From contig NZ_JARGEN010000029.1 in NCBI RefSeq assembly GCF_029211125.1, positions 1 through 64,000 of the forward strand: 64,000 bases of DNA, read 5' to 3'. The notes below the pieces were generated by a model that was not told the DNA's origin, ran no database searches, and was given only the letters and a program-made list of their open reading frames with translations. Origin of the DNA: Curvibacter soli (GTDB taxonomy: Bacteria; Pseudomonadota; Gammaproteobacteria; Burkholderiales; Burkholderiaceae_C). Positions 1 to 64,000 of the stretch are shown one piece after another (the stretch's first letter is position 1; each line of letters starts with the position of its first letter). The position numbers and the translations under genes are program-made.

Positions 1-112
1 GGATCGACTCGCTTCGCGTCGCCGATCTCAGGTCGCTCCAGGCTCATACCTGAATTGGAAAAGACTGGCCGTCCCGATTCCTTCCGGAAAGAAAGGCGTT
101 CAGCGTTCGGTC

Positions 113-288
113 ATGCACCACGACAGTTACGAAAAATGGGCCGCCGAGTTCGTCGGCACGTTCTGGCCGACCTTCGGCGGCAGCGTTCCCGCAAACGGGC
201 ATCGGCTTCCTCGGCGTGGCGCTGGCCTTCGGGCTGACCGTGGTCACGGGCACCTATGCACTCGGGCCCATCTCGGGCAGGCATTTCA
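113..288 (+). pseudogene. aqpZ: aquaporin Z remnant, 5' part only, frameshifted
   Basis: The first frame from the ATG reads [16 protein letters not shown], the aquaporin Z N-terminus. From about position 183 the match continues in another frame as [17 protein letters not shown] and then GPISGRHFN, which is the region of the first NPA-loop motif. The segment expected between these parts is missing, and the match stops exactly where repeat A1 begins, at the HFN of HFNPA. I see no aquaporin downstream of the repeat. A gene broken by deletion, frameshift and insertion is the simplest reading; the product would be nonfunctional. Confidence 0.75.
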
Positions 289-289
289 A

Positions 290-527
290 CCTGGAAACGG
301 CAGTTGGATGCGCCTGCCAGTGCCGTGATCGGGGGTGCCAGGCAAGCCGCGACGACGCGGCGGGCTGGTGCCCGCAAGGAGGAGCAACGCCGCATGGCGC
401 CCCGAGCGCGGTGCTGCTGGCAGGTGCATAGCGCTCTCACCCACGAGGTGAACGTCATCGAAGCCGGCAACGCTCAATTTCCTGCGGCCTGGCAAGGGAT
501 GCAAAGCGGTCAACTGCCGTTTCCAGG
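290..527 (+). repeat. family A inverted-terminal repeat element, copy A1 (238 bp)
   Basis: The element starts CCTGGAAACGGCAGTTG and ends with the exact reverse complement, CAACTGCCGTTTCCAGG. The inside matches copy A2 (25078-25311), which lies in the opposite orientation, with only scattered differences. Flanks are TTCAA on the left and TTCAT on the right, a 4 of 5 match to a 5-bp target duplication. No transposase is encoded. It behaves like a non-autonomous mobile element and truncates the aquaporin remnant. Confidence 0.85.
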
Positions 528-535
528 TTCATACC

Positions 536-585
536 AGAAATGGCCGCCAGCGCCTGTAAATAAAGCGCTGATAGCTATTAATACC
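536..585 (+). repeat. family C repeat, copy C1
   Basis: A roughly 50-bp segment with the family pattern: an A-rich start, GGC..CCAGCGC, a short AT-rich middle, GCGCTG and AGCTAT. At least eight more copies are in the window. It is intergenic here, between repeat A1 and the pseudouridine synthase gene. Confidence 0.65.
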
Positions 586-671
586 ATAGCATCTCAGGTA
601 CCCAAGGTGCTCGCGCACCACCCGCAGCGCATGAAACCGGCGCAACCGAATGCCAGGGATACCGCGGAACC

Positions 672-750
672 GGCTTTGCCGGGCCGCCGGTATCGCCCCC
701 GGCGAGGGGGTTGGCGGCCACACGCAGTGGGCAAGCCTGGGGGAGTGTTT
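672..750 (+). repeat. family D GC-rich repeat, copy D1
   Basis: It contains GCCGGGCCGCC, a run of G around GAGGGGG, then a CCACACGCAGTGGGCAAGC-like block ending in TGGGGG. The same order of blocks occurs in the extra segment inside recG (50160-50255, read on the minus strand). It lies directly downstream of the pseudouridine synthase stop codon and may affect transcript ends. Otherwise 528-753 holds no gene that I can support. Confidence 0.55.
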
Positions 751-753
751 ACT

Positions 754-1575
754 TCAGAACCGCTCGCCCGGCCCCAGGTAGCGCCACTGCCCCGCGGGCA
801 GGTTGCCGAGCACCACGCGGCCGATGCGGATGCGCTTCAGGCCCACCACCTTCAGGCCCACCTGTTCGCACATGCGGCGTATCTGGCGCTTCTTGCCCTC
901 GGTCAGCACGAAGCGCAGTTGCTCGGGGTTCTGCCAATCGACCTGCGCGGGCTTCAGCGGCTGGCCGTCGAGGCTCAGGCCGTGGCGCAGCCGCGCCAGT
1001 TGCGCGGGCGGGAAGGCGGTCTGCACGTTCTGCGCGGTGTCGCCGTACTGCACGCGCACCAGGTATTCCTTCTCGGTGGCCGCGTCCTCGCCGATCAACT
1101 GGCGCGCCACGCGGCCATCCTGCGTGAGCACGAGCAAGCCCACCGAATCGATGTCCAGCCGCCCCGCCGGCGCCAGCCCGCGCAGGTGCTGCGGCGAAAA
1201 CCGCGTGCGCGACGCGTCGCCGGCCCAGTGCGTGCGCGCCTGCACCAGTGTGGCGGCGGGCTGGTGCCCGTCCTCGGCCTGTCCGCTCACGTAGCCCACG
1301 GGCTTGTGCAGCAGGATGGTGACCTGCTGCGCCTGTTGGCCCTGGGCCTGCCTGCTGACGGTGATGCGGTCGGCGGGCAGCACCTTCACGCCCATTTCGG
1401 CGACCTGGCCGTTGACTTGCACCCAGCCCTGTTCGATCCATGCGTCGGCCTCGCGACGCGAACACAGGCCCAGGTCGGCCATGCGCTTGTTCAGGCGCAC
1501 CGGGCCGTCGGCGGCGGAGGCCCGCACGGGCGCGGGCGCGCGCTGGAAACGCGCTGGAGGAGGCGGGGCATTCAT
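754..1575 (-). CDS. 23S rRNA pseudouridine synthase, RsuA/RluB/RluF family
   Basis: A 273-residue protein with an N-terminal S4 RNA-binding domain (about residues 26-75; [18 protein letters not shown]) and a pseudouridine synthase domain. The catalytic aspartate lies in [14 protein letters not shown], and [11 protein letters not shown] near the C-terminus is the family's other conserved motif. It should isomerise a uridine in rRNA. Layout and length fit RluF (23S U2604) best, but RluB or RluE cannot be excluded. The start is the ATG giving MNAPPPP; longer in-frame readings run into low-complexity sequence. It is a single gene followed by repeats D1 and C1. Confidence 0.85.
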
Positions 1576-1607
1576 GGGCCGGGCATTGTAGGCGCGGCCT
1601 AGCGCGT

Positions 1608-2294
1608 TCAGACCACCAGCCGGTAACCCACCGCCGTCTCGGTCAGCAGGTGGCGCGGCTGCGCCGCGTCGGCTTCGAGCTTCTGGCGCAGGTGGCCCAT
1701 GTGCACCCGCAAGTAATGGCTCTGCTGCGTGTGCGCCGGCCCCCATACCTCGCGCAGCAACTGGCGGTGCGTGAGCACCCGCCCGGCATGCGCCGCCAGC
1801 TCCACCAGCAGCCGGTACTCGATGGGGGTGAGATGCACCTCCTGCCCGGCGCGGCGCACCAGATGGGCGCGACGGTCCAGTTCCACGTCGCCGAAGCGAA
1901 ACACCGGCTCGGCCTCGTCGGCCTGCGCGCGCGGGCGCCGCAGGCTGGCACGCACGCGCGCCAGCAACTCGCCGGTGCCGAAGGGCTTGGTGAGGTAGTC
2001 GTCAGCCCCTGCGTCCAGCGCGGCTATCTTGTCGGCTTCATCGATCCGCGCCGACAGCACGATGACCGGCACCGCCGACCAACTGCGCACGTCGCGGATC
2101 AAGTCGATGCCGTCGCCGTCGGGCAGACCCAGGTCCAGCACCAATAGGTCGGGCTTGCGCGTGCCGGCCTCGACGAGGCCGCGGCGCAGGGTGTCGGCCT
2201 CATGCACCTGCCAGCCCTCGTCCTCCAGCGCCTGGCGCACGAAGCGGCGGATGTGCGGTTCGTCCTCGATGACGATGGCGACAGGGCTGGGCAT
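1608..2294 (-). CDS. kdpE: KdpE, potassium-responsive OmpR-type response regulator
   Basis: A 228-residue response regulator. The receiver domain (residues 1-115) has the phosphoacceptor region [13 protein letters not shown] and the KPF lysine. The C-terminal winged helix (about 130-228) has [17 protein letters not shown] and the recognition-helix region [16 protein letters not shown]. It is the last gene of the kdp operon and begins 2 nt after the kdpD stop, so the pair is probably translationally coupled. Phosphorylated KdpE activates kdp transcription when potassium is scarce. Confidence 0.95.
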
Positions 2295-2296
2295 GG

Positions 2297-5023
2297 CTAG
2301 TCGGGCATGGCGGGGGGCGGGCGGCGCGGAAGCGTCACGGTGAATTCTGCTCCCGCGCCCAGCGCGTCGGGCACAGCGTTGGCCGCGCCGATGCGGCCGT
2401 GGTGCGCCTCCACGATGGCGCGGCAGATCGCCAGGCCCAGCCCCACGCCCGGCGTGGCCGATTCGGCCTCGCCGCGCGTGAACTTGTCGAACAGCGCATC
2501 CGTGTGGCCCTGCAACGCGGACGGCAGGCCCGGGCCGTGGTCGCGCACGGTCAGCACCAGCGCGTCGGGCGTGGCGTGGGCGCGCACCACGATCGGCGGG
2601 GCACCGTACTTGGCCGCGTTCTCCAGCAGGTTGACCAGCACGCGTTCGATCAGCACCGCGTCGAACTCCACCAGCGGCAGATCCGGCTGCAGCGCGGTCT
2701 GCACCGCCTTGCCGCCCAATGCCGGCCGCGCCGCGCGGATGGCCGCGCCCACCGCTTCCTCCACCGATTGCCATTCCCGTCGCAAGGCCACCGCGCCGCT
2801 GCTTTCGATGCGCGCCATGTCGAGCAGGTTGCCCACCAGCGCGCCGATCTCGCGCGCCTGCGCCGCCAGCGCGTGCGCCGCCTCGGCCTGCGCGGGTGGC
2901 AGCGGCGGTTGGGCCGCCTGCAGCGACTCGGCCAACGCGATCAGCGCCGTCAGCGGCGTGCGCACGTCGTGCGACAGCGCACCCAGCAGCGCGTTGCGCA
3001 GCCGCTCCGACGCCATCTCCACCTCCGCCTGGCGCGCCACCTCCACGTAATGCACGCGCTCCAGGGCGATGGCGATCTGCCGCGCCAGCGTGTCGAGCTG
3101 GCGCGCCTGCTCCGGGATCAGCAGCCAGCGCGGGTGGGCGGGCTCCAATGCCAGCACCCCGCGCACCCGCATCGGCGCGGCCAGCGGCAGGTAGTGCCAG
3201 GTCTGGGCGGCCAGCGTGGCGGTGCCCAGGCCTGCCGGCTGGCCCTGCCGGAATGCCCAGGCGGCAACCTCGGCATCGAAGCCGGGCGGCGCGTGGGCGG
3301 GCAGCACTAGCTGGTCATCCGCATCGGCCCGCAGCACCAGCGCCTGCCCGCCGAACTGGCCGCGCACCGAGCGCTCGCCGATGGCCGCCACTTGCTGCGC
3401 CTCCAGCGCCGCCGACAGTTCGCGCGCCAGGTCGAACAGCGCCAGCACGCGCTGCGCGCGGCTGTCCGACACCCCGGCGGCGAAGCGCAGCCCAGCCATG
3501 AGCTGCCCCACCAGCAGCCCCATGCCGAGCATGACGGCGAAGGTGACGACGTACTGCACGTCGCTCACGCCCAGCGACAGGCGCGGCGGCACGAAGAAGA
3601 AGTCGAACGCCGCCACGTTGAGCAGCGCCGCCAGCGCCGCCGGGCCGCGCCCGAACCGGATCGCCACGCCCACCACCCCCAGTAGGAACAGCATCACGAT
3701 GTTGGTGAGGTCGAGCACGCCGGCCAGGGGGCCGGCCAGCAGCGTCAGCGCCACGCTGGCCGCCGCCGCCCAAGCATAGCCCGCCCGGCGGGCCGGATGG
3801 TGCCGCGCGTCCTCGCCCGGCTGCGGAACGGTGCCGGGCACGGCCTGGGCCAAGCGCCGGACGCGACCGGCGCGCGCTACCAGCACGACATCCAACGCCG
3901 GGGCCTGCCGGGCGATGCTGCGCGCCATGTCCCGCCGCAGCCAGCAGCGCGCGTTTTGCGCGCGGCCCATCACCAGCGTGGCGCAGTTGAGCCGCCGCGC
4001 CTGCAGCGCCAGCGCCAGCGCCACGTCGCCGCCGGTCAACACCTCCGGCTGCGCGCCCAGATCCGCGGCCAGCTTCAGCACGGCCAGCACCTGGTCGCGC
4101 CGGGCGGCGGGCAGGCGCTGCAGGCGCGGCGTTTCCACGTAGGCGGCATGCCAGCGCACGTTGAGTTGCCCGGCCAGCCGGGCGGCGGCGCGCACGGTCT
4201 GGTCGGCGCCGTCGCCCGGCCCGACGCAGGCCAGCAAGGCACCCGAGGTGTTCCAGGGCGGTGCAGCATCCGCCGCCGGGCCCGCTGCGGACTGCTCGAT
4301 GCGCCAGCCGCGCACGTCGTCCTCCACGTGCTCGGCGGTGCGGCGCAGGGCGATTTCGCGCAGCGCGATCAGGTTGCCCTTGCGGAAGAAGTTGCGCGCC
4401 GCGCGCTCGGCCTGCCGCGGCAGGTACACCTTGCCAGCAGCGAGCCGCGCCGTCAGCTCGTCGGGCGTAGCGTCTACCAGGACCACCTCGTCGGCCCCGT
4501 CGAGCACCGAATCGGGCACCGTCTCGTGCACCCGCACGCCAGTGATGGCGCCCACCGTGCCATTGAGGCTTTCCAGGTGCTGCACGTTCAGCGCTGTCCA
4601 CACCTCGATGCCGGCGTCCAGCAGTTCCTCCACGTCCTGCCAGCGCTTGGCGTGGCGCGAGCCCGGGGCGTTGGAATGCGCCAGCTCGTCCACCAGCAGC
4701 ACGTCGGGCCGGCGGGCCAGCGCGCCGTCCAGGTCGAACTCTGCCAGAGTGCGCCCGCGGTACGGCAGCGCGCGCGGCGGCAGTTGCGGCAGCCCTTCCA
4801 GCAGCGCTGCGGTCTCTGCCCTCCCATGCGTTTCCACCACGCCCGCCACCACGTCACGCCCCGCCGCGTGTTCGCGCTGCGCGGCGCTCAGCATGGACCA
4901 GGTCTTGCCCACGCCCGCGCTGGCGCCGAAGTAGATGCGCAGCCTGCCGTGCCGCGCGCGCTGCCCGTCCGCGCGCAGCCGGGCCAGCAGCTGGTCGGGA
5001 TCGGGGCGGTGGTCGGGCGTCAC
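2297..5023 (-). CDS. kdpD: KdpD, potassium sensor histidine kinase
   Basis: A 908-residue sensor of normal length. The N-terminal KdpD domain carries the Walker A motif GASAGVGKT (near residue 35) and LLVDELAHSN. A universal-stress-like domain follows, then four membrane segments in the middle (around LLAGPLAGVLDLTNIVMLFL) and a GAF-like region. The dimerisation domain has phosphoacceptor His in LSHDVRTPL (about residue 684), and the ATPase domain has NLLENAAKYG and DHGPGLP. The start codon is GTG; no ATG lies nearby. It autophosphorylates and controls KdpE. Confidence 0.95.
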   Translation of the reverse strand: MTPDHRPDPDQLLARLRADGQRARHGRLRIYFGASAGVGKTWSMLSAAQREHAAGRDVVAGVVETHGRAETAALLEGLPQLPPRALPYRGRTLAEFDLDGALARRPDVLLVDELAHSNAPGSRHAKRWQDVEELLDAGIEVWTALNVQHLESLNGTVGAITGVRVHETVPDSVLDGADEVVLVDATPDELTARLAAGKVYLPRQAERAARNFFRKGNLIALREIALRRTAEHVEDDVRGWRIEQSAAGPAADAAPPWNTSGALLACVGPGDGADQTVRAAARLAGQLNVRWHAAYVETPRLQRLPAARRDQVLAVLKLAADLGAQPEVLTGGDVALALALQARRLNCATLVMGRAQNARCWLRRDMARSIARQAPALDVVLVARAGRVRRLAQAVPGTVPQPGEDARHHPARRAGYAWAAAASVALTLLAGPLAGVLDLTNIVMLFLLGVVGVAIRFGRGPAALAALLNVAAFDFFFVPPRLSLGVSDVQYVVTFAVMLGMGLLVGQLMAGLRFAAGVSDSRAQRVLALFDLARELSAALEAQQVAAIGERSVRGQFGGQALVLRADADDQLVLPAHAPPGFDAEVAAWAFRQGQPAGLGTATLAAQTWHYLPLAAPMRVRGVLALEPAHPRWLLIPEQARQLDTLARQIAIALERVHYVEVARQAEVEMASERLRNALLGALSHDVRTPLTALIALAESLQAAQPPLPPAQAEAAHALAAQAREIGALVGNLLDMARIESSGAVALRREWQSVEEAVGAAIRAARPALGGKAVQTALQPDLPLVEFDAVLIERVLVNLLENAAKYGAPPIVVRAHATPDALVLTVRDHGPGLPSALQGHTDALFDKFTRGEAESATPGVGLGLAICRAIVEAHHGRIGAANAVPDALGAGAEFTVTLPRRPPPAMPD

Positions 5024-5029
5024 AGGTCG

Positions 5030-5620
5030 TCAGGGTAGCGCCTTGGCGCCCGGCAGAGCGTCCAGCGCCATGTTGAGTGCCAGCACGTTGACGCGTGGCT
5101 CGCCCAGCAAGCCCCACAGCGGCAGTTCGGCGTGCCGTTCGACCAGCGCATCCACCGCGGCCCGCGGCAGGCCGCGCACCCGCGCCACGCGCGCGGCCTG
5201 GTAGCGCGCCGCCGCCAGGCTGGTGTGCGGGTCCAGGCCGCTGGCCGACGCGGTGACCAGGTCCACCGGCACGGCGGCGGCATTGTCGGGGTCGGCCGCG
5301 CGCAGCGCATCGACGCGGGCCTTGACCGCATCGGCCAGCGCCGGGTTCAGCGGCCCCAGGTTGGAGCCGCCGGACGCCGCCGCGTTGTAGGGCATGGGCG
5401 CGGTGGCCGAAGGCCGGCCCCAGAAATGGCCGGGGTTGGAAAAGCTCTGACCGATCAGCGCCGACCCCACGGGCTGGCCGCCGCGCAGCACCAGGCTGCC
5501 GGCCGCCTGCGCCGGGAACAACGCCTGCGCCGCGCCGATGACGACGGCGGGATAGAGCAGCCCGGTGATGGCGCTCAGCAGCACGAACAGCACGAGCGCG
5601 GGGCGAAGAATGTCTTTCAT
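5030..5620 (-). CDS. kdpC: KdpC, potassium-transporting ATPase subunit C
   Basis: A 196-residue protein with one N-terminal membrane helix ([19 protein letters not shown]) and a periplasmic domain with [17 protein letters not shown] and [10 protein letters not shown], as in the KdpC family. It stabilises the KdpA-KdpB complex. The ATG at 5620 is chosen because GGAAGGAAG lies just upstream; a TTG seven codons earlier would overlap the end of kdpB and has no ribosome binding site. Confidence 0.95.
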
Positions 5621-5637
5621 GGTCTTCCTTCCGTCTT

Positions 5638-7731
5638 TCAAACGAGTCCGAGCAGTACCAGCAGCCCGTCGATGAGCTTGATGCCGATGAACGGCACGGC
5701 GAGCCCGCCCAGGCCGTAGACCGCCAGGTTGCGCCGCAGCAGCGCCGCGGCGCCCACGGGCCGGTAGCGCACGCCCTGAAGCGCCAGCGGGATCAGGAAC
5801 ACGATCACCAGCGCGTTGAAGATCACCGCGCTCAGGATGGCCGACGACGGGCTGGCCAGCCGCATGATGTTGAGCGCGCCCAGTTGCGGGTAGGTGGAGA
5901 CGAAGATCGCCGGGATGATGGCGAAGTACTTGGCCACGTCGTTGGCGATGCTGAAGGTGGTGAGCGCACCGCGCGTCATCAGCAGCGCCTTGCCGGTCTC
6001 CACCACTTCGAGCAGCTTGGTGGGGTCGGAATCCAGGTCCACCATGTTGCCGGCCTCCTTGGCCGCCTGGGTGCCGCTGCCCATGGCCACCGCCACGTCG
6101 GCCTGGGCCAGCGCGGGAGCGTCGTTGGTGCCGTCGCCGGTCATGGCCACCAGCCGGCCCTCGGCCTGGTAGCGACGGATCAGCGCCAGCTTGTCCTCGG
6201 GCGCGGCCTCGGCCAGGAAGTCGTCCACCCCGGCCTCGCCCGCGATGGCGGCGGCGGTGAGCTTGTTGTCGCCGGTGACCATTACGGTCTTGATGCCCAT
6301 GCGGCGCAGTTCGCCGAAACGCTCCCGGATGCCGGCCTTCACGATGTCCTTGAGCTCAACGATACCCAGCACACGGCCGCCCTCGGCCACCGCCAGCGGC
6401 GTGCTGCCGCGCCGCGCCACCGCGTCAGCCGCATGCGCGGCCTCGGGCGGCAGGCTGCCGCCCAGCGCCTCGACATGCCGGCGCACCGCGTCCACAGCGC
6501 CCTTGCGCACCACGCGCTGCGCTGCGGCGTCCAGAAGGGCGCCCTGGGCCGGCAGGTCCACGCCGCTCATGCGCGTCTGCGCCGTGAAGGCCACGAACTG
6601 TGCGCCTTCGGGTGGACGCACATCGGCGCCCACGCGGCGCGCCAGCTCCACGACGCTGCGGCCCTCGGGCGTTTCGTCGGCCCACGAAGCCAGCAGCGCG
6701 GCGCTCGCCAGGCGCTGTAGGTCCACCCCCGCGGCCGGCAGGAAGACGTGGGCCTGGCGGTTGCCGTGGGTGATGGTGCCGGTCTTGTCGAGCAGCAGCA
6801 CGTCGATGTCACCTGCGGCCTCCACCGCGCGGCCCGAGGTGGCGATCACGTTGGCCTGCATCATCCGGCCCATGCCCGCCACGCCGATGGCCGACAGCAG
6901 GCCGCCGATGGTGGTGGGGATCAGGCACACCAGCAGCGCCACCAGTGCCGTCAGCGACACCGCGGTGCCGGCCTGCGCCGCATTCACGCTGAAGAGGGAG
7001 AACGGCAGCAGCGTGGCCGTGACCACCAGGAACACGATAGTCAGCGCCACCAGCAGGATCGTCAGCGCGATCTCGTTGGGCGTCTTCTGGCGCCGGGCCG
7101 CCTCGACCATGCCGATCATGCGGTCCAGGAACGATTCCCCGGGGTTGACCGCGATGCGCACCACCAGCCAGTCCGACAGCACGCGCGTGCCGCCCGTCAC
7201 AGCGGAGAAGTCCCCGCCCGATTCGCGCACCACGGGGGCGGACTCGCCGGTGATGGCGCTCTCGTCCACCGAGGCCACGCCCTCGATCACCTCGCCGTCG
7301 AGCGGAATCACGTCGCCCGCATCGACCAGCACCACGTCGCCGCGCCGCAGGTTGGTGCCCTGCTCGGGCAGCCACTGGGCGCCATGGCGGGGCGCGACCA
7401 GCTTCTTGGCCCATGTGTCCTTGCGCAGGCCGCGCAGCGCCGCGGCCTGCGCCTTGCCGCGCCCCTCGGCCAGGGCCTCGGCGAAGTTGGCGAACAGCAC
7501 CGTGAACCACAGCCATGCCGACACTGCCAGCGCGAAGGCGGCGGAATTGCCGCCGCCAGGCCCGCCCAGCGCGCGCAGCCCCAGCAGCGTGGTGAGGATG
7601 GAGCCGATGTACACCACGAACATCACCGGATTGCGCCATTGCACGCGTGGGTCCAGCTTGGCGCAGGCGGCGCGCAGCGCGGGCCGCAGCAGGGCGGCGT
7701 CGAACAGGGACAGCGTTGAAGAGGTTTGCAT
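5638..7731 (-). CDS. kdpB: KdpB, catalytic P-type ATPase subunit
   Basis: A 697-residue P-type ATPase. It has the phosphorylation motif DKTGT (about residue 313), the actuator motif ITGES, the hinge [10 protein letters not shown] and several membrane helices, including [20 protein letters not shown] with the family's IPTTIGG motif. It hydrolyses ATP and drives K+ import through KdpA. It lies 11 nt downstream of kdpA and 17 nt upstream of kdpC. Length is close to the E. coli protein. Confidence 0.97.
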
Positions 7732-7742
7732 GGTGGTACGCC

Positions 7743-9536
7743 TCACTTCCAGAGCATCAGGTGCTCGACCGCCGGCCCCAGGGCCAGCGCCGGCACATAG
7801 TTGAGCAGGCCGACCAGCAGCACCGTGCCGATCAGCAGCGCCACGAACAGCGGGCCGTGGGTAGGCAGGGTGCCCGCGGTGACGGGCAGCCGCTGCTGGC
7901 CCGCCAGCGCGCCCGCGATGGCCAATACCGGCACGATGACGGCAAAGCGCCCCAGCCACATGGCCGCAGCCAGCAGCGCGTTGTAGAACGGCGTGTTGGC
8001 CGACAGGCCCGCGAAGGCGCTGCCGTTGTTGTTGGCCGCCGAGGTCAGCGCGTAGAGGATTTCGGAAAAACCGTGCGCGCCGGGGTTGGCGACGCCCACG
8101 CGCCCCGCCTCGGCCATCACGGCCACAGCGGTGCCGAGCAACACCAGCACGGGGGTGACGAGAATGGCGATGGAGACCAGCTTCATCTCGTACACCCCGA
8201 TCTTCTTGCCCAGGTACTCGGGCGTGCGGCCGATCATCAGCCCGGCGATGAACACCGCCAGGATGGCGAACACCAGCATGCCGTACAGGCCAGCACCCAC
8301 GCCGCCGAACACCACTTCCCCCAACTGCATGAGCACCATCGGCACCATGCCGCCCAGCGGCGTGAACGAGTCGTGCATGGCGTTGACGGCGCCGCAGGAG
8401 GCCGCCGTGGTGATGGCCGCGAACAGCGCCGAGGCGGTGATGCCGAAGCGCACCTCCTTGCCTTCCATGTTGCCGCCGGACTGCCATGCGCTGGCGCCCT
8501 GGTCCACCCCCAGCGCCGCGAACTGCGGATTGCCGGCCTGCTCGGCCGGAACCACGGCCGCCACGGCCAGCGCGAACAGCACCGCCATCGCGGCCAGCAG
8601 CGCCCAGCCCTGGCGCGGGTCACCCACCACGCGACCGAAGGCAAGGCACAGCGCGGCGGGGATGAGGAAGATGGCCAGCATCTGCACGAAATTGGTCAGC
8701 GCGGTGGGGTTTTCATACGGGTGCGCCGAATTGGCGTTGAAGAAGCCGCCGCCGTTGGTGCCCAGCATCTTGATGGCTTCCTGCGAGGCGACCGGACCCA
8801 TCGCCAGGGTCTGGGTGGCGCTCGCCACGTCTTCCAGCACCGGGTTGCCGGCGGAGTCCTTCACCGGCAGGCCGGCGGCGTCCAGCCGGGGCTGCTGGTA
8901 GGCCGTGGCCTCCAGCGTCGCCACGCTCTTGTAGGCGTCGAAATTCTGGATCACGCCCTGGCCGGCGAAGAACACCGCCAGCACGAGCGACAGCGGCAGC
9001 AGCAGCCAGAGCGTGGCGCGCAGCGCGTCGGTCCAGAAATTGCCGACCCCGCCCGCACCGCGTGCCGCGAACCCGCGCGCCAGGGCGAAGGCCACGGCAA
9101 TGCCGGTGGCCGCGGAAAGGAAGTTCTGCACCGTCAGGCCCAGCATCTGGGTGAGGTAGCTCATGGTGCTCTCACCTGCATAGCCCTGCCAGTTGGTGTT
9201 GCTGACGAAGCTGACAGCGGTGTTGAAGGCGGAATCCGGCGCGACGGCGCCCATGCCCGCCGGATTGAGCGGCAGCAGGCCCTGCAGGCGTTGCAGGCCA
9301 TAGAGCGCCAGCGCGCCGAGCGCGTTGAAGGCGAGCAAGGCCAGTGCGTAGCTGCGCCAGTTCATCGAAACGTCGGGCTGCACGGCGGCCAGCCGGAACA
9401 GCGGTGCCTCCACCCGCTGCATCCAGCGCGGCAGGCGGCCGTCGCAGAGGGCGGCCAGGTAGCGCCCGAGCGGCCATGCCAGCAGCCCCAGGACGGCGAG
9501 GAACAAGGCCGGCAGGGCCCATGCGGAGAGTGCCAT
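7743..9536 (-). CDS. kdpA: KdpA, potassium channel-like subunit
   Basis: A 597-residue integral membrane protein with about ten helices. Selectivity-loop motifs are visible: [52 protein letters not shown] and [14 protein letters not shown], corresponding to the four P-loops of the superfamily of K+ transporters. It binds and passes K+. The gene follows kdpF after 2 nt. Confidence 0.97.
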
Positions 9537-9538
9537 GG

Positions 9539-9634
9539 CTAAAACTCCTCGGCCCGCAGCAGCGCATGCAGCAGGTAGGCCATCAGGCCCAATGCCACCA
9601 AGGCGGCGAGGCCATAGAACGCGCTACTGTCCAT
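9539..9634 (-). CDS. kdpF: KdpF, small stabilising subunit
   Basis: A 31-residue single-helix protein, [20 protein letters not shown] then a short C-terminus. It matches KdpF in size, hydrophobicity and position directly before kdpA. It helps keep the KdpABC complex stable in the inner membrane. Its start codon lies inside the end of the small reading frame at 9624-9737, so its translation may be coupled to that frame. Confidence 0.9.
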
Positions 9635-9737
9635 GACGGTTCTCCGCGCCGCGCCGTCCGAGGGCGTGCAGCCCCCGCACCAGTTCCGCCACCGCGACCC
9701 ACAGCGCGGCCAGGGCGGCAATCCAAACGATATCCAT
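9624..9737 (-). CDS. small membrane protein candidate, first frame of the kdp operon
   Basis: A 37-codon frame begins MDIVWIAALAALWVAVAELV and continues RGLHALGRRG to a TAG. It has one hydrophobic segment at residues 3-20 followed by an Arg-rich tail. An AGGAG-type ribosome binding site lies 9 nt upstream (ACAGGAGTTTCCATC before the ATG). Its end overlaps the kdpF start by 11 nt in a different frame. I do not recognise the family. It could be a real peptide resembling KdpF or a leader that couples translation to kdpF. Confidence 0.5.
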   Translation of the reverse strand: MDIVWIAALAALWVAVAELVRGLHALGRRGAENRHGQ

Positions 9738-9816
9738 GATGGAAACTCCTGTTGTCAAGCCAGCGAGAGTCTGCGCGCGCGGGCATCAAAACGGGGAATG
9801 GAGTGTGGGCGGCGCC

Positions 9817-9832
9817 GTAAAGAAAGCGTAAA
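9817..9832 (-). promoter_or_regulatory. candidate KdpE operator (direct repeat) upstream of kdp
   Basis: Read on the minus strand, TTTAC occurs twice with an 11-bp period in a T-rich stretch about 80 bp upstream of the first kdp frame. OmpR-family regulators bind direct repeats about one helical turn apart, and KdpE sites are T-rich. The rest of 9738-9926 shows only repeat C2 and no confident -10/-35 pair. Confidence 0.35.
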
Positions 9833-9880
9833 TGCCCGGGGATGCGTCCGCGTGCACCTTTGCGAATGCGATTGCTATTG

Positions 9881-9928
9881 AATAAATAGCTGAAAGCGCT
9901 TGTAGATAAAGCGCTGGAGGCACTTTTT
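9881..9928 (-). repeat. family C repeat, copy C2
   Basis: On the minus strand it runs from an A-run through CCAGCGCTTTATC, ACAAGCGC and AGCTATTTATT. It supplies part of the TAA stop codon of the neighbouring Crp/Fnr gene, so it sits exactly at that gene's 3' end. Confidence 0.7.
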
Positions 9929-10640
9929 ACTTGAAGGATTCCCGCGAGCGCAGGGCCGCCAGATCGAGCACGCGCAAGCCGCCGTACTCGATGCGGATGA
10001 CGCCTTGGGCGGCCAGCGCGCGCAGCGCCTCGTTGACGCGCTGGCGCGACAGGCCGACGAGGTAGGCCAGCTCCTGCTGGGTGATGCGCAGCAGTGCGCC
10101 CACGCCGGGGTAGAGCACCGGGTTGAACAGCGCTGCCAGGCTGCGGGCCACGCGCGCGTCGGGGCTGGTCAGGCGGTCGATCTCGCGCGCGGCGATGAAC
10201 TGCGCCAGCCGCTCGTTGAGCTGGTCCATCACGAAGCGGTTGAAGCCGATGGAGTGGCCCAGCAGCCAGTGGAAGGTGTCGATGGGCAGGCCCGCCACCA
10301 CGCTGGCGCGCAGGGCCTGGATGTTGTAGCGGTAGGGTTCGCGCTTGAGCGCCGTGCCCTCGCCGAACCAGCCCCCGGGCGGCACGCCGGTGAAGGTCAT
10401 GGCCGGGCCATCGGGGTTGTCGTTGCTCATCTTGAGCAGGCCCGCGACCACGCCGAACCAGTAGGTGGGCGCGCGGCCGATGCGACACACGTAGTCGCCC
10501 GGGCGCGCGTCGCTCACGCGCAGGCTCTCCTCGGCACGCTGGCGCTCGGCGCCTTGCAGCAGCGCCAGCCACGGGATGCCGCGCAGTTCGTCCGCCGTGG
10601 GCGGGCGGCGGCGCTGGTGCAGGGGAATGTCGGGGGTCAT
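9927..10640 (-). CDS. Crp/Fnr-family transcriptional regulator
   Basis: A 237-residue regulator. The cyclic-nucleotide-type sensory domain spans about residues 30-145 (PGDYVCRIGRAPTYWFGVV, GGWFGEGTALK). The C-terminal helix-turn-helix has ITQQELAYLVGLSRQRVNEA and RALAAQGVIRIEYG. There is no Fnr-type cysteine cluster, so oxygen sensing through an iron-sulfur cluster is unlikely. It is divergent from the acyl-CoA synthetase and transporter operon, which it probably controls. The ATG before TPDIPLHQ is chosen; longer upstream readings lack similarity. Confidence 0.85.
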   Translation of the reverse strand: MTPDIPLHQRRRPPTADELRGIPWLALLQGAERQRAEESLRVSDARPGDYVCRIGRAPTYWFGVVAGLLKMSNDNPDGPAMTFTGVPPGGWFGEGTALKREPYRYNIQALRASVVAGLPIDTFHWLLGHSIGFNRFVMDQLNERLAQFIAAREIDRLTSPDARVARSLAALFNPVLYPGVGALLRITQQELAYLVGLSRQRVNEALRALAAQGVIRIEYGGLRVLDLAALRSRESFK

Positions 10641-10855
10641 CGGGTGCTGGTGGTCATGAACGGATGGCTCCGGCCGCGCATTGTTCAGCCAACGGCGCGC
10701 GCGCTCCATTGCGGGAAACCCAGTGCCCGCATCCGGGCAGCTCCTATCAGGACTATCCCTAGGAATGTCGCCACAAAGACAACATGACGTCAAAGGTACA
10801 TCCTACGATGCAGGGCAAGTCGCGTCAACGACGACGCCACCACCAAGGAACCGTG

Positions 10856-12781
10856 ATGGAGACAACATTCCCGCAACTGCTGCTCAAGCACGCCGCCGAG
10901 CGCCCCACGGCGCCGGCGCTGCGCGAGAAGGAATACGGCATCTGGCAGACCTGGGACTGGCGCCGCGCCGCCGACGAGGTGCGGGCCATGGCCTGCGGTC
11001 TGGCGGCACTGGGTTTTCAGCGGGGCCAGAATCTCGCGCTGGTCGGCGACAACCGCCCCCATCTCTACATGGGCTTCATTGCGGCACAAAGCCTCGGCGG
11101 CGTTCCGGTTCCGCTGTACCAGGATGCCGTGGCATCCGAGATGGCCTTCGTGCTGGAGGATGCCGAAGTCCGGTTCGTGTTCGCCGAAAACCAGGAGCAG
11201 GTGGACAAGCTGCTCGAAGTGCGTGAAACCCTGCCCGGCATCGCGCACATCATTTACGATGATCCGCGCGGGTTGCGCCACTACAGCCAGCCGGGGCTGA
11301 TCAGCATGGACCAGCTGCTGGCGCAGGGCGCCGAGTGGGACAAGGCGCATCCCGGCGCCTGGCAGGCGCTGGTCGGACAGAACCAGCCGGGCGATGTGTC
11401 GGTCATCCTCTACACCTCGGGCACCACCGGCAAGCCCAAGGGCGTGTGCCAGACGCACGCCAGCTTCATCAGCGCCGCCCGGGGCGCCACCGAGGTGGAC
11501 AAGCTCGGCCCCACCGACTGCATCATCTCTTACCTGCCGCCGGCCTGGGTGGGCGACCACCTGTTCTCGCTGGCCCAGTGGCTGGTGGCGGGCTACACCA
11601 TCAACTGCCCGGAATCGGCCAGCACGGTGAGCATCGACATGCGCGAGATCGGGCCCACCTATTACTTTGCGCCGCCGCGCGTATTCGAGGGCATGCTCAC
11701 TTCCATCCAGATCCGCATGGAAGACGCCGCACGGCCCAAGCGCTGGCTGTTTGAAAAATGCATGGCGCTGGCGCGCCGCGTGGGCTCCGACATCCTGGAC
11801 GGCAAGCCGGTCGGGCTGCTCGATCGCCTGCTCTACCAGCTGGGCGACTTCATGATCTACGCCCCGCTGCGCAACGCCATGGGTCTGTCGCGCATCCGCG
11901 TGGCCTACACGGCAGGCGCGGCCATCGGGCCGGACCTGTTTCGCTTCTTCCGCTCCATCGGCATCAACCTCAAGCAGTTCTACGGCCAGACCGAAACCTG
12001 CGCCTACGTCTGCCTGCAGCGCGACGGCCAGGTCAACCTGAACACGGTGGGCCAGGCAGCGCCCGGCATCCAGCTCAAGATTGCCGACAACGGCGAGGTG
12101 CTGGTCAAGGGCGCGCCGGTGCTCAAGGAGTATTACAAGCGCCCCGACGCCACGGCCGAGGTGATCGACGCCGAGGGCTGGTTTCACACCGGCGACGCCG
12201 GCGTGATCGACGCCGCGGGCCAGCTGCGCATCATCGACCGCGCCAAGGATGTGGGCAAGACCCTGTCGGGCGCCATATTCGCGCCCAACTACATCGAGAA
12301 CAAGCTCAAGTTCTTCCCGTACATCAAAGAGGCCGTGTGCTTCGGCCACGACCGCGACAAGGTCTGCGCTTTCATCAACATCGACTTCGAGGCCGTGGGC
12401 AACTGGGCCGAGCGCCAGAACATGCCCTACGCTGGCTACGTGGACCTGGCCTCCAAGCCCAGGGTGCTGGAGCTGATTGCCGACTGCATTGCACAGGTCA
12501 ACGCCGACCTGGCGGGCGAGCCCGGCATGGCGGGCACCCAGGTGGCGCGCTTTCTGGTGCTGCACAAGGAGCTGGACCCCGACGACGACGAACTGACCCG
12601 CACCCGCAAGGTGCGCCGCGGCTTCATCGCGCAAAAGTACGGCGTGCTGGTGGATGCGCTGTACTCGGACAAGAAGGAGCAGTTCATCGAGACCCAGGTC
12701 AAGTTCGAGGACGGCCGCACCGGCAGCGTCAGCGCCACGCTGACCATCGTGGACGCCAAAACCTATCCTGCCAAAGCCTGA
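10856..12781 (+). CDS. long-chain-type acyl-CoA synthetase (AMP-forming)
   Basis: A 641-residue adenylate-forming enzyme. Motifs are the AMP-binding loop YTSGTTGKPKG, FYGQTETCAYVC, the hinge region GWFHTGDAGVID and the downstream RAKDVGKTLSG. It activates a carboxylic acid to its CoA thioester with ATP. It is the first gene of an operon encoding an ABC importer, so it probably activates the imported acid. The ATG is preceded by AAGGAA at proper spacing. FadD/FAA1-type length suggests a long or bulky substrate, but the exact acid cannot be read from sequence. Confidence 0.85.
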   Translation: METTFPQLLLKHAAERPTAPALREKEYGIWQTWDWRRAADEVRAMACGLAALGFQRGQNLALVGDNRPHLYMGFIAAQSLGGVPVPLYQDAVASEMAFVLEDAEVRFVFAENQEQVDKLLEVRETLPGIAHIIYDDPRGLRHYSQPGLISMDQLLAQGAEWDKAHPGAWQALVGQNQPGDVSVILYTSGTTGKPKGVCQTHASFISAARGATEVDKLGPTDCIISYLPPAWVGDHLFSLAQWLVAGYTINCPESASTVSIDMREIGPTYYFAPPRVFEGMLTSIQIRMEDAARPKRWLFEKCMALARRVGSDILDGKPVGLLDRLLYQLGDFMIYAPLRNAMGLSRIRVAYTAGAAIGPDLFRFFRSIGINLKQFYGQTETCAYVCLQRDGQVNLNTVGQAAPGIQLKIADNGEVLVKGAPVLKEYYKRPDATAEVIDAEGWFHTGDAGVIDAAGQLRIIDRAKDVGKTLSGAIFAPNYIENKLKFFPYIKEAVCFGHDRDKVCAFINIDFEAVGNWAERQNMPYAGYVDLASKPRVLELIADCIAQVNADLAGEPGMAGTQVARFLVLHKELDPDDDELTRTRKVRRGFIAQKYGVLVDALYSDKKEQFIETQVKFEDGRTGSVSATLTIVDAKTYPAKA

Positions 12782-12796
12782 CCGGGACGCACAGCC

Positions 12797-13582
12797 ATGA
12801 CACAGAAAAAGATCGGCGATGTCATTTTGGACATCAGGAACATCAGCCTGCGCTTTGGCGGCGTCAATGCGCTGACCGACATCTCGTTCAACGTGCGCGA
12901 GCACGAGATCCGCTCCATCATCGGCCCCAACGGCGCCGGCAAGAGCTCCATGCTCAACTGCATCAACGGCGTGTACACGCCGTCAGAGGGCTCGATCACC
13001 TTCCGCGGCCAGACCTTTGGCCACATGAACAGCCGTCAGGTGGCCGAGATGGGCGTGGCACGCACCTTCCAGAACCTGGCGCTGTTCAAGGGCATGAGCG
13101 TGATCGACAACATCATGACCGGGCGCAACCTCAAGATCAAAAGCAACCTGCTGCTGCAGGCGCTGCGCTGGGGCCCGGCCGAGCGCGAAGAGATTGCGCA
13201 CCGCGAATTCGTCGAGCACATCATCGACTTTCTGGAAATCCAGGCCTTTCGCAAGACCCCCGTGGGCCAGTTGCCCTACGGCCTGCAAAAGCGCGTGGAC
13301 CTGGGACGGGCTCTGGCCATGGAGCCGCAGGTGCTGCTGCTCGACGAGCCCATGGCCGGCATGAACGTCGAGGAAAAGCAGGACATGTGCCGCTTCATCC
13401 TGGACGTGAACGACGAGTTCGGCAGCACCATCGTGCTGATCGAGCACGACATGGGCGTGGTGATGGACATCAGCGACCGCGTCGTGGTGCTCGACTACGG
13501 CAAGAAGATCGGCGACGGCGAGCCTGAAGAGGTGCGCAACAACGAAGACGTGGTCCGCGCCTATCTGGGCACCAGCCACTGA
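12797..13582 (+). CDS. livG: ABC transporter ATP-binding protein, LivG type
   Basis: A 261-residue ATPase with Walker A GPNGAGKSS, Q-loop FQNLALF, Walker B VLLLDEPMAG and the switch histidine in IEHDMGVVMDI. The signature loop reads LPYGLQKRVDLGRAL, a form seen in LivG proteins in place of a strict LSGGQ. The C-terminal region after the switch is typical of the LivG subfamily. It starts 15 nt after the synthetase and pairs with LivF at 18672. Confidence 0.92.
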   Translation: MTQKKIGDVILDIRNISLRFGGVNALTDISFNVREHEIRSIIGPNGAGKSSMLNCINGVYTPSEGSITFRGQTFGHMNSRQVAEMGVARTFQNLALFKGMSVIDNIMTGRNLKIKSNLLLQALRWGPAEREEIAHREFVEHIIDFLEIQAFRKTPVGQLPYGLQKRVDLGRALAMEPQVLLLDEPMAGMNVEEKQDMCRFILDVNDEFGSTIVLIEHDMGVVMDISDRVVVLDYGKKIGDGEPEEVRNNEDVVRAYLGTSH

Positions 13583-13609
13583 CACACCACGCAACACCGG
13601 AGACTCTCG

Positions 13610-14539
13610 ATGGCATTCTTTCTGGAAACACTGCTTGGCGGCCTGATGGCCGGCATGCTCTACGCGCTGGTGGCACTGGGTTTCGTGCTGATTTTCAAGG
13701 CCTCGGGCGTCTTCAATTTTGCCCAGGGGGCGATGGTGCTTTTCGCCGCCCTGGCGATGGCCCGCTTTGCCGAATGGGTTCCGCAGTGGACGGGCATAGA
13801 CAACAAGATCGCCGCCAACGTCGCCGCCTTTGTGCTGGCGGCGGGCGTGATGTTCATCTGCGCCTGGTTCATCGAGCGGCTGGTGCTGCGCCACCTGGTC
13901 AACCAGGACGCGACCACGCTCTTGATGGCCACGCTGGGCATCACCTATTTTCTCGAAGGCGTGGGCCAGACCCTGTTTGGCAGCGACATCTACAAGATCG
14001 ACGTGGGCATGCCCAAAGACCCGGTGTTCGTGCTCGAATCTGTATTCGAGGGCGGCGTGATGGTCAACCAGGAAGACGTGATTGCCGCCCTGATCGCCGC
14101 CGCGCTGGTGGCTGCGCTGTCGGTGTTCTTCCAGAAGACCAGCACCGGCCGGGCCCTGCGCGCCGTGGCCGACGACCACCAGGCGGCCCAGTCCATCGGC
14201 ATTCCGCTCAGCCGCATCTGGGTGATCGTATGGTGCGTGGCCGGTGTGGTGGCCCTGGTGGCCGGGATGATCTGGGGCTCCAAGCTGGGGGTGCAGTTCA
14301 CTCTCACCACCGTAGCACTGCGCGCCCTGCCGGTGGTCATTCTGGGCGGTTTGACTTCGGTGCCCGGCGCCATCATCGGCGGCCTGATCATCGGCGTGGG
14401 CGAGAAGCTCTCCGAGGTGTACCTGGGCCCCTTCGTGGGCGGCGGCATCGAAATCTGGTTTGCCTACGTGCTGGCCCTGGCGTTCCTGCTGTTCAGGCCG
14501 CAGGGGTTGTTTGGAGAAAAAATCATTGATCGCGTGTAA
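13610..14539 (+). CDS. livH: ABC transporter permease, LivH type
   Basis: A 309-residue permease with about eight membrane helices and the family features LYALVALGFVLIFKASGVFN near the N-terminus, GRALRAVADDHQAAQSIGIP (coupling-helix region) and VILGGLTSVPGAIIGGLIIG. It is preceded by CGGAGA. The last residues KIIDRV are repeated as DNA 90 bp downstream, and its stop codon lies in a hairpin loop. Confidence 0.93.
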   Translation: MAFFLETLLGGLMAGMLYALVALGFVLIFKASGVFNFAQGAMVLFAALAMARFAEWVPQWTGIDNKIAANVAAFVLAAGVMFICAWFIERLVLRHLVNQDATTLLMATLGITYFLEGVGQTLFGSDIYKIDVGMPKDPVFVLESVFEGGVMVNQEDVIAALIAAALVAALSVFFQKTSTGRALRAVADDHQAAQSIGIPLSRIWVIVWCVAGVVALVAGMIWGSKLGVQFTLTTVALRALPVVILGGLTSVPGAIIGGLIIGVGEKLSEVYLGPFVGGGIEIWFAYVLALAFLLFRPQGLFGEKIIDRV

Positions 14540-14637
14540 CGCGATCTGCCCGGAGGGCATTTTGCCCAGGCAAAGAATGATTTTTCGGCGCAGGGCACGC
14601 AGTGTCCGAAGCCAAAAGATCATTGACCGCGTGTAAA
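14528..14637 (+). promoter_or_regulatory. livH-livM intergenic hairpins and duplicated livH end
   Basis: GATCGCG-TGTAA-CGCGATC (14528-14546) is a perfect 7-bp stem with the livH stop in its loop. It is followed by GGGC-ATTTT-GCCC (14555-14567). At 14616-14637 the livH end reappears (ATCATTGACCGCGTGTAA versus ATCATTGATCGCGTGTAA). There is no strong T-run, so this is more likely an mRNA-processing or partial-termination region than a full terminator. Confidence 0.5.
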
Positions 14638-14651
14638 AGAGAGAAAGCACC

Positions 14652-15728
14652 ATGTTTTACAGAGAAAACGGTCAGTTCAAGACCAGCTACCGTGCCGACC
14701 AGCAGGTCTTTCCCATCCTGCAGGACAAGGTGGCCATCTGGCTGCTGATTGCGGCGGCCTTCATCGTGGTGCCCCTGCTGGCCACCGACTATTTCTACCT
14801 GGCCATCCTGACGCCGCTGGTCATCATGTCGCTGGCCGCGCTGGGGATGAACATCCTGGTGGGCTACTGCGGCCAGATCTCGCTGGGCTCGGGCGCCTTC
14901 ATGGCGGTGGGTGCCTATGGCGCCTACAACTTCGTGGCGCGCGTGCCGGGCATGCCCCTGATTGCCGCGCTGATCCTGGGCGGCCTGTGCGCCACCTTGT
15001 TCGGCATTTTGTTCGGCCTGCCCAGCCTGCGCGTCAAGGGCCTGTACCTGGCCATGGCCACGCTGGCGGCGCAGTTCTTCAGCGACTGGATGTTCCTGCG
15101 CATCAAGTGGTTCACCAACGACTCGCCCTCGGGCTCGGTGTCGGTGAGCGACCTGGCGGTGTTCGGCATGCCAATCCAGTCGCCGCAGTCCAAGTACCTG
15201 TTTTGCCTGACCTTGCTGGTGATCATCGCCATCCTGGCCAAGAACCTGGTGCGCAGCGCCATCGGCCGCGAGTGGATGGCGATCCGCGACATGGACGTGG
15301 CCGCCAGCGTGATCGGCATCCGCCCCATGTACGCCAAGCTCTCGGCGTTTGCCGTCAGCTCGTTCATCGTCGGCGTGGCCGGCGCGCTGTGGGGCTTCGT
15401 GCACCTGGGCGCCTGGGAGCCGGCGGCGTTCTCGTCGGACATCTCGTTCAAGCTGCTGTTCATGGTCATCATCGGCGGGCTGGGCTCCATCATGGGCAGC
15501 TTCTTTGGCGCGGCCTTCATCGTGGTGCTGCCCATCGTGCTGAACCTGCTGCTGCCCGCCATCGCCGGCATGTTCGGCATGCATATTTCCACCGCGGGCA
15601 TCTCGCATGCCGAGTTGATCGTCTTCGGCGTGCTGATCGTGTGGTTTCTGATCGTCGAGCCGCACGGCATTGCCAAGCTGTGGTCCACCGGCAAGCAGAA
15701 GATGCGCGTGTGGCCCTTCCCGCACTGA
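14652..15728 (+). CDS. livM: ABC transporter permease, LivM type
   Basis: A 358-residue membrane protein with about ten helices. Family motifs are GMNILVGYCGQISLGSGAFM, GLYLAMATLAAQF, GREWMAIRDMDVAASVIGI (coupling loop) and IIGGLGSIMGSFFGAAFI. It forms the translocation pore with LivH. It is preceded by GAGAGAAAG as the ribosome binding site. Confidence 0.93.
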   Translation: MFYRENGQFKTSYRADQQVFPILQDKVAIWLLIAAAFIVVPLLATDYFYLAILTPLVIMSLAALGMNILVGYCGQISLGSGAFMAVGAYGAYNFVARVPGMPLIAALILGGLCATLFGILFGLPSLRVKGLYLAMATLAAQFFSDWMFLRIKWFTNDSPSGSVSVSDLAVFGMPIQSPQSKYLFCLTLLVIIAILAKNLVRSAIGREWMAIRDMDVAASVIGIRPMYAKLSAFAVSSFIVGVAGALWGFVHLGAWEPAAFSSDISFKLLFMVIIGGLGSIMGSFFGAAFIVVLPIVLNLLLPAIAGMFGMHISTAGISHAELIVFGVLIVWFLIVEPHGIAKLWSTGKQKMRVWPFPH

Positions 15729-15741
15729 TCCTGTCAGCCAC

Positions 15742-15795
15742 CATTTTGCTATCACAACAATAGCTTCAAACGCTTTATTTGCAGGGGCCAAAGGC
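15742..15795 (+). repeat. family C repeat, copy C3 (degenerate)
   Basis: It has AATAGCTTCAAACGCTTTATT followed by GGGGCCAAAGGCC, a weakened version of the family pattern, between livM and the first binding protein. Confidence 0.5.
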
Positions 15796-15843
15796 CAACT
15801 GGACTCAGCCCCATTTTGTTTGTTTGGAACCAAGGAGACTCCC

Positions 15844-17163
15844 ATGAAGAAGATCACCCATCTGGCGCTTGCCGCCGCAATGGCTGCCGCGGGCGCGGGC
15901 TTTGTGTCCAGCGCCAGCGCGCAGGCCAGCGAGCAGTTCTTTCCGCAGCTGACCTACCGCACGGGCGCCTATTCCGCATACGGCATTCCATGGTCCAACG
16001 GCAAGGTGGACTACATCAAGCTCATCAACGCGCGCGACGGCGGCATCAACGGCGTCAAGCTCACCTACGAGGAATGCGAAACCGCCTACGCCACCGACCG
16101 CGGCGTGGAGTGCTACGAGCGCCTGAAAAACCGTCCCGGTGTGGCCGTGGTGGACCCGCTGGCCACCGGCATCACCTTCGCGCTGACCGAAAAAACCGCC
16201 GTGGACAAAATCCCGCTGATGACGCAGGGCTATGGACTGTCGATCTCGCAGGACGGCAACGCCTTTCCGTGGAACTTCCCCTTCCTGGGCACCTACTGGA
16301 TGGGCGCGGACATCCTGATCCAGCACCTGGGCAAGCAGGCGGGCGGCCTGGACAAGCTCAAGGGCAAGAAGATTGCCTACGTCTATCACGACAGCCCCTA
16401 CGGCAAGGACGCCATTCCGCTGCTGGAAAAGCGCGCGCAGATGCACGGCTTTACCCTGCAGCTGATGCCCGTGACGGCGCCCGGCGTGGAGCAAAAGTCC
16501 ACCTGGCTGCAAGTGCGCCAGAGCCGCCCCGACTACCTGCTGCTGTGGGGCTGGGGCGTGATGAACAGCGCCGCGCTGAAGGAGGCGCATGCCACCGGCT
16601 TCCCGCGCGAGAAGATGTACAGCATCTGGTGGGGCGGCAGCGAGCCGGCCGTGCGTGACCTGGGCGACAGCGCCAAGGGCTTCAACGGGCTGTCGCTGTA
16701 CACACCCGGCACCCAATCCAAGGTGATGCAGGACATCCTCACGCTGGTGCACGACGCCAAGCAAGGCACCGGCCCGCGGGACGAAGTGGGCGACGTGCTC
16801 TACATGCATGGCGTCATCACCCAGATGCTGGCCGTCGAGGCCGTGCGCACCGCGCAGGAAAAGTTCGGCAAGGGCAAGGTCATGACCGGCGAGCAGGTGC
16901 GCTGGGGCATGGAAAACCTCAAGCTCGACGCCAAGCGCCTCAAGGAGCTGGGCTTTGAGGGCGTGATGCAGCCCTTTGCCACCAGTTGCGCCAACCACAT
17001 GGGCTCCAGCAGCGGGCGCGTGTATGCCTGGGACGGCAAGAACTGGAAATACACCTCCGACTGGTACCAGGCCGACAAGGCGGTGCTGGACCCCCTCATC
17101 AAGGAGCATGGCGACAAGTACCTGGCCGACAAGAAGCTTGCCCGCCGCACCGACTGCAAGTAA
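15844..17163 (+). CDS. ABC transporter substrate-binding protein 1 (branched-chain type)
   Basis: A 439-residue periplasmic binding protein (type I fold, Peripla_BP_6). The signal peptide covers residues 1-25 (MKKITHLALAAAMAAAGAGF, cleavage after SASA). Family features are CETAYATDRGVECYERL, YVYHDSPYGKDAIPLL and PDYLLLWGWGVMNSAALKEA. It should capture the substrate for LivHMGF. A good site (AAGGAGACTCCC) precedes the start. It is a close paralogue of the next gene. Confidence 0.92.
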   Translation: MKKITHLALAAAMAAAGAGFVSSASAQASEQFFPQLTYRTGAYSAYGIPWSNGKVDYIKLINARDGGINGVKLTYEECETAYATDRGVECYERLKNRPGVAVVDPLATGITFALTEKTAVDKIPLMTQGYGLSISQDGNAFPWNFPFLGTYWMGADILIQHLGKQAGGLDKLKGKKIAYVYHDSPYGKDAIPLLEKRAQMHGFTLQLMPVTAPGVEQKSTWLQVRQSRPDYLLLWGWGVMNSAALKEAHATGFPREKMYSIWWGGSEPAVRDLGDSAKGFNGLSLYTPGTQSKVMQDILTLVHDAKQGTGPRDEVGDVLYMHGVITQMLAVEAVRTAQEKFGKGKVMTGEQVRWGMENLKLDAKRLKELGFEGVMQPFATSCANHMGSSSGRVYAWDGKNWKYTSDWYQADKAVLDPLIKEHGDKYLADKKLARRTDCK

Positions 17164-17260
17164 GCAAAAAAGACATGGCCTGCGCGCAGCACCGCGCGGG
17201 TCATGTGCCCCGCTGTATCCCCGCTGTATTCCACTTCCACGCCACTACAAGGAGACAAGC

Positions 17261-18568
17261 ATGAAGCTCAACCGCATGACCGTAGCCGCCGCCCTCGCCT
17301 TTGCGGGCATGGGCTTTGCCGGCAGTGCATCCGCGCAAGCCCCGGAGCAATTCATTCCGCTGCTGTCCTACCGCACCGGCCAGTTTGCCCCGCTGGGCAT
17401 TCCATGGGCGGACGGCAAGCTGGACTACCTCAAGCTGGTCAACGCCAAGGGCGGCATCAACGGCGTCAAGCTGGTCTATGAGGAATGCGAAACCGCCTAC
17501 GAAACCAGCCGCGGGGTGGAATGCTACGAGCGCCTCAAGGGCAAGGGCGTCGGTGCCGTGGGCTTTGACCCCCAGTCCACGGGCATCACCTTTGCCGTGT
17601 CAGAAAAAGCGCCCATCGACAAAATCCCCGTCGTCACACCGGGCTACGGCCTGTCGCAGTCGGTCGATGGCAAGGTGTTCGAGTGGAACTTCCCGCTGCT
17701 GGGCACCTACTGGACGGCGGCCGACTCCATCGTCCAGGACATCCTGAAGAAGGAAAAAGGCAGCCTCAAGGGCAAGAAGATCACGCTGGTCTATCACGAC
17801 TCGCCCTACGGCAAGGAACCCATTCCGCTGCTGCAAAAGCGTGCCGAAAAAGAAGGCTTTGCGCTGTCGCTGCTGCCCGTCACCGCGCCTGGGGTGGAGC
17901 AGAAGGCCACCTGGCTGCAGGTGCGCCAGAACCGCCCCGACTACGTGATCCTGTGGTCCGCCGGCGTGATGACGCCCACCGCCATCCGCGAGGCGCAGGC
18001 CACCGGTTTTCCGCGCGAGAAGATGTACGCCATCTGGTGGGGCGGCTCCGACCATGACGTGACGGGCATCAGCGGCGCCAAGGGCTACAACACCGTCACC
18101 ATCCACAACACCGCCGAGCACGACAAGGTGCACGACGAAGTCAAGGCCCTGCTCTACGACAAGGGCCAGGGCGCTGCCAGCGACGCCAAGGAGCTGGGCG
18201 CCCTGGCCCACACGCGCGGCATGGTGATCTCCATGCTGCAGGTCGAGAGCATCCGCGCCGCGCAGGAAAAATTTGGCAAGGGCAAGCCCATGACACCCGA
18301 GCAGGTGCGCTGGGGCCTGGAAAACCTCGACCTCACGCAAGAGCGCCTGAACGAGCTGGGCTTCGGCAAGATGCTGCGCCCCGTCAAGACCAGTTGCGGG
18401 AACCACATGGGCACCGACTGGGCACGCATTGCGCAGTGGGACGGAACCAAGTGGAACGTCGTCTCCGACTGGTACCAGGGCGACAAGTCGCTGATCGACC
18501 CGCTGGTCAAGGAATACGCCGAGAAATACGCCAAGGAAAAGAACATCAAGGTTCGCTCCTGCAACTGA
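17261..18568 (+). CDS. ABC transporter substrate-binding protein 2 (tandem paralogue)
   Basis: A 435-residue binding protein, clearly homologous to protein 1 along its full length (CETAYETSRGVECYERL, LVYHDSPYGKEPIPLL, WGLENLDLTQERL). The signal peptide is residues 1-23, ending GSASA. Differences cluster in the probable ligand pocket (for example SAGVMTPTAIREAQATG against GWGVMNSAALKEAHATG), so the two may bind different acids for the same importer. AAGGAG precedes the start. Confidence 0.92.
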   Translation: MKLNRMTVAAALAFAGMGFAGSASAQAPEQFIPLLSYRTGQFAPLGIPWADGKLDYLKLVNAKGGINGVKLVYEECETAYETSRGVECYERLKGKGVGAVGFDPQSTGITFAVSEKAPIDKIPVVTPGYGLSQSVDGKVFEWNFPLLGTYWTAADSIVQDILKKEKGSLKGKKITLVYHDSPYGKEPIPLLQKRAEKEGFALSLLPVTAPGVEQKATWLQVRQNRPDYVILWSAGVMTPTAIREAQATGFPREKMYAIWWGGSDHDVTGISGAKGYNTVTIHNTAEHDKVHDEVKALLYDKGQGAASDAKELGALAHTRGMVISMLQVESIRAAQEKFGKGKPMTPEQVRWGLENLDLTQERLNELGFGKMLRPVKTSCGNHMGTDWARIAQWDGTKWNVVSDWYQGDKSLIDPLVKEYAEKYAKEKNIKVRSCN

Positions 18569-18601
18569 CCCGCCCCCGGGAATCCCCGCGTTGAATCCAT
18601 G

Positions 18602-18653
18602 CCAAATACGGCTCAAACCCTTATGGGTTCTGCGCGGGCAGCTATTATTTTTG
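18602..18653 (+). repeat. family C repeat, copy C4
   Basis: It shows ACGGCTCAAACCCTTATGGG, TGCGCGGGCAGCTAT and then TTTTTG, the same order as the other C copies. It lies between the second binding protein and livF, just upstream of the livF start region. Confidence 0.65.
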
Positions 18654-18671
18654 ATGACCAACGGTGAAACC

Positions 18672-19502
18672 ATGACCGACACCCGAACCGCCCCCAACTC
18701 CGCCCCGCCCGTGCTCGTGGTCAACGGCATCGAAGTCATCTACAACCATGTGATTCTGGTGCTCAAGGGCGTGTCGCTGCAGCTGCACGAAAAGGGCATC
18801 GTCGCCCTGCTGGGCGGCAACGGCGCGGGCAAGACCACCACGCTGCGCGCCATCTCCAACCTGCTCAAGGGCGAGCGCGGCGAGGTCACCAAGGGCAGCA
18901 TCGTGCTGCGCGGCGAGCCCATCCAGAACCTCACGCCGTCCGACATGGTCAAGCGCGGCGTGGTGCAGGTCATGGAAGGCCGCCACTGCTTTGCCCACCT
19001 GACCATCGAAGAAAACCTGCTCACCGGCGCCTACACCCGCAAGGACAAAGGCGAGGTGGCCGCCAACCTGGACAAGGTCTACAACTATTTTCCGCGCCTG
19101 AAGACGCGCCGCACCAGCCAGGCGGCCTACACCTCGGGCGGCGAGCAGCAGATGTGCGCCATCGGCCGCGCACTCATGGCCAACCCCAGCATCATCCTGC
19201 TCGACGAGCCCTCGATGGGCCTGGCGCCGCAGATCGTCGAAGAGGTGTTCAACATCGTCAAGGACCTCAACGCCAAGGAAGGCACCACCTTCCTGCTGGC
19301 CGAGCAGAACACCAACATGGCCCTGAAATACGCCGACTACGGCTACATCATGGAAAGCGGCCGCGTGGTGATGGACGGCGCCGCTGCCGATCTCGCCAAC
19401 AACGAGGACGTCAAGGAGTTCTACCTGGGCGTCGGCGGCGGCGAGCGCAAGAGCTTCAAGGACGTCAAGAGCTACAAGCGGCGCAAGCGCTGGCTGGCCT
19501 GA
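18672..19502 (+). CDS. livF: ABC transporter ATP-binding protein, LivF type
   Basis: A 276-residue ATPase with Walker A GGNGAGKTT, Q-loop region VVQVMEGRHCFAHLT, signature YTSGGEQQMCAIGRAL, Walker B IILLDEPSMGL and switch LLAEQNTNMAL. Its C-terminal extension (SFKDVKSYKRRKRWLA) is basic. The ATG before TDTRTAPN is chosen because an earlier ATG at 18654 borders repeat C4 and has no ribosome binding site; neither start has a strong one. Confidence 0.9.
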   Translation: MTDTRTAPNSAPPVLVVNGIEVIYNHVILVLKGVSLQLHEKGIVALLGGNGAGKTTTLRAISNLLKGERGEVTKGSIVLRGEPIQNLTPSDMVKRGVVQVMEGRHCFAHLTIEENLLTGAYTRKDKGEVAANLDKVYNYFPRLKTRRTSQAAYTSGGEQQMCAIGRALMANPSIILLDEPSMGLAPQIVEEVFNIVKDLNAKEGTTFLLAEQNTNMALKYADYGYIMESGRVVMDGAAADLANNEDVKEFYLGVGGGERKSFKDVKSYKRRKRWLA

Positions 19503-19509
19503 TTGCTAC

Positions 19510-19560
19510 TATTTTAATAGCTGCAAGCGCTTATACCTTCTGCGCTATCAGCCATTTTTA
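19510..19560 (+). repeat. family C repeat, copy C5
   Basis: TAATAGCTGCAAGCGCTTAT, TGCGC and GCCATTTTTA occur in the family order, between livF and the CoA ligase. Confidence 0.7.
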
Positions 19561-19592
19561 CCCCTAAACCCAAACCCACAGGAGCCCCAGGC

Positions 19593-20837
19593 ATGAGCAT
19601 GTTCTACGACGCCCTGGAAACCCGCGCCCCCGCCGAGCGCGAAGCCGCCCTGATGGCGGCCCTGCCCCGGCAGATCGCCCACGCCCAGCAGGCCAGCCCC
19701 GCCTTCGCGGGCATTCTGGCAGGCGTGGACGCCGCCACCATCACCAGCCGCGCCGCGCTGGCGCGCCTGCCCGTCACGCGCAAGCACGAGCTGCTGGAGC
19801 GCCAGCAGGCCGGGCGCGCCGACAACGTGTTTGGCGGTTTTGCCACCATCGGCTTCGGCGCCGCCATGCCGCGCGTGTTCTGCAGCCCCGGCCCCCTCTA
19901 CGAGCCCGAGGGCCCGCGCCGCGACTACTGGCGCATGGCGCGCGCCTTGTACGCCGCCGGCTTTCGCGCCGGCGAGCTGGCCCACAACAGCTTCAGCTAC
20001 CACTTCGTGCCTGCCGGCTCCATGATGGAAACGGGTGCCCATGCGCTGGGCTGCACGGTGTTTCCCGGCGGCACCGGCCAGACCGAGCAGCAGGTGCAGG
20101 CCATGGCCGAGCTGCGCCCGGCCGGCTACATCGGCACCCCCAGCTTTCTCAAGATCATCCTGGACAAGGCCCATGAACAAGGCATTGCCCTGCCCAGCGT
20201 CACCAAGGCGCTGGTGTCGGGCGAGGCCTTTCCGCCGTCGCTGCGCGACTGGCTGGCCGCGCGCGGCGTGCAGGGCTACCAGTGCTACGGCACGGCCGAC
20301 CTGGGCCTGATCGGCTATGAAACCACGGCCCGCGAAGGCCTGGTGCTCGACGAAGGCGTGATCGTCGAAATCGTGCGCCCCGGCACCGGCGACCCGCTGC
20401 CCGAAGGCGAAGTGGGCGAACTGGTGGTGACCACGCTCAACCCGGACTACCCGCTGATCCGTTTTGGCACCGGCGACCTCTCTGCCGTGCTGCCCGGCCA
20501 GTGCCCCACGGGCCGCACCAACACCCGCATCAAGGGCTGGATGGGGCGCGCCGACCAGACCACCAAGGTGCGCGGCATGTTCGTGCACCCCGGCCAGATC
20601 GCCAGCGTGGTCAAGCGCTTCCCGCAGGTGCAGCGTGCACGCCTGGTCGTCAGCGGCGAAATGGCCGACGACCGCATGGCGCTGCGCGTGGAAGCCGACC
20701 CGCAGGAGGGCCTGGCCGCCCGCATCGCCGATGCCGTGCGCGAGGTGACCAAGCTGCGCTGCGAGGTGGAACTGCTGCCGCCGGGCAGCCTGCCCAACGA
20801 CGGCAAGGTGATCGAGGACGTGCGCAGCTATCGCTAG
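19593..20837 (+). CDS. phenylacetate-CoA ligase family protein (PaaK-like)
   Basis: A 414-residue adenylate-forming protein of the PaaK branch: SFSYHFVPAGSMMETGAHAL, VFPGGTGQTEQQVQAM, YQCYGTADLGLIGYE and FGTGDLSA. The MGRADQTTKVRGMFVHPGQI segment is the C-terminal hinge and domain typical of the family. It probably activates an aromatic or other acid brought in by the upstream importer. AGGAG precedes the ATG. Its TAG stop is shared with the left end of repeat B1. Confidence 0.85.
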   Translation: MSMFYDALETRAPAEREAALMAALPRQIAHAQQASPAFAGILAGVDAATITSRAALARLPVTRKHELLERQQAGRADNVFGGFATIGFGAAMPRVFCSPGPLYEPEGPRRDYWRMARALYAAGFRAGELAHNSFSYHFVPAGSMMETGAHALGCTVFPGGTGQTEQQVQAMAELRPAGYIGTPSFLKIILDKAHEQGIALPSVTKALVSGEAFPPSLRDWLAARGVQGYQCYGTADLGLIGYETTAREGLVLDEGVIVEIVRPGTGDPLPEGEVGELVVTTLNPDYPLIRFGTGDLSAVLPGQCPTGRTNTRIKGWMGRADQTTKVRGMFVHPGQIASVVKRFPQVQRARLVVSGEMADDRMALRVEADPQEGLAARIADAVREVTKLRCEVELLPPGSLPNDGKVIEDVRSYR

Positions 20838-20932
20838 CGCAGTGTTCGATAGCCGTCGCTATCGCGAGGATTTGCAACGCCGCCATGCGGCAAAAGGCGC
20901 GGTTTTATGGGCTGCTTCGCGTTGAATACTAG
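20834..20932 (+). repeat. family B element, internally deleted copy B1 (99 bp)
   Basis: It begins CTAGCGCAGTGTTCGATAGC and ends GTTGAATACTAG. It shares the middle (CGCTATCGCGAGGATTTGCA and the CGCCATGCGGCAAAAGGCGC block) with B2 and B3 but lacks about 60 bp on the left. The T and A of the preceding gene's TAG stop are the element's target bases. Confidence 0.8.
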
Positions 20933-21003
20933 ATAGTTACCTTGATGCCGACGGCCCTGGCCGCCACTAGCATCGTCCCTTCACCCCAAGAGGAGCCATC
21001 GCA

Positions 21004-21978
21004 ATGAAGAAACTACTGATAGCCGCTGCCGCCGCCCTGGCCGCGCTCGGCGCGCATGCCGCCGACTTCCCCAAGGAAAAGCCCATCACCATCGTCGTGC
21101 CCTTCGCCGCCGGCGGCCCCACCGACAAGGTGGCGCGCGACCTGGCCCAGGCGCTCGAAAAGCCGCTGGGCCAGAGCGTCATCATCGACAACGCTGCGGG
21201 CGCGGGCAGCTCCATCGGCACCGCCAAGGTGGCGCGCGCCGCGCCCGACGGCTATACGCTGCTGGTCAACCACATCGGCATGGCCACCATGCCCGCGCTG
21301 TACCGCAAGCTGCCGTTCAAGATCGAGACCGACTTCGAATACCTGGGCATCATCAACGACGTGCCCATGACGCTGATCGGCAAACCCAGCCTGCCCGCCA
21401 ACAACTACAAGGAACTGGCGGCCTGGATCGACGCCAACAAGGGCAAGGTCAACCTCGGCAACGCCGGCCTGGGCGCCGCCTCGCACCTGTGCGGCCTGCT
21501 GTTCCAGAGCGCGCTCAAGACCGAGATGCAGACCGTGCCGTACAAGGGCACGGCGCCGGCCATCACCGACCTGATCGGCGGCCAGATCGACCTGCTGTGC
21601 GACCAGACCACCAACACCAAGGCGCAGATCGACGGCAAGAAGGTCAAGGCCTTTGGCGTGACCACGCGCAAGCGCCTGACCACGCCGGGCCTGTCGGACC
21701 TGCCCACGCTCGACGAAGCGGGCCTCAAGGGCTTCGAAGTGACGATCTGGCACGGCCTGTACGCGCCCAAGGGCACGCCGCCCGACGTGCTGCACAAGCT
21801 CAACAACGCGCTCAAGGCCGCGCTCAAGGACCCGGCCTTCATCAAGCGCGAGGAAGACCTGGGAGCCGTGGTGGCCAGCGACAAGCGCATCGAGCCCGCG
21901 GAGCACAAGGCCTTCGTCGAGGCCGAGATCGCCAAGTGGGGCCCGGTCATCAAGGCCGCAGGCGTGTACGCCGACTGA
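21004..21978 (+). CDS. Bug-family (TctC) extracytoplasmic solute-binding protein
   Basis: A 324-residue protein with a signal peptide (residues 1-20, MKKLLIAAAAALAALGAHA) and the Bug features PITIVVPFAAGGPTDKVAR, VIIDNAAGAGSS, ARAAPDGYTLLV and LGAASHLCGLLFQ. Such proteins bind small organic acids or amides for tripartite tricarboxylate transporters. No TctA or TctB is nearby, which is usual for the many orphan Bug proteins in this family of bacteria. A clear terminator follows. Confidence 0.92.
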   Translation: MKKLLIAAAAALAALGAHAADFPKEKPITIVVPFAAGGPTDKVARDLAQALEKPLGQSVIIDNAAGAGSSIGTAKVARAAPDGYTLLVNHIGMATMPALYRKLPFKIETDFEYLGIINDVPMTLIGKPSLPANNYKELAAWIDANKGKVNLGNAGLGAASHLCGLLFQSALKTEMQTVPYKGTAPAITDLIGGQIDLLCDQTTNTKAQIDGKKVKAFGVTTRKRLTTPGLSDLPTLDEAGLKGFEVTIWHGLYAPKGTPPDVLHKLNNALKAALKDPAFIKREEDLGAVVASDKRIEPAEHKAFVEAEIAKWGPVIKAAGVYAD

Positions 21979-21998
21979 CTGCCGCATCGCCCCCGCGC

Positions 21999-22032
21999 AA
22001 GCCGCCTCGCCTGCGGGCCGGGCGGCTTTTTT
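21999..22032 (+). terminator. rho-independent terminator after the Bug gene
   Basis: AAGCCGCC (21999-22006) pairs with GGCGGCTT (22021-22028) and is followed by a T-run to 22032. Confidence 0.9.
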
Positions 22033-22047
22033 GCGCCCCTTTTTTCA

Positions 22048-22212
22048 CTGAAAACGGCAGTTGCATCCCCAAAATTCGAGCAAGTGCCTGTCACGCATTG
22101 AGTTCCCATGCCTTCCAGACTCGCCCATTTGGAACGGCTCTGCAGTCTTGGGAAACCCGCATGGATATTGCGGCTTCTTCAGTTTTCCGGTTGGCGCAAC
22201 TGCGGTTTTCAG
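22048..22212 (+). repeat. family A-like element A4 with related ends (165 bp)
   Basis: The left end CTGAAAACGGCAGTTGC and right end GCAACTGCGGTTTTCAG are inverted repeats with one mismatch, close to the family A ends. The inside is unrelated to A1-A3 as far as I can see. It fills the gap between the terminator and the DUF1840 stop codon. No reading frame is present and no target duplication is obvious. Confidence 0.6.
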
Positions 22213-22217
22213 CGTGA

Positions 22218-22544
22218 TCAGACGCCCCAGACCACGTCTTTGCCCGCCGCCGCGCTGCGGCGCAGCAGGTCGATGAAAGGCACGGCGCGCTGGCGCAGGC
22301 GGATGCCGTTGGAGCGCTCGTCGTCTTCCTCGCCCTGCGCGTCGTCGTCCGCGTCGGGCGGGCGGGCCTCGTCGCGCACCACGGCGGCCTCGATGGCCGC
22401 GATGGCCGCGGGCACCTGCGCCACGGTGACGATGCCCGTGGGGCTGGGCTCCTTGCCGATGATCTTCAGCATCTCGCGGCCATCGGCGTCGAGCATGATG
22501 ACGTCGGCAACGGCCTGGGATTTGAACTTGAACAGCATGTTCAT
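22218..22544 (-). CDS. DUF1840 family protein
   Basis: A 108-residue soluble protein beginning MNMLFKFKSQAVADVIMLDA, with IIGKEPSPTGIVTVAQVPAA, then an acidic linker (DADDDAQGEEDDE) and a helical C-terminus. The pattern matches the betaproteobacterial DUF1840 family, whose function is unknown. Its ATG overlaps the stop of the upstream methyltransferase (ATGA), so the two are co-translated. That suggests a shared role, perhaps in membrane lipid modification, but nothing more can be read. Confidence 0.8.
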   Translation of the reverse strand: MNMLFKFKSQAVADVIMLDADGREMLKIIGKEPSPTGIVTVAQVPAAIAAIEAAVVRDEARPPDADDDAQGEEDDERSNGIRLRQRAVPFIDLLRRSAAAGKDVVWGV

Positions 22545-23821
22545 GCCTCCTGCTTGTCGTAGATGTAGCCGCGGTTGAACGGGTACACCGATTGTGCGCC
22601 GCGCAGGCCGCCGCTTTCCATGCTGCCGTCGGGGCGGGTGGCCAGCAGTTGGTGCAGCGATATCCAGCCGCGCTCGAAGCTCATGGCGCAGCCCGCCAGG
22701 TACAGGCGGTAGGCCTGCAGCACGCGCTCGGCGCGCTCGGGCCCGCCATTGGCGGACAGCACGGCGCGCGCCTCGTCGAGCCGCGCCTCCAGCGTGTCGG
22801 ACCAGGCCCAGAGCGTGCGGGCGTAGTGCGGGCGCAGGTTCTCGGCGTCCACCATCTCCAGGCCCGCGGCGCTCATGTCGTGCAGCACGGTGCTCACATG
22901 CTCCAGCTCGCCGCCGGGGAAGATGTACTTCTCGATGAAATCGCCCATGCCGGCACCGAGCTGGGCGTTGTCGAGCCCGCCCGAGGTGATGCCGTGGTTC
23001 ATCACCAGCCCGCCGGGGCGCAGCAGATGCCGCACGGTCTTGAAGTAGGCCACCATGTTGGCGCGCCCCACGTGCTCGAACATGCCCACCGAGGCCACCT
23101 TGTCGAACGGCTCGGGCACTTCGAGCTGCCGGTAGTCGCGCAGCTCCACGCGCACCCGCCCCGTCAGGCCGCGCTCCTCGATGAGCCGCTGCACATGGGC
23201 GTGCTGGTTCTTCGACAGCGTGATGCCCGTGGCATCCACGCCGTAGTGCTCGGCGGCCCACAGCAGCAGGCCGCCCCAGCCCGAGCCGATGTCGAGGAAG
23301 CGCTCGCCGGGCTGGAGCATGAGCTTCCTGCAGATGTGGTCGAGCTTGGCCTCCTGCGCCTGCGCGAGCGTCATGCCCGGCTCGCGGTAGTAGGCGCACG
23401 AATACACGCGGCGCGGGTCCAACCACAGGGCGTAGAAGGCGTCGGAGACGTCGTAGTGGAACTGGATCTGCTTCGCGTCGCGCTCGATGGTATGCGTGGC
23501 CAGCGACCTGGCACGGCGCAGCGTGCGCGCCCACCAGCCGGTATTGCTCTGCGTCTGCACCGGGTCGCCCGGCAGCAGGCCGACGGCCGCGGCCATGAGG
23601 TCGCGGATGCGGCCCTCGAACCGCACGCGGCCTTCGACGATGGCTTCGCCCAGGGCGCCTATCTGCCCGGTGGCCAGCGTGGCCAGGGCCATCGCGTCCT
23701 TGAAGATCAGGGCCACCGCCGCGTTGGCAGGCCCCACCCGTTCGCCCGAAGGCAGTTGCAGCACCACGGGAACCGGTAGCTCGGCCAGGCGCTGCGCGAT
23801 TCTTTCCTGCATCATCGACAT
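22541..23821 (-). CDS. cfa: cyclopropane-fatty-acyl-phospholipid synthase family methyltransferase
   Basis: A 426-residue protein. The N-terminal part (about residues 1-110) is the CFA-specific region, with a sterol-carrier-like appearance. The SAM-dependent domain has FHYDVSDAFYALWLDPRRVY, FLDIGSGWGGLLLWA and the catalytic-region motif SVGMFEHVGRANMVAYF. YPFNRGYIYDKQEA forms the end. It methylenates unsaturated phospholipid chains. GAGGA lies upstream of the chosen ATG. The gene is divergent from the peptidase and coupled to the DUF1840 gene. Confidence 0.88.
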   Translation of the reverse strand: MSMMQERIAQRLAELPVPVVLQLPSGERVGPANAAVALIFKDAMALATLATGQIGALGEAIVEGRVRFEGRIRDLMAAAVGLLPGDPVQTQSNTGWWARTLRRARSLATHTIERDAKQIQFHYDVSDAFYALWLDPRRVYSCAYYREPGMTLAQAQEAKLDHICRKLMLQPGERFLDIGSGWGGLLLWAAEHYGVDATGITLSKNQHAHVQRLIEERGLTGRVRVELRDYRQLEVPEPFDKVASVGMFEHVGRANMVAYFKTVRHLLRPGGLVMNHGITSGGLDNAQLGAGMGDFIEKYIFPGGELEHVSTVLHDMSAAGLEMVDAENLRPHYARTLWAWSDTLEARLDEARAVLSANGGPERAERVLQAYRLYLAGCAMSFERGWISLHQLLATRPDGSMESGGLRGAQSVYPFNRGYIYDKQEA

Positions 23822-23912
23822 TGCATGCTTTCCTCGTCGTGCTGGCGGCCATGAACCATGGGGGGCCGCCAGAATCCAAGGCCGAACCTTACACCGGTAC
23901 GTAGTTTTCTGC

Positions 23913-25076
23913 ATGACCCACCGCAACCCTCCCCGGCTGCTGCGCGCCCTGGCCCTGCTGGCCGCCGCCGTTGCACTGCCGGGCTGCGCCGACCTGGGCT
24001 ACTACGCGCAGTCGGTGCGCGGCCACCTGCAACTGATGGGCGCGGCGCGGCCCGTGGAGGACTGGATCGCCCGCCCCGACACCCCCGCGGCGCTGCGCGC
24101 GCGGCTGGAGCTGGCGCAGCGTGCCCGGGCCTTCGCCGTGGCCGAGTTGGGCCTGCCCGACAACGCCAGCTACCACCGCTACGCCGACCTGGGCCGCCGC
24201 GCCGCCGTGTGGAACGTGGTGGCCGCCCCACCGCTGTCGCTCACGCTGCACACCTGGTGCTTCCCGGTCACGGGCTGCATCGGCTATCGCGGCTACTTCG
24301 ACGAGGACGGCGCCCGCGCCGAGGCCGCAAGCCTGGCCGCGCAGGGGCTGGAGACCAGCGTCTACGGCGTGCCCGCCTATTCCACGCTGGGCTGGATGAA
24401 CTGGGCCGGCGGCGACCCGCTGCTCAACACCTTCGTCGGCTATCCCGAGGGCGATTTCGTGCGCCTGTTGTTCCACGAGATGGCGCACCAGGTGGTGTAT
24501 GCCAGCGGCGATACGGTGTTCAACGAATCGTTCGCCACGGCGGTGGAGCGCATCGGCGGGCAGCGCTGGCTGGACACGCAGGCCAGCGCGACGGCGCGCG
24601 AGGCGTCGGCGCGGGCGCAGACGCGCCGCGCCGCGTTCCGTGCGCTGACGCGCGAGACGCGCGTGCGGCTGGTGCATATTTATGAACAAAAAACGGCTCC
24701 AGCGCTTGATATACCTGCGGTAGCAGCTATGAAAAACGAAGCAATGCAGACGTTCCGCGAGCGCTACGCAGCCCTGCGCGAGCGCTGGCTGACCGAGCCC
24801 GGCATGCAGGGCGGCGCGGACGCCGCGGCGCTGGCGGGCTACGACACCTGGGTGGCGCGCGCCAACAACGCGGCCTTCGGCGCGCTGGCCGCCTACGACG
24901 ACCTGGTGCCCGCGTTCGAGGCGCTGTTCGCGCGGGAAGGCTCGGACTGGCCGCGCTTCTACGCGGCGGTGCGCGCGCTGGCCAGGCAGCCCAGGGACGA
25001 ACGCCACGCGGCGCTCGATGCGCTCATGGCGCCGCCGCCGGCTAGTGCAGTGTTCGATGCTTGGCGGCACCAATAA
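23913..25076 (+). CDS. zinc peptidase lipoprotein, aminopeptidase family (PF10023-like), 3' end altered
   Basis: A 387-residue protein with a lipoprotein signal (lipobox LPGC at about residues 22-25). The metallopeptidase motif is HEMAHQ, with downstream NESFATAVE supplying the third ligand. Residues 258-276 (KTAPALDIPAVAAMKNEA) are encoded by a family C repeat in frame. The last residues, ASAVFDAWRHQ, are encoded by the left end of repeat B2, so the original C-terminus was replaced. Catalytic residues lie well before both changes, so activity is plausible. Confidence 0.85.
   Translation: MTHRNPPRLLRALALLAAAVALPGCADLGYYAQSVRGHLQLMGAARPVEDWIARPDTPAALRARLELAQRARAFAVAELGLPDNASYHRYADLGRRAAVWNVVAAPPLSLTLHTWCFPVTGCIGYRGYFDEDGARAEAASLAAQGLETSVYGVPAYSTLGWMNWAGGDPLLNTFVGYPEGDFVRLLFHEMAHQVVYASGDTVFNESFATAVERIGGQRWLDTQASATAREASARAQTRRAAFRALTRETRVRLVHIYEQKTAPALDIPAVAAMKNEAMQTFRERYAALRERWLTEPGMQGGADAAALAGYDTWVARANNAAFGALAAYDDLVPAFEALFAREGSDWPRFYAAVRALARQPRDERHAALDALMAPPPASAVFDAWRHQ
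24685..24738 (+). repeat. family C repeat, copy C6, in frame inside the peptidase gene
   Basis: AAAAAACGGCTCCAGCGCTT, an AT-rich middle, TGCGG and GCAGCTATGAAAAA match the family consensus closely. The copy keeps the reading frame open. Confidence 0.8.
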
Positions 25077-25446
25077 ACCTAGAAACGGCAGTTGACCGCT
25101 TCGCATCCCTTGCCAGGCCGCATGAAATCGAGCGTTGACGGCTTCGATGGGGTTCGCCTCGTGGGTGAGAGCGCTATGCACCTGCCAGCACCGCGCTCGG
25201 CGCGCCATGCGGCGTTGCTCCTCCTTGCGGGCAGTAGCCCGCCGCGTCGTCGCGCCTTGCCTGGCACCCCGATCACGGCACCGGCAGGCGCATCCAACTG
25301 CCGTTTCCAGGATAAAAGCGATGCGTTTTGGCGCAGGGCAAGGCGCAAACCACAGCGATAGCCGTCGCTATCGCGAGGATTTGCAGCGCCGCCATGCGGC
25401 AAAAGGCGCGGTTTTATGTGCTGCTTGGCGTTGAACACTGCATTAG
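25042..25446 (+). repeat. family B element, copy B2, interrupted by element A2
   Basis: The left end CTAGTGCAGTGTTCGATGC is at 25042 and the right end GTTGAACACTGCATTAG finishes at 25446. Removing A2 and one copy of its 5-bp duplication leaves 166 bp, the same length as B3. The left end supplies the C-terminus and TAA stop of the peptidase; the right end supplies the stop of the acyl-CoA-binding protein. This accounts for the 366-bp gap 25077-25442. Confidence 0.88.
25078..25311 (-). repeat. family A element, copy A2 (234 bp), nested in B2
   Basis: The ends are CCTAGAAACGGCAGTTG and CAACTGCCGTTTCCAGG. The element is flanked on both sides by ATAAA, and the uninterrupted B3 copy has a single ATGAA at that site. 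The inside matches A1 in reverse orientation. Confidence 0.92.
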
Positions 25447-25697
25447 CGCAGCGACTCGATGAGGTCGATGTACTGCTGCCGGGCCGCGTCGCCCGCCGTG
25501 CCCTTGAGCTTGTTCCAGGCATCCCACTTGGCGCGACCCACCACGTCGGTGAAGCCGGGGCGCTCGCCCTGCACATCGCCCTGCACGGCCTGCTTGTAGA
25601 GCGCGTAGATCTTCAGCAGCGTGGGGTTGTCGGGGCGCTCGTCGAGCAGCTTGGAATTGGCGACGGCGGCCTCGAAGGCGACGTTCAGGTCGGACAT
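25443..25697 (-). CDS. acyl-CoA-binding protein
   Basis: An 84-residue four-helix protein with the ACBP signatures RPDNPTLLKIYALYKQAVQG and KWDAWNKLKGTAGDAARQQY. It binds long-chain acyl-CoA esters in the cytoplasm. Its TAA stop lies in the right terminal bases of repeat B2. It is followed upstream by the amidohydrolase at 25720, 22 nt away and on the same strand, so the two may form an operon. Confidence 0.92.
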   Translation of the reverse strand: MSDLNVAFEAAVANSKLLDERPDNPTLLKIYALYKQAVQGDVQGERPGFTDVVGRAKWDAWNKLKGTAGDAARQQYIDLIESLR

Positions 25698-25719
25698 GGG
25701 GGTTGGCTCCTCGTTGTGT

Positions 25720-26949
25720 TCAGGGCCGGGGCTGGCCCAGCCATTGCTGCGCCAGCCGCACCCAGTAGGTGGCGCCCAGCGGAATCAGGTCGTCGTTGAA
25801 ATCGTAGCTCGGGTTGTGCAGCGTGCAGGGGCCGGCGCCGTGGCCCATGCCGCGGTGGCCGCCGTCGCCGTTGGCGATGAAGCAGTAGGCGCCGGGCTTG
25901 GCTTGCAGCATGTAGGCGAAGTCCTCCGCGCCCATCGAGGGCTCCTGCGCCAGCACCCGCTCCTCGCCCACGATGGAGGCCATGACGCGGCGCGCGAACT
26001 CCGCCTCGTCCGGGGTGTTGACGGTGGGCGGGTAGTTGCGCTCGAACGCGAAATCGCAGCCCATGCCGAACGCGGCGCAGGTGTGCTCGGCGATCTCGCG
26101 CATGCGTCGCTCGATCAGGTCGAGCACTTCGACGCTGAAGGTGCGCACCGTGCCCTGCAGCTCGCAGGTGTCGGGCACCACGTTGGTAGCCTCGCCCGCG
26201 TGGACCATGGTGACGGAGATGACGCCCGCGTCGATGGGCTTCTTGCTGCGGCTGATGATGGTCTGGAACGCCTGCACCATCTGGCAGGCCACGGGCACCG
26301 GGTCCAGCGCCAGGTGCGGCATGGCCGCGTGGCCGCCCCTGCCGCGGACGGTGATCTTGAACTCGCTCGTGGAGGCCATGACCGGCCCCGGCGACACGGC
26401 GAAACTGCCGGCGGGCAGGCCGGGCCAGTTGTGCATGCCGAACACGGCCTCCATGGGGAACTGCTCGAACAGGCCGTCGCGGATCATCTCGCGCGCGCCG
26501 CCCCCGCCCTCCTCCGCCGGCTGGAAGATCAGGTAGACCGTGCCGTCGAAATCGCGGTGCCGCGCCAGGTGCTGGGCCGCGGCCAGCAGCATGGCCGTGT
26601 GGCCGTCGTGGCCGCAGGCGTGCATCTTGCCCGCGTGGCGGCTGGCGTGGGCGAAGGCGTTGGACTCCTGCATGGGCAGCGCGTCCATGTCGGCGCGCAG
26701 ACCGATGGCGCGCGGTCGCGCGCCGTTTTGCCCGGCTTCGCGGGAGCTGGTGCCGTTGCCCTTCACGATCCCGACCACGCCGGTGGTGCCCATGCCGCGG
26801 TGCACGGGGATGCCCCATGCGCCGAGCCGCGCGGCCACGAGGTTGGCGGTGCGCGCCTCCTCGAAGGAGAGTTCCGGGTGCGCGTGGATGTCCCGGCGCA
26901 GCGCGGCGATGCCGGCGGCCTGGGTGACGATGGAGTCGATGAGCTTCAT
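25720..26949 (-). CDS. M20 family amidohydrolase (hippurate hydrolase-like)
   Basis: A 409-residue metal-dependent hydrolase with metal ligands in HACGHDGHTA and PAEEGGGGAREM, a dimerisation domain (RGRGGHAAMPHLALDPV) and the C-terminal ligand region PSMGAEDFAYML. M20D enzymes of this type cleave N-acyl amino acids such as hippurate or N-acetyl amino acids. A short extra loop, GTSSREAGQNGARPRA, precedes the metal-binding core. It is divergent from argE across 58 bp. Confidence 0.88.
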   Translation of the reverse strand: MKLIDSIVTQAAGIAALRRDIHAHPELSFEEARTANLVAARLGAWGIPVHRGMGTTGVVGIVKGNGTSSREAGQNGARPRAIGLRADMDALPMQESNAFAHASRHAGKMHACGHDGHTAMLLAAAQHLARHRDFDGTVYLIFQPAEEGGGGAREMIRDGLFEQFPMEAVFGMHNWPGLPAGSFAVSPGPVMASTSEFKITVRGRGGHAAMPHLALDPVPVACQMVQAFQTIISRSKKPIDAGVISVTMVHAGEATNVVPDTCELQGTVRTFSVEVLDLIERRMREIAEHTCAAFGMGCDFAFERNYPPTVNTPDEAEFARRVMASIVGEERVLAQEPSMGAEDFAYMLQAKPGAYCFIANGDGGHRGMGHGAGPCTLHNPSYDFNDDLIPLGATYWVRLAQQWLGQPRP

Positions 26950-26970
26950 GGCGGCATTCCTTGGCTTGCC

Positions 26971-26980
26971 AGTCTAGACT
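26971..26980. promoter_or_regulatory. palindrome with GACT repeats between two M20 genes
   Basis: AGTCTAGACT is a perfect 10-bp palindrome followed by two more GACT units, in the 58-bp divergent gap. It could be an operator for both genes. Confidence 0.25.
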
Positions 26981-27007
26981 GACTGACTGCCGCGCGCATC
27001 GCCCACA

Positions 27008-28198
27008 ATGCGGGGCATGGTTTCCACACGCTCGCTCGAACTCGCCCAGACCCTGGTGCGCATGAACACCGTCAGCAGCCGCTCCAACCTGGAGCTGATC
27101 CACTTCGTGCGCGACGAACTGCAGCGCCTGGGCGTGGCCAGTCGCATCACCTTCAGCGCCGACCGCGCCAAGGCCAATCTGTTCGCCACGCTCGGCGAAG
27201 GCAAGCCGGCAGGCGTGATCCTTTCCGGCCACACCGACACCGTGCCCTGGGACGGCCAGGCCTGGAGCAGCGACCCGCTGGCGCCCGAAGTGCGCGACGG
27301 CCCCGAGGGCCCGAGCCTCTACGGGCGCGGCAGCGCCGACATGAAGAGCTTCATCGCGCTGGCGCTGGCCCATGCGCAGGATTTCCTGGACAGCCGCGCG
27401 CCGTTCGCGGTGCACCTGGCCTTCAGCTACGACGAGGAGGTGGGCTGCTTCGGCGTGCGCGAGCTGATCGCCGACCTGCACGACGCGGGCATCGCGCCGC
27501 TGGCCTGCATCGTGGGCGAGCCGACCGGCATGGTGCCGGCCATCGCGCACAAGGGCGTGTACCGCTACCAGTGCTGCGTGCGCGGCAGGGAGGCGCATTC
27601 GTCGCTCACGCCACAGTCGGTCAACGCCATCGAGATGGCCGCCCGCATGGTCTGCAAGCTGCGCGACATGGCCGAGGGCTTCGAGCGCGACGAGCCGCGC
27701 TACGCCGGCTTCGACGTGCCATTCTCAACCGCCAGCGTGGGCCAGTTCCACGGCGGCATCGCCGACAACGTGGTGCCGCGCGACGCGGTGTTCCGCTACG
27801 AATTCCGCAACCTGCCCACGGCGGATGCGATTTCCATGCAAAAAGAGGTGCTAGCGCACGCAGATATTGCGGCAGCAGCTATGAAAAAAGTAGCGCCAGA
27901 GGCCGGATTCACGTTCGAGACGATCTGCGAGGTGCCGGCCTTCCTGGGCTCCGCCGACGACGCCGTGACGCGCCTGGCGCAACGCCTGGCGGGCCAGCAC
28001 GAGCACGCACGGCGCACCACGCTCGTGGCCTTCGGCACCGAGGCCGGCCTGTTCAAGAGCGCGGGCATCCCCACCGTGGTCTGCGGCCCCGGCAGCATCG
28101 CCCAGGCCCACCAGCCCGACGAGTACGTGAGCCTGGAGCAGCTCGCGCGCTGCGAGGCGTTCCTGCGCGGGCTGGCCGCGAGCGAGCGGCTGCAATAG
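27008..28198 (+). CDS. argE: acetylornithine deacetylase, M20 family
   Basis: A 396-residue hydrolase with the ArgE/DapE motifs SGHTDTVPWDG, LYGRGSADMKSF, FSYDEEVGCFG and GEPTGMVPAIAHKG, plus the C-terminal FGTEAGLFKSAGIPTVVCGP. It removes the acetyl group from N-acetylornithine or a related substrate. Residues 278-295 (KEVLAHADIAAAAMKK) are encoded by a family C repeat in frame. The first ATG is used; a second, three codons later, is equally possible, and neither has a strong ribosome binding site. Confidence 0.85.
   Translation: MRGMVSTRSLELAQTLVRMNTVSSRSNLELIHFVRDELQRLGVASRITFSADRAKANLFATLGEGKPAGVILSGHTDTVPWDGQAWSSDPLAPEVRDGPEGPSLYGRGSADMKSFIALALAHAQDFLDSRAPFAVHLAFSYDEEVGCFGVRELIADLHDAGIAPLACIVGEPTGMVPAIAHKGVYRYQCCVRGREAHSSLTPQSVNAIEMAARMVCKLRDMAEGFERDEPRYAGFDVPFSTASVGQFHGGIADNVVPRDAVFRYEFRNLPTADAISMQKEVLAHADIAAAAMKKVAPEAGFTFETICEVPAFLGSADDAVTRLAQRLAGQHEHARRTTLVAFGTEAGLFKSAGIPTVVCGPGSIAQAHQPDEYVSLEQLARCEAFLRGLAASERLQ
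27839..27890 (+). repeat. family C repeat, copy C7, in frame inside argE
   Basis: CAAAAAGAGGTGCTAGCGCA, an AT-rich middle and GCAGCAGCTATGAAAAAAG follow the family order. The copy lies in the lid region of the enzyme and keeps the frame. Confidence 0.75.
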
Positions 28199-29341
28199 TC
28201 AGGTGCGCACGCCGCCGTCGCCGGTCAGCATCGAGATTTCCACGAACTTCGAGCCCGCGTGGTTGGCGCTGCCGTAGGTGATGGGAAAGCCCGGCAGGTG
28301 CTGCGGGCTGATCGCCTCCAGCCCGCGCACGAAGCCCTCGCGCGTGGGCTTGTCGCCGGCCTGGCGCAGCCCTTCGGCGCACACGCGGGCGGCGATGTAG
28401 CCCTCCAGGCTCGAATAGTTGGGCTGCACCGCGCCGCCGCCTTTCCGGATGGCGTCGAGGAACTCGCGCGTGATCGGCTTGGACGGCTGGTAGGGCGATG
28501 GCACGACCTGCGACACCACCACGCCCGCGCCGTCCTTGCCCAGCGCGTCTGCCAGCGCCTGCGTGCCGACGAAGGAGACGTTGTAGAACGTGCCGCCATA
28601 GCCCGCGGCACGCGCCGCCCGGATGAACGCCGCGCAGGAGCCGTAGGTGCTGACCAGCACGATGGCCTGCAGCTGCGCGGCCACCAGCGTCTTGACGGCA
28701 GCGGCCACGTCGTTGCTGTTGCGCTCCACCGTGGCCTGGCCCGCGGGCTTGAGGTTCTGCGCCGCCAGCGCCAGCGTCACGCCGTCGAGCCCGGCCTTGC
28801 CGTAGGAGTCGTTCTGGTGGAACACGCCGATGCGCGTGATGCCCAGGCCGGTGAGTTGCCTGACGATGAGCGCGGTCTCGTCGTTGTACGAGGCGCGCAC
28901 GTGGAACACGTTGCGGTTGAACGGCTCGCGCAGCGCCATGGCGCCGGTGAACGGCGCCAGCAGCGGGATGCGCGCCTGCGTGAGCAGCGGCAGCGCCGCC
29001 AGCGTGGTGGGGGTGCCGATGTAGCCGAACAGCGCGAACACGTCGTCGGCGATGAACTTGCGCGTGTTCTCGGCGCAGCGGTCGGGCTCGTAGCCGTCGT
29101 CGAGGCGGGCGATCTCGATCAGCCGGCGGCCCACGCCGCCCTGGGCGTTGAGCTGGTCGAAGTAGAGCCTGGCCCCCGCGTTGAACTGCAGGCCCAGTTG
29201 CGCGGAAGGCCCCGTGAAGGCCGCGGACTGGCCCAGCACGATCTTCTCGCTCTGCGCATGCGCCAGCCCAAAGCCGGCCACCAGCGCAGCCCCTCCCGCA
29301 CGGGCGACAAAGCGCCGCCGGCTCGTTCCCTTCGCATCCAT
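28199..29341 (-). CDS. orphan Tat-exported ABC substrate-binding protein (branched-chain type)
   Basis: A 380-residue Peripla_BP_6 protein. The N-terminus has a twin-arginine signal (TSRRRFVARAGG then a hydrophobic stretch to AHA). The mature part has VLGQSAAFTGPSAQLG, NDSYGKAGLDGVTLAL and TYGSCAAFIRAARAAGYGG. No permease or ATPase genes are adjacent, so it must serve a transporter elsewhere. Its stop abuts the argE stop with no gap; the two genes converge. Confidence 0.88.
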   Translation of the reverse strand: MDAKGTSRRRFVARAGGAALVAGFGLAHAQSEKIVLGQSAAFTGPSAQLGLQFNAGARLYFDQLNAQGGVGRRLIEIARLDDGYEPDRCAENTRKFIADDVFALFGYIGTPTTLAALPLLTQARIPLLAPFTGAMALREPFNRNVFHVRASYNDETALIVRQLTGLGITRIGVFHQNDSYGKAGLDGVTLALAAQNLKPAGQATVERNSNDVAAAVKTLVAAQLQAIVLVSTYGSCAAFIRAARAAGYGGTFYNVSFVGTQALADALGKDGAGVVVSQVVPSPYQPSKPITREFLDAIRKGGGAVQPNYSSLEGYIAARVCAEGLRQAGDKPTREGFVRGLEAISPQHLPGFPITYGSANHAGSKFVEISMLTGDGGVRT

Positions 29342-29454
29342 GGTCAAATCCTCGTCTTGGTTGCCGCAGGGCATCCGCCAGGTCCATACCGGCGGTTTTG
29401 CGCGTCAGCCGATGAGTTTACGGGCGTTCCGCGCCCCATTGTCACAAATTCGCC

Positions 29455-31515
29455 ATGCAACAGCCCGCCGCCAACCCCCATGCCGCCACGCAGGTGCGCG
29501 GCGCCTGCCCGCACGACTGCCCCGATACCTGCGCCCTGCTGACCACCGTGGACAACGGCGTGGCCGTGAAGGTGCAGGGCAACCCCGACCATGCCCATAC
29601 GGCGGGCGTGCTGTGCGCGAAAGTGTCGCGCTACACCGAGCGCACCTACCACCCCGAGCGCGTGCTGCAGCCCCTGCGCCGCGTGGGCCCCAAAGGTGCG
29701 GGCCGGTTCGAGCCCGTGGCGTGGGACGAGGCACTCGACGACATCGCGCGCCGCCTGGGCGCCATTGCGGCGCGCGATGCGCAGGCCATCCAGCCCTACA
29801 GCTACGCCGGCACCATGGGGCTGGTGCAGGGCGAGAGCATGGACCGGCGCTTCTTCCACCGCCTGGGTGCGTCGCTGCTGGACCGCACGATCTGTTCGTC
29901 TGCGGGCGGCGAAGCGCTCACGCAGACGCTGGGCGGCAAGCTCGGCATGCGCGTGGAGTTCTTCTGCGAGGCCAAGCTCATCCTCATCTGGGGCAGCAAC
30001 TCCATCGGCAGCAACCTGCATTTCTGGCGCCACGCGCTGCAGGCCAAGCGCGACGGCGCGCGGCTGGTCTGCATCGACCCGCGCCGCAGCGAGACGGCGG
30101 AGAAATGCCACGAGCACATCGCCCTGCTGCCCGGCACCGACGCCGCGCTGGCGCTGGCGCTGATGCACGAACTGATCGTGCACGACTGGCTGGACCACGA
30201 TTACATCGCCCGGTATACCCTGGGCTGGGAGGCTCTGCGCGAACGCGCGCTGCAGTGGAGCCCGGAGCGTGCCGCAGCCATCTGCGGCATCGACGCGCAG
30301 CAGATACGCCGCCTGGCGCGCGACTGGGGCACGACGCGGCCCGCCGCCATCCGCCTGAACTACGGCGTGCAACGCACGCGCGGCGGCGGCAACGCGGTGC
30401 GCGCCATCGCCTGCCTGCCCGCGCTCACGGGCGCCTGGCGGCACCGCGCGGGCGGCCTGCTGCTCAGCGCCTCGGGCGCGTTCCCGGTGCAGCGGACCGC
30501 ATTGCAGCGCCCCGACCTGCTGGCGGACCGCAGGCCGCGCACCGTCAACATGAGCACCATCGGCGACGCGTTGCTGCACGAGGCGTCGGTGGAGGCCGGC
30601 CCGCGCATCGAGGCGCTGGTGGTCTACAACAGCAACCCGCTGGCCGTGGCGCCCGAGTCGGCCAAGGTGGCGCGCGGGCTGGCACGCGAGGACCTGTTCA
30701 CCGTCGTCCTCGAGCACTTCATGACCGACACCGCCGACTATGCCGACTACGTGCTGCCCGCGACAACGCAGCTCGAGCACTGGGACGTGCACGCCGCCTA
30801 CGGCCACACCGACGTGCTGCTGAACCGCCCGGCCATCGCGCCCGTGGGGCAGGCGCGCTCCAACGCGGCGATCTTCCGCGCGCTGGCCGCGCGCATGGGC
30901 TTCGACGAGCCATGCTTCCAGGACGACGACGAGGCGCTGTGCCGCCAGGCGTATGGCAGCGCGGTGGACTTCCAGCACCTGCTCGACCACGGCTTCGCCA
31001 CGCTGGCGCTGCCCGCAGCGCCGTTCGCCGAGGGCGGCTTCGCCACGCCCTCGGGCCGCTGCGAGTTCTACAGCGCGCGGCTGGCGGCCCAGGGCCTGGA
31101 CGGTTTGCCCGGCTACCTGCCCAACTTCGAAGCGCCCGGCAGTTCGGCGGACTACCCGCTGGCCATGATCTCGCCGCCGGCGCGCAATTTCCTCAACTCC
31201 AGCTTCGTGAACGTGAAGAGCCTGCGCGATGCCGAGGGCGAGCCACTGCTCGAGATCCATGCCGCCGACGCCCAGGCGCGCGGCATCGGCGACGGCGACA
31301 TGGTGCGGGTGTTCAACGCACGGGGCGTTTACCGCTGCCGCGCGGCGGTATCGCCGCGCGCCCGCGCGGGCGTGGTGCACGGCCTGGGCATCTGGTGGCG
31401 CAAGTTCGGCGCGAACGGCACCAACGTCAACGAACTGACCAGCCAGGCCCTGACCGACCTGGGCCGCGCGCCGACGTTCTACGACTGCCTGGTGGAGGTG
31501 GCACGCAGCGAGTGA
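29455..31515 (+). CDS. molybdopterin-dependent oxidoreductase, single-subunit type
   Basis: A 686-residue member of the DMSO reductase superfamily. The N-terminal 4Fe-4S motif is ACPHDCPDTCALL with the fourth cysteine in GVLCAKVS. Molybdopterin-binding regions are YAGTMGLVQGESMDRRF, LILIWGSNSIGSN and GLGIWWRKFGANGTNVNELT. There is no signal peptide, so it is cytoplasmic. No electron-transfer or membrane subunits are nearby, so partner and substrate remain unknown; proteins of this kind are often annotated only as formate-dehydrogenase-like. Confidence 0.87.
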   Translation: MQQPAANPHAATQVRGACPHDCPDTCALLTTVDNGVAVKVQGNPDHAHTAGVLCAKVSRYTERTYHPERVLQPLRRVGPKGAGRFEPVAWDEALDDIARRLGAIAARDAQAIQPYSYAGTMGLVQGESMDRRFFHRLGASLLDRTICSSAGGEALTQTLGGKLGMRVEFFCEAKLILIWGSNSIGSNLHFWRHALQAKRDGARLVCIDPRRSETAEKCHEHIALLPGTDAALALALMHELIVHDWLDHDYIARYTLGWEALRERALQWSPERAAAICGIDAQQIRRLARDWGTTRPAAIRLNYGVQRTRGGGNAVRAIACLPALTGAWRHRAGGLLLSASGAFPVQRTALQRPDLLADRRPRTVNMSTIGDALLHEASVEAGPRIEALVVYNSNPLAVAPESAKVARGLAREDLFTVVLEHFMTDTADYADYVLPATTQLEHWDVHAAYGHTDVLLNRPAIAPVGQARSNAAIFRALAARMGFDEPCFQDDDEALCRQAYGSAVDFQHLLDHGFATLALPAAPFAEGGFATPSGRCEFYSARLAAQGLDGLPGYLPNFEAPGSSADYPLAMISPPARNFLNSSFVNVKSLRDAEGEPLLEIHAADAQARGIGDGDMVRVFNARGVYRCRAAVSPRARAGVVHGLGIWWRKFGANGTNVNELTSQALTDLGRAPTFYDCLVEVARSE

Positions 31516-31536
31516 TTTCCATCCTCCCTGCTGTCA

Positions 31537-31653
31537 CCTGGAAACGGCAGTTGACCGCTTTGTATCCCTTGCAGGCCGCATGAAATCGAGCGTTGCCGGC
31601 TTTGATCGCGTTCACCTCGTGGGTGAGAGCGCTATGCACCTGCCGTTTCCAGG
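31537..31653 (-). repeat. family A element, internally deleted copy A3 (117 bp)
   Basis: It has the same orientation as A2. It starts CCTGGAAACGGCAGTTG, keeps the left half to GCTATGCACCTGCC and then jumps to GTTTCCAGG. The flanks share GTCA. It lies 22 bp after the oxidoreductase stop. Confidence 0.85.
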
Positions 31654-31689
31654 GTCATTGGTTCGCGGCTTTTTAATTTGCGCAGCACA

Positions 31690-32130
31690 CGCACGCTTTT
31701 CGGCGGGCCGTGTGGGGACTCCCGCAAGGGGGTGTCGGTTCCTTGTTCCGGTCTGCCAACCCTGCACGGCCTGCCACTTCTTCCTTGGCAGGGGAAGGCG
31801 GCAGGTTCAGAACCCCTGTTAACCTAAGCGGCCAAGTCTTGACAGATTGTGCGAAGATTCCCGATGTACGAAAGTACATTTCGCGTCGATGACGCGATAG
31901 GCACATTGCCTTACGACCCAATGGGTTACAACATTTCCTGGCCTTGCCAGGAACAGGTGCAAGTGGGCGCGAATCGGTGGAACGTACCAAAACTCTTGCG
32001 TACGACCGAGGGGGTAAGGTTGCGTTCGCATTTCCAACCTGTTTGGTTCCGGCTCTGCCGGCTTGGGATCAAACAATTACATTCAGGAAGTGTCGAACTT
32101 GTGCAGCCCCCAGGCGACACCTGGGCCAGA
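31690..32130 (+). ncRNA. candidate large structured RNA, family unknown
   Basis: No credible protein is encoded, yet perfect stems follow one another: a GCAA tetraloop hairpin at 31715-31736, CCTGCCA/TGGCAGG at 31770-31792, ATGTAC-GAAA-GTACAT at 31864-31879 and TCGCGTC-GAT-GACGCGA at 31881-31897. TGTGC/GCACA (31848-31852 with 31901-31905) encloses the last two as a three-way junction. TTCCTGGC-CTT-GCCAGGAA is at 31935-31953, AGGTTG/CAACCT at 32017-32040, CCGGC/GCCGG inside GTTTG/CAAAC at 32041-32074, and CCCAGG/CCTGGG at 32109-32125. GNRA loops favour the plus strand. GC is about 52% over 31861-32100. I cannot assign it to a known family. Confidence 0.5.
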
Positions 32131-32138
32131 ATGAAGAG

Positions 32139-32177
32139 CCCCGCCCAGCAGCTACTACTCGTAGCCGCTGGGCGGGG
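32139..32177 (-). terminator. long GC-rich hairpin downstream of the initiator tRNA
   Basis: CCCCGCCCAGC (32139-32149) pairs perfectly with GCTGGGCGGGG (32167-32177), with further pairing of CTAC/GTAG inside. On the minus strand it follows the tRNA and is trailed by CTCTTCATTCT, a modest T-rich tail. It may end the tRNA transcript or be the last stem of the plus-strand RNA. Confidence 0.6.
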
Positions 32178-32192
32178 ACCGGTCTCATCTAG

Positions 32193-32269
<77 letters not shown>

Positions 32270-32280
32270 GCAAGATTTAG

Positions 32281-32286
32281 ATTATA
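32281..32286 (-). promoter_or_regulatory. TATAAT -10 element in front of tRNA-fMet
   Basis: A perfect TATAAT on the minus strand lies 12 bp upstream of the tRNA, in the gap after rplQ. I see no good -35 at 16-18 bp, so the tRNA may also be read from the ribosomal operon. Confidence 0.5.
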
Positions 32287-32288
32287 GC

Positions 32289-32690
32289 TTAATTTGCAGC
32301 CTCTGCGTCGGAAGCCGTGACTTCTTCGACTTCAGGGCGGTCCAGCAACTCAACCAGGGCCATCGGTGCGTTGTCGCCAACGCGGAAGCCCATCTTCAGG
32401 ATGCGGGTGTAGCCGCCCGGGCGCGCCTTGAAGCGCGGGCCGAGCACGTTGAACAGCTTGGTCACGCTGTCACGGTCGCGCAGGCGGTCGAACGCGAGGC
32501 GGCGGTTGGCCAGCGTGGCTTCCTTGGCCAGGGTGATCATGGGCTCCACCACGCGGCGCAGTTCCTTGGCCTTGGGCAAGGTGGTCTTGATGACCTCGTG
32601 CTCGATGAGCGAATTCATCATGTTGCGCAGCATGGCGAGGCGGTGCTCGCTGGTGCGGTTCAGTTTACGGAGTCCGTGTCCGTGTCGCAT
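32289..32690 (-). CDS. rplQ: 50S ribosomal protein L17
   Basis: A 133-residue protein beginning [20 protein letters not shown], the L17 signature, with [19 protein letters not shown] and a short acidic tail ([14 protein letters not shown]). It binds 23S rRNA near the exit tunnel. It is the last gene of the alpha operon, following rpoA by 89 nt. Confidence 0.98.
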
Positions 32691-32779
32691 AGTGCTTTCC
32701 TTCTCTATTAAAAATCGGACAGCCGTATCAGGTACTGTCCGAGGCACTTCCCCGCTTTTGAGGGGGTATGGATTCTAAC

Positions 32780-33769
32780 TCAGCGCTTGTCCATGCCTGC
32801 GGGCGGCCAGCTTTCCAGCTTCATGCCCAGTGTCAGGCCGCGGGAAGCCAGGACTTCCTTGATTTCGTTGAGCGACTTGCGGCCCAGGTTCGGTGTCTTG
32901 AGCAGCTCGTTTTCCGTGCGCTGGATCAGGTCGCCGATGTAGTAGATGTTCTCGGCCTTCAGGCAGTTGGCGGAACGTACCGTGAGTTCGAGCTCGTCCA
33001 CCGGACGCAACAGGATCGGATCGAACGACATGTTGCCGCGCGGGGTCGGTGCATCGAATGCAGCCAGTTCGCCGCCTTCGAGCTGCGCGAACACTGCGAG
33101 TTGCTCAACCAGAATTTTGGCGGACGCGCGCACCGCGTCTTCGGCGGTGATCGCGCCGTTGGTTTCGATCTCCAGTACCAGCTTGTCCAGATCGGTGCGC
33201 TGCTCGACGCGCGCGCTTTCCACGGTGTAGCTCACGCGCTTGACGGGCGAGAACGAAGCATCGAGCACGATGCGGCCGATGGACTTCGTGGCCTCGTCGG
33301 CATAGCGGCGCAAGTTGCCAGGCACATAGCCGCGGCCCTTTTCGACCTTGATCTGCATGTCCAGCTTGCCGCCCTGCGACAAGGTGGTGATGACGTGGTC
33401 GGGGTTGATGATCTCCACGTCGTGCGGCGTCTGGATGTCGCGCGCCGTGACGGCACCTTCGCCATCCTTGCGCAGCGAGAGCGTCACTTCGTCGCGGTTG
33501 TGGAGCTTGAAGACAACGCCCTTCAGATTCAGGAGGATGTCAACCACGTCCTCCTGGATACCGTCGATCGACGAGTACTCGTGCAGAACGCCCGCGATAG
33601 TCACTTCGGTCGCCGCATACCCGACCATCGACGAGAGCAGTACACGCCGGATCGCGTTGCCCAGCGTGTGACCATAGCCACGCTCGAACGGTTCAAGCGC
33701 GACCTTGGCGCGATTGTGGCCCAGTTGCTCGACGTTGATCGTCTTGGGTTTCAGCAAAGTGGTTTGCAT
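32780..33769 (-). CDS. rpoA: RNA polymerase alpha subunit
   Basis: A 329-residue protein of normal length. The N-terminal assembly domain has [20 protein letters not shown], and the C-terminal domain (about residues 250-320) has [20 protein letters not shown] and [16 protein letters not shown]. It nucleates core polymerase and contacts UP elements and activators. It lies between rpsD and rplQ. Confidence 0.99.
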
Positions 33770-33891
33770 GCAGACTTCCTCTCAATACCCCCGGCTCGTT
33801 ACACCGGTAAGGCTGGTGAAGCACCTGAACCGCGATGCCTCGCGGTTCAGGAACGGTTTTCTTGGAAAAAAAGCGCAAAGGCGCGAAGGCA

Positions 33892-34515
33892 TCAACGCGA
33901 ATACAACTCGACGATGAGGGATTCGTTGATGTCGGCGCCGAACTCGTCGCGGTCCGGGGTCTTCTTGAAGACACCTTCGGACTTGTCCGCATTCACTTCC
34001 ACCCAGGCCGGCAGACCAACCTGCTGCGCGAGTTGCAGAGCCTCCAGGACACGGTTCTGCTTCTTTGACTTTTCGCGCACGGCGACCACGTCACCCACCT
34101 TGACGAGGTAGGAAGGAATGTTCACCTGCTGTCCATTGACCGTGATCGCCTTGTGCGATACGAGCTGGCGCGCTTCGGCGCGCGTGGAGCCGAAACCCAT
34201 GCGGTAGACCACATTGTCGAGACGCGATTCCAGCAGCGACAGCAGGTTGGCGCCGGTATTGCCGCGGCGACGCTCGGCTTCTTCAAAGTAGCGGCGGAAT
34301 TGCTTTTCCAGCACGCCATACATGCGCTTGACCTTCTGCTTCTCGCGCAGTTGCAGGCCAAAGTCGGAAGTGCGCTGGCCGGACGTGCGGCCATGCTGGC
34401 CGGGCTTGGAGTCAAACTTGGCCTTGTCCGCAATGGAGCGGCGGGCGCTCTTCAGGAACAGGTCGGTGCCTTCACGGCGGGAGAGCTTGGCCTTGGGGCC
34501 GAGATAACGTGCCAC
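33892..34515 (-). CDS. rpsD: 30S ribosomal protein S4
   Basis: A 207-residue protein beginning [20 protein letters not shown], with the S4 domain [20 protein letters not shown]. It is a primary 16S rRNA binder and in many bacteria the autogenous repressor of the alpha operon. The 122-nt gap before rpoA (33770-33891) contains no gene. Confidence 0.99.
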
Positions 34516-34618
34516 TTGAATTTCCTTGTGTCATCTGCCGCAGCACCTGGCTGCGGGAGCCGCTTGCCTATGGCAAACGGCGGTGGGCTTGTGAATAGTG
34601 AACGGGCGAACCGGACAG

Positions 34619-35023
34619 TTAGATGCGACGACGCTTTTGCGGGCGGCAGCCGTTATGCGGCATCGGCGTTACGTCGGAAATGGACGTGATGCGGATGCCC
34701 AGGGCACCCAGCGCACGCACCGACGATTCGCGGCCAGGACCAGGACCCTTGATCTCGACGTCGAGATTCTTGATGCCTTGGTCGATGGCTGCACGGCCTG
34801 CGACTTCGGAGGCGACCTGCGCGGCGAACGGGGTGGACTTGCGCGAACCCTTGAAGCCCTGGCCGCCCGAGGACGCCCACGACAGTGCGTTGCCCTGGCG
34901 GTCGGTGATGGTGATGATGGTGTTGTTGAACGACGCGTGCACGTGGGCGATGCCGTCGGAAACGTTCTTGCGAACCTTCTTGCGGACACGCTGTGCGGCG
35001 TTGTTGGCAGGAGACTTGGCCAT
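34619..35023 (-). CDS. rpsK: 30S ribosomal protein S11
   Basis: A 134-residue protein with [20 protein letters not shown] and the C-terminal [18 protein letters not shown] typical of S11. It lies on the platform of the small subunit next to the mRNA exit. It is separated from rpsD by 103 nt, the widest gap in the upstream half of the alpha operon. Confidence 0.99.
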
Positions 35024-35041
35024 GATGCTCTCTCAATCCGT

Positions 35042-35407
35042 TTATTTTTTCAGTGCCGCGGCAGCCTTGCGCGGACCCTTGCGGGTACGGGCATTGGTGC
35101 GGGTGCGCTGACCGCGCATCGGCAAGCCACGGCGATGGCGGAAACCGCGGTAGCAGCCGATGTCCATCAAGCGCTTGATGTTCATCGTGGTTTCGCGGCG
35201 CAGGTCGCCTTCGATCGTGAACTGAGCGATCTGGTCGCGGATCTTTTCCAGATCGCCGTCTGTCAGGTCCTTGATCTTCTTGGCATAGGCGATGCCGCAT
35301 GCTTCGCATATCTTGCGAGCGCGCGTGCGGCCAATGCCGAAGATGGCGGTCAGACCGATTTCCGCATGCTGATGCGGCGGAATGTTGATACCAGCAATAC
35401 GTGCCAT
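35042..35407 (-). CDS. rpsM: 30S ribosomal protein S13
   Basis: A 121-residue protein beginning [20 protein letters not shown], with the helix-hairpin-helix region [16 protein letters not shown] and the basic C-terminus [18 protein letters not shown]. It contacts P-site tRNA and the inter-subunit bridge. It is the first gene of the alpha operon, following rpmJ by 20 nt. Confidence 0.99.
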
Positions 35408-35427
35408 GTGCGTCCTCTAAAAACTCT

Positions 35428-35541
35428 TCAACCCTGGCGCTGCTTATGGCGCGGGTCAGTGCAGATCACACGCACCACACCTTTGCGGCGGATGATCTTG
35501 CAGTTGCGGCAAATTTTCTTGACCGAAGCCGAAACTCTCAT
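35428..35541 (-). CDS. rpmJ: 50S ribosomal protein L36
   Basis: A 37-residue protein reading [20 protein letters not shown] and ending HKQRQG. It has the zinc ribbon Cys-x2-Cys...Cys-x4-His, the zinc-containing form. It lies between infA and rpsM as expected. Confidence 0.97.
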
Positions 35542-35574
35542 TTCATTCTCCTAAAACTTTTATCCCGTCCCGGC

Positions 35575-35793
35575 TTACTTCGCACGGAACACAATCCGGG
35601 CCCGCGATAAATCGTAGGGCGTCAACTCAACGGTCACCTTGTCGCCGGGAAGAATGCGGATGTAGTGCATGCGCATCTTTCCGGATATGTGACCCAACAC
35701 GACGTGGCCATTCTCCAGCTTCACGCGGAAAGTCGCGTTCGGCAGGTTTTCCACAACTTCCCCTTGCATCTGAATGACATCGTCCTTGGCCAC
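35575..35793 (-). CDS. infA: translation initiation factor IF-1
   Basis: A 72-residue OB-fold protein with [20 protein letters not shown] and [20 protein letters not shown]. It blocks the ribosomal A site during initiation. It follows secY by 6 nt inside the ribosomal cluster, a position usual in betaproteobacteria. Confidence 0.98.
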
Positions 35794-35799
35794 GTCAAC

Positions 35800-37119
35800 T
35801 CAACCATTGAGAGAAGTCTTGAAACTCGCCTTTTTCAGTAACGATTCATACTGCTGCGACATCATGTAGTTCTGCACCTGGGCCATGAAGTCCATGGTCA
35901 CCACCACGATGATCAGCAGCGAGGTTCCACCGAAGTAGAACGGCACGTTGTATTTCAAGATCAGAAATTCGGGCAGCAGGCACACGAACGTGATGTAGAT
36001 GGCGCCCGCCAATGTCAAACGCACCAGAATCTTGTCGATGTACCGCGCCGTCTGATCCCCTGGGCGGATACCCGGAATGAATGCGCCGCTCTTCTTCAGG
36101 TTGTCCGCCGTCTCACGGCTGTTGAACACCAGCGCCGTGTAGAAGAAGCAGAAAAATACGATGGCAGTGGCATAAAGCAGCACATAGATCGGCTGCCCCG
36201 GCGTCAATGCCCCGGCAATATCCTTGAGCCAGCGCATGGACTCACTGCTGCTGAACCAGTTCACCACGGTGGCCGGCAGCAGGATGATCGACGACGCAAA
36301 TATCGGCGGGATGACACCGGCCATGTTGAGCTTGAGCGGCAGATGCGACGACTGGCCGCCATACACCTTGTTGCCCACCTGGCGGCGCGCATAGTTGACA
36401 AGGATCTTGCGCTGCCCGCGTTCGACGAATACGACGAAGTAGGTGACCAGGATGACCACCGCGACGATGAAGATGGAGGCAACGATGCTCATCGCGCCCG
36501 TACGCACCAGTTCCAGCAAGCCGCCGATGGACCCCGGAAGGCCCGCGGCGATGCCGGAAAAGATCAGGATCGATATGCCGTTGCCCAGGCCGCGCTCAGT
36601 GATTTGCTCGCCCAGCCACATCAGGAACATGGTCCCGGCGGTGAGGCTCACGACGGCGGTCACGCGGAAGCCGAAACCCGGACTGAGCACCAGACCCGCC
36701 GAACCTTCCAGCGCCATGGCAATGCCCAGGGACTGGAAAAGCGCGAGCCCGAGCGTGCCATAGCGCGTGTACTGCGTGATCTTGCGCCGGCCCGCCTCGC
36801 CTTCCTTCTTCATCTGCTCGAAGGTCGGCACGACGTATGTCATGAGCTGCATGATGATCGATGCCGAAATGTACGGCATGATCCCCAGCGCGAACACCGT
36901 GAAGCGCGACAGCGCCCCCCCCGAGAACATGTTGAACAGGTTCAGGATGCCGCCCTGCTGGCTGCTGAACAACTGGCGCAGCTGCTCGGGATCGATGCCG
37001 GGCACGGGAATGTGCGCGCCGACGCGGTACACGACCAGCGCCAGCAACAGGAATACGAGCCGGCGACGCAGGTCGCCGAACTTTCCCGTCTTGGCCAGAT
37101 TTGCCGCGCTAGTTGCCAC
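35800..37119 (-). CDS. secY: SecY, preprotein translocase channel subunit
   Basis: A 439-residue protein with ten membrane helices. It starts in [20 protein letters not shown] and contains the plug region [20 protein letters not shown] and the cytoplasmic loop [19 protein letters not shown] used by SecA and ribosomes. It forms the protein-conducting channel with SecE and SecG. It is placed between rplO and infA. Confidence 0.98.
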
Positions 37120-37140
37120 GATCGTCCTTCGCCCCCGGCA

Positions 37141-37572
37141 TCAGGCCAGGCTGCCGCCAGCAGCTTCGATGGCCGCCTTCGCACCCGCCGTAGCGCCGAT
37201 GCCGGTGAGCTTCACAGCGGTATTGATCGTGCCGCTCTTGATGATCTTCACCACCTTGGCCAATTCACCCACGAGACCAGCCTGGCGCAGTGCAAGCATG
37301 TCCACCTCGGCCAGGCCGAGTTGACCCAGTGCCGTCAGCGTGACCTCGGCGTTGAACTTCAGCAGGTGCGACTTGAAGCCGCGCTTGGGCAAACGGCGCT
37401 GCAGCGGCATCTGGCCGCCTTCGAAGCCCACCTTGTGGTAGCCGCCGGCACGGGACTTCTGCCCTTTGTGGCCGCGGCCCGCCGTCTTGCCCAGACCGGA
37501 GCCAATGCCGCGGCCGACACGGCGCTTGGCATGCTTGGCACCTGCTGCGGGCTTGATGCTGTTGAGTTCCAT
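37141..37572 (-). CDS. rplO: 50S ribosomal protein L15
   Basis: A 143-residue protein with the basic N-terminus [20 protein letters not shown] and the loop [21 protein letters not shown] at 37572 is preferred to a GTG one codon earlier. Confidence 0.98.
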
Positions 37573-37582
37573 CACGAATCTC

Positions 37583-37765
37583 TCAAAGAACTTTGACCAG
37601 ATAGCTGATCTTGTTGATCATGCCGCGGACCGCGGGCGTGTCCTGCAGTTCGCTGATGCTGTTCAGCTTGCGCAGGCCCAGGCCGCGGACGGTGGCGCGG
37701 TGCGATTCCTTGGTGCCGATAGGGCTGCGCACCAATTGAATCTTGACGGTTTGTTGCGTAGTCAT
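37583..37765 (-). CDS. rpmD: 50S ribosomal protein L30
   Basis: A 60-residue protein: [20 protein letters not shown] followed by [19 protein letters not shown], the L30 core. It lies 14 nt after rpsE and 10 nt before rplO. Confidence 0.98.
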
Positions 37766-37779
37766 TGCTCAGCTCCGTA

Positions 37780-38298
37780 TCAGGCGAAGATTTCTTCGAC
37801 CGTCTTGCCGCGCTTGGCTGCCACTTCCGCCGGGGTGGTGGACTTGACGAGCGCGTCGAACGTGGCGCGGACCATGTTGTAGGGGTTGGACGAGCCGTGG
37901 CTCTTGGCCACGATGTCGGTCACACCCATCACCTCGAACACGGCGCGCATCGGCCCGCCGGCGATGATGCCCGTGCCCTTGGGGGCCGGCGCCATCATGA
38001 CGACGGCGGCACCGTGGTGTCCCGTGACGTTGTGGTGGATGGTGCCGTTCTTCAGCGACACCTTGACCAGGTTGCGGCGCGCCTCTTCCATTGCCTTCTG
38101 CACGGCGGCGGGGACCTCCTTGGATTTGCCCTTGCCCATGCCGACGCGGCCATCGCCGTCGCCAACCACGGTCAGCGCAGCGAAGCCGAGGATACGACCG
38201 CCCTTCACGACCTTGGTTACGCGATTGACCGCGATCATCTTCTCGCGCATGCCGTCGTCGCGGCCTTCGTCTTGCACCTTGGGTTGAAATTTAGCCAT
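37780..38298 (-). CDS. rpsE: 30S ribosomal protein S5
   Basis: A 172-residue protein with the N-terminal double-stranded RNA-binding domain ([20 protein letters not shown]) and the C-terminal domain with [20 protein letters not shown]. It influences decoding accuracy. Confidence 0.99.
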
Positions 38299-38315
38299 TT
38301 TGGTTTCCGCTCCGC

Positions 38316-38681
38316 TTAGAACTGCAGGCCCGCTTCGCGGGCGGCGTCGGCCAGCGCCTTGACGCGGCCATGGTAGGCAAACCCTGCGCGATCGAAGGCC
38401 ACCTTGTCGACGCCGACGGCCTTGGCCTTCTCGGCGATGCGCTTGCCGATGATCTGTGCGGCAGCGGCGTTGCCGCCCTTGCCTGCGCCGCCCAGCGACT
38501 TGCGCACATCGGCTTCCACCGTGGAAGCGCTCGCCAGCACCTTGGTGCCGTCGCCGGAAATGACGCTGGCATAGATGTGCAGATTGGTGCGGTTCACCGT
38601 CAGGCGTGCAATGCCCTGCTGGGCGATGCGCACGCGGGTCTGGCGCGAACGACGAAGACGCTGCTCTTTCTTGGTCAACAT
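38316..38681 (-). CDS. rplR: 50S ribosomal protein L18
   Basis: A 121-residue protein beginning [20 protein letters not shown], with [16 protein letters not shown] and the C-terminal [20 protein letters not shown]. It binds 5S rRNA together with L5. Confidence 0.99.
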
Positions 38682-38692
38682 GTTGCAGCTCC

Positions 38693-39226
38693 TTACTTCT
38701 TCTTGGTCTCTTTGATCACGATCTTCTCGTCCGCATAGCGGATACCCTTGCCCTTGTAGGGCTCGGGCGGACGAATCGCCCGGATCTCGGCGGCCACCTG
38801 GCCCACGCGCTGACGGTCGGCGCCCTTGATCACGACTTCGGTCGGGGTCGGCGTGGCGACGGTAATGCCCTCTGGCATGTCCTTGTTCACCGGGTGGGAG
38901 TAGCCCACCGACAGGTTCAGCTTGGCGCCTTGCGCCTGGGCTTTGTAGCCCACGCCCACCAGGCTCAGCTTCTTCTCGAAGCCCTTGCTGACACCCAGCA
39001 CCATGTTGTTGACCAACTGGCGCAGCGTGCCGCTCATGGCATTGGCTTCGCGGGACTCGTTGGCCGGCACGAAGCTCAGCTTGCCATCGGCGCTCGTCAC
39101 CTTGACCAGCGCATGGGTGGACACCGACAGCGAACCGCCGGAGCCCTTGACGCTGATCTGGTCTTCCTTGATCGCCACATCCACACCCGTGGGGATGGCG
39201 ACCGGCATTTTTCCTACTCGAGACAT
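38693..39226 (-). CDS. rplF: 50S ribosomal protein L6
   Basis: A 177-residue protein beginning [20 protein letters not shown], with two L6 repeats and the C-terminal signature [17 protein letters not shown]. It contacts the sarcin-ricin loop region. Confidence 0.99.
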
Positions 39227-39243
39227 TTCAGTTTCTCCTCAAG

Positions 39244-39639
39244 TCAGGCGACGTAGCACAGCACTTCGCCGCCGATACCGGCAGCGCGCGCCTTGCGGTC
39301 CGTCATCACGCCCTTGGGCGTGGTCACGATGGCAACGCCCAGCCCGTTCATGACGTGCGGAATGGCGTCGCGCCCCTTGTAGACGCGCAGGCCGGGACGG
39401 CTCACACGCTCGATGCGCTCGATCACGGGGCGGCCGGCGTAGTACTTCAGCGCGATTTCAAGCTCGGACTTGTTGCCTTCGGTCTTCACTTCGAAGCCGT
39501 CGATGTAGCCCTCGTCCTTCAGCACCTGTGCGATTGCGACCTTCACCTTGGAAGACGGAACGGACACGGAAGCCTTGGCCACCATCTGCGCATTGCGGAT
39601 GCGGGTCAGCAGGTCGGCGATGGGATCACTCATGCTCAT
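39244..39639 (-). CDS. rpsH: 30S ribosomal protein S8
   Basis: A 131-residue protein with [20 protein letters not shown] and the C-terminal [19 protein letters not shown]. The first of two in-frame ATGs is chosen because AGGAG lies 9 nt upstream of it. In E. coli S8 represses the spc operon. Confidence 0.98.
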
Positions 39640-39660
39640 ATCGAATCTCTCCTGCTGTGC

Positions 39661-39966
39661 TTACCAGCTCGCCTTGGTGACACCGGGGATGTCGCCAGCG
39701 AAAGCCAGTTCACGGATCTTGGCGCGGCCCAGGCCGAATTGGCGGAACGTGCCGCGGGGGCGGCCCGTGATCTCGCAACGGTTGCGCTGGCGCGTGGGAT
39801 TGGCGTTGCGCGGGAGCTTCTGCAGGCCCAGGCGGGCCGCGTAGCGCTCTTCATCGCTGCGCTTGGCATCGCCCGCGATGGCCTTCAGTTCGGCGTACTT
39901 CGTCGCGTACTTGGCCGCCAGTTTTTCGCGCTTCAGTTCGCGCTGGATCAAAGCTACTTTAGCCAC
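39661..39966 (-). CDS. rpsN: 30S ribosomal protein S14
   Basis: A 101-residue S14 of the long, zinc-free type, with [20 protein letters not shown] and [19 protein letters not shown]. It begins with GTG ([11 protein letters not shown] follows). An upstream ATG in the same frame would read back into rplE and gives no S14-like sequence. Confidence 0.97.
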
Positions 39967-39974
39967 ACGCCACC

Positions 39975-40514
39975 TCAGTTCTTGAACGGGAAACGGAAAG
40001 CCGCGAGGAGTGCCTTGCACTCTTCGTCGGTCTTGGCCGTCGTGGTGATGCTGATATTGAGACCGCGCAAGGCATCGACCTTGTCGTACTCGATCTCAGG
40101 GAAAATGATCTGCTCTTTGACGCCAATGTTGTAGTTGCCACGGCCGTCGAACGCACGCCCCGAGATGCCGCGGAAGTCGCGCACGCGCGGCAGGGCCACG
40201 GTGACGAAGCGGTCGAGGAATTCATACATGCGCACGCCGCGCAGCGTCACCATGCAGCCGATGGCCTGGCCTTCGCGGATCTTGAAGCCGGCGATGGCCT
40301 TCTTGGCCTTGGTGACCACGGGCTTCTGGCCCGCGATCTTGGTCAGGTCGCCCACGGCGTGGTCCATGACCTTCTTGTCGGCCACCGCCTCGCTCACACC
40401 CATGTTGAGCGTGATCTTGGTGATGCGGGGCACCTGCATCGGAGAGGTGTAGCCAAACTTCTCCGTCAGTTGCGGAGCGACTTTCTCGCGGTAGTGTTGT
40501 TGGAGTCTTGCCAT
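39975..40514 (-). CDS. rplE: 50S ribosomal protein L5
   Basis: A 179-residue protein beginning [20 protein letters not shown], with [16 protein letters not shown] and the C-terminal [18 protein letters not shown]. It binds 5S rRNA. The ATG at 40514 gives the standard length; a longer reading would overlap rplX. Confidence 0.98.
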
Positions 40515-40524
40515 GTTCTTACCC

Positions 40525-40845
40525 TCAGGCAACCTTGATTTCTTCGCCGCTGGACTTGAACACGCGAACGCGCGTGCCGTCGGCCTGCAGCTTGATGCCC
40601 ACGCGGTCAGCCTTGCCGCTGGCGGGGTTGACGATGGCCACGTTGGACTGATGGATGGGCATGGACTTTTCCACGATGCCGCCGGCCGTGCCCTTCAGGG
40701 GGTTCGGCTTGGTGTGCTTCTTGACCAGATTGATGCCGTCGACGACCAGATAGGAGTCGTCCTTGCGCAGCGCCACCTTGCCGCGCTTGCCCTTGTCGCG
40801 CCCGGCCAGCACGATGACTTCGTCGCCCTTGCGAATCTTGTTCAT
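40525..40845 (-). CDS. rplX: 50S ribosomal protein L24
   Basis: A 106-residue KOW-domain protein: [20 protein letters not shown], then [20 protein letters not shown]. It is an assembly initiator of the large subunit. It starts 19 nt after rplN. Confidence 0.98.
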
Positions 40846-40864
40846 GTCGCGTCCTGCTGATGGA

Positions 40865-41233
40865 TTAAAGAACTTCGGGAGCCAGGGACACGATCTTCAT
40901 GAACTTCTCGGTACGCAGTTCACGCGTCACGGGCCCGAAGATGCGGGTGCCGATGGGCTCCAGCTTGGCGTTGAGCAGCACGGCGGCGTTGCCGTCGAAC
41001 TTGACGAGCGAGCCGTCGCCGCGGCGGATGCCCTTGGCGGTACGCACCACCACGGCGCTGTAGACCTCGCCCTTCTTGACGCGGCCGCGCGGAGCAGCTT
41101 CCTTGATGCTCACCTTGATGATGTCGCCCACGCTGGCATAGCGGCGCTTGGAGCCGCCGAGCACCTTGATGCACAGGACGGACTTGGCGCCGGTATTGTC
41201 GGCTACCTCTAACCGAGATTCAGTCTGGATCAT
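40865..41233 (-). CDS. rplN: 50S ribosomal protein L14
   Basis: A 122-residue protein beginning [20 protein letters not shown], with [20 protein letters not shown] and the end [14 protein letters not shown]. It is the first gene of the spc operon here. rpsQ and the rest of the S10 operon are not directly upstream; glpD is. Confidence 0.98.
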
Positions 41234-41392
41234 TTCAGTATTCCCAACTTGCACCTGAAAAGACTGCCCGCGCGGCTTGCACCGCAGCAGGCACATCACA
41301 GGTCAGTCTTGGGCCCGTCGTCCACGCCGCAAACCATTCGCGGCGCTTCCTCTTGGGCAGATATTCAACGCCTCATGAAGGCGGAGCCAGTG

Positions 41393-41421
41393 ATTATGGC
41401 AAAGCCGAAACCGGACGTCAA
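41393..41421 (-). promoter_or_regulatory. sigma-70 promoter of the spc ribosomal operon
   Basis: On the minus strand TTGACG (41421-41416), a 17-bp spacer and CATAAT (41398-41393) lie about 160 bp upstream of rplN. The -35 overlaps the TGA stop of glpD. The leader between the start site and rplN (about 150 nt) contains no gene and might hold a regulatory structure. Confidence 0.8.
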
Positions 41422-43028
41422 GCGCTGTGTTGCAACGGCAACGTGGCGTAGCGGTTTGCCAGTTCCAGGAACGCCGCCAGGCCGGGGTCGGCGCCCGTCT
41501 CCTGCCACAGCAGGGCGGCGGCGGCGGGCGCCAGTTCCGCCGCCAGGCGGGCGTCGAGGAACAGCAGGCGCCAGCGGCGCGCGAGCACATCCTCGACCGT
41601 GCGCGCGTACTCATGGCGGGCGGCGAAGCGCACCATGGCCTCGGTCAGCCCCGCGCCCAGCATATGGCCGGCACCGGGCAACTGCTGTACGAACGCCTGC
41701 TCGGCGCCATACAGGTGCGGGCCCGGCGCATCGCTGATGCGGTGGCGCACCGGCGCCTGCGCGCCGACCAGGGGCAGATCCGCCGTCACCCCGCCGGGGC
41801 GGGCATCGAGCAGGCCGCCGCCGAAGCAGTGGTCCAGCACGTCCTCGGCCATGGCGCGGTAGGTGGTCCACTTGCCGCCGGTCACCGTCACCAGGCCCGT
41901 GGGGCTCACGAGCACCGTGTGCTCGCGGCTGATCTTGCGCGTCTGCGCGCCCGCGTCCTCGGCGGGCCTGACCAGCGGGCGCAGGCCCACCCAACTGCTG
42001 CGCACGTCCGCCGCCTGCGGCGCACGGCGCAGGTAGCGGCCCGCCTCGCCGAGGACGAAGGCAACCTCTTCGGGAAACGGCGCGGGCTCGCGCGCCAGGT
42101 CATGGCGCGGCGTGTCCGTGGTGCCCAGCACCACCTTGCCCAGCCAGGGCACGGCGAACAGCACGCGGCCGTCGGAGGTCTTGGGCACCAGCAGCGCGTG
42201 GTCGCAGGGCAGGAATTCGCGGTCCACCACCAGATGCACGCCCTGGCTCGGCGCCACGATGGGGCGCACGGAGCGGCCCGCCTGCGCGCCGTCCTGCTCC
42301 CGCAGGGCATCGACCCAGACGCCGGTGGCGTTGACCACGGCGCGCGCGCGCAGCGTGAATTCCCATCCCGTCTCGGCATCGGCGCAGACCAGCCCCGCGA
42401 CCTTGCCGCCCTCGTAAGCCAGCGTGCGGGCGGCGCAGTAGTTGACCAGCAGCGCGCCGCGACTGGCCGCCGTGCGCGCCAGCGCCAGCGCCAGCCGGGC
42501 ATCGTCGAACTGGCCGTCCCAGTACCTCACGCCGCCCTTCAGGCCGTCGGGCCGCAGCGTCGGCAGGTGGCGCAGCGCGCCCGCGCGGCCCAGGAACTCG
42601 GTCGCGCCCAGGCCGGCCTTGCCGGCCAGCAGGTCGTACATCTTCAGGCCTGCGCCGTAGAACGGCGTTTCCCAGCAGTGGTAGGCGGGCATGACGAACG
42701 GCAGCGGCTGCGCCAGATGCGGCGCGTTGCGCAGCATGTTCGTGCGCTCGTGCAGCGCCTCGCGCACCAGCGCGATGTTGCCCTGGGCCAGGTAGCGCAC
42801 GCCGCCGTGGGCCAGCTTGGTGGCGCGCGAGGACGTGCCCTTGGCAAAATCCAGCGCCTCCACCAGCACCACCGAGAAGCCGCGCGCCGCGGCGTCGAGC
42901 GCCACGCCCAGCCCCGTGGCGCCGCCGCCGATGACGGCCAGGTCGTACTGCTGCGGGGCAGCCAGGCGCTCCAGCAGCGCGGCCCGATCGGTGGGCAGGG
43001 GGGATGGGATGGAGCTGGCGCAACGCAT
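41418..43028 (-). CDS. glpD: glycerol-3-phosphate dehydrogenase (FAD-dependent, aerobic type)
   Basis: A 536-residue flavoprotein. The N-terminal FAD motif is LAVIGGGATGLGVALDAAAR, followed by LVEALDFAKGTSSRATKLAH and HGGVRYLAQGNIALVREAL. The substrate region contains VTVTGGKWTTYRAMAED, and a DAO_C domain forms the end. It oxidises glycerol-3-phosphate to dihydroxyacetone phosphate and feeds quinone at the inner membrane. It lies 47 bp downstream of glpK in the same operon. Confidence 0.96.
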   Translation of the reverse strand: MRCASSIPSPLPTDRAALLERLAAPQQYDLAVIGGGATGLGVALDAAARGFSVVLVEALDFAKGTSSRATKLAHGGVRYLAQGNIALVREALHERTNMLRNAPHLAQPLPFVMPAYHCWETPFYGAGLKMYDLLAGKAGLGATEFLGRAGALRHLPTLRPDGLKGGVRYWDGQFDDARLALALARTAASRGALLVNYCAARTLAYEGGKVAGLVCADAETGWEFTLRARAVVNATGVWVDALREQDGAQAGRSVRPIVAPSQGVHLVVDREFLPCDHALLVPKTSDGRVLFAVPWLGKVVLGTTDTPRHDLAREPAPFPEEVAFVLGEAGRYLRRAPQAADVRSSWVGLRPLVRPAEDAGAQTRKISREHTVLVSPTGLVTVTGGKWTTYRAMAEDVLDHCFGGGLLDARPGGVTADLPLVGAQAPVRHRISDAPGPHLYGAEQAFVQQLPGAGHMLGAGLTEAMVRFAARHEYARTVEDVLARRWRLLFLDARLAAELAPAAAALLWQETGADPGLAAFLELANRYATLPLQHSA

Positions 43029-43075
43029 AGGGCCGCCATTGTCCCCCCTGCCTCCACCCGCTGCGCGCTCCATGC

Positions 43076-44599
43076 TCAATGCGCCGCCCAGCCGCGGGCG
43101 CGCTCCACCGCCTGGCGCCAGCGCGCCCGCTTGGCCGCCCGCGCGGCAGCGCCGATGGCGGGCTCGAAGCGCCGGCCGACGGCCCACTGGGCGCTGATCT
43201 CCTGCGCGCTGGCCCAGAAGCCCGTCGCCAGCCCGGCCAGGTAGGCCGCGCCGAGCGCCGTGGTCTCGGCCATGCGCGGGCGCACCACGGGCACGCCAAG
43301 GAAGTCGGCCTGCAACTGCATCAGCAGGTCGTTGGCGCTGGCGCCGCCGTCCACGCGCAGTTCGCGCAGGGCGATGCCGGCGTCCTTCTCCATCGCCGCG
43401 AACACGTCGGCCACCTGCAGCGCGATGGCTTCGAGCGCCGCGCGGGCGATGTGGGCGCGCGTGGTGCCGCGCGTCATGCCCAGCAGGATGGCGCGGGCGT
43501 GGCCGTCCCAGTCGGGCGCGCCCAGGCCGGCGAAGGCGGGCACCAGGTACACGTCGCCGGTGTCGGGCACCAGGGCGGCCAGCGCCTCCACCTCCGGCGC
43601 GGCGCGGATCATCTGCAGCCCGTCGCGCAGCCACTGGATGGTGGCGCCGGCCATGAACACGCCGCCTTCGAGGCAATAGGCGGTGCGCCGGGGCGCGCCC
43701 TCGGGCCCCTGCCAGCCCACGGTGGTGAGCAGCCGGTTGCGGCTGGGCACGGCGGCGGTGCCGGTGTTCATGAGCATGAAGCAGCCCGTGCCGTAGGTGT
43801 TCTTGGCCATGCCGGGCGCGAAGCAGGCCTGCCCGAAGGTGGCGGCCTGCTGGTCGCCCGCGATGCCGGCGATGGGCACGGGCACGCCGAACAGCGCCGG
43901 GTCGCACCGCGCCACCACGCCGCTGGAGGGCACGATGCGCGGCAGCAGGCTGCGCGGGATGCCGAAGAGCCGCAGCAGCGCGTCGTCCCAGCGCCCGGTG
44001 TGGATGTTGTAGAGCAGCGTGCGCGAGGCGTTGCTGGCATCCGTGACGTGGGCGCGCCCGCCCGTGAGGTTCCAGACCAGCCAACTGTCCACCGTGCCGA
44101 AAGCCAGCTCGCCGCGCCCGGCCCGTGCGCGCGCGCCGGGCACGTGGTCGAGCAGCCACTGCAGCTTGGTGCCCGAGAAATACGCGTCGAGCACCAGCCC
44201 CGTGCGCTGCTGGATGAAGCCGGCCTTGCCCTGCGCGCGCAGCTCGTCGCAGCGCCCGGCGGTGCGGCGGTCCTGCCAGACGATGGCGTTGGCCACGGGC
44301 TGGCCGGTGGCCCGCTCCCACAGCACCACCGTCTCGCGCTGGTTGGCGATGCCGATGGCCGCCAGCTCGTGGCCCATGCGGCACGGGTCGGTGCGCACCA
44401 TGCCGACCCGCTCCAGGCACTGGCGCGCCACGTCGCGCTGCGCGGCCCAGATCTCGCGCGCGTCGTGCTCCACCCAGCCGGGCTGCGGGAAGATCTGCGT
44501 GAACTCCTGCTGCGCCCGGGCGCAGACCTGCCCCGCGTGGTCGAACAGGATGGCGCGCGAACTCGTGGTGCCCTGGTCCAGGGCCAGCAGGTATCTCAT
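43076..44599 (-). CDS. glpK: glycerol kinase
   Basis: A 507-residue FGGY kinase: [70 protein letters not shown] and [20 protein letters not shown]. It phosphorylates glycerol to glycerol-3-phosphate for GlpD. No glycerol facilitator gene is present beside it. Confidence 0.97.
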
Positions 44600-44683
44600 G
44601 GCCGCCGAGCGTAGCGCAACCCGCGCGGGCGAGCGGGCCGTGGAAATACGCAGGACACGCAAAGGCACATAGACTCGGCGCGC

Positions 44684-45841
44684 ATGGCAGACCCCACCGC
44701 ATTCCTCCCACGCCGCCGCGGCATGCTCGCCGCCGGCTGCGCCGCGCTGCTCGCGGGCTGCGCGGCGCGCCTGCCCGGCACGGCAGCGGCGCCCGCCCCG
44801 CGCTTGCTCGGCACGGCCACGCTGCGCCACGGCCTGCGGTTCGCGGGCACCACGGTCGGCGGGCTGTCGGGCATCGACTACGACCCGGCCACGGGGCTCT
44901 ATGCGCTGGTCAGCGACGACCGCTCCGAGCACGGGCCCGCGCGCATCTATACCGCGCGCATCGGCATCGACGCCGCCGGCGGCGCCGTGTCGGTGGAGCT
45001 GCAATCGGCCATCCCCCTGCTGCGCGGCGACGGCCAGCCCGGGGCATCGGCCAGGGCTGCCGGCGCCGGCGACGAGGTGCTGGACCCCGAGGCCGTGCGC
45101 TGGCGCGCCACGCCGCGCGGCCCGGTGCTGCTGTGGACCACCGAGGGCGACTTCGCGCGCGGCTTCGGCCCGGCGCTGCGCGAATCGGCGCCCGACGGCA
45201 CGCTGCTGCGCACCTTCGGCCTGCCCGCGATGTTCGCGCCCGACCGGGCGGGCCGGCGCGGGCCGCGCGACAACAAGGGCTTCGAGGGCCTGGCGCTCAC
45301 GCCCGATGGCCGCCATGCCTGGCTGGCGATGGAAGGCGCGCTGGTGCAGGACGGCCCGCTGCCCGCCGTGGGCGTGCCCGGCGGCCCCTGCCGGCTGACC
45401 TGCGTGGACCTGCAGAGCGGCCGCGCGCTGCGCCAGATCGCCTACATGCCCGACGCCGTGCCGCACGCGCCCGTGCTGCCCGGCGGCATGGCCGACAACG
45501 GCATCAGCGAGGTGCTGATGCTAGACGCGCACGCCATGCTGGTGCTGGAGCGCTCCTACGCGCTCGGGCGCGGCGTGTCGCTGCGGCTCTACCGCATCGA
45601 CACGCGCGAGGCGGGCGACGTGCTGGGCGTGGATGCGCTCGCCCCCGGCAACCACCGGCCCGCCGCCAAGACGCTGGTGGCCGACTTCGCCACGCTCGGC
45701 CTGCCGCAGATCGACAACACCGAGGGCCTGTGCTGGGGCCCGCCGCTGCCCGACGGGCGCCGCACGCTGCTGGCCGTGAGCGACGACAATTTCAACCTCG
45801 GCCAGGTCACGCAGATCGCGGCCTTCGCGCTCGCGGACTGA
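44684..45841 (+). CDS. esterase-like activity of phytase family lipoprotein (PF13449-like)
   Basis: A 385-residue protein with a lipoprotein-type N-terminus ([19 protein letters not shown], lipobox LAGC). The beta-propeller-like body contains [39 protein letters not shown] and [20 protein letters not shown], which match the phytase-like domain. Substrates of the family are poorly defined; a phosphoester hydrolase or binding role is possible. It is divergent from glpK, and proC follows 41 nt downstream. Confidence 0.82.
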
Positions 45842-45882
45842 CCCCGCGCCTTCTTTCGACACTCCACCCGTTTGCCACCGCC

Positions 45883-46731
45883 ATGCGCACGACACCCGCC
45901 CTTCCCGCCGACATCTCCATCGCCTTCATCGGCGGCGGCAACATGGCCAGCGCCATCATCGGCGGGCTCGCCGGCCAGGGCCTGCCCGCCGCGCGCATCG
46001 TGGTGGTCGAGCCCTCGGACGAGGCGCGCGCACGGCTGGCGCAGCAGTTCGGCATCGCGGCCCATGCGTGCGCCGACGCGGCCGGCACGGCGCTCGGCGG
46101 CTGCGCCGTGGCCGTCTGGGCCGTCAAGCCCCAGACCTTCCACGAAGCCGCCACCGCCGCCGCGCCGCACGTGGCGCGGGCGCTGCACCTGAGCGTGGCC
46201 GCGGGCATACCGAGCGGCAGCATCGCGCGCTGGCTCGGCACCGAGCGCATCGTGCGCGCCATGCCCAACACGCCCGCGCTGGTGGGCCAGGGCATGACCG
46301 GCCTGTTCGCCCGCGCCGGCGCCGACGCCGCCGACCGCGCGCTGGTGGAGCGCCTGCTCGGCCCCACGGGCGCGCTGCTGTGGGTGGATGAGGAGCGCCT
46401 GCTGGACGCGGTGACGGCGCTGTCGGGCTCGGGCCCGGCCTATGTGTTCTACGTGATCGAGGCGCTGGCGCAGGCCGGCGTGGACATGGGCCTGGCGCCG
46501 CAGCAGGCGCACCGGCTGGCCGTGGGCACGTTCGTGGGCGCGTCGGCCCTGGCCGCGGCGTCCGACGAGCCGCCCGCCGTGCTGCGCCAGCGCGTCACCT
46601 CCAAGGGCGGCACCACCCATGCCGCCATCACCGCGCTCGAAGCGGCCCAGGTCAAGCAGCAGTTCGTGGCCGCCATCCGCGCCGCCGAGCGCCGCGCGCA
46701 AGAGCTGGGGCAGGAGTTCGGGGCCGACTGA
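45883..46731 (+). CDS. proC: pyrroline-5-carboxylate reductase
   Basis: A 282-residue enzyme with Rossmann motif IAFIGGGNMASAIIGGLAGQ, AVWAVKPQTF, the conserved VRAMPNTPALVGQGMTGLFA and the C-terminal dimer segment TALSGSGPAYVFYVIEALAQ. It reduces pyrroline-5-carboxylate to proline. The usual partner yggS is not adjacent. Confidence 0.95.
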   Translation: MRTTPALPADISIAFIGGGNMASAIIGGLAGQGLPAARIVVVEPSDEARARLAQQFGIAAHACADAAGTALGGCAVAVWAVKPQTFHEAATAAAPHVARALHLSVAAGIPSGSIARWLGTERIVRAMPNTPALVGQGMTGLFARAGADAADRALVERLLGPTGALLWVDEERLLDAVTALSGSGPAYVFYVIEALAQAGVDMGLAPQQAHRLAVGTFVGASALAAASDEPPAVLRQRVTSKGGTTHAAITALEAAQVKQQFVAAIRAAERRAQELGQEFGAD

Positions 46732-46758
46732 AGGCGGATGCGGCGGGGGGATTTCCAT

Positions 46759-46828
46759 ATACTCCCCCCCATCATATCAGCCACCGCAATAAATCCGGGC
46801 GGCGCACATGCATACTCCCCAGGAGTAT
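46759..46828. promoter_or_regulatory. ATACTCC inverted repeats between proC and ubiA
   Basis: ATACTCC-CCA-GGAGTAT (46812-46828) is a perfect inverted repeat touching the ubiA stop. A related ATACTCCCCCCCATCATAT lies at 46759-46777. The pattern resembles operators of the CsoR/RcnR/FrmR family (A/T arms around a run of C), but no such gene lies beside it. It could also be a weak bidirectional transcript end. Confidence 0.35.
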
Positions 46829-47727
46829 CAGCGCATTGCATACCCCAGCACGATGCCGGCGAAAACCGTGGCGCCCAGCCAGTGGTTCTGCGCAAAGGCG
46901 GTGAAGCAGCCCTCCCGCGTGCGCGTGCGGATCAGCCGCCAATGCCACGCCACCTGCGCCAGCGCCGCCGCGATGGCCAGCCAGAAAGCAGCGCCCAGCG
47001 CCTGCCCCGCCAGCGCCGCGGCCCAGATGCCGAGGAACAGCAGGTAGAAGCACAGGATGGCCGCCACGTCGAAACGGCCCAGCGTGATGGCCGAGGTCCG
47101 GATGCCGATCAGCAGGTCGTCGTCGCGGTCCACCATGGCGTACTCGGTGTCGTAGGCCAGCACCCAGAACAGGTTGCCCAGCACCAGCCACGGCGCCGGC
47201 CACGGCACCTCGCCGCGCACCGCCGTGAATGCCATTGGAATGCCCATGCTGAAGGCCACGCCCAGCACTGCCTGCGGCATGGCGAGAAAGCGCTTGGCGA
47301 ACGGATAGAGGATGGCGACGGCCAGCGCGGGCAGCGACCAGAGGATGGTGGGCAGGTTGGTGGTGAGCACCAGCGCGAAGGCCGCCAGCGCCAGCGCCGC
47401 GCCCACGGCCAGCGCCTCCCGCACCGGCACCGCGCCGGTCGTCACGGGACGCTGGGCGGTGCGCTTCACGTGGCGGTCGAAATCGCGGTCGGCAACGTCG
47501 TTCACGCAGCAGCCCGCGCTGCGCATGAGGATGGTGCCGGCCACGAACACCGCCAGCAGGTGCCAGCCCGGAAACCCGCCCGCCGCCACCCACAGCGCCG
47601 CCAGCGTGGGCCACAGCAGCACCAGCCAGCCCGCGGGGCGGCTCCAGCGCACCAGGTCGAGGTAGAGCGCGAGCCTGCCCCCCGCGCCGGCCCACCGCGC
47701 GTGGCCGCCGCTCGATCGGCGCCTCAC
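46828..47727 (-). CDS. ubiA: 4-hydroxybenzoate octaprenyltransferase
   Basis: A 299-residue membrane enzyme with about eight helices. The aspartate-rich motifs are [19 protein letters not shown] and the second [12 protein letters not shown], which bind Mg and the polyprenyl diphosphate. It attaches the prenyl chain in ubiquinone synthesis. There is no ATG; the GTG at 47727 overlaps the dps stop as GTGA and gives a plausible N-terminus ahead of [20 protein letters not shown]. Confidence 0.92.
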
Positions 47728-48218
47728 TCTTCCAGCAGCGAGCGCAGCATCCAGGCCGTCTGCTCGTGTACCGTCAGGCGCTGCGTCAGCAGGTCGGCCG
47801 TGGGCTCGTCGCCGGCCTTGTCGGCCTGGGAAAACAGCTCGCGCGCCGTGCGCGCCACGGCCTCGTGGCCCTTGACGAGGATGCGCACCATCTCCAGCGC
47901 CTTGGGCGGGTGGCCCGGCACGTCGGGTACGCTGGCGAGCTTGCCGAAGTCGGCATAGGAGCCCGGCGCGAAGTGGCCCAGCGAGCGGATGCGCTCGGCG
48001 ATCGGGTCCACCGCGTTCCACAGCTCGGTGTACTGCGCCATGAACATGGTGTGCAGCGTGTTGAACATCGGACCCGTCACGTTCCAGTGGAAGTTGTGGG
48101 TGGTGAGGTAGAGCGTGTAGGTGTCGGCCAGCAGGTGCGACAGTCCTTTGGCGATGGCGGCGCGGTCTTTCTCGCCGATGCCGATGTTGATGGATGGGGC
48201 TGCGGTGGTCTTGGTCAT
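47724..48218 (-). CDS. dps: Dps family DNA-protection ferritin
   Basis: A 164-residue protein with the ferroxidase residues in [20 protein letters not shown] and the helix [19 protein letters not shown]. It stores iron, detoxifies peroxide and may coat DNA. It lies directly downstream of oxyR, its usual activator, on the same strand. The 118-bp gap contains three tandem TTGCGCG units, GC-rich near-repeats and a GGAGAGAAG ribosome binding site. Confidence 0.93.
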
Positions 48219-48336
48219 GGTGCTTCTCTCCTTGCGCGTTGCGCGTTGCGCGGCTCGGTGGTGTGGAAAAACGGTACGCCGGCGGCCCGGCGGCCCGGCG
48301 GCCATGGCCCCATGGTAGCGGGCCCGCGCACAGGCG

Positions 48337-49296
48337 TCACGACAGGCGCTCGACGCCGGGCAATTCGCACGCATAGATGGCGTTGCGCAGCGCGGCGATG
48401 GCCTCGTAGCGCGTGAAGCTGCGCCGCCAGGCCAGCACCACGCGGCGCGTGGGCGGCTCGCCCTCGAACGGCAGGTACTTGACGAAGGCGCCGTCGTCGT
48501 GCCTTGCGGTGCGGCGCGGGCGGGGCTCCAGCGCCCCGTGCGGCACCGACAGGCGCGGCACCACGGTCACGCCCATGCCGGCGGCCACCATGTGCTTGAT
48601 GGTCTCCAGCGACGAGCCCTCGAAGCTCTTGCGGATGCCCTCGGCGTTGCTGGAAAAGCGCGCGAACTCGGGGCAGACGTCCAGCACGTGGTCGCGAAAG
48701 CAGTGGCCGGTGCCCAGCAGCAGCATGGTCTCGCTTTTCAGCTCTTCGGCGCTGATGGCCTTGCGCGCGGCCAGCGGGTGCTGGCGGGGCGCGGCGACCA
48801 TGAAGGGCTCGTCGTACAGCGGCGCCACGGCCAGGCCGGCGTCGGGAAAGGGCTCGGCCATGATGGCGCAGTCGATCTCGCCGGTGCGCAGCATCTCCAG
48901 CAGCTTGACGGTGAAGTTCTCCTGCAGCATCAGCGGCATCTGCGGCGTGCGGGCAATGGTCTGGCGCACCAGGTCGGGCAGCAGGTAGGGGCCGATGGTG
49001 TAGATGACGCCGAGCGTGAGCGGGCCCGAGAGCGGGTCCTTGCCGCGCTTGGCGATCTCGCGGATGCCGGCGGCCTGCTCCAGCACGCTCTGGGCCTGGC
49101 GCACGATCTCCCCGCCCAGCGCGGTGACGGCCACCTCGCCGGCGCTGCGCTCGAACAGCTTGACCTCCAGCTCGTCCTCCAGCTTCTTGACCGCCACCGA
49201 CAGCGTGGGCTGCGAGACGTAGCAGGCGTCCGCCGCGCGGCCAAAGTGCTTCTCGCGCGCGACGGCGACGATGTATTTGAGTTCGGTGAGGGTCAT
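48337..49296 (-). CDS. oxyR: OxyR, hydrogen peroxide-sensing LysR regulator
   Basis: A 319-residue LysR protein. The helix-turn-helix is at residues 1-60 ([39 protein letters not shown]). The redox pair is present as [12 protein letters not shown], with the Cys-8-Cys spacing of E. coli Cys199-Cys208. It activates peroxide defence genes such as the adjacent dps. It follows recG by 29 nt, the recG-oxyR order common in betaproteobacteria. Confidence 0.93.
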
Positions 49297-49303
49297 GCGG
49301 TCA

Positions 49304-49319
49304 GAACGTGTTTACGTTC
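49304..49319. promoter_or_regulatory. inverted repeat between recG and oxyR
   Basis: GAACGT-GTTT-ACGTTC is a perfect 6-bp stem 7 bp upstream of the oxyR start and 6 bp downstream of the recG stop. It could be an operator or an RNA hairpin affecting oxyR translation. There is no T-run. Confidence 0.4.
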
Positions 49320-49325
49320 ATGCTC

Positions 49326-51515
49326 TCAGGCTTTCAGGTATTCCGATTTTCCACCCAGCCAGCGCTCCACGTGGCGGCGCGCCAGCTCGGGGTGGGCGTC
49401 GAGCATGCGCGGGGCCAGCGCGCGCGCCCATTCCAGCAGGGCGGTGTCGGTCGCCAGGTCGGCGAAGCGCAGCAGCGGCGCGCCCGACTGGCGCGCGCCG
49501 AGGAATTCGCCGGGGCCGCGGATGGCCAGGTCGCGCCGGGCGATCTCGAAGCCGTCGCCGGTCTCGGCCATGGCCCTCAGGCGCTCGCGCGCGGTCTCGC
49601 CCAGCCGGCCCGCGTCGCCCGTGGAATACAGCAGCACGCAGGCCGAGGCCGCCGCGCCGCGCCCCACGCGCCCGCGCAACTGGTGCAACTGGCTGAGGCC
49701 GAAGCGCTCGGCATGCTCGATGACCATCAGCGAGGCGTTGGGCACGTCCACGCCCACCTCGATGACCGTGGTGCTGACCAGCACGCCCATGCGCCCCTCG
49801 GTGAACTGCGCCATCACGGCCTTCTTCTCGGCGGCCGGCATGCGCGAATGCAGCAGGCCGACCGTCACGCCCGGCAATGCCTCGGCCAACGCGGCATGGG
49901 TGGCGGTGGCGTTGACCAGGTCGACCGCCTCGCTCTCCTCGATCAGCGGGCAGACCCAGTAGACCTGCCGGCCCTGCGCCAACTGCCCGGCGATGCGCGC
50001 CACCACCTCGTCGCGCCGGCTGTCGGCCACCAGCCTGGTGACCACGGGCGTGCGGCCCGGGGGCAGCTCGTCGAGGGTGGAGACGTCGAGGTCGGCGTAG
50101 TAGCTCATCGCCAGCGTGCGCGGGATGGGGGTGGCGCTCATCATCAGCAGGTGCGGCTCGGAAACGGACGCCCCCCACGCTCGGCCGCCACGCGGGTCGC
50201 TGCCCCCCGAGGGAGCTGCATCGCCTTGGGGCGGTCCGGCGGCGAGGCCTTCGCGCATCTTGGCGCGCAAGGCCAGCCGCTGCGCCACGCCGAAGCGGTG
50301 CTGCTCGTCGATGACGGCCAGCGCCAGCCGGCGAAAGCGCACCTGCTGCTCGATGACGGCGTGCGTGCCGACCACCAGTGCGGCCTCGCCGCTTTCCACC
50401 AGCGCCAGCATTTCGGCGCGCTCCTTCTTTTTCTGCCCCCCTGCCAGCCAGGCCACGCGCTGCCCGCGCCGCGCCAGCAGCGGCTCCAGCCAGCCCGTGA
50501 GCTTGCCGAAATGCTGCTGGGCCAGGATCTCGGTGGGCGCCATCAGCGCGCACTGCCAGCCCGCGTCGATGCACAGCGTTGCGGCCAGCGCCGCCACCAC
50601 GGTCTTGCCCGCGCCCACGTCGCCCTGCAGCAGGCGGTGCATGGGCACGGGGCGCGCCAGGTCGCGGGCGATCTCCTCGCCCACGCGGCGCTGCGCGGCA
50701 GTCAGCGCGAACGGCAGCGCCGCCAGCAACTGCTCGTGCAGCGCCTGCGCGCCGCGGCCCGCCTGTGCCTGCAAGGGCGGCGCGCGCAGCCGGGCGCGCT
50801 CGCGCTTGGACTGCAGTTGCGAGAGCTGCTGCGCCAGCAGTTCCTCGGCCTTCAGGCGCTGCCAGGCCGGGTGGCTGCGATCCTCCAGCGCGGCCAGCGC
50901 CACGTCGGGCGCGGGGTGGTGCAAAAAATATAGCGCATCCCGCAGGCTCCATAAGCGCTGGAGGCCGTTTTGACCATGAAGAACCGTAGGGGGCGGCGCG
51001 TCCGACGGCAGGGTTTCGGCGAGGTCGGCGTGCTCCAGCCCGCTCTGCACCGCGCGGCGCAGGTAGGCCTGCGGCAGTTGCGCCACCGTGGGATAGACGG
51101 GCGTGAGCGCCTCGGGCAGCGGGCCGCCGGCGGGCTGGAAGGCGGGGTGCAGCATCTGCCGGCCCGCCAAGCCGCTGCGCATCTCGCCGCGCACGCGCAC
51201 CTGCGCGCCCTCGGCCAGCGCCTTCAGGTGCGAGGGGTAGAAGGTGAAGAAGCGCAGCTCCAGCGTGTCGCTGCCGTCGTCGAGCAGCACGCGCAGTTGC
51301 CGCCGCGCGCCGGGCATGATCTCGCTGTGCAGCACGGTGCCCTCGACCTGCACCGCCTCGCCGTCGCGCGTGTCGGCGATGCGGCGGATGCGGGTTTCGT
51401 CCTCGTAGCGCAGCGGCAGGTGCAGCGCCAGGTCGATGTCGCGCGCCAGCCCCATCTTGAGCAGGGCCCGGCGGGCGGGGGACAGGGCGGTCTTCGCGGG
51501 CGCGGCGGCGGACAT
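49326..51515 (-). CDS. recG: ATP-dependent DNA helicase RecG, with two in-frame repeat insertions
   Basis: A 729-residue helicase. The wedge (OB) domain comes first ([20 protein letters not shown]). Motor motifs are [16 protein letters not shown] (I), [11 protein letters not shown] (Ia), [10 protein letters not shown] (II), [13 protein letters not shown] (III), [19 protein letters not shown] and QLRGRVGRG. It remodels stalled forks. Residues about 181-198 ([17 protein letters not shown]) come from a family C repeat, and about 32 residues after LRAKM (418-450) come from a family D repeat, so it is longer than usual. All motor motifs are intact. Confidence 0.93.
50160..50255 (-). repeat. family D repeat, copy D2, in frame inside recG
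   Basis: A 96-bp segment encodes [20 protein letters not shown] and following residues, which have no counterpart between motifs II and III in other RecG proteins. It shares the CCTCGGGGGGCAGCGACCC and GAGCGTGGGGGGCG-like blocks with D1. Confidence 0.65.
50922..50973 (-). repeat. family C repeat, copy C8, in frame inside recG
   Basis: On the minus strand, AAAACGGCCTCCAGCGCTTA, a variable middle, TGCGCTATA and TTTTTTG match the other C copies. The frame is kept. Confidence 0.8.
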
Positions 51516-51618
51516 GGGAGAATTCTGCCTTCGTTGGCAGCCCCGGGCCTCGCCCGCGCGGCCCACCCTGCCCCTCCACCTCTTTTCTTGGTACGGACGC
51601 GTCCCGTCCTCAAGCCCC

Positions 51619-52710
51619 ATGCATTCTTCCGCCCCCGAGGCCCTGCGCCTGCCCTTGCCCGAGGCCGCCCGCCGTTTCACGCTGTCCGACTTCGACTTCG
51701 CCCTCCCCCCCGAACGCATCGCCCAGCACCCGGCGCCCGAACGCAGCGCCTCGCGGCTGCTCGACGGCACCGGCGCGCCGCCGGTGGACCGCATCTTCCG
51801 CGACCTGCCCGCGCTGCTGGCGCCGGGCGACCTGCTGGTGTTCAACGACACCAAGGTGGTGAAGGCCCGGCTGTATGGCGAAAAGCCCACCGGCGGCAAG
51901 GTCGAGCTGCTCATCGAGCGGGTGCTGCAGGGCCGGGAGGTCGCGGCACACATGAAGGTCAGCAAGAAACCGCCCGCGGGCACGGTGCTGGCCATGGACG
52001 GCGGCTTCACCGCCACGCTGCTGGGCCGCTGGCCCGACGCCGACGGGCCGCTGTTTCGCTTCGCCTTCAGCGCCGACGCCTACGCGCTGATGGAGGCGCA
52101 CGGCCATGTGCCGCTGCCGCCCTACATCACGCATGCCGATGGCGAGGAGGACGCGCGCCGCTACCAGACCGTGTTCGCCCGCCAGCCCGGCGCCGTGGCC
52201 GCGCCCACCGCCGCGCTGCACTTCGACGCCGCCGTGCTGGCCGCGCTGGAGGCGCGCGGCGTGCGGCGCGCCAGCGTCACCCTGCACGTGGGCGCGGGCA
52301 CCTTCCAGCCGGTGAAGACCGAGAACATCGCCGAGCACCGCATGCACAGCGAGCGCTACGACGTGCCTGCCGCAACGCAGCAAGCCATTGCCGACACCCG
52401 CGCGCGCGGCGCCCGCGTGGTGGCCGTGGGCACGACCACCGTGCGCACGCTGGAATCCTGGGCCGCCAGCGGCGTGGCGCACGGCGACACGGCGATCTTC
52501 ATCACGCCGGGCTTCGGCTTTCGCGTGGCGGACCTGCTGGTCACCAACTTCCACCTGCCCAAAAGCACGCTGATGCTGCTGGTCTGCGCCTTCGCGGGGC
52601 ATGCGCGCGTGATGGCGCTGTACCGGCATGCGATCGCGCAACGGTACCGGTTTTTCAGCTATGGCGACGCGATGTTGCTGGCGCGGCGGCCCTGGGGTGA
52701 TGCAGGATAA
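51619..52710 (+). CDS. queA: S-adenosylmethionine:tRNA ribosyltransferase-isomerase
   Basis: A 363-residue enzyme with [58 protein letters not shown] and [20 protein letters not shown]. It makes epoxyqueuosine on tRNA, two steps after Tgt. It is divergent from recG. The usual tgt neighbour is separated from it by the TPR methyltransferase gene. Confidence 0.96.
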
Positions 52711-52785
52711 TCGCTCGTTTCCAATGCCCACGGCCTTCTGTAACGGCCATGCGCGCGGCCCACGTTCCACATCGGCCTTACTTCC

Positions 52786-54105
52786 ATGAACAATACCGCG
52801 ACCCCGACGGACCCCTTCATCCAACGGCTTTTCAGCATCCGCGACCAAATCGCGCGTGGGGAACTGCCCGCTGCGGCCCAGGCACTCAACGAGGCGCAGA
52901 AGGTATCGCCAGGCGACCCACGCCTCTTCATCCTGGGCACGCTCATGGCGGAGAAGAGCGGCAACGCCAAGGGTGCGCAGGAGATCGCGCGCCGCGCCGT
53001 GGCCGCCGCCCCCCGGTGGAGTGTGGCCGTGATCGAGCTGGCGCTGCTGCTGGCACGCCAGAACCAGTTCAAGGAAGCGCTGGAACAGGCCCACCGCGCC
53101 GTGGACCTCGCCCCCAACGACCCCAATATGCTGATGCATGGCGTGGACATCGCACACCGCGCGCAACATCCGGAGCAGGCACTGCAGTGGCTGCGCCGCG
53201 CCGACGCACTGGTACCGGGCAATCTCAGGATCCAGCATCTCATTGCGCAAGACCTTGCCGCAACGGGCCAGCGGGCCCAGGCATTGGACGCACTGACCGC
53301 CCTGCATGAGGCGCACCCCGAGAACGCCGATATCCTGCTCGACGCGACCAAGGCCGCCATCTCTTTGCAGAAGAAACGCGTATCGCAAACGCTAGCGCGC
53401 CGGCTTGTGGCGCTTGCGCCCGACAATGAAGAATACAAATTCTGGCAGCAGATCGCACAAGGCAAGACACCCGCGACCCAGATTGCGGGCGATGTAACGG
53501 CGCTGTTCGACCAGTTCGCCGAAAAATTCGACCAGCACCTTGTCCGCGGGCTCCAATACCAGATGCCGCGCGTCATCGCCGAGCGCATCAAGGTGCGCTA
53601 TCCAGGTCTGAAACTCAATGTGCTGGACCTTGGCTGCGGGACGGGATTGCTGGGCGTGTGCCTTGGCCGTATCGATGGCGCACTGGTTGGCGTGGATTTG
53701 TCCATGAAGATGATCGAGCAGGCGGCACGGCATGGGGTTTACGACCGCTTCCACAACGTAAACCTGCTGGATGCACTGCAGGCGACCCCTGACAGCCTGT
53801 ACGAAGTCATCACCGCCGCGGACGTGTTCATCTACGTCGGCGACCTCAGTCAAGCCATCCCGAACGCCTGCCGGATTCTCGTCCCCGGTGGCCGGTTGAT
53901 GTTTTCGTGTGAAGCCGCGACGGACGACGAAGCGGACTACGTGCTTCATGCCGACAACATGCGCTACGCGCACAAGGCCAGCCATGTGCAGGCGCTGTGC
54001 AAGGCTGCGGGTTTCGACGACGTGTTGATAGAGGCCACGGATCTGCGGCTGGAAAAGGGCCAGCCGGTCAAAGGGTTCATTGTCGAGGCGCACAAGCCGC
54101 TCTGA
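52786..54105 (+). CDS. TPR-containing SAM-dependent methyltransferase
   Basis: A 439-residue protein. The N-terminal 210 residues form tetratricopeptide repeats (FKEALEQAHRAVDLAPNDPN, PEQALQWLRRADALVPGN). The methyltransferase domain starts near residue 260 with VLDLGCGTGLLGVCLGRIDG. ITAADVFIYVGDLSQAIPNA and GGRLMFSCEA follow. The substrate is unknown; the TPRs suggest a protein partner. Base composition is somewhat less GC-rich than in its neighbours, and it separates queA from tgt, so it may be a later insertion. Confidence 0.85.
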   Translation: MNNTATPTDPFIQRLFSIRDQIARGELPAAAQALNEAQKVSPGDPRLFILGTLMAEKSGNAKGAQEIARRAVAAAPRWSVAVIELALLLARQNQFKEALEQAHRAVDLAPNDPNMLMHGVDIAHRAQHPEQALQWLRRADALVPGNLRIQHLIAQDLAATGQRAQALDALTALHEAHPENADILLDATKAAISLQKKRVSQTLARRLVALAPDNEEYKFWQQIAQGKTPATQIAGDVTALFDQFAEKFDQHLVRGLQYQMPRVIAERIKVRYPGLKLNVLDLGCGTGLLGVCLGRIDGALVGVDLSMKMIEQAARHGVYDRFHNVNLLDALQATPDSLYEVITAADVFIYVGDLSQAIPNACRILVPGGRLMFSCEAATDDEADYVLHADNMRYAHKASHVQALCKAAGFDDVLIEATDLRLEKGQPVKGFIVEAHKPL

Positions 54106-55290
<1,185 letters not shown>

Positions 55291-55302
55291 GCAAGCCGAT
55301 TT

Positions 55303-56046
55303 TCAGTTCTCCAGCGCTACGCCGGGCGCGTCATGGCTGTGCCGTGCCAGATACACCTCGTGCAGCGTGATCTTGCGCACCTCGGCCTTGCTGCCGCCGA
55401 TGTGCGCAGTCAACAGCCGGCAGGCTTCGTCGCCGCGTTTTGCCAGCACCGCGCGCAGGATGCGGGCATGCTCCTCGTAGGTTGCGTCCACACGCGGGCG
55501 CTTGGTGAAGTCAAGCCGGCGGATGATGCGGATGCGCTCGGTCACATCGCGGTGCACGCGCGCCATTTCGGCGTTGCCTGCGGCAACCACCAGCGTGCAG
55601 TGGAACTCTTCATCCCAAGCGCCCACCTGCACCATATCCTGGCTGCGCTCGCTCTCATCAATCAACCAGATGGACGACAGGCCGTCGAGCGCCGCACGGT
55701 CAACGCCCGGCGCGGGCGCGCACAGCCGCCGCACGGCCTCGGTTTCAAGCACCGTGCGCAGGTCGTAGAGCTGGTCGAACTGGTCGAAGTCGAATGGCAG
55801 CACGCGCCAGCCGCTGCGGTAGAGCACCTCGACGAAACCCTCCTGCTGAAGCCGGTAGAGCGCCTGGCGCACGGGTGTGCGCGATACAGACAGCCGCTCA
55901 CAGATCTCGCCCTCGGTGAAGCGATCTCCGGGCACGAGGCGGAAGTCGGCGATGTCCCGCTTGAGCAGTTCGTACACGCCCTCGGCGCGGGAGCGGCGCG
56001 CGGCGGGCGGCGCGGCGGCAGGCGGCGGGGAAACAACAGAAGGCAT
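55303..56046 (-). CDS. GntR-family regulator, FCD (FadR) subfamily
   Basis: A 247-residue regulator with N-terminal winged helix (VYELLKRDIADFRLVPGDRF, SVSRTPVRQALYRLQQEGF) and an FCD ligand domain (LYDLRTVLETEAVRRLC, WDEEFHCTLVVAAGNAEMAR). It is the last gene of the ureide operon and the likely repressor of it. A palindrome fitting such a regulator lies at 63485-63498, upstream of the binding-protein gene. Confidence 0.88.
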   Translation of the reverse strand: MPSVVSPPPAAAPPAARRSRAEGVYELLKRDIADFRLVPGDRFTEGEICERLSVSRTPVRQALYRLQQEGFVEVLYRSGWRVLPFDFDQFDQLYDLRTVLETEAVRRLCAPAPGVDRAALDGLSSIWLIDESERSQDMVQVGAWDEEFHCTLVVAAGNAEMARVHRDVTERIRIIRRLDFTKRPRVDATYEEHARILRAVLAKRGDEACRLLTAHIGGSKAEVRKITLHEVYLARHSHDAPGVALEN

Positions 56047-56069
56047 GGATTTGGTCACGGTCTCCGATA

Positions 56070-56753
56070 TTAGAGCGTGTTGCGCCCCGGCAAACCCGCC
56101 AATGCCCGCAGCAAGGCCGCCGATGGTGCCGTCCAACCCACGATGCCGCCCTGTGCGCGCACCATCTCCAGCGTACTGGCCTTGAAGGCTGGAAAGTAGC
56201 TCTCGGTGCAATCCTCCAGCAGCAGGCATTCGTAGCCACGGTCGTTGGCCTCGCGCATGGAGGTCTGCACGCAGACTTCGGTGGTCACCCCGCCCAACAG
56301 CAGATGCGTGATGCGACGCGCCTGCAGCCATTCGTGCAAGCCCGTGGCGTAGAAGGCGCCCTTGCCGGGTTTGTCGATCACCCGCTCGCCCGGCATGGGC
56401 GCCAGCGCGTCGATGATCTGGTTGCCCGGCTCGCCCGCGACAAGGATGCGCCCCATCGGCCCGACGTCGCCGATGCGCAGGCTGGGGTTGCCACGGTTGC
56501 GCTTGGCGGGCGGGCAGTCCGACAGGTCGGGCTGGTGCGCCTCGCGCGTGTGCACCACCGCGCCGCCCACCTGGCGCCATGCGGCCAGCACGGCCTGCAT
56601 GGCTGGCACGATGGCCTCGAGCAGGCGCACGTCGTTGCCCAGCGCCGCGCCAAAACCGCCGGGCTCGATGAAGTCGCGTTGCATGTCGATCAGCACCAGC
56701 GCCGTGTGTGCCGTATCGAACACATAGGGGAAGGGGTTGGCATCCATCTGCAT
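56070..56753 (-). CDS. isochorismatase-like cysteine hydrolase 1 (possibly triuret hydrolase-like)
   Basis: A 227-residue hydrolase. The catalytic triad is visible as Asp in [20 protein letters not shown], Lys in [15 protein letters not shown] and Cys in [20 protein letters not shown]. It is a clear paralogue of the biuret-hydrolase-like gene at 58375. In ureide-degrading bacteria, triuret and biuret hydrolases are paired members of this family, so a triuret or related substrate is possible. The exact specificity is inference. Confidence 0.75.
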
Positions 56754-56776
56754 GGTGTTTCTCGTTGGTTGCGGTG

Positions 56777-58351
56777 TCAATGCTGCCCGCCGCCCATGTG
56801 GGCGCCCAGCACCTGCCGGTCTGCGGACGCGGCGGCGGTTTCGTACACCACGCGGCCTTCGCTCATCACGATGATGCGGTCCGACAGCTCCAGCAGTTCG
56901 TCCAGGTCTTCGCTGACCAGCAGTACCGCTCCACCCTTGTCGCGCACCTGCACGATGCGCGTGTGGATTTCGGCCACAGCGGCGAAATCCAGCCCGAACA
57001 CGGGATTGGCGGCGATCAGCACGTTGATGTCGCCAGCCAGCTCGCGTGCCAGCACCGCACGCTGCACGTTGCCCCCGGACAGGCTGCGGATGGGCGCGTC
57101 CTCGCCCTGGGTCTTGATGCCGTACTCGGCAATCCAGCGACGCGCGCGGCTGCGCCACTGGCCAAAGTGCAGCAGCCCCCACGATGCGAGCGGCGGCTGG
57201 TCGAAGTCGCGCAGCGCCATGTTCTCGGCCACGCTCAGGTCGCCCACGCAGGCATTGCGCAGTGGCTCTTCAGGCAAGCTGCGCACCCGCAGCGTGCGGT
57301 TTTCGGCGCGCCGCGCCGCATAGGGCCGGCCCATCACACGCACCTGCCCGGCAGCGCGCGGGCGCTGGCCCACCAGGGACTCCACCAGTTCGCGCTGGCC
57401 GTTGCCCGACACGCCGGCCACGCCCAGTATTTCGCCGGGGCGCACGGACAGGCTGAGGCCCTGCACGGCCAGCGTGCCGCGGTCGCCCGGCGCGCTCAAC
57501 CCCCGCACGTCGAGTACGGCGGCCGCGCCGTCCGCTATGTCATCGATAGCTGCATGCCAAGGTTTTACGTGCGCTTGCGCCTGATTTTGCTTTGAGTCTT
57601 CGCCCATCATGGCGCGCGCCAGCCGCTGCGGGTCGGTATCGGCCACATGGGCATGGTGCACGGCCCTGCCGCGGCGCAATACCGTCACGCTGTCGGCATA
57701 GGCCATCACTTCGCGGAACTTGTGGGTGATGATGAGCACGGTGCAGTGGCCGCTGCGGGCGAAGTCGCGTACATGGCCCAGCACCTCGTCGGCCTCCTGG
57801 GGCGTCAGCACCGAGGTCGGCTCGTCAAGAATCAATAGGCGCGGCCTCAGGTAGAGCTGTTTGAGCAGTTCGAGCTTCTGCTTCTCGCCCGCCGCCAGCG
57901 CCGATGGCGTTGCATCGAGGTCGAGGCTGAACGGCGTGGTGGCCAGGAAGCGCTTGAGGCCGGCGCGCTGCGCCTTCCAGTCGATCAGCGCGGGCGTTTT
58001 ACCGCCCGCCAGCAGCAGGTTTTCAGCCACCGTCATCCCAGGCGCCAGCGTGAAGTGCTGGTAAACCATGCCGATGCCTAGCTGCCGCGCCACGACGGGG
58101 TTGTCGATGTCCCGTTCACGCCCGTCGATCAGGATGCTGCCCTCCTCCGGGCGCTGAAAACCCGCCACGCACTTCACCAGCGTGCTTTTGCCGGCGCCGT
58201 TTTCGCCCAGCAATGCATGCACCGTTCCTGGCTCTACGTGCATGCTCACATGGTCCAGGGCGGTGAAGCCGCCGAAGCGCTTGGTCAGCGCGTAGGTGTC
58301 GAGCGCCAGGGCGCCCGTGGCGGACGACGGCGGGGTGACGGGGGCAATCAT
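56777..58351 (-). CDS. ABC importer ATPase, BMP/nucleoside type (two fused domains)
   Basis: A 524-residue protein with two nucleotide-binding domains. The first has Walker [21 protein letters not shown], signature [16 protein letters not shown], Walker [14 protein letters not shown] and switch ITHKF. The second has the altered Walker [15 protein letters not shown] with signature [18 protein letters not shown], and ANPVFGLD in place of a normal Walker B, as in this subfamily. The linker, residues 252-273, comes from a family C repeat. It powers the permeases at 60114 and 61034. Confidence 0.9.
57534..57596 (-). repeat. family C repeat, copy C9, in frame inside the ABC ATPase
   Basis: On the minus strand AAAATCAGGCGCAAGCGCAC, a variable middle and GCATGCAGCTATCGATG follow the family order. 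It encodes [19 protein letters not shown], the linker between the two ATPase domains. Confidence 0.7.
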
Positions 58352-58374
58352 GGGCGCACGCTCCTTTCAGCCTC

Positions 58375-59091
58375 TCAGGCCAGGGCCTCGATCAGCGCCG
58401 TGGAGGGCGCATGCGCGCCGAACACGCCGCCCTGCATGGTGATCATCTTCAGCGCCGCCAGGTGGTTGCCGGGATCGGTGGCCGCGGTGCAGTCCGACAG
58501 CAGCAGGCACTCGAAACCACGGTCGTTGGCGTCGCGCATGGTGGTGTGCACGCATACGTCGGTGGTGATGCCGGCGAGCACGATGTTTTCTATCCCGCGC
58601 AGGCGCAGCACCATCTCCAGGTCGGTGGCATAGAACGAGCCCTTGCCGGGCTTGTCGATGACCACTTCGCCAGGCAGCGGGGCCAGCTCGGGGATGATTT
58701 CCCAGCCGGGCTCGCCGCGCACCAGGATGCGCCCGCAGGGGCCAGCGTCGCCAATGCCCAGTCCGTGCTTGCCTATCTGCCTTGAACGCCAGCGCTTGTT
58801 GGCCGGCAGATCCGACAGGTCTGGCCTGTGGCCCTCGCGGGTATGGATGATGGCGTAGCCCAGCCGGCGCAGCAGGGTCAGCAGGCGGCCAATCGGCGCA
58901 ATGGGCGCCTGCGTGAGCGACAGGTCGTAACCCATCACGTCCACATAGCCGCCTTTGCCACAGAAGTCGGTCTGCATGTCGATCACGATCAGCGCGGTGT
59001 TGTCGGGACGCAGCGCGCCGTTGTAAGGCCATGAATAGGGATTGGCGGCGACGTGGCGTTCAGCGGTGTTGGCGGTCATGGCGCGGCTCAT
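58375..59091 (-). CDS. biuH: isochorismatase-like cysteine hydrolase 2, biuret amidohydrolase type
   Basis: A 238-residue hydrolase. [60 protein letters not shown] and [20 protein letters not shown] match, as I remember it, the biuret hydrolase of rhizobia closely. Asp in IDMQ, Lys in DKPGKGSF and Cys in DVCVHT form the triad. Biuret hydrolases release ammonia and allophanate. Its ATG overlaps the amidase stop (ATGA), so the two are translationally coupled; a second ATG lies four codons in. Confidence 0.75.
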
Positions 59092-60080
59092 CCTGCGTAG
59101 TCGCGTTCGGGCGGCGCGAAGCCGCAGCCGGTGCCATCCTTCACCTTCACGTCGTCGCTCCACGGCAGCCGGTAGCGGCCGGCCGCCATGTCGTGCATGT
59201 AGGTGTAGGGGCAGTCCTGTGCGCCGCCCTTCACCGCCACATAGCCGCGGTGGTAGAGCTGGTAGATGTTGTTTTCCACGCCCCAGCCGGTGCGCGCCTC
59301 GCGCACCAGGTCGGGCCGCAGCTCGGCGGTGATGATCTCGTCCACGCGCCCGCCCCCCTCCACCAGCAGCGTACCGTCGAAGTTGCAGAACATGCCCTCG
59401 CCCATCGAGTCGAAGCTGCCATCGCTGCCGCACATGCACACGCTCGCGGTGTACGCGAGGTTGCAGAAGGCGTTGGCCTGGTTGGTGATCTTCCAGGCAT
59501 GGCGTATCGGTGCGGTGTAGCCGGCGGTACGCAGGATGATCTCGGCGCCCTTGTATGCCGCCTCGCGCGCCATCTCGGGGAACATGCCATCGTGGCAGAT
59601 GATGAGCGAGAGCCGGCTGCCGTTGGGGCCGTCGCACACCGGCACGCCAAGGTTGCCGGGCTCCCAGGGCTCGACCGGCACCCACGGATGCAGCTTGCGG
59701 TAATACAGCCTGACGGCGCCCTGGTCGTCGATGATCAGGCCGCTGTTGTAGGGGTTGCCGCCAGGGTTGGCCTCCATGATGGAGAAGCAGCCCCAGATGC
59801 GGTGCGCGACGCAGGCCGCCTTGAAGGCCGCCACCTCGGGCCCGTCGAGCGTGCACATGATCTCGGGATTCGTGTCCATCGAGAGGCCGTGCAGCGCGTA
59901 CTCGGGAAACACCACGAGATCCATGGTCGACTGGTTGCGGCGCGCCTTGCCGACCAGTTCGCAGATGCGCGCGGTCTGCGCCGCGAGGTCGGCAGGTGTC
60001 TTCACGCTGGGCAGTTGCAACTGCACCAGGCCGATGACGACGCCCTGCGCCGATTTGTTGAGTCCGCCGAGACCGCTCAT
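59088..60080 (-). CDS. amiF: nitrilase-superfamily amidase, formamidase (AmiF) type
   Basis: A 330-residue carbon-nitrogen hydrolase with triad Glu in [13 protein letters not shown], Lys in [18 protein letters not shown] and Cys in [40 protein letters not shown] and [20 protein letters not shown] match formamidases over the whole length. It releases ammonia from formamide or a related small amide. In this operon it may act on a fragment of the imported ureide. Confidence 0.78.
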
Positions 60081-60113
60081 GGGCGGACCTCCAAGGAAAC
60101 GAAATGCATGGGA

Positions 60114-61037
60114 TCAACTCCTTGTCGAAGAAAGCTCGCCCGGGCTGCCCACGGCCACCTTGCCCGGCCTACAGGTCAGCACCAGGATCAGCAGCGTCAG
60201 CACATACGGCACCGTGTTGAACAGGTGGTAGCCCCAGGCAATGCCAATGCTCTGCAACGCCGGCCCCACCGCCCCCGCGCCGCCAAACAGCAGCGCCGCG
60301 CCCATGCAGCGCAAGGGGCTCCAGCGCGCGAAGATCACCAGCGCCACGGCGATCAGCCCCTGGCCGCTGGAGATACCTTCGTTCCAGCTTCCGGGGTAGA
60401 ACAGCGTGAGCGATGCCCCACCCAGCCCCGCGATGGCGCCGCCCGCCGTCGTGGCCGCGATGCGGATGCCCGCCACCGAATACCCCAGCGCACGGGTGGC
60501 GTCTGCAGAATCCCCGGCCAGGCGCACCAGCAAGCCTGCGCGGGTACGCGCAAAACCCCACCACAGCGCCAGCGCCAGCATCAGGCCGATGGGCACCAGC
60601 ACGTTCACCTGCAAGGCCGCGCGCACGGCGGCATTGCTGCTCCAGTCGGCCAGCGCGATGGACGGCAACTGCGGGGCCTGCGGCTGGATCAGCGGCTTGC
60701 CCAGATAGAACGCCAGGCCCGTGCCCAGCAGCATGAGCGCGATGCCCGTGGCCACGTCGTTGACGCGCGGCAGCGAACACAGCACGCCGTGCAGCGCGGC
60801 CAGCAATGCGCCAGCCAACGCGCCCGCCAGCACGCCGACCCAGGCCGAGCCGCTCCAGTAAGCGCCACCGAACGCGGCCATGGCCGACAGCACCAATACG
60901 CCCTCCAGCCCCAGGTTGATGCGGCCCGACTTTTCCGTCAGGCATTCGCCCAGACTCACGAACAGGAAAGGGGTTCCCACACGCAGCGCTCCGCCGACGA
61001 TGGCGGCGGCGAAGGCAATCCACTGGTCGGCGCTCAT
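60114..61037 (-). CDS. ABC permease, BMP/nucleoside type, subunit 2
   Basis: A 307-residue permease (BPD_transp_2) with about eight to ten helices. Motifs are [59 protein letters not shown] and [20 protein letters not shown]. It starts in an ATGA overlap with subunit 1. The amidase gene follows 33 nt downstream. Confidence 0.9.
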
Positions 61038-62122
61038 GGCGTTCCCTCCTGCGCCTGTTGCCGCACGGGCGCTGACACGGCCCGCAGCCTGGCACGCACG
61101 GCTTTCCAGTCCACCGTGCGCAAGGCCTCGCTTGCCAGGATCAGCACGAACGCGATGCCTTGCAGCACCTGCACCGACGCATCCGGCAGGCCCAGCCGGC
61201 GTTGCAGCAGGCTGCCCGCCGCACCAAAGCCGCCGAACAAAATGGCCACCGGAATGACCGCAAACGGGTTTTGCCTGGCAATGAACGCCACCAGGATGCC
61301 CGCATAGCCATAGCCCGCGATCAGCGATGCATTGGCGTTGGTCTGTACCGCCGCCACCTCCACCGCACCCGCCAGCCCGGCACAGGCACCGCCCAACCCG
61401 CAGGCCAGCAGCACCAGCCGCGACGCAGGCAGCCCCACCAGTTGCGCGGTGCGCGGGTTGCCGCCCACGACACGCACGGCAAAGCCCGATGCCGTCCATT
61501 GCAGCCAGAGCCCAAGCCCCAGGCAGACCAGGACGCCGAGCACCAGCCCCCAGTGCACGTCGGAACCCGCGATGCCGCCGATCTGCAGCCCGGCGGCCAG
61601 CGTGCGGGTGGAGGGTTTGTTCAGGCTGGCCGGGTCGCGCAACGCGCCCTCCACCCAGAACTTGAACAACCCGATAGCCACGTAGGCCAGCAGCAGGCTG
61701 CTGATGGTTTCGTTGATGCCGCGGTACTGGCGCAGCCAGCCGGCCAGCATGACCCACAACGCACCGGCCACGGCACCCGCGGCGCAGATGGCCGCGGCAC
61801 CAGCGGCATTGGCGGGCAGCGGCAGCACGTAAGGCAGCGCGGCGCAGGCCAGACCGCCCAGCACCAGCGCGCCTTCTCCGCCAATGATGATGAGGCCCGC
61901 ACGCGCCGGTATGGCCACGCACAGCGCCGTCAGCATCAGCGGTGCCGCGCGTTGCAATGTGTTCTGCCAGGAGAACCAGTCACCGAACGCGCCTTTGAAC
62001 AATACCGTCCAGGCGTCGATCGGGTTGACGCCCGCAGCCACGTAGACAAACACGCCGAATAGCAGCAACGCCGCGGCGATGGCAAGCATGGGCAGCAGGG
62101 CTGCGCGGAATACGGCGCGCAT
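61034..62122 (-). CDS. ABC permease, BMP/nucleoside type, subunit 1
   Basis: A 362-residue permease with about nine helices. Motifs are LMLTALCVAIPARAGLIIIG, GGEGALVLGGLACAALPYVL, YRGINETISSLLLAYVAIGL and VRVVGGNPRTAQLVGLPASR (coupling region). It pairs with subunit 2. It lies 28 nt downstream of the binding protein. Confidence 0.9.
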   Translation of the reverse strand: MRAVFRAALLPMLAIAAALLLFGVFVYVAAGVNPIDAWTVLFKGAFGDWFSWQNTLQRAAPLMLTALCVAIPARAGLIIIGGEGALVLGGLACAALPYVLPLPANAAGAAAICAAGAVAGALWVMLAGWLRQYRGINETISSLLLAYVAIGLFKFWVEGALRDPASLNKPSTRTLAAGLQIGGIAGSDVHWGLVLGVLVCLGLGLWLQWTASGFAVRVVGGNPRTAQLVGLPASRLVLLACGLGGACAGLAGAVEVAAVQTNANASLIAGYGYAGILVAFIARQNPFAVIPVAILFGGFGAAGSLLQRRLGLPDASVQVLQGIAFVLILASEALRTVDWKAVRARLRAVSAPVRQQAQEGTP

Positions 62123-62150
62123 GGCGGCGCAAACTGGGCCAGCCGGGCAA

Positions 62151-63263
62151 TCAGCCGATCGAGCCTTGCACGCCCTCGACCAGGTAGTTCATCTTTTCCA
62201 GCTCCAGGTCGGTCTGCTTGTGCACCTTGCCCGCAGCGATGACTTCCTTGCCCTTGTTGTCCTTGAGCGGGCCCTTGAAGATGTCGAAGCCGCCTGCAAG
62301 CATCTTGGCCTTGATGTCGTCGGCATTCTTCTTGGCCGCGTCGCTGACCGCTGGGCCATAAGCGGAGGTTTTCACGTAGCCCGCCTTCAGGCCCCCGCGC
62401 AGGAAGTTCGGATGGGGCTTGCCGGCCTGGGCCGCCTCGACAACCGTCTTGTAGGCCGTAAGCCAATTCCATTCCGCTCCTGTGAGGTAGGCCTGCGGAG
62501 CCAGCTTGGCCTGGCTTGCGTGGTAGCCGCAGACCATCTTGCCGCGTTTGGCCGCGGTTTCGACAATGACCTTGGGGCCGTCGACGTGCATGGTGAACAC
62601 GTCGCAGCCCTGGTCGGCCAGGCTGTTGGTGGCCTCGGCCTCCTTCACGGCCATGGACCAGTCGCCGGTGAAGATCACGCTGCAAGTGATGCCCGGCTTG
62701 ACCGAGCGTGCGCCCATGGTGAAGGCGTTGATGTTGCGCAGAACCTGCGGGATCGGCTTGGCGGCCACAAAGGCGATCTTGTTGCTCTTGGTCATGTGGC
62801 CCGCGACCACGCCATTCAGGTACTGGCATTCTTCGATGTAGCCGAAGAAGCTGCCCACGTTCTTGGGCATGCCTTCGGTCCACAGGCCGCCACAGTGCGA
62901 AAAGCGCACGTCGGGATACTTGGGCGCCAGCGCCAGGACATGCGGGTCGAAATAGCCGAACGAGGTAGGAAACAGCAGCGAAGCGCCGTCCTGCGCGATC
63001 ATGCCGGTCATGGTCTTTTGCACGGCCACGGTTTCAGGCACGTTTTCTTCCTCGACCACCTTCACGCCGGGCATCTTCTTGAGTTCCGCCGCCGCCTGGG
63101 CCTGCGCCTGGTTGTAGCCGTAGTCGTCGCGCGGGCCGACGTAGATCACCCCCACCGTCAACGGCTTCTGCGCCCGCGCCAGCGGACTGAGCACACCCAG
63201 CGTGCCAGCAGCGCCAAGCACGGCCAAGGATTTGAGGGATTCGCGGCGATTGAACTGGCTCAT
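62151..63263 (-). CDS. BMP-family ABC substrate-binding protein
   Basis: A 370-residue Bmp (PnrA-like) binding protein with a twin-arginine-type signal (FNRRESLKSLAVLGAAGTLG, ending LARAQ). The mature part has VGVIYVGPRDDYGYNQAQAQ, FGYFDPHVLALAPKYPDVRF and KIAFVAAKPIPQVLRNINAF. Bmp proteins bind nucleosides, purines or similar nitrogen compounds. The ATG at 63263 is chosen because GGAG lies 8 nt upstream; an ATG four codons earlier has no such site. Confidence 0.9.
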   Translation of the reverse strand: MSQFNRRESLKSLAVLGAAGTLGVLSPLARAQKPLTVGVIYVGPRDDYGYNQAQAQAAAELKKMPGVKVVEEENVPETVAVQKTMTGMIAQDGASLLFPTSFGYFDPHVLALAPKYPDVRFSHCGGLWTEGMPKNVGSFFGYIEECQYLNGVVAGHMTKSNKIAFVAAKPIPQVLRNINAFTMGARSVKPGITCSVIFTGDWSMAVKEAEATNSLADQGCDVFTMHVDGPKVIVETAAKRGKMVCGYHASQAKLAPQAYLTGAEWNWLTAYKTVVEAAQAGKPHPNFLRGGLKAGYVKTSAYGPAVSDAAKKNADDIKAKMLAGGFDIFKGPLKDNKGKEVIAAGKVHKQTDLELEKMNYLVEGVQGSIG

Positions 63264-63317
63264 GGGGCGCTCCATTGGTGAGGTGGTATCTAAATCACAG
63301 GAAAATCGCAGGATCGT

Positions 63318-63483
63318 CTAGTGCAGTGTTCGATGCTTGGCGGCACAAATGAAAGCGATGCGTTTTGGCGCAGGGCAAGGCGCAAACCACAGCGATAGCC
63401 GTAGCTATCGCGAGGATTTGCAACGCCGCCATGCGTCAAAAGGCGCGGTTTCATGTGCTGCTTAGCGTTGAACACTGCACTAG
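63318..63483 (+). repeat. family B element, complete copy B3 (166 bp)
   Basis: It runs from CTAGTGCAGTGTTCGATGC to GTTGAACACTGCACTAG. The outer 14 bp are perfectly inverted and about 25 of 30 end bases pair. An internal GCGATAGC/GCTATCGC hairpin is present. Counting only one side of the TA, the ends are GTGCAGTGTTC, flanked by TA duplications at a C-TA-G site. It lies in the untranslated leader between the candidate operator and the binding-protein gene. Confidence 0.88.
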
Positions 63484-63484
63484 G

Positions 63485-63498
63485 ATACAAGTTTGTAT
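63485..63498. promoter_or_regulatory. candidate GntR/FCD operator of the ureide operon
   Basis: ATACAA-GT-TTGTAT is a perfect inverted repeat, and GTAT..ATAC half-sites continue to 63512. The AT-rich short palindrome is the type bound by FCD-subfamily GntR proteins. It lies between hpxZ-like and the transporter genes, about 220 bp upstream of the binding-protein start. Confidence 0.4.
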
Positions 63499-63541
63499 GC
63501 ACAAAACATACCAACGAAAAAACGTCCGCCAGCGACGGATT

Positions 63542-63928
63542 TCAGTCCAACAGGCTCACATGCGCGGCCACGACGCGCCAGCCTTGTGCAGTGCGCATCC
63601 AGGTCTGGCTTTGTCGCCCTGTTTTAGTGCTGCCCTGGCGCTGGAATTCGCAGTTGGCGGTAGCGAAGTCACGTCCATAGGTGGTAATCACCACGCGCAG
63701 CAACTGGCGCATCAGGCCCTGCGATGGCCTTGCGGCGCGGAAGGCTGCGATCGCGTCATGCCCGTACAAGTTTTCGGTTGCGCCATAGCGCAGCGTGTGC
63801 GGACTGTTCCAGAACAGTTCATCGAGCACTTCCACCTTGTTGTGGACCAGCGCGTCTTCGTACCGGTCGAAAGCTGCGCGCACTTCCCCAACGATTTCCG
63901 ACAGATTGATTGCGTTGGCAGTGTGCAT
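63542..63928 (-). CDS. HpxZ/AtzH family protein (DUF3225)
   Basis: A 128-residue SnoaL-like fold protein: [57 protein letters not shown] and [20 protein letters not shown]. Members are encoded next to AtzE/HpxW-type amidases in cyanurate, oxalurate and ureide degradation, where AtzH acts on a carboxylated urea intermediate. It starts 5 nt after the amidase stop, so the two are co-transcribed. Confidence 0.82.
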
Positions 63929-63933
63929 GGTGC

Positions 63934-64000
63934 TCAGGCGAGGGCAGCAATGGGCGCCCGCGTGACCCCCGTGGCTTCCAGCTCTGCGGCCACGCGCAAT
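63934..64000 (-). CDS. C-terminal end of an AtzE-type amidase (truncated by the window)
   Basis: The last 22 codons read [20 protein letters not shown] and end in TGA. The sequence and its position before the HpxZ/AtzH gene fit the C-terminus of an amidase-signature enzyme of the AtzE group. The rest lies beyond the window, so identity rests mainly on context. Confidence 0.5.

Follow-up and report, generated by a model that had tools for sequence, protein, structure and literature searches.

Triuret is an impurity of the urea fertiliser that is spread on fields in large amounts, and a trtA-biuH-atzF pathway for its breakdown is known from Herbaspirillum sp. BH-1, in which TrtA has high triuret activity and an activity on biuret about four orders of magnitude lower (PMC7948467). 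Pseudomonas sp. ADP carries an atzDGEHF operon and an atzRSTUVW operon (PMC6834077, PMC6219798), and clusters of the form atzF-ABC-atzG-atzE-atzH-ABC-amidase occur in Comamonadaceae and other Burkholderiales (PMC6219798). Contigs with biuH-trtA-atzF-trtB-bmpA-nupABC have been described in ammonia oxidisers (PMC12625717), and the word "transporter" is absent from the main text of PMC5806882.

Here we analysed a stretch of 64,000 nucleotides from Curvibacter soli (the window), the end of which holds what we judge, with a probability of roughly 0.87, to be a locus for the catabolism of triuret and biuret, represented here by its downstream part. The features of the locus, including those beyond the window, are as follows.

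55303..56046, minus strand: transcriptional regulator of the GntR/FCD type, whose gene closes the unit (Pfam: GntR 62.8 bits, FCD 72.7 bits, each above cut-off)
56070..56753, minus strand: predicted triuret hydrolase TrtA, an isochorismatase-like cysteine hydrolase (PDB 6xix TrtA, E=3.3e-99)
56777..58351, minus strand: nupA-like ATPase of a BMP-type ABC importer, its gene flanked by biuH and trtA (intact frame of 524 aa)
58375..59079, minus strand: predicted biuret hydrolase BiuH, with an alternative ATG at 59091 that overlaps amiF by 4 bases (NCBIfam NF050097 equivalog, 414.5 bits, above the cut-off of 370)
59088..60080, minus strand: AmiF-type formamidase of the nitrilase superfamily, an optional member of the unit (NCBIfam NF009803 equivalog, 567.3 > 406)
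60114..61037, minus strand: permease B of the BMP-type importer (intact frame of 307 aa, ATGA overlap with permease A)
61034..62122, minus strand: permease A of the BMP-type importer (intact frame of 362 aa)
62151..63275, minus strand: BMP-type substrate-binding protein (Pfam Bmp, 132.8 bits)
63318..63483, no strand assigned: dispersed inverted-repeat element of 166 bases between atzH and the BMP gene, with CTAGTGCAGTGTTC at both ends
63542..63928, minus strand: AtzH (HpxZ/DUF3225; NCBIfam HpxZ 205.3 > 135, Pfam AtzH-like 199.1, PDB AtzH 6bjt E=3.1e-50)
63934..64000, minus strand: AtzE (1-carboxybiuret hydrolase), C-terminal end only, with the rest of the gene reaching to C22:65358 (NCBIfam AtzE 695.1 > 461, PDB 6c62 E=9.3e-170)
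65355-65561, minus strand, beyond the window: atzG (Pfam AtzG-like 43.4 > 24)
65739 to ~68452, minus strand, beyond the window: ATPase, permease and binding protein of a second, NitT/TauT-type importer
68469-70193, minus strand, beyond the window: atzF (NCBIfam AtzF 740.3 > 511)

Compared with Herbaspirillum sp. BH-1, the locus shares the catalytic and discriminating residues of TrtA and BiuH as well as AtzF, but adds AtzE, AtzG and AtzH for carboxybiuret, plus a formamidase; the Herbaspirillum paper names a decarboxylase, TrtB, whereas here the gaps from atzF to gntR are all at most 266 bases (PMC7948467). The downstream "amidases" of the Comamonadaceae and Burkholderiales clusters are unnamed in the consulted text of PMC6219798, and here they would be TrtA, BiuH and AmiF. 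The contigs of ammonia oxidisers resemble our locus in combining a BMP/nup importer with biuH, trtA and atzF, and gntR appears in the synteny figure, but "formamid" is nowhere in the main text, and in the consulted text atzE is a reference enzyme and not a cluster member (PMC12625717). Pseudomonas sp. ADP likewise has AtzE, AtzG, AtzH and AtzF, with a related BMP-type protein, AtzT, beside them, but the window locus has no AtzD match, contains TrtA and BiuH, and has an altered binding-protein pocket (PMC6834077, PMC6219798). Clusters of this kind are frequent among related bacteria and the pathway is already known; the BMP importer with these hydrolases is already described in PMC12625717, and published surveys, as far as their consulted text goes, cover both halves. 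This locus brings together TrtA, BiuH and AtzEGH, from pathways described separately, in Comamonadaceae, and it yields two residue-level predictions, one on what is bound by an importer that carries the label of nucleoside transporter, the other on a change of substrate within the AtzH family.

The genes named in the original prediction are intact frames, all on the minus strand of 55303-64000, and atzE, atzG and atzF, which it had suggested looking for past base 64000, were found there on the same strand, so that the route to ammonia would be complete. Its several ATGA overlaps came down to one clear case in the range, between permease B and permease A at 61034-61037. A second, between AmiF and BiuH, exists only if BiuH starts at ATG 59091 and not at 59079, and a third, the 4-base overlap of atzG and atzE at C22:65355-65358, lies just past the window. 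With the chosen starts the remaining neighbours in the range are 5-33 bases apart, apart from the atzH-BMP gap of 266.

We next compared gene content across related loci, of which the best 80 of 502 were kept, and across an order-level set of 40 regions from 39 of 48 other genomes with a match. The counts that we quote use an identity floor, as counts made without it took in weak matches (e.g. AtzE at 29-36%). BiuH, the ATPase and TrtA were collinear in 90 of the 90 loci in which each of them matches with at least 50% identity, out of 120 loci examined, and the gene order is therefore more than chance. Gene absence means little in several of these 120 loci because they end near trtA. Among the best 80 of 502 related loci, matches of at least 50% identity were found for the GntR regulator in all 80, for permease B in 68 and for permease A in 66.

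The two cysteine hydrolases carry the argument for the substrate. The product of 56070-56753 is 71.2% identical to TrtA over 215 residues and contains the Asp-Lys-Cys triad (D24, K129, C162), the ligand residues E72, K132 and Q202, and all six TrtA-type discriminating residues (F35, N41, A134, E160, Y187, I205), the catalytic and TrtA-versus-BiuH discriminating positions being taken from PMC7948467. It fails the NCBIfam BiuH cut-off (258.5 vs 370), and a TrtA model is absent from the NCBIfam matches of the locus proteins, which leaves identity and residues as the basis for naming it TrtA. Five of the discriminating positions are invariant in the best 80 of 502 related loci, while position 134 is A in 63 of them and M in the other 17, and every one of the 40 order-level loci has one or more hydrolases with the combination FNAEYI. 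The product of 58375-59079 matches PDB 6azo (E=1.6e-116), is 75.1% identical to BiuH over 225 residues and has the BiuH-type Y, Y, S, D, T and V at all six positions. At positions 35, 41, 160, 187 and 205, 69 of the 74 proteins retrieved with the BiuH query agree with BiuH and five with TrtA; these five are presumably TrtA proteins matched where BiuH is absent. Position 134 is C in one order-level BiuH. Together with the genes past base 64000, the two six-residue specificity sets give good support to the import and hydrolysis of biuret/triuret first proposed for this locus.

From these genes we propose the following scheme, in which the reactions come from published enzymology and the gene identities, specificity residues, gene order and AtzD result from the present analysis. 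The BMP-type ABC importer would bring the ureide, its presumed ligand, into the cell, where TrtA would convert triuret to 1-carboxybiuret and one ammonia. AtzEG, an AtzE family amidase with its small partner AtzG, is present with a predicted function here: it would take a second ammonia from carboxybiuret to give 1,3-dicarboxyurea, which AtzH would convert to allophanate. By another route, carboxybiuret would spontaneously lose CO2 to form biuret, which BiuH would convert to allophanate. AtzF, encoded outside the window, would then turn allophanate into ammonia and CO2, and the GntR protein is the probable regulator of the unit. That the two carboxybiuret routes are interchangeable is merely suggestive, since three genomes whose trtA loci lack BiuH (G118, G157 and G005) carry a second hydrolase on another contig, with 50-54% identity to the window TrtA.

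Alternative readings were weighed on the importer, the formamidase and the cyanuric acid enzymes. The importer might serve purines or nucleosides, with the hydrolases acting on intracellular oxidised purine products and triuret not imported through it, a reading that we consider rather unlikely. The nearest solved structure to the BMP protein is indeed AtzT (6pi5, E=6.3e-60), which binds guanine at ~110 nM (PMC6834077), and like genes are named ABC nucleoside transporter in PMC12625717. The window protein retains the Tyr/Trp ring sandwich of AtzT along with Ser97, Phe98 and Asn169, but its pocket is changed at AtzT positions 139, 165, 218 and 220, so that the guanine contacts Glu165, Asn218 and Asn220 become Gln177, His230 and Asp232 while the other contacts are kept. 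Gln replaces Glu165 in 64/64 and 20/21 cluster BMP proteins (one gap), compared to 1/18 examined non-cluster paralogues of the same genomes. Of 37 BMP matches, 30 became loci and were used. The position of the ATPase gene between biuH and trtA in 90/90 loci also argues against a purine importer. Asp220 is no mark of this cluster, as it occurs in 3s99 and in all 18 non-cluster paralogues, and His218 is found in 3s99 and 3/18 of them. The distinctive pair is thereby only Gln165 and Tyr45, and both also occur in one non-cluster protein (L158). These shared residues weaken the case that the pocket makes for a ureide ligand, and the ligand cannot be named from the pocket by itself. Cyanuric acid as the starting point, with a pathway resembling that of the atzDGEHF operon in Pseudomonas sp. 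ADP and only side activities for TrtA and BiuH, is very improbable. AtzE, AtzG, AtzH and AtzF are all encoded and the closest structures are solved AtzE-type and AtzH proteins, and in one genome of the order (G171) an AtzD gene lies 0.8 kb from the trtA gene of the cluster. However, a search of this genome with the model of AtzD, the cyanuric acid hydrolase, gave no match in an assembly of 99 contigs that is 99.83% complete and in which a gene could be hidden. The model works, as it matches 22/300 genomes of the order, and it gave zero matches in 14 control genomes. With AtzD unmatched and a TrtA with the full specificity signature present, triuret and biuret fit better, and cyanuric acid was rejected as the substrate.

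The product of amiF matches the PDB 5g3o formamidase (E=1.2e-111), and its Glu60, Lys129 and Cys162, which lie in FPEY, YRKL and ICHDG motifs, are presumably the catalytic Glu-Lys-Cys triad. The original prediction had called the combination of BMP importer and formamidase an unusual set. This did not hold: the BMP importer is the usual partner, and AmiF is found in 42/68 Comamonadaceae-type and 11/21 order-level loci that have its two neighbours, being absent from 26/68 (where the gap is 0-143 bases) and 10/21. Its recurrence beside the same neighbours and its clear formamidase family would suit a formylated ureide such as N-formylurea as the real substrate, with TrtA or BiuH freeing formamide and AmiF completing the breakdown, and Herbaspirillum TrtA is ~175 times faster on formylurea than on biuret (0.07 vs 0.0004 U/mg; PMC7948467). 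We regard this as improbable, since formylurea is merely 0.3% as good a substrate as triuret for TrtA (PMC7948467) and AmiF is missing from so many loci. In the preferred triuret and biuret reading, the catabolic scheme needs no AmiF, which is most likely an optional accessory for co-produced formamide or a formyl amide. In our literature search "biuret hydrolase" and "formamidase" never occurred in one paper, and "triuret" and "formamid" co-occurred in three papers, which to judge by their titles deal with solar cells, with prebiotic lipids and with the synthesis of purines.

We also examined AtzH at residue level. The window protein keeps the equivalents of Tyr22 and Arg46, which are essential for function, of Arg66 and Arg73 of the arginine-rich pocket, and of Leu53, and is of the type found with AtzE. 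Further residues of that pocket in AtzH are Arg63, Phe94, Arg96, Gln106 and Gln108, and our residue check covered the positions named before these. Arg66 and Leu53 were kept in 53/53 loci with AtzH and AtzE, whereas in loci with AtzH but without AtzE Arg66 was lost in 23/23 and Leu53 in 22/23, the genome-wide check for AtzE having covered the five order-level genomes, as distinct from the 18 Comamonadaceae loci. This pattern suggests that AtzE-less AtzH acts on carboxybiuret. A sign test of Arg66 against AtzE over four independent pairs gave p = 0.125, a test that cannot reach 0.05 with fewer than six pairs, and the tree of AtzH proteins is built on few columns and shows long branches. A substrate switch at Arg66 is only a prediction from sequence, and the consulted text of PMC6219798 names five impaired variants, with neither of its Arg66 mutants (Arg66Ala, Arg66Lys) in that group. 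A joint reading, which we offer tentatively, is that AtzH may do two jobs depending on its partner, acting on 1,3-dicarboxyurea with AtzE and on 1-carboxybiuret without it (in which case the latter would be the published decarboxylase TrtB), that the cluster BMP proteins may be dedicated ureide importers with Gln for the purine-binding Glu, and that AmiF may extend the locus to formylated ureides.

An Rfam search over 55000-64000 gave nothing above gathering scores. The 166-base inverted-repeat element at 63318..63483 does not belong to the pathway, and the genome holds 40 or more near-full copies of it, this one counted; the spacing of atzH and the BMP gene is just 27-122 bases in 52 of 55 related loci.

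That the region is a complete triuret and biuret locus of an already known kind is well supported. The original prediction of a ureide import and hydrolysis operon, probably for biuret or triuret, is borne out by the residue signatures of a triuret hydrolase (TrtA) and a biuret hydrolase (BiuH), and by the following genes past base 64000 of the same contig (C22, 81,270 bases long, with the window as its bases 1-64000), on the same strand as the rest. Every gene that it listed was found as an intact minus-strand frame.

63934-65358, minus strand: atzE, continuing past the window end on C22
65355-65561, minus strand: atzG (68 amino acids), overlapping atzE by 4 bases
65739 to about 68452, minus strand: NitT/TauT-type ATPase, permease and binding protein, beyond the window
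68469-70193, minus strand: atzF, beyond the window

The transcription order is atzF, NitT/TauT importer, atzG, atzE, atzH, BMP protein, two permeases, amiF, biuH, BMP ATPase, trtA and gntR; for the NitT/TauT importer, the family library was run on the binding protein, and the ATPase and permease labels come from frame reading. Within 55303-64000, one of the several predicted ATGA overlaps is clear (61034-61037), and a second exists if BiuH starts at 59091. Opposite atzF, a divergent plus-strand unit (C22:70523-74818 and onward; 15523-19818 of the fetched stretch L009) begins with an Amidohydro_2 protein followed by a putative binding protein, two permeases and an ATPase, another NitT/TauT-type importer as labeled from frames. 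A genome search also gave a urease alpha match elsewhere in the genome.

The frame at 58375-59079 scored 414.5 against the BiuH family model (curated cut-off 370) and that at 56070-56753 scored 258.5, under the cut-off; their nearest solved structures are 6azo (E=1.6e-116, 75.1% identity) and TrtA 6xix (E=3.3e-99, 71.2% identity), respectively. AmiF (567.3 versus a cut-off of 406), AtzH against the HpxZ model (205.3 versus 135), AtzE (695.1 versus 461), AtzF against the allophanate hydrolase model (740.3 versus 511) and AtzG (AtzG-like model, 43.4 versus 24) all exceeded their thresholds. The nearest solved protein to AtzH is 6bjt (AtzH) and to AtzE is 6c62, an entry named biuret hydrolase that we regard as the Pseudomonas sp. 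ADP AtzE. Both cysteine hydrolases retain the Asp-Lys-Cys triad and the equivalents of E72, K132 and Q202. At the six positions that distinguish TrtA from BiuH in the available text of PMC7948467, 56070-56753 carries F, N, A, E, Y and I, matching TrtA at 6/6, and 58375-59079 carries Y, Y, S, D, T and V, matching BiuH at 6/6.

TrtA would convert triuret to 1-carboxybiuret, a product described as losing CO2 to form biuret (half-life about 20 minutes; PMC7948467, available text). BiuH would then hydrolyze biuret to allophanate, with AtzF completing the breakdown. Alternatively, AtzEG would convert 1-carboxybiuret to 1,3-dicarboxyurea, from which AtzH would probably make allophanate, as the available text of PMC6219798 reports, the AtzH step being probable there too. 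As AtzEG, AtzH and BiuH are all encoded, the locus holds both routes from carboxybiuret. Cyanuric acid is an unlikely substrate: a model of the cyanuric acid hydrolase AtzD had no match in the window's genome, although it did match 22 of the 300 order-level genomes searched.

The gene set had been predicted to be unusual, a view the comparisons contradict because the cluster recurs and each half appears in the available portions of a published survey: PMC6219798 reports atzF-ABC-atzGEH-ABC-amidases from Comamonadaceae and Burkholderiales, and PMC12625717 reports biuH-trtA-atzF-trtB-bmpA-nupABC from ammonia oxidisers. A search of genome contigs for TrtA relatives returned 502 stretches, of which the best 80, mostly from Variovorax and other Comamonadaceae, were retained. 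Among these 80, matches at 50% identity or more were found for GntR (80), the ATPase (70), BiuH (69), the two permeases (68 and 66) and the BMP protein (64), and four further loci carry a divergent BMP importer (24-38% identity). TrtA or BiuH matched at E <= 1e-40 in 49 of 300 genomes of the order, the window's own included, and 40 regions were fetched from 39 of the 48 others. Across the resulting 120 loci (the best 80 of 502 plus these 40), the BiuH-ATPase-TrtA order was kept in 90/90 holding all three. Eleven of the 40 order-level loci (L123, L126-L134 and L138) hold a TrtA-signature hydrolase with the cluster's other genes all below identity floors in the fetched stretch.

Comparison of the 120 loci suggests that the two carboxybiuret routes can substitute for each other. 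BiuH and AtzH occur without AtzE in 23 (e.g. L020, L108 and L113), and AtzE and TrtA without BiuH (50% identity, within the fetched stretch) in eight (L017, L058, L085, L089, L107, L109, L135 and L137). However, in the genomes of L107 (G118), L109 (G157) and L135 (G005), a separate contig encodes a further hydrolase (50-54% identity) that could be BiuH.

AtzH itself differs between loci with and without AtzE. Tyr22, Arg46 and Arg73 are retained in 76/76 loci, including those from the best 80 of 502. Arg66, one of the residues in the docking of 1,3-dicarboxyurea to AtzH (PMC6219798, available text), is Arg wherever AtzE is present (39/39 among the best 80 of 502 and 14/14 order-level) and never where it is absent (0/18 and 0/5); Leu53 is likewise kept in 53/53 and replaced in 22/23. 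Absence of AtzE was judged by locus for the 18 Comamonadaceae loci; for the five order-level genomes the entire genome was also searched (E <= 1e-60), and none had a match (controls 5/5 positive). On a tree, AtzE absence and Arg66 loss each require four changes, and these coincide in 4/4 independent pairs (p = 0.125), too few for significance. Arguing against a possible switch of AtzH substrate, the available text of PMC6219798 names other variants of the ADP enzyme as impaired but neither Arg66Ala nor Arg66Lys. In L108 and L113, the unit reads atzF-BMP-permeases-biuH-ATPase-trtA-atzH-gntR with gaps between matches of at most 188 bases, so the published trtB, if these clusters hold it, should from gene content be their AtzH-family gene.

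AmiF is an optional add-on, given its patchy presence: it occurs in 11/21 order-level loci and in 42 of the 68 Comamonadaceae-type loci (best 80 of 502) with permease B and BiuH, which are separated by 1001-1493 bases with AmiF and by 0-143 bases in the 26 loci lacking it. The window's genome has no second clear AmiF, its one further match reaching 34% identity over 62 residues. AmiF might clear formamide derived from formylated ureides, a role to which only the slight activity of TrtA on formylurea points (0.07 U/mg versus 24 U/mg on triuret; PMC7948467, available text). A literature search found no paper containing both "biuret hydrolase" and "formamidase".

The nearest solved relative of the BMP protein is AtzT (E=6.3e-60), which holds guanine via Ser97, Phe98, Glu165, Asn218 and Asn220, between Tyr45 and Trp194 (PMC6834077, available text). 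In AtzT numbering, the window protein retains Tyr45, Ser97, Phe98, Asn169 and Trp194 and has Gln165, His218 and Asp220, a trio identical in 64/64 cluster proteins from the best 80 of 502 loci; at order level Gln165 occurs in 20/21 (one gap) and His218 and Asp220 in 21/21. Among 18 non-cluster BMP proteins of the same genomes, position 165 is Gln in one and Glu in 14. Counter to a simple ligand reading, Asp220 occurs in 18/18 of these and His218 in 3/18, both also in 3s99. The pocket indicates a ligand set other than that of AtzT and does not specify triuret. The one non-cluster protein with Gln165 (L158, G254:C36:126005-127012; 45% identity) also shares Tyr45 with the cluster proteins.

Within the window, 63318-63483 is a 166-base dispersed inverted-repeat element with both ends reading CTAGTGCAGTGTTC. 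It looks like a MITE, folding as one long hairpin (-109.5 kcal/mol), with at least 39 other near-full copies in the genome at 92-98% identity among the part of the candidates scored. Exact ends number 43 plus 43 in the genome, with 0 for a reversed-pattern control. Other facing ends lie about 405 bases apart (e.g. 25042-25446, one end with a mismatch) or 78-94 bases apart, which suggests other size classes of the element. Beyond the window, a lone 14-base element end (C22:68459-68472) sits at the end of atzF, its TAG forming the atzF stop codon.
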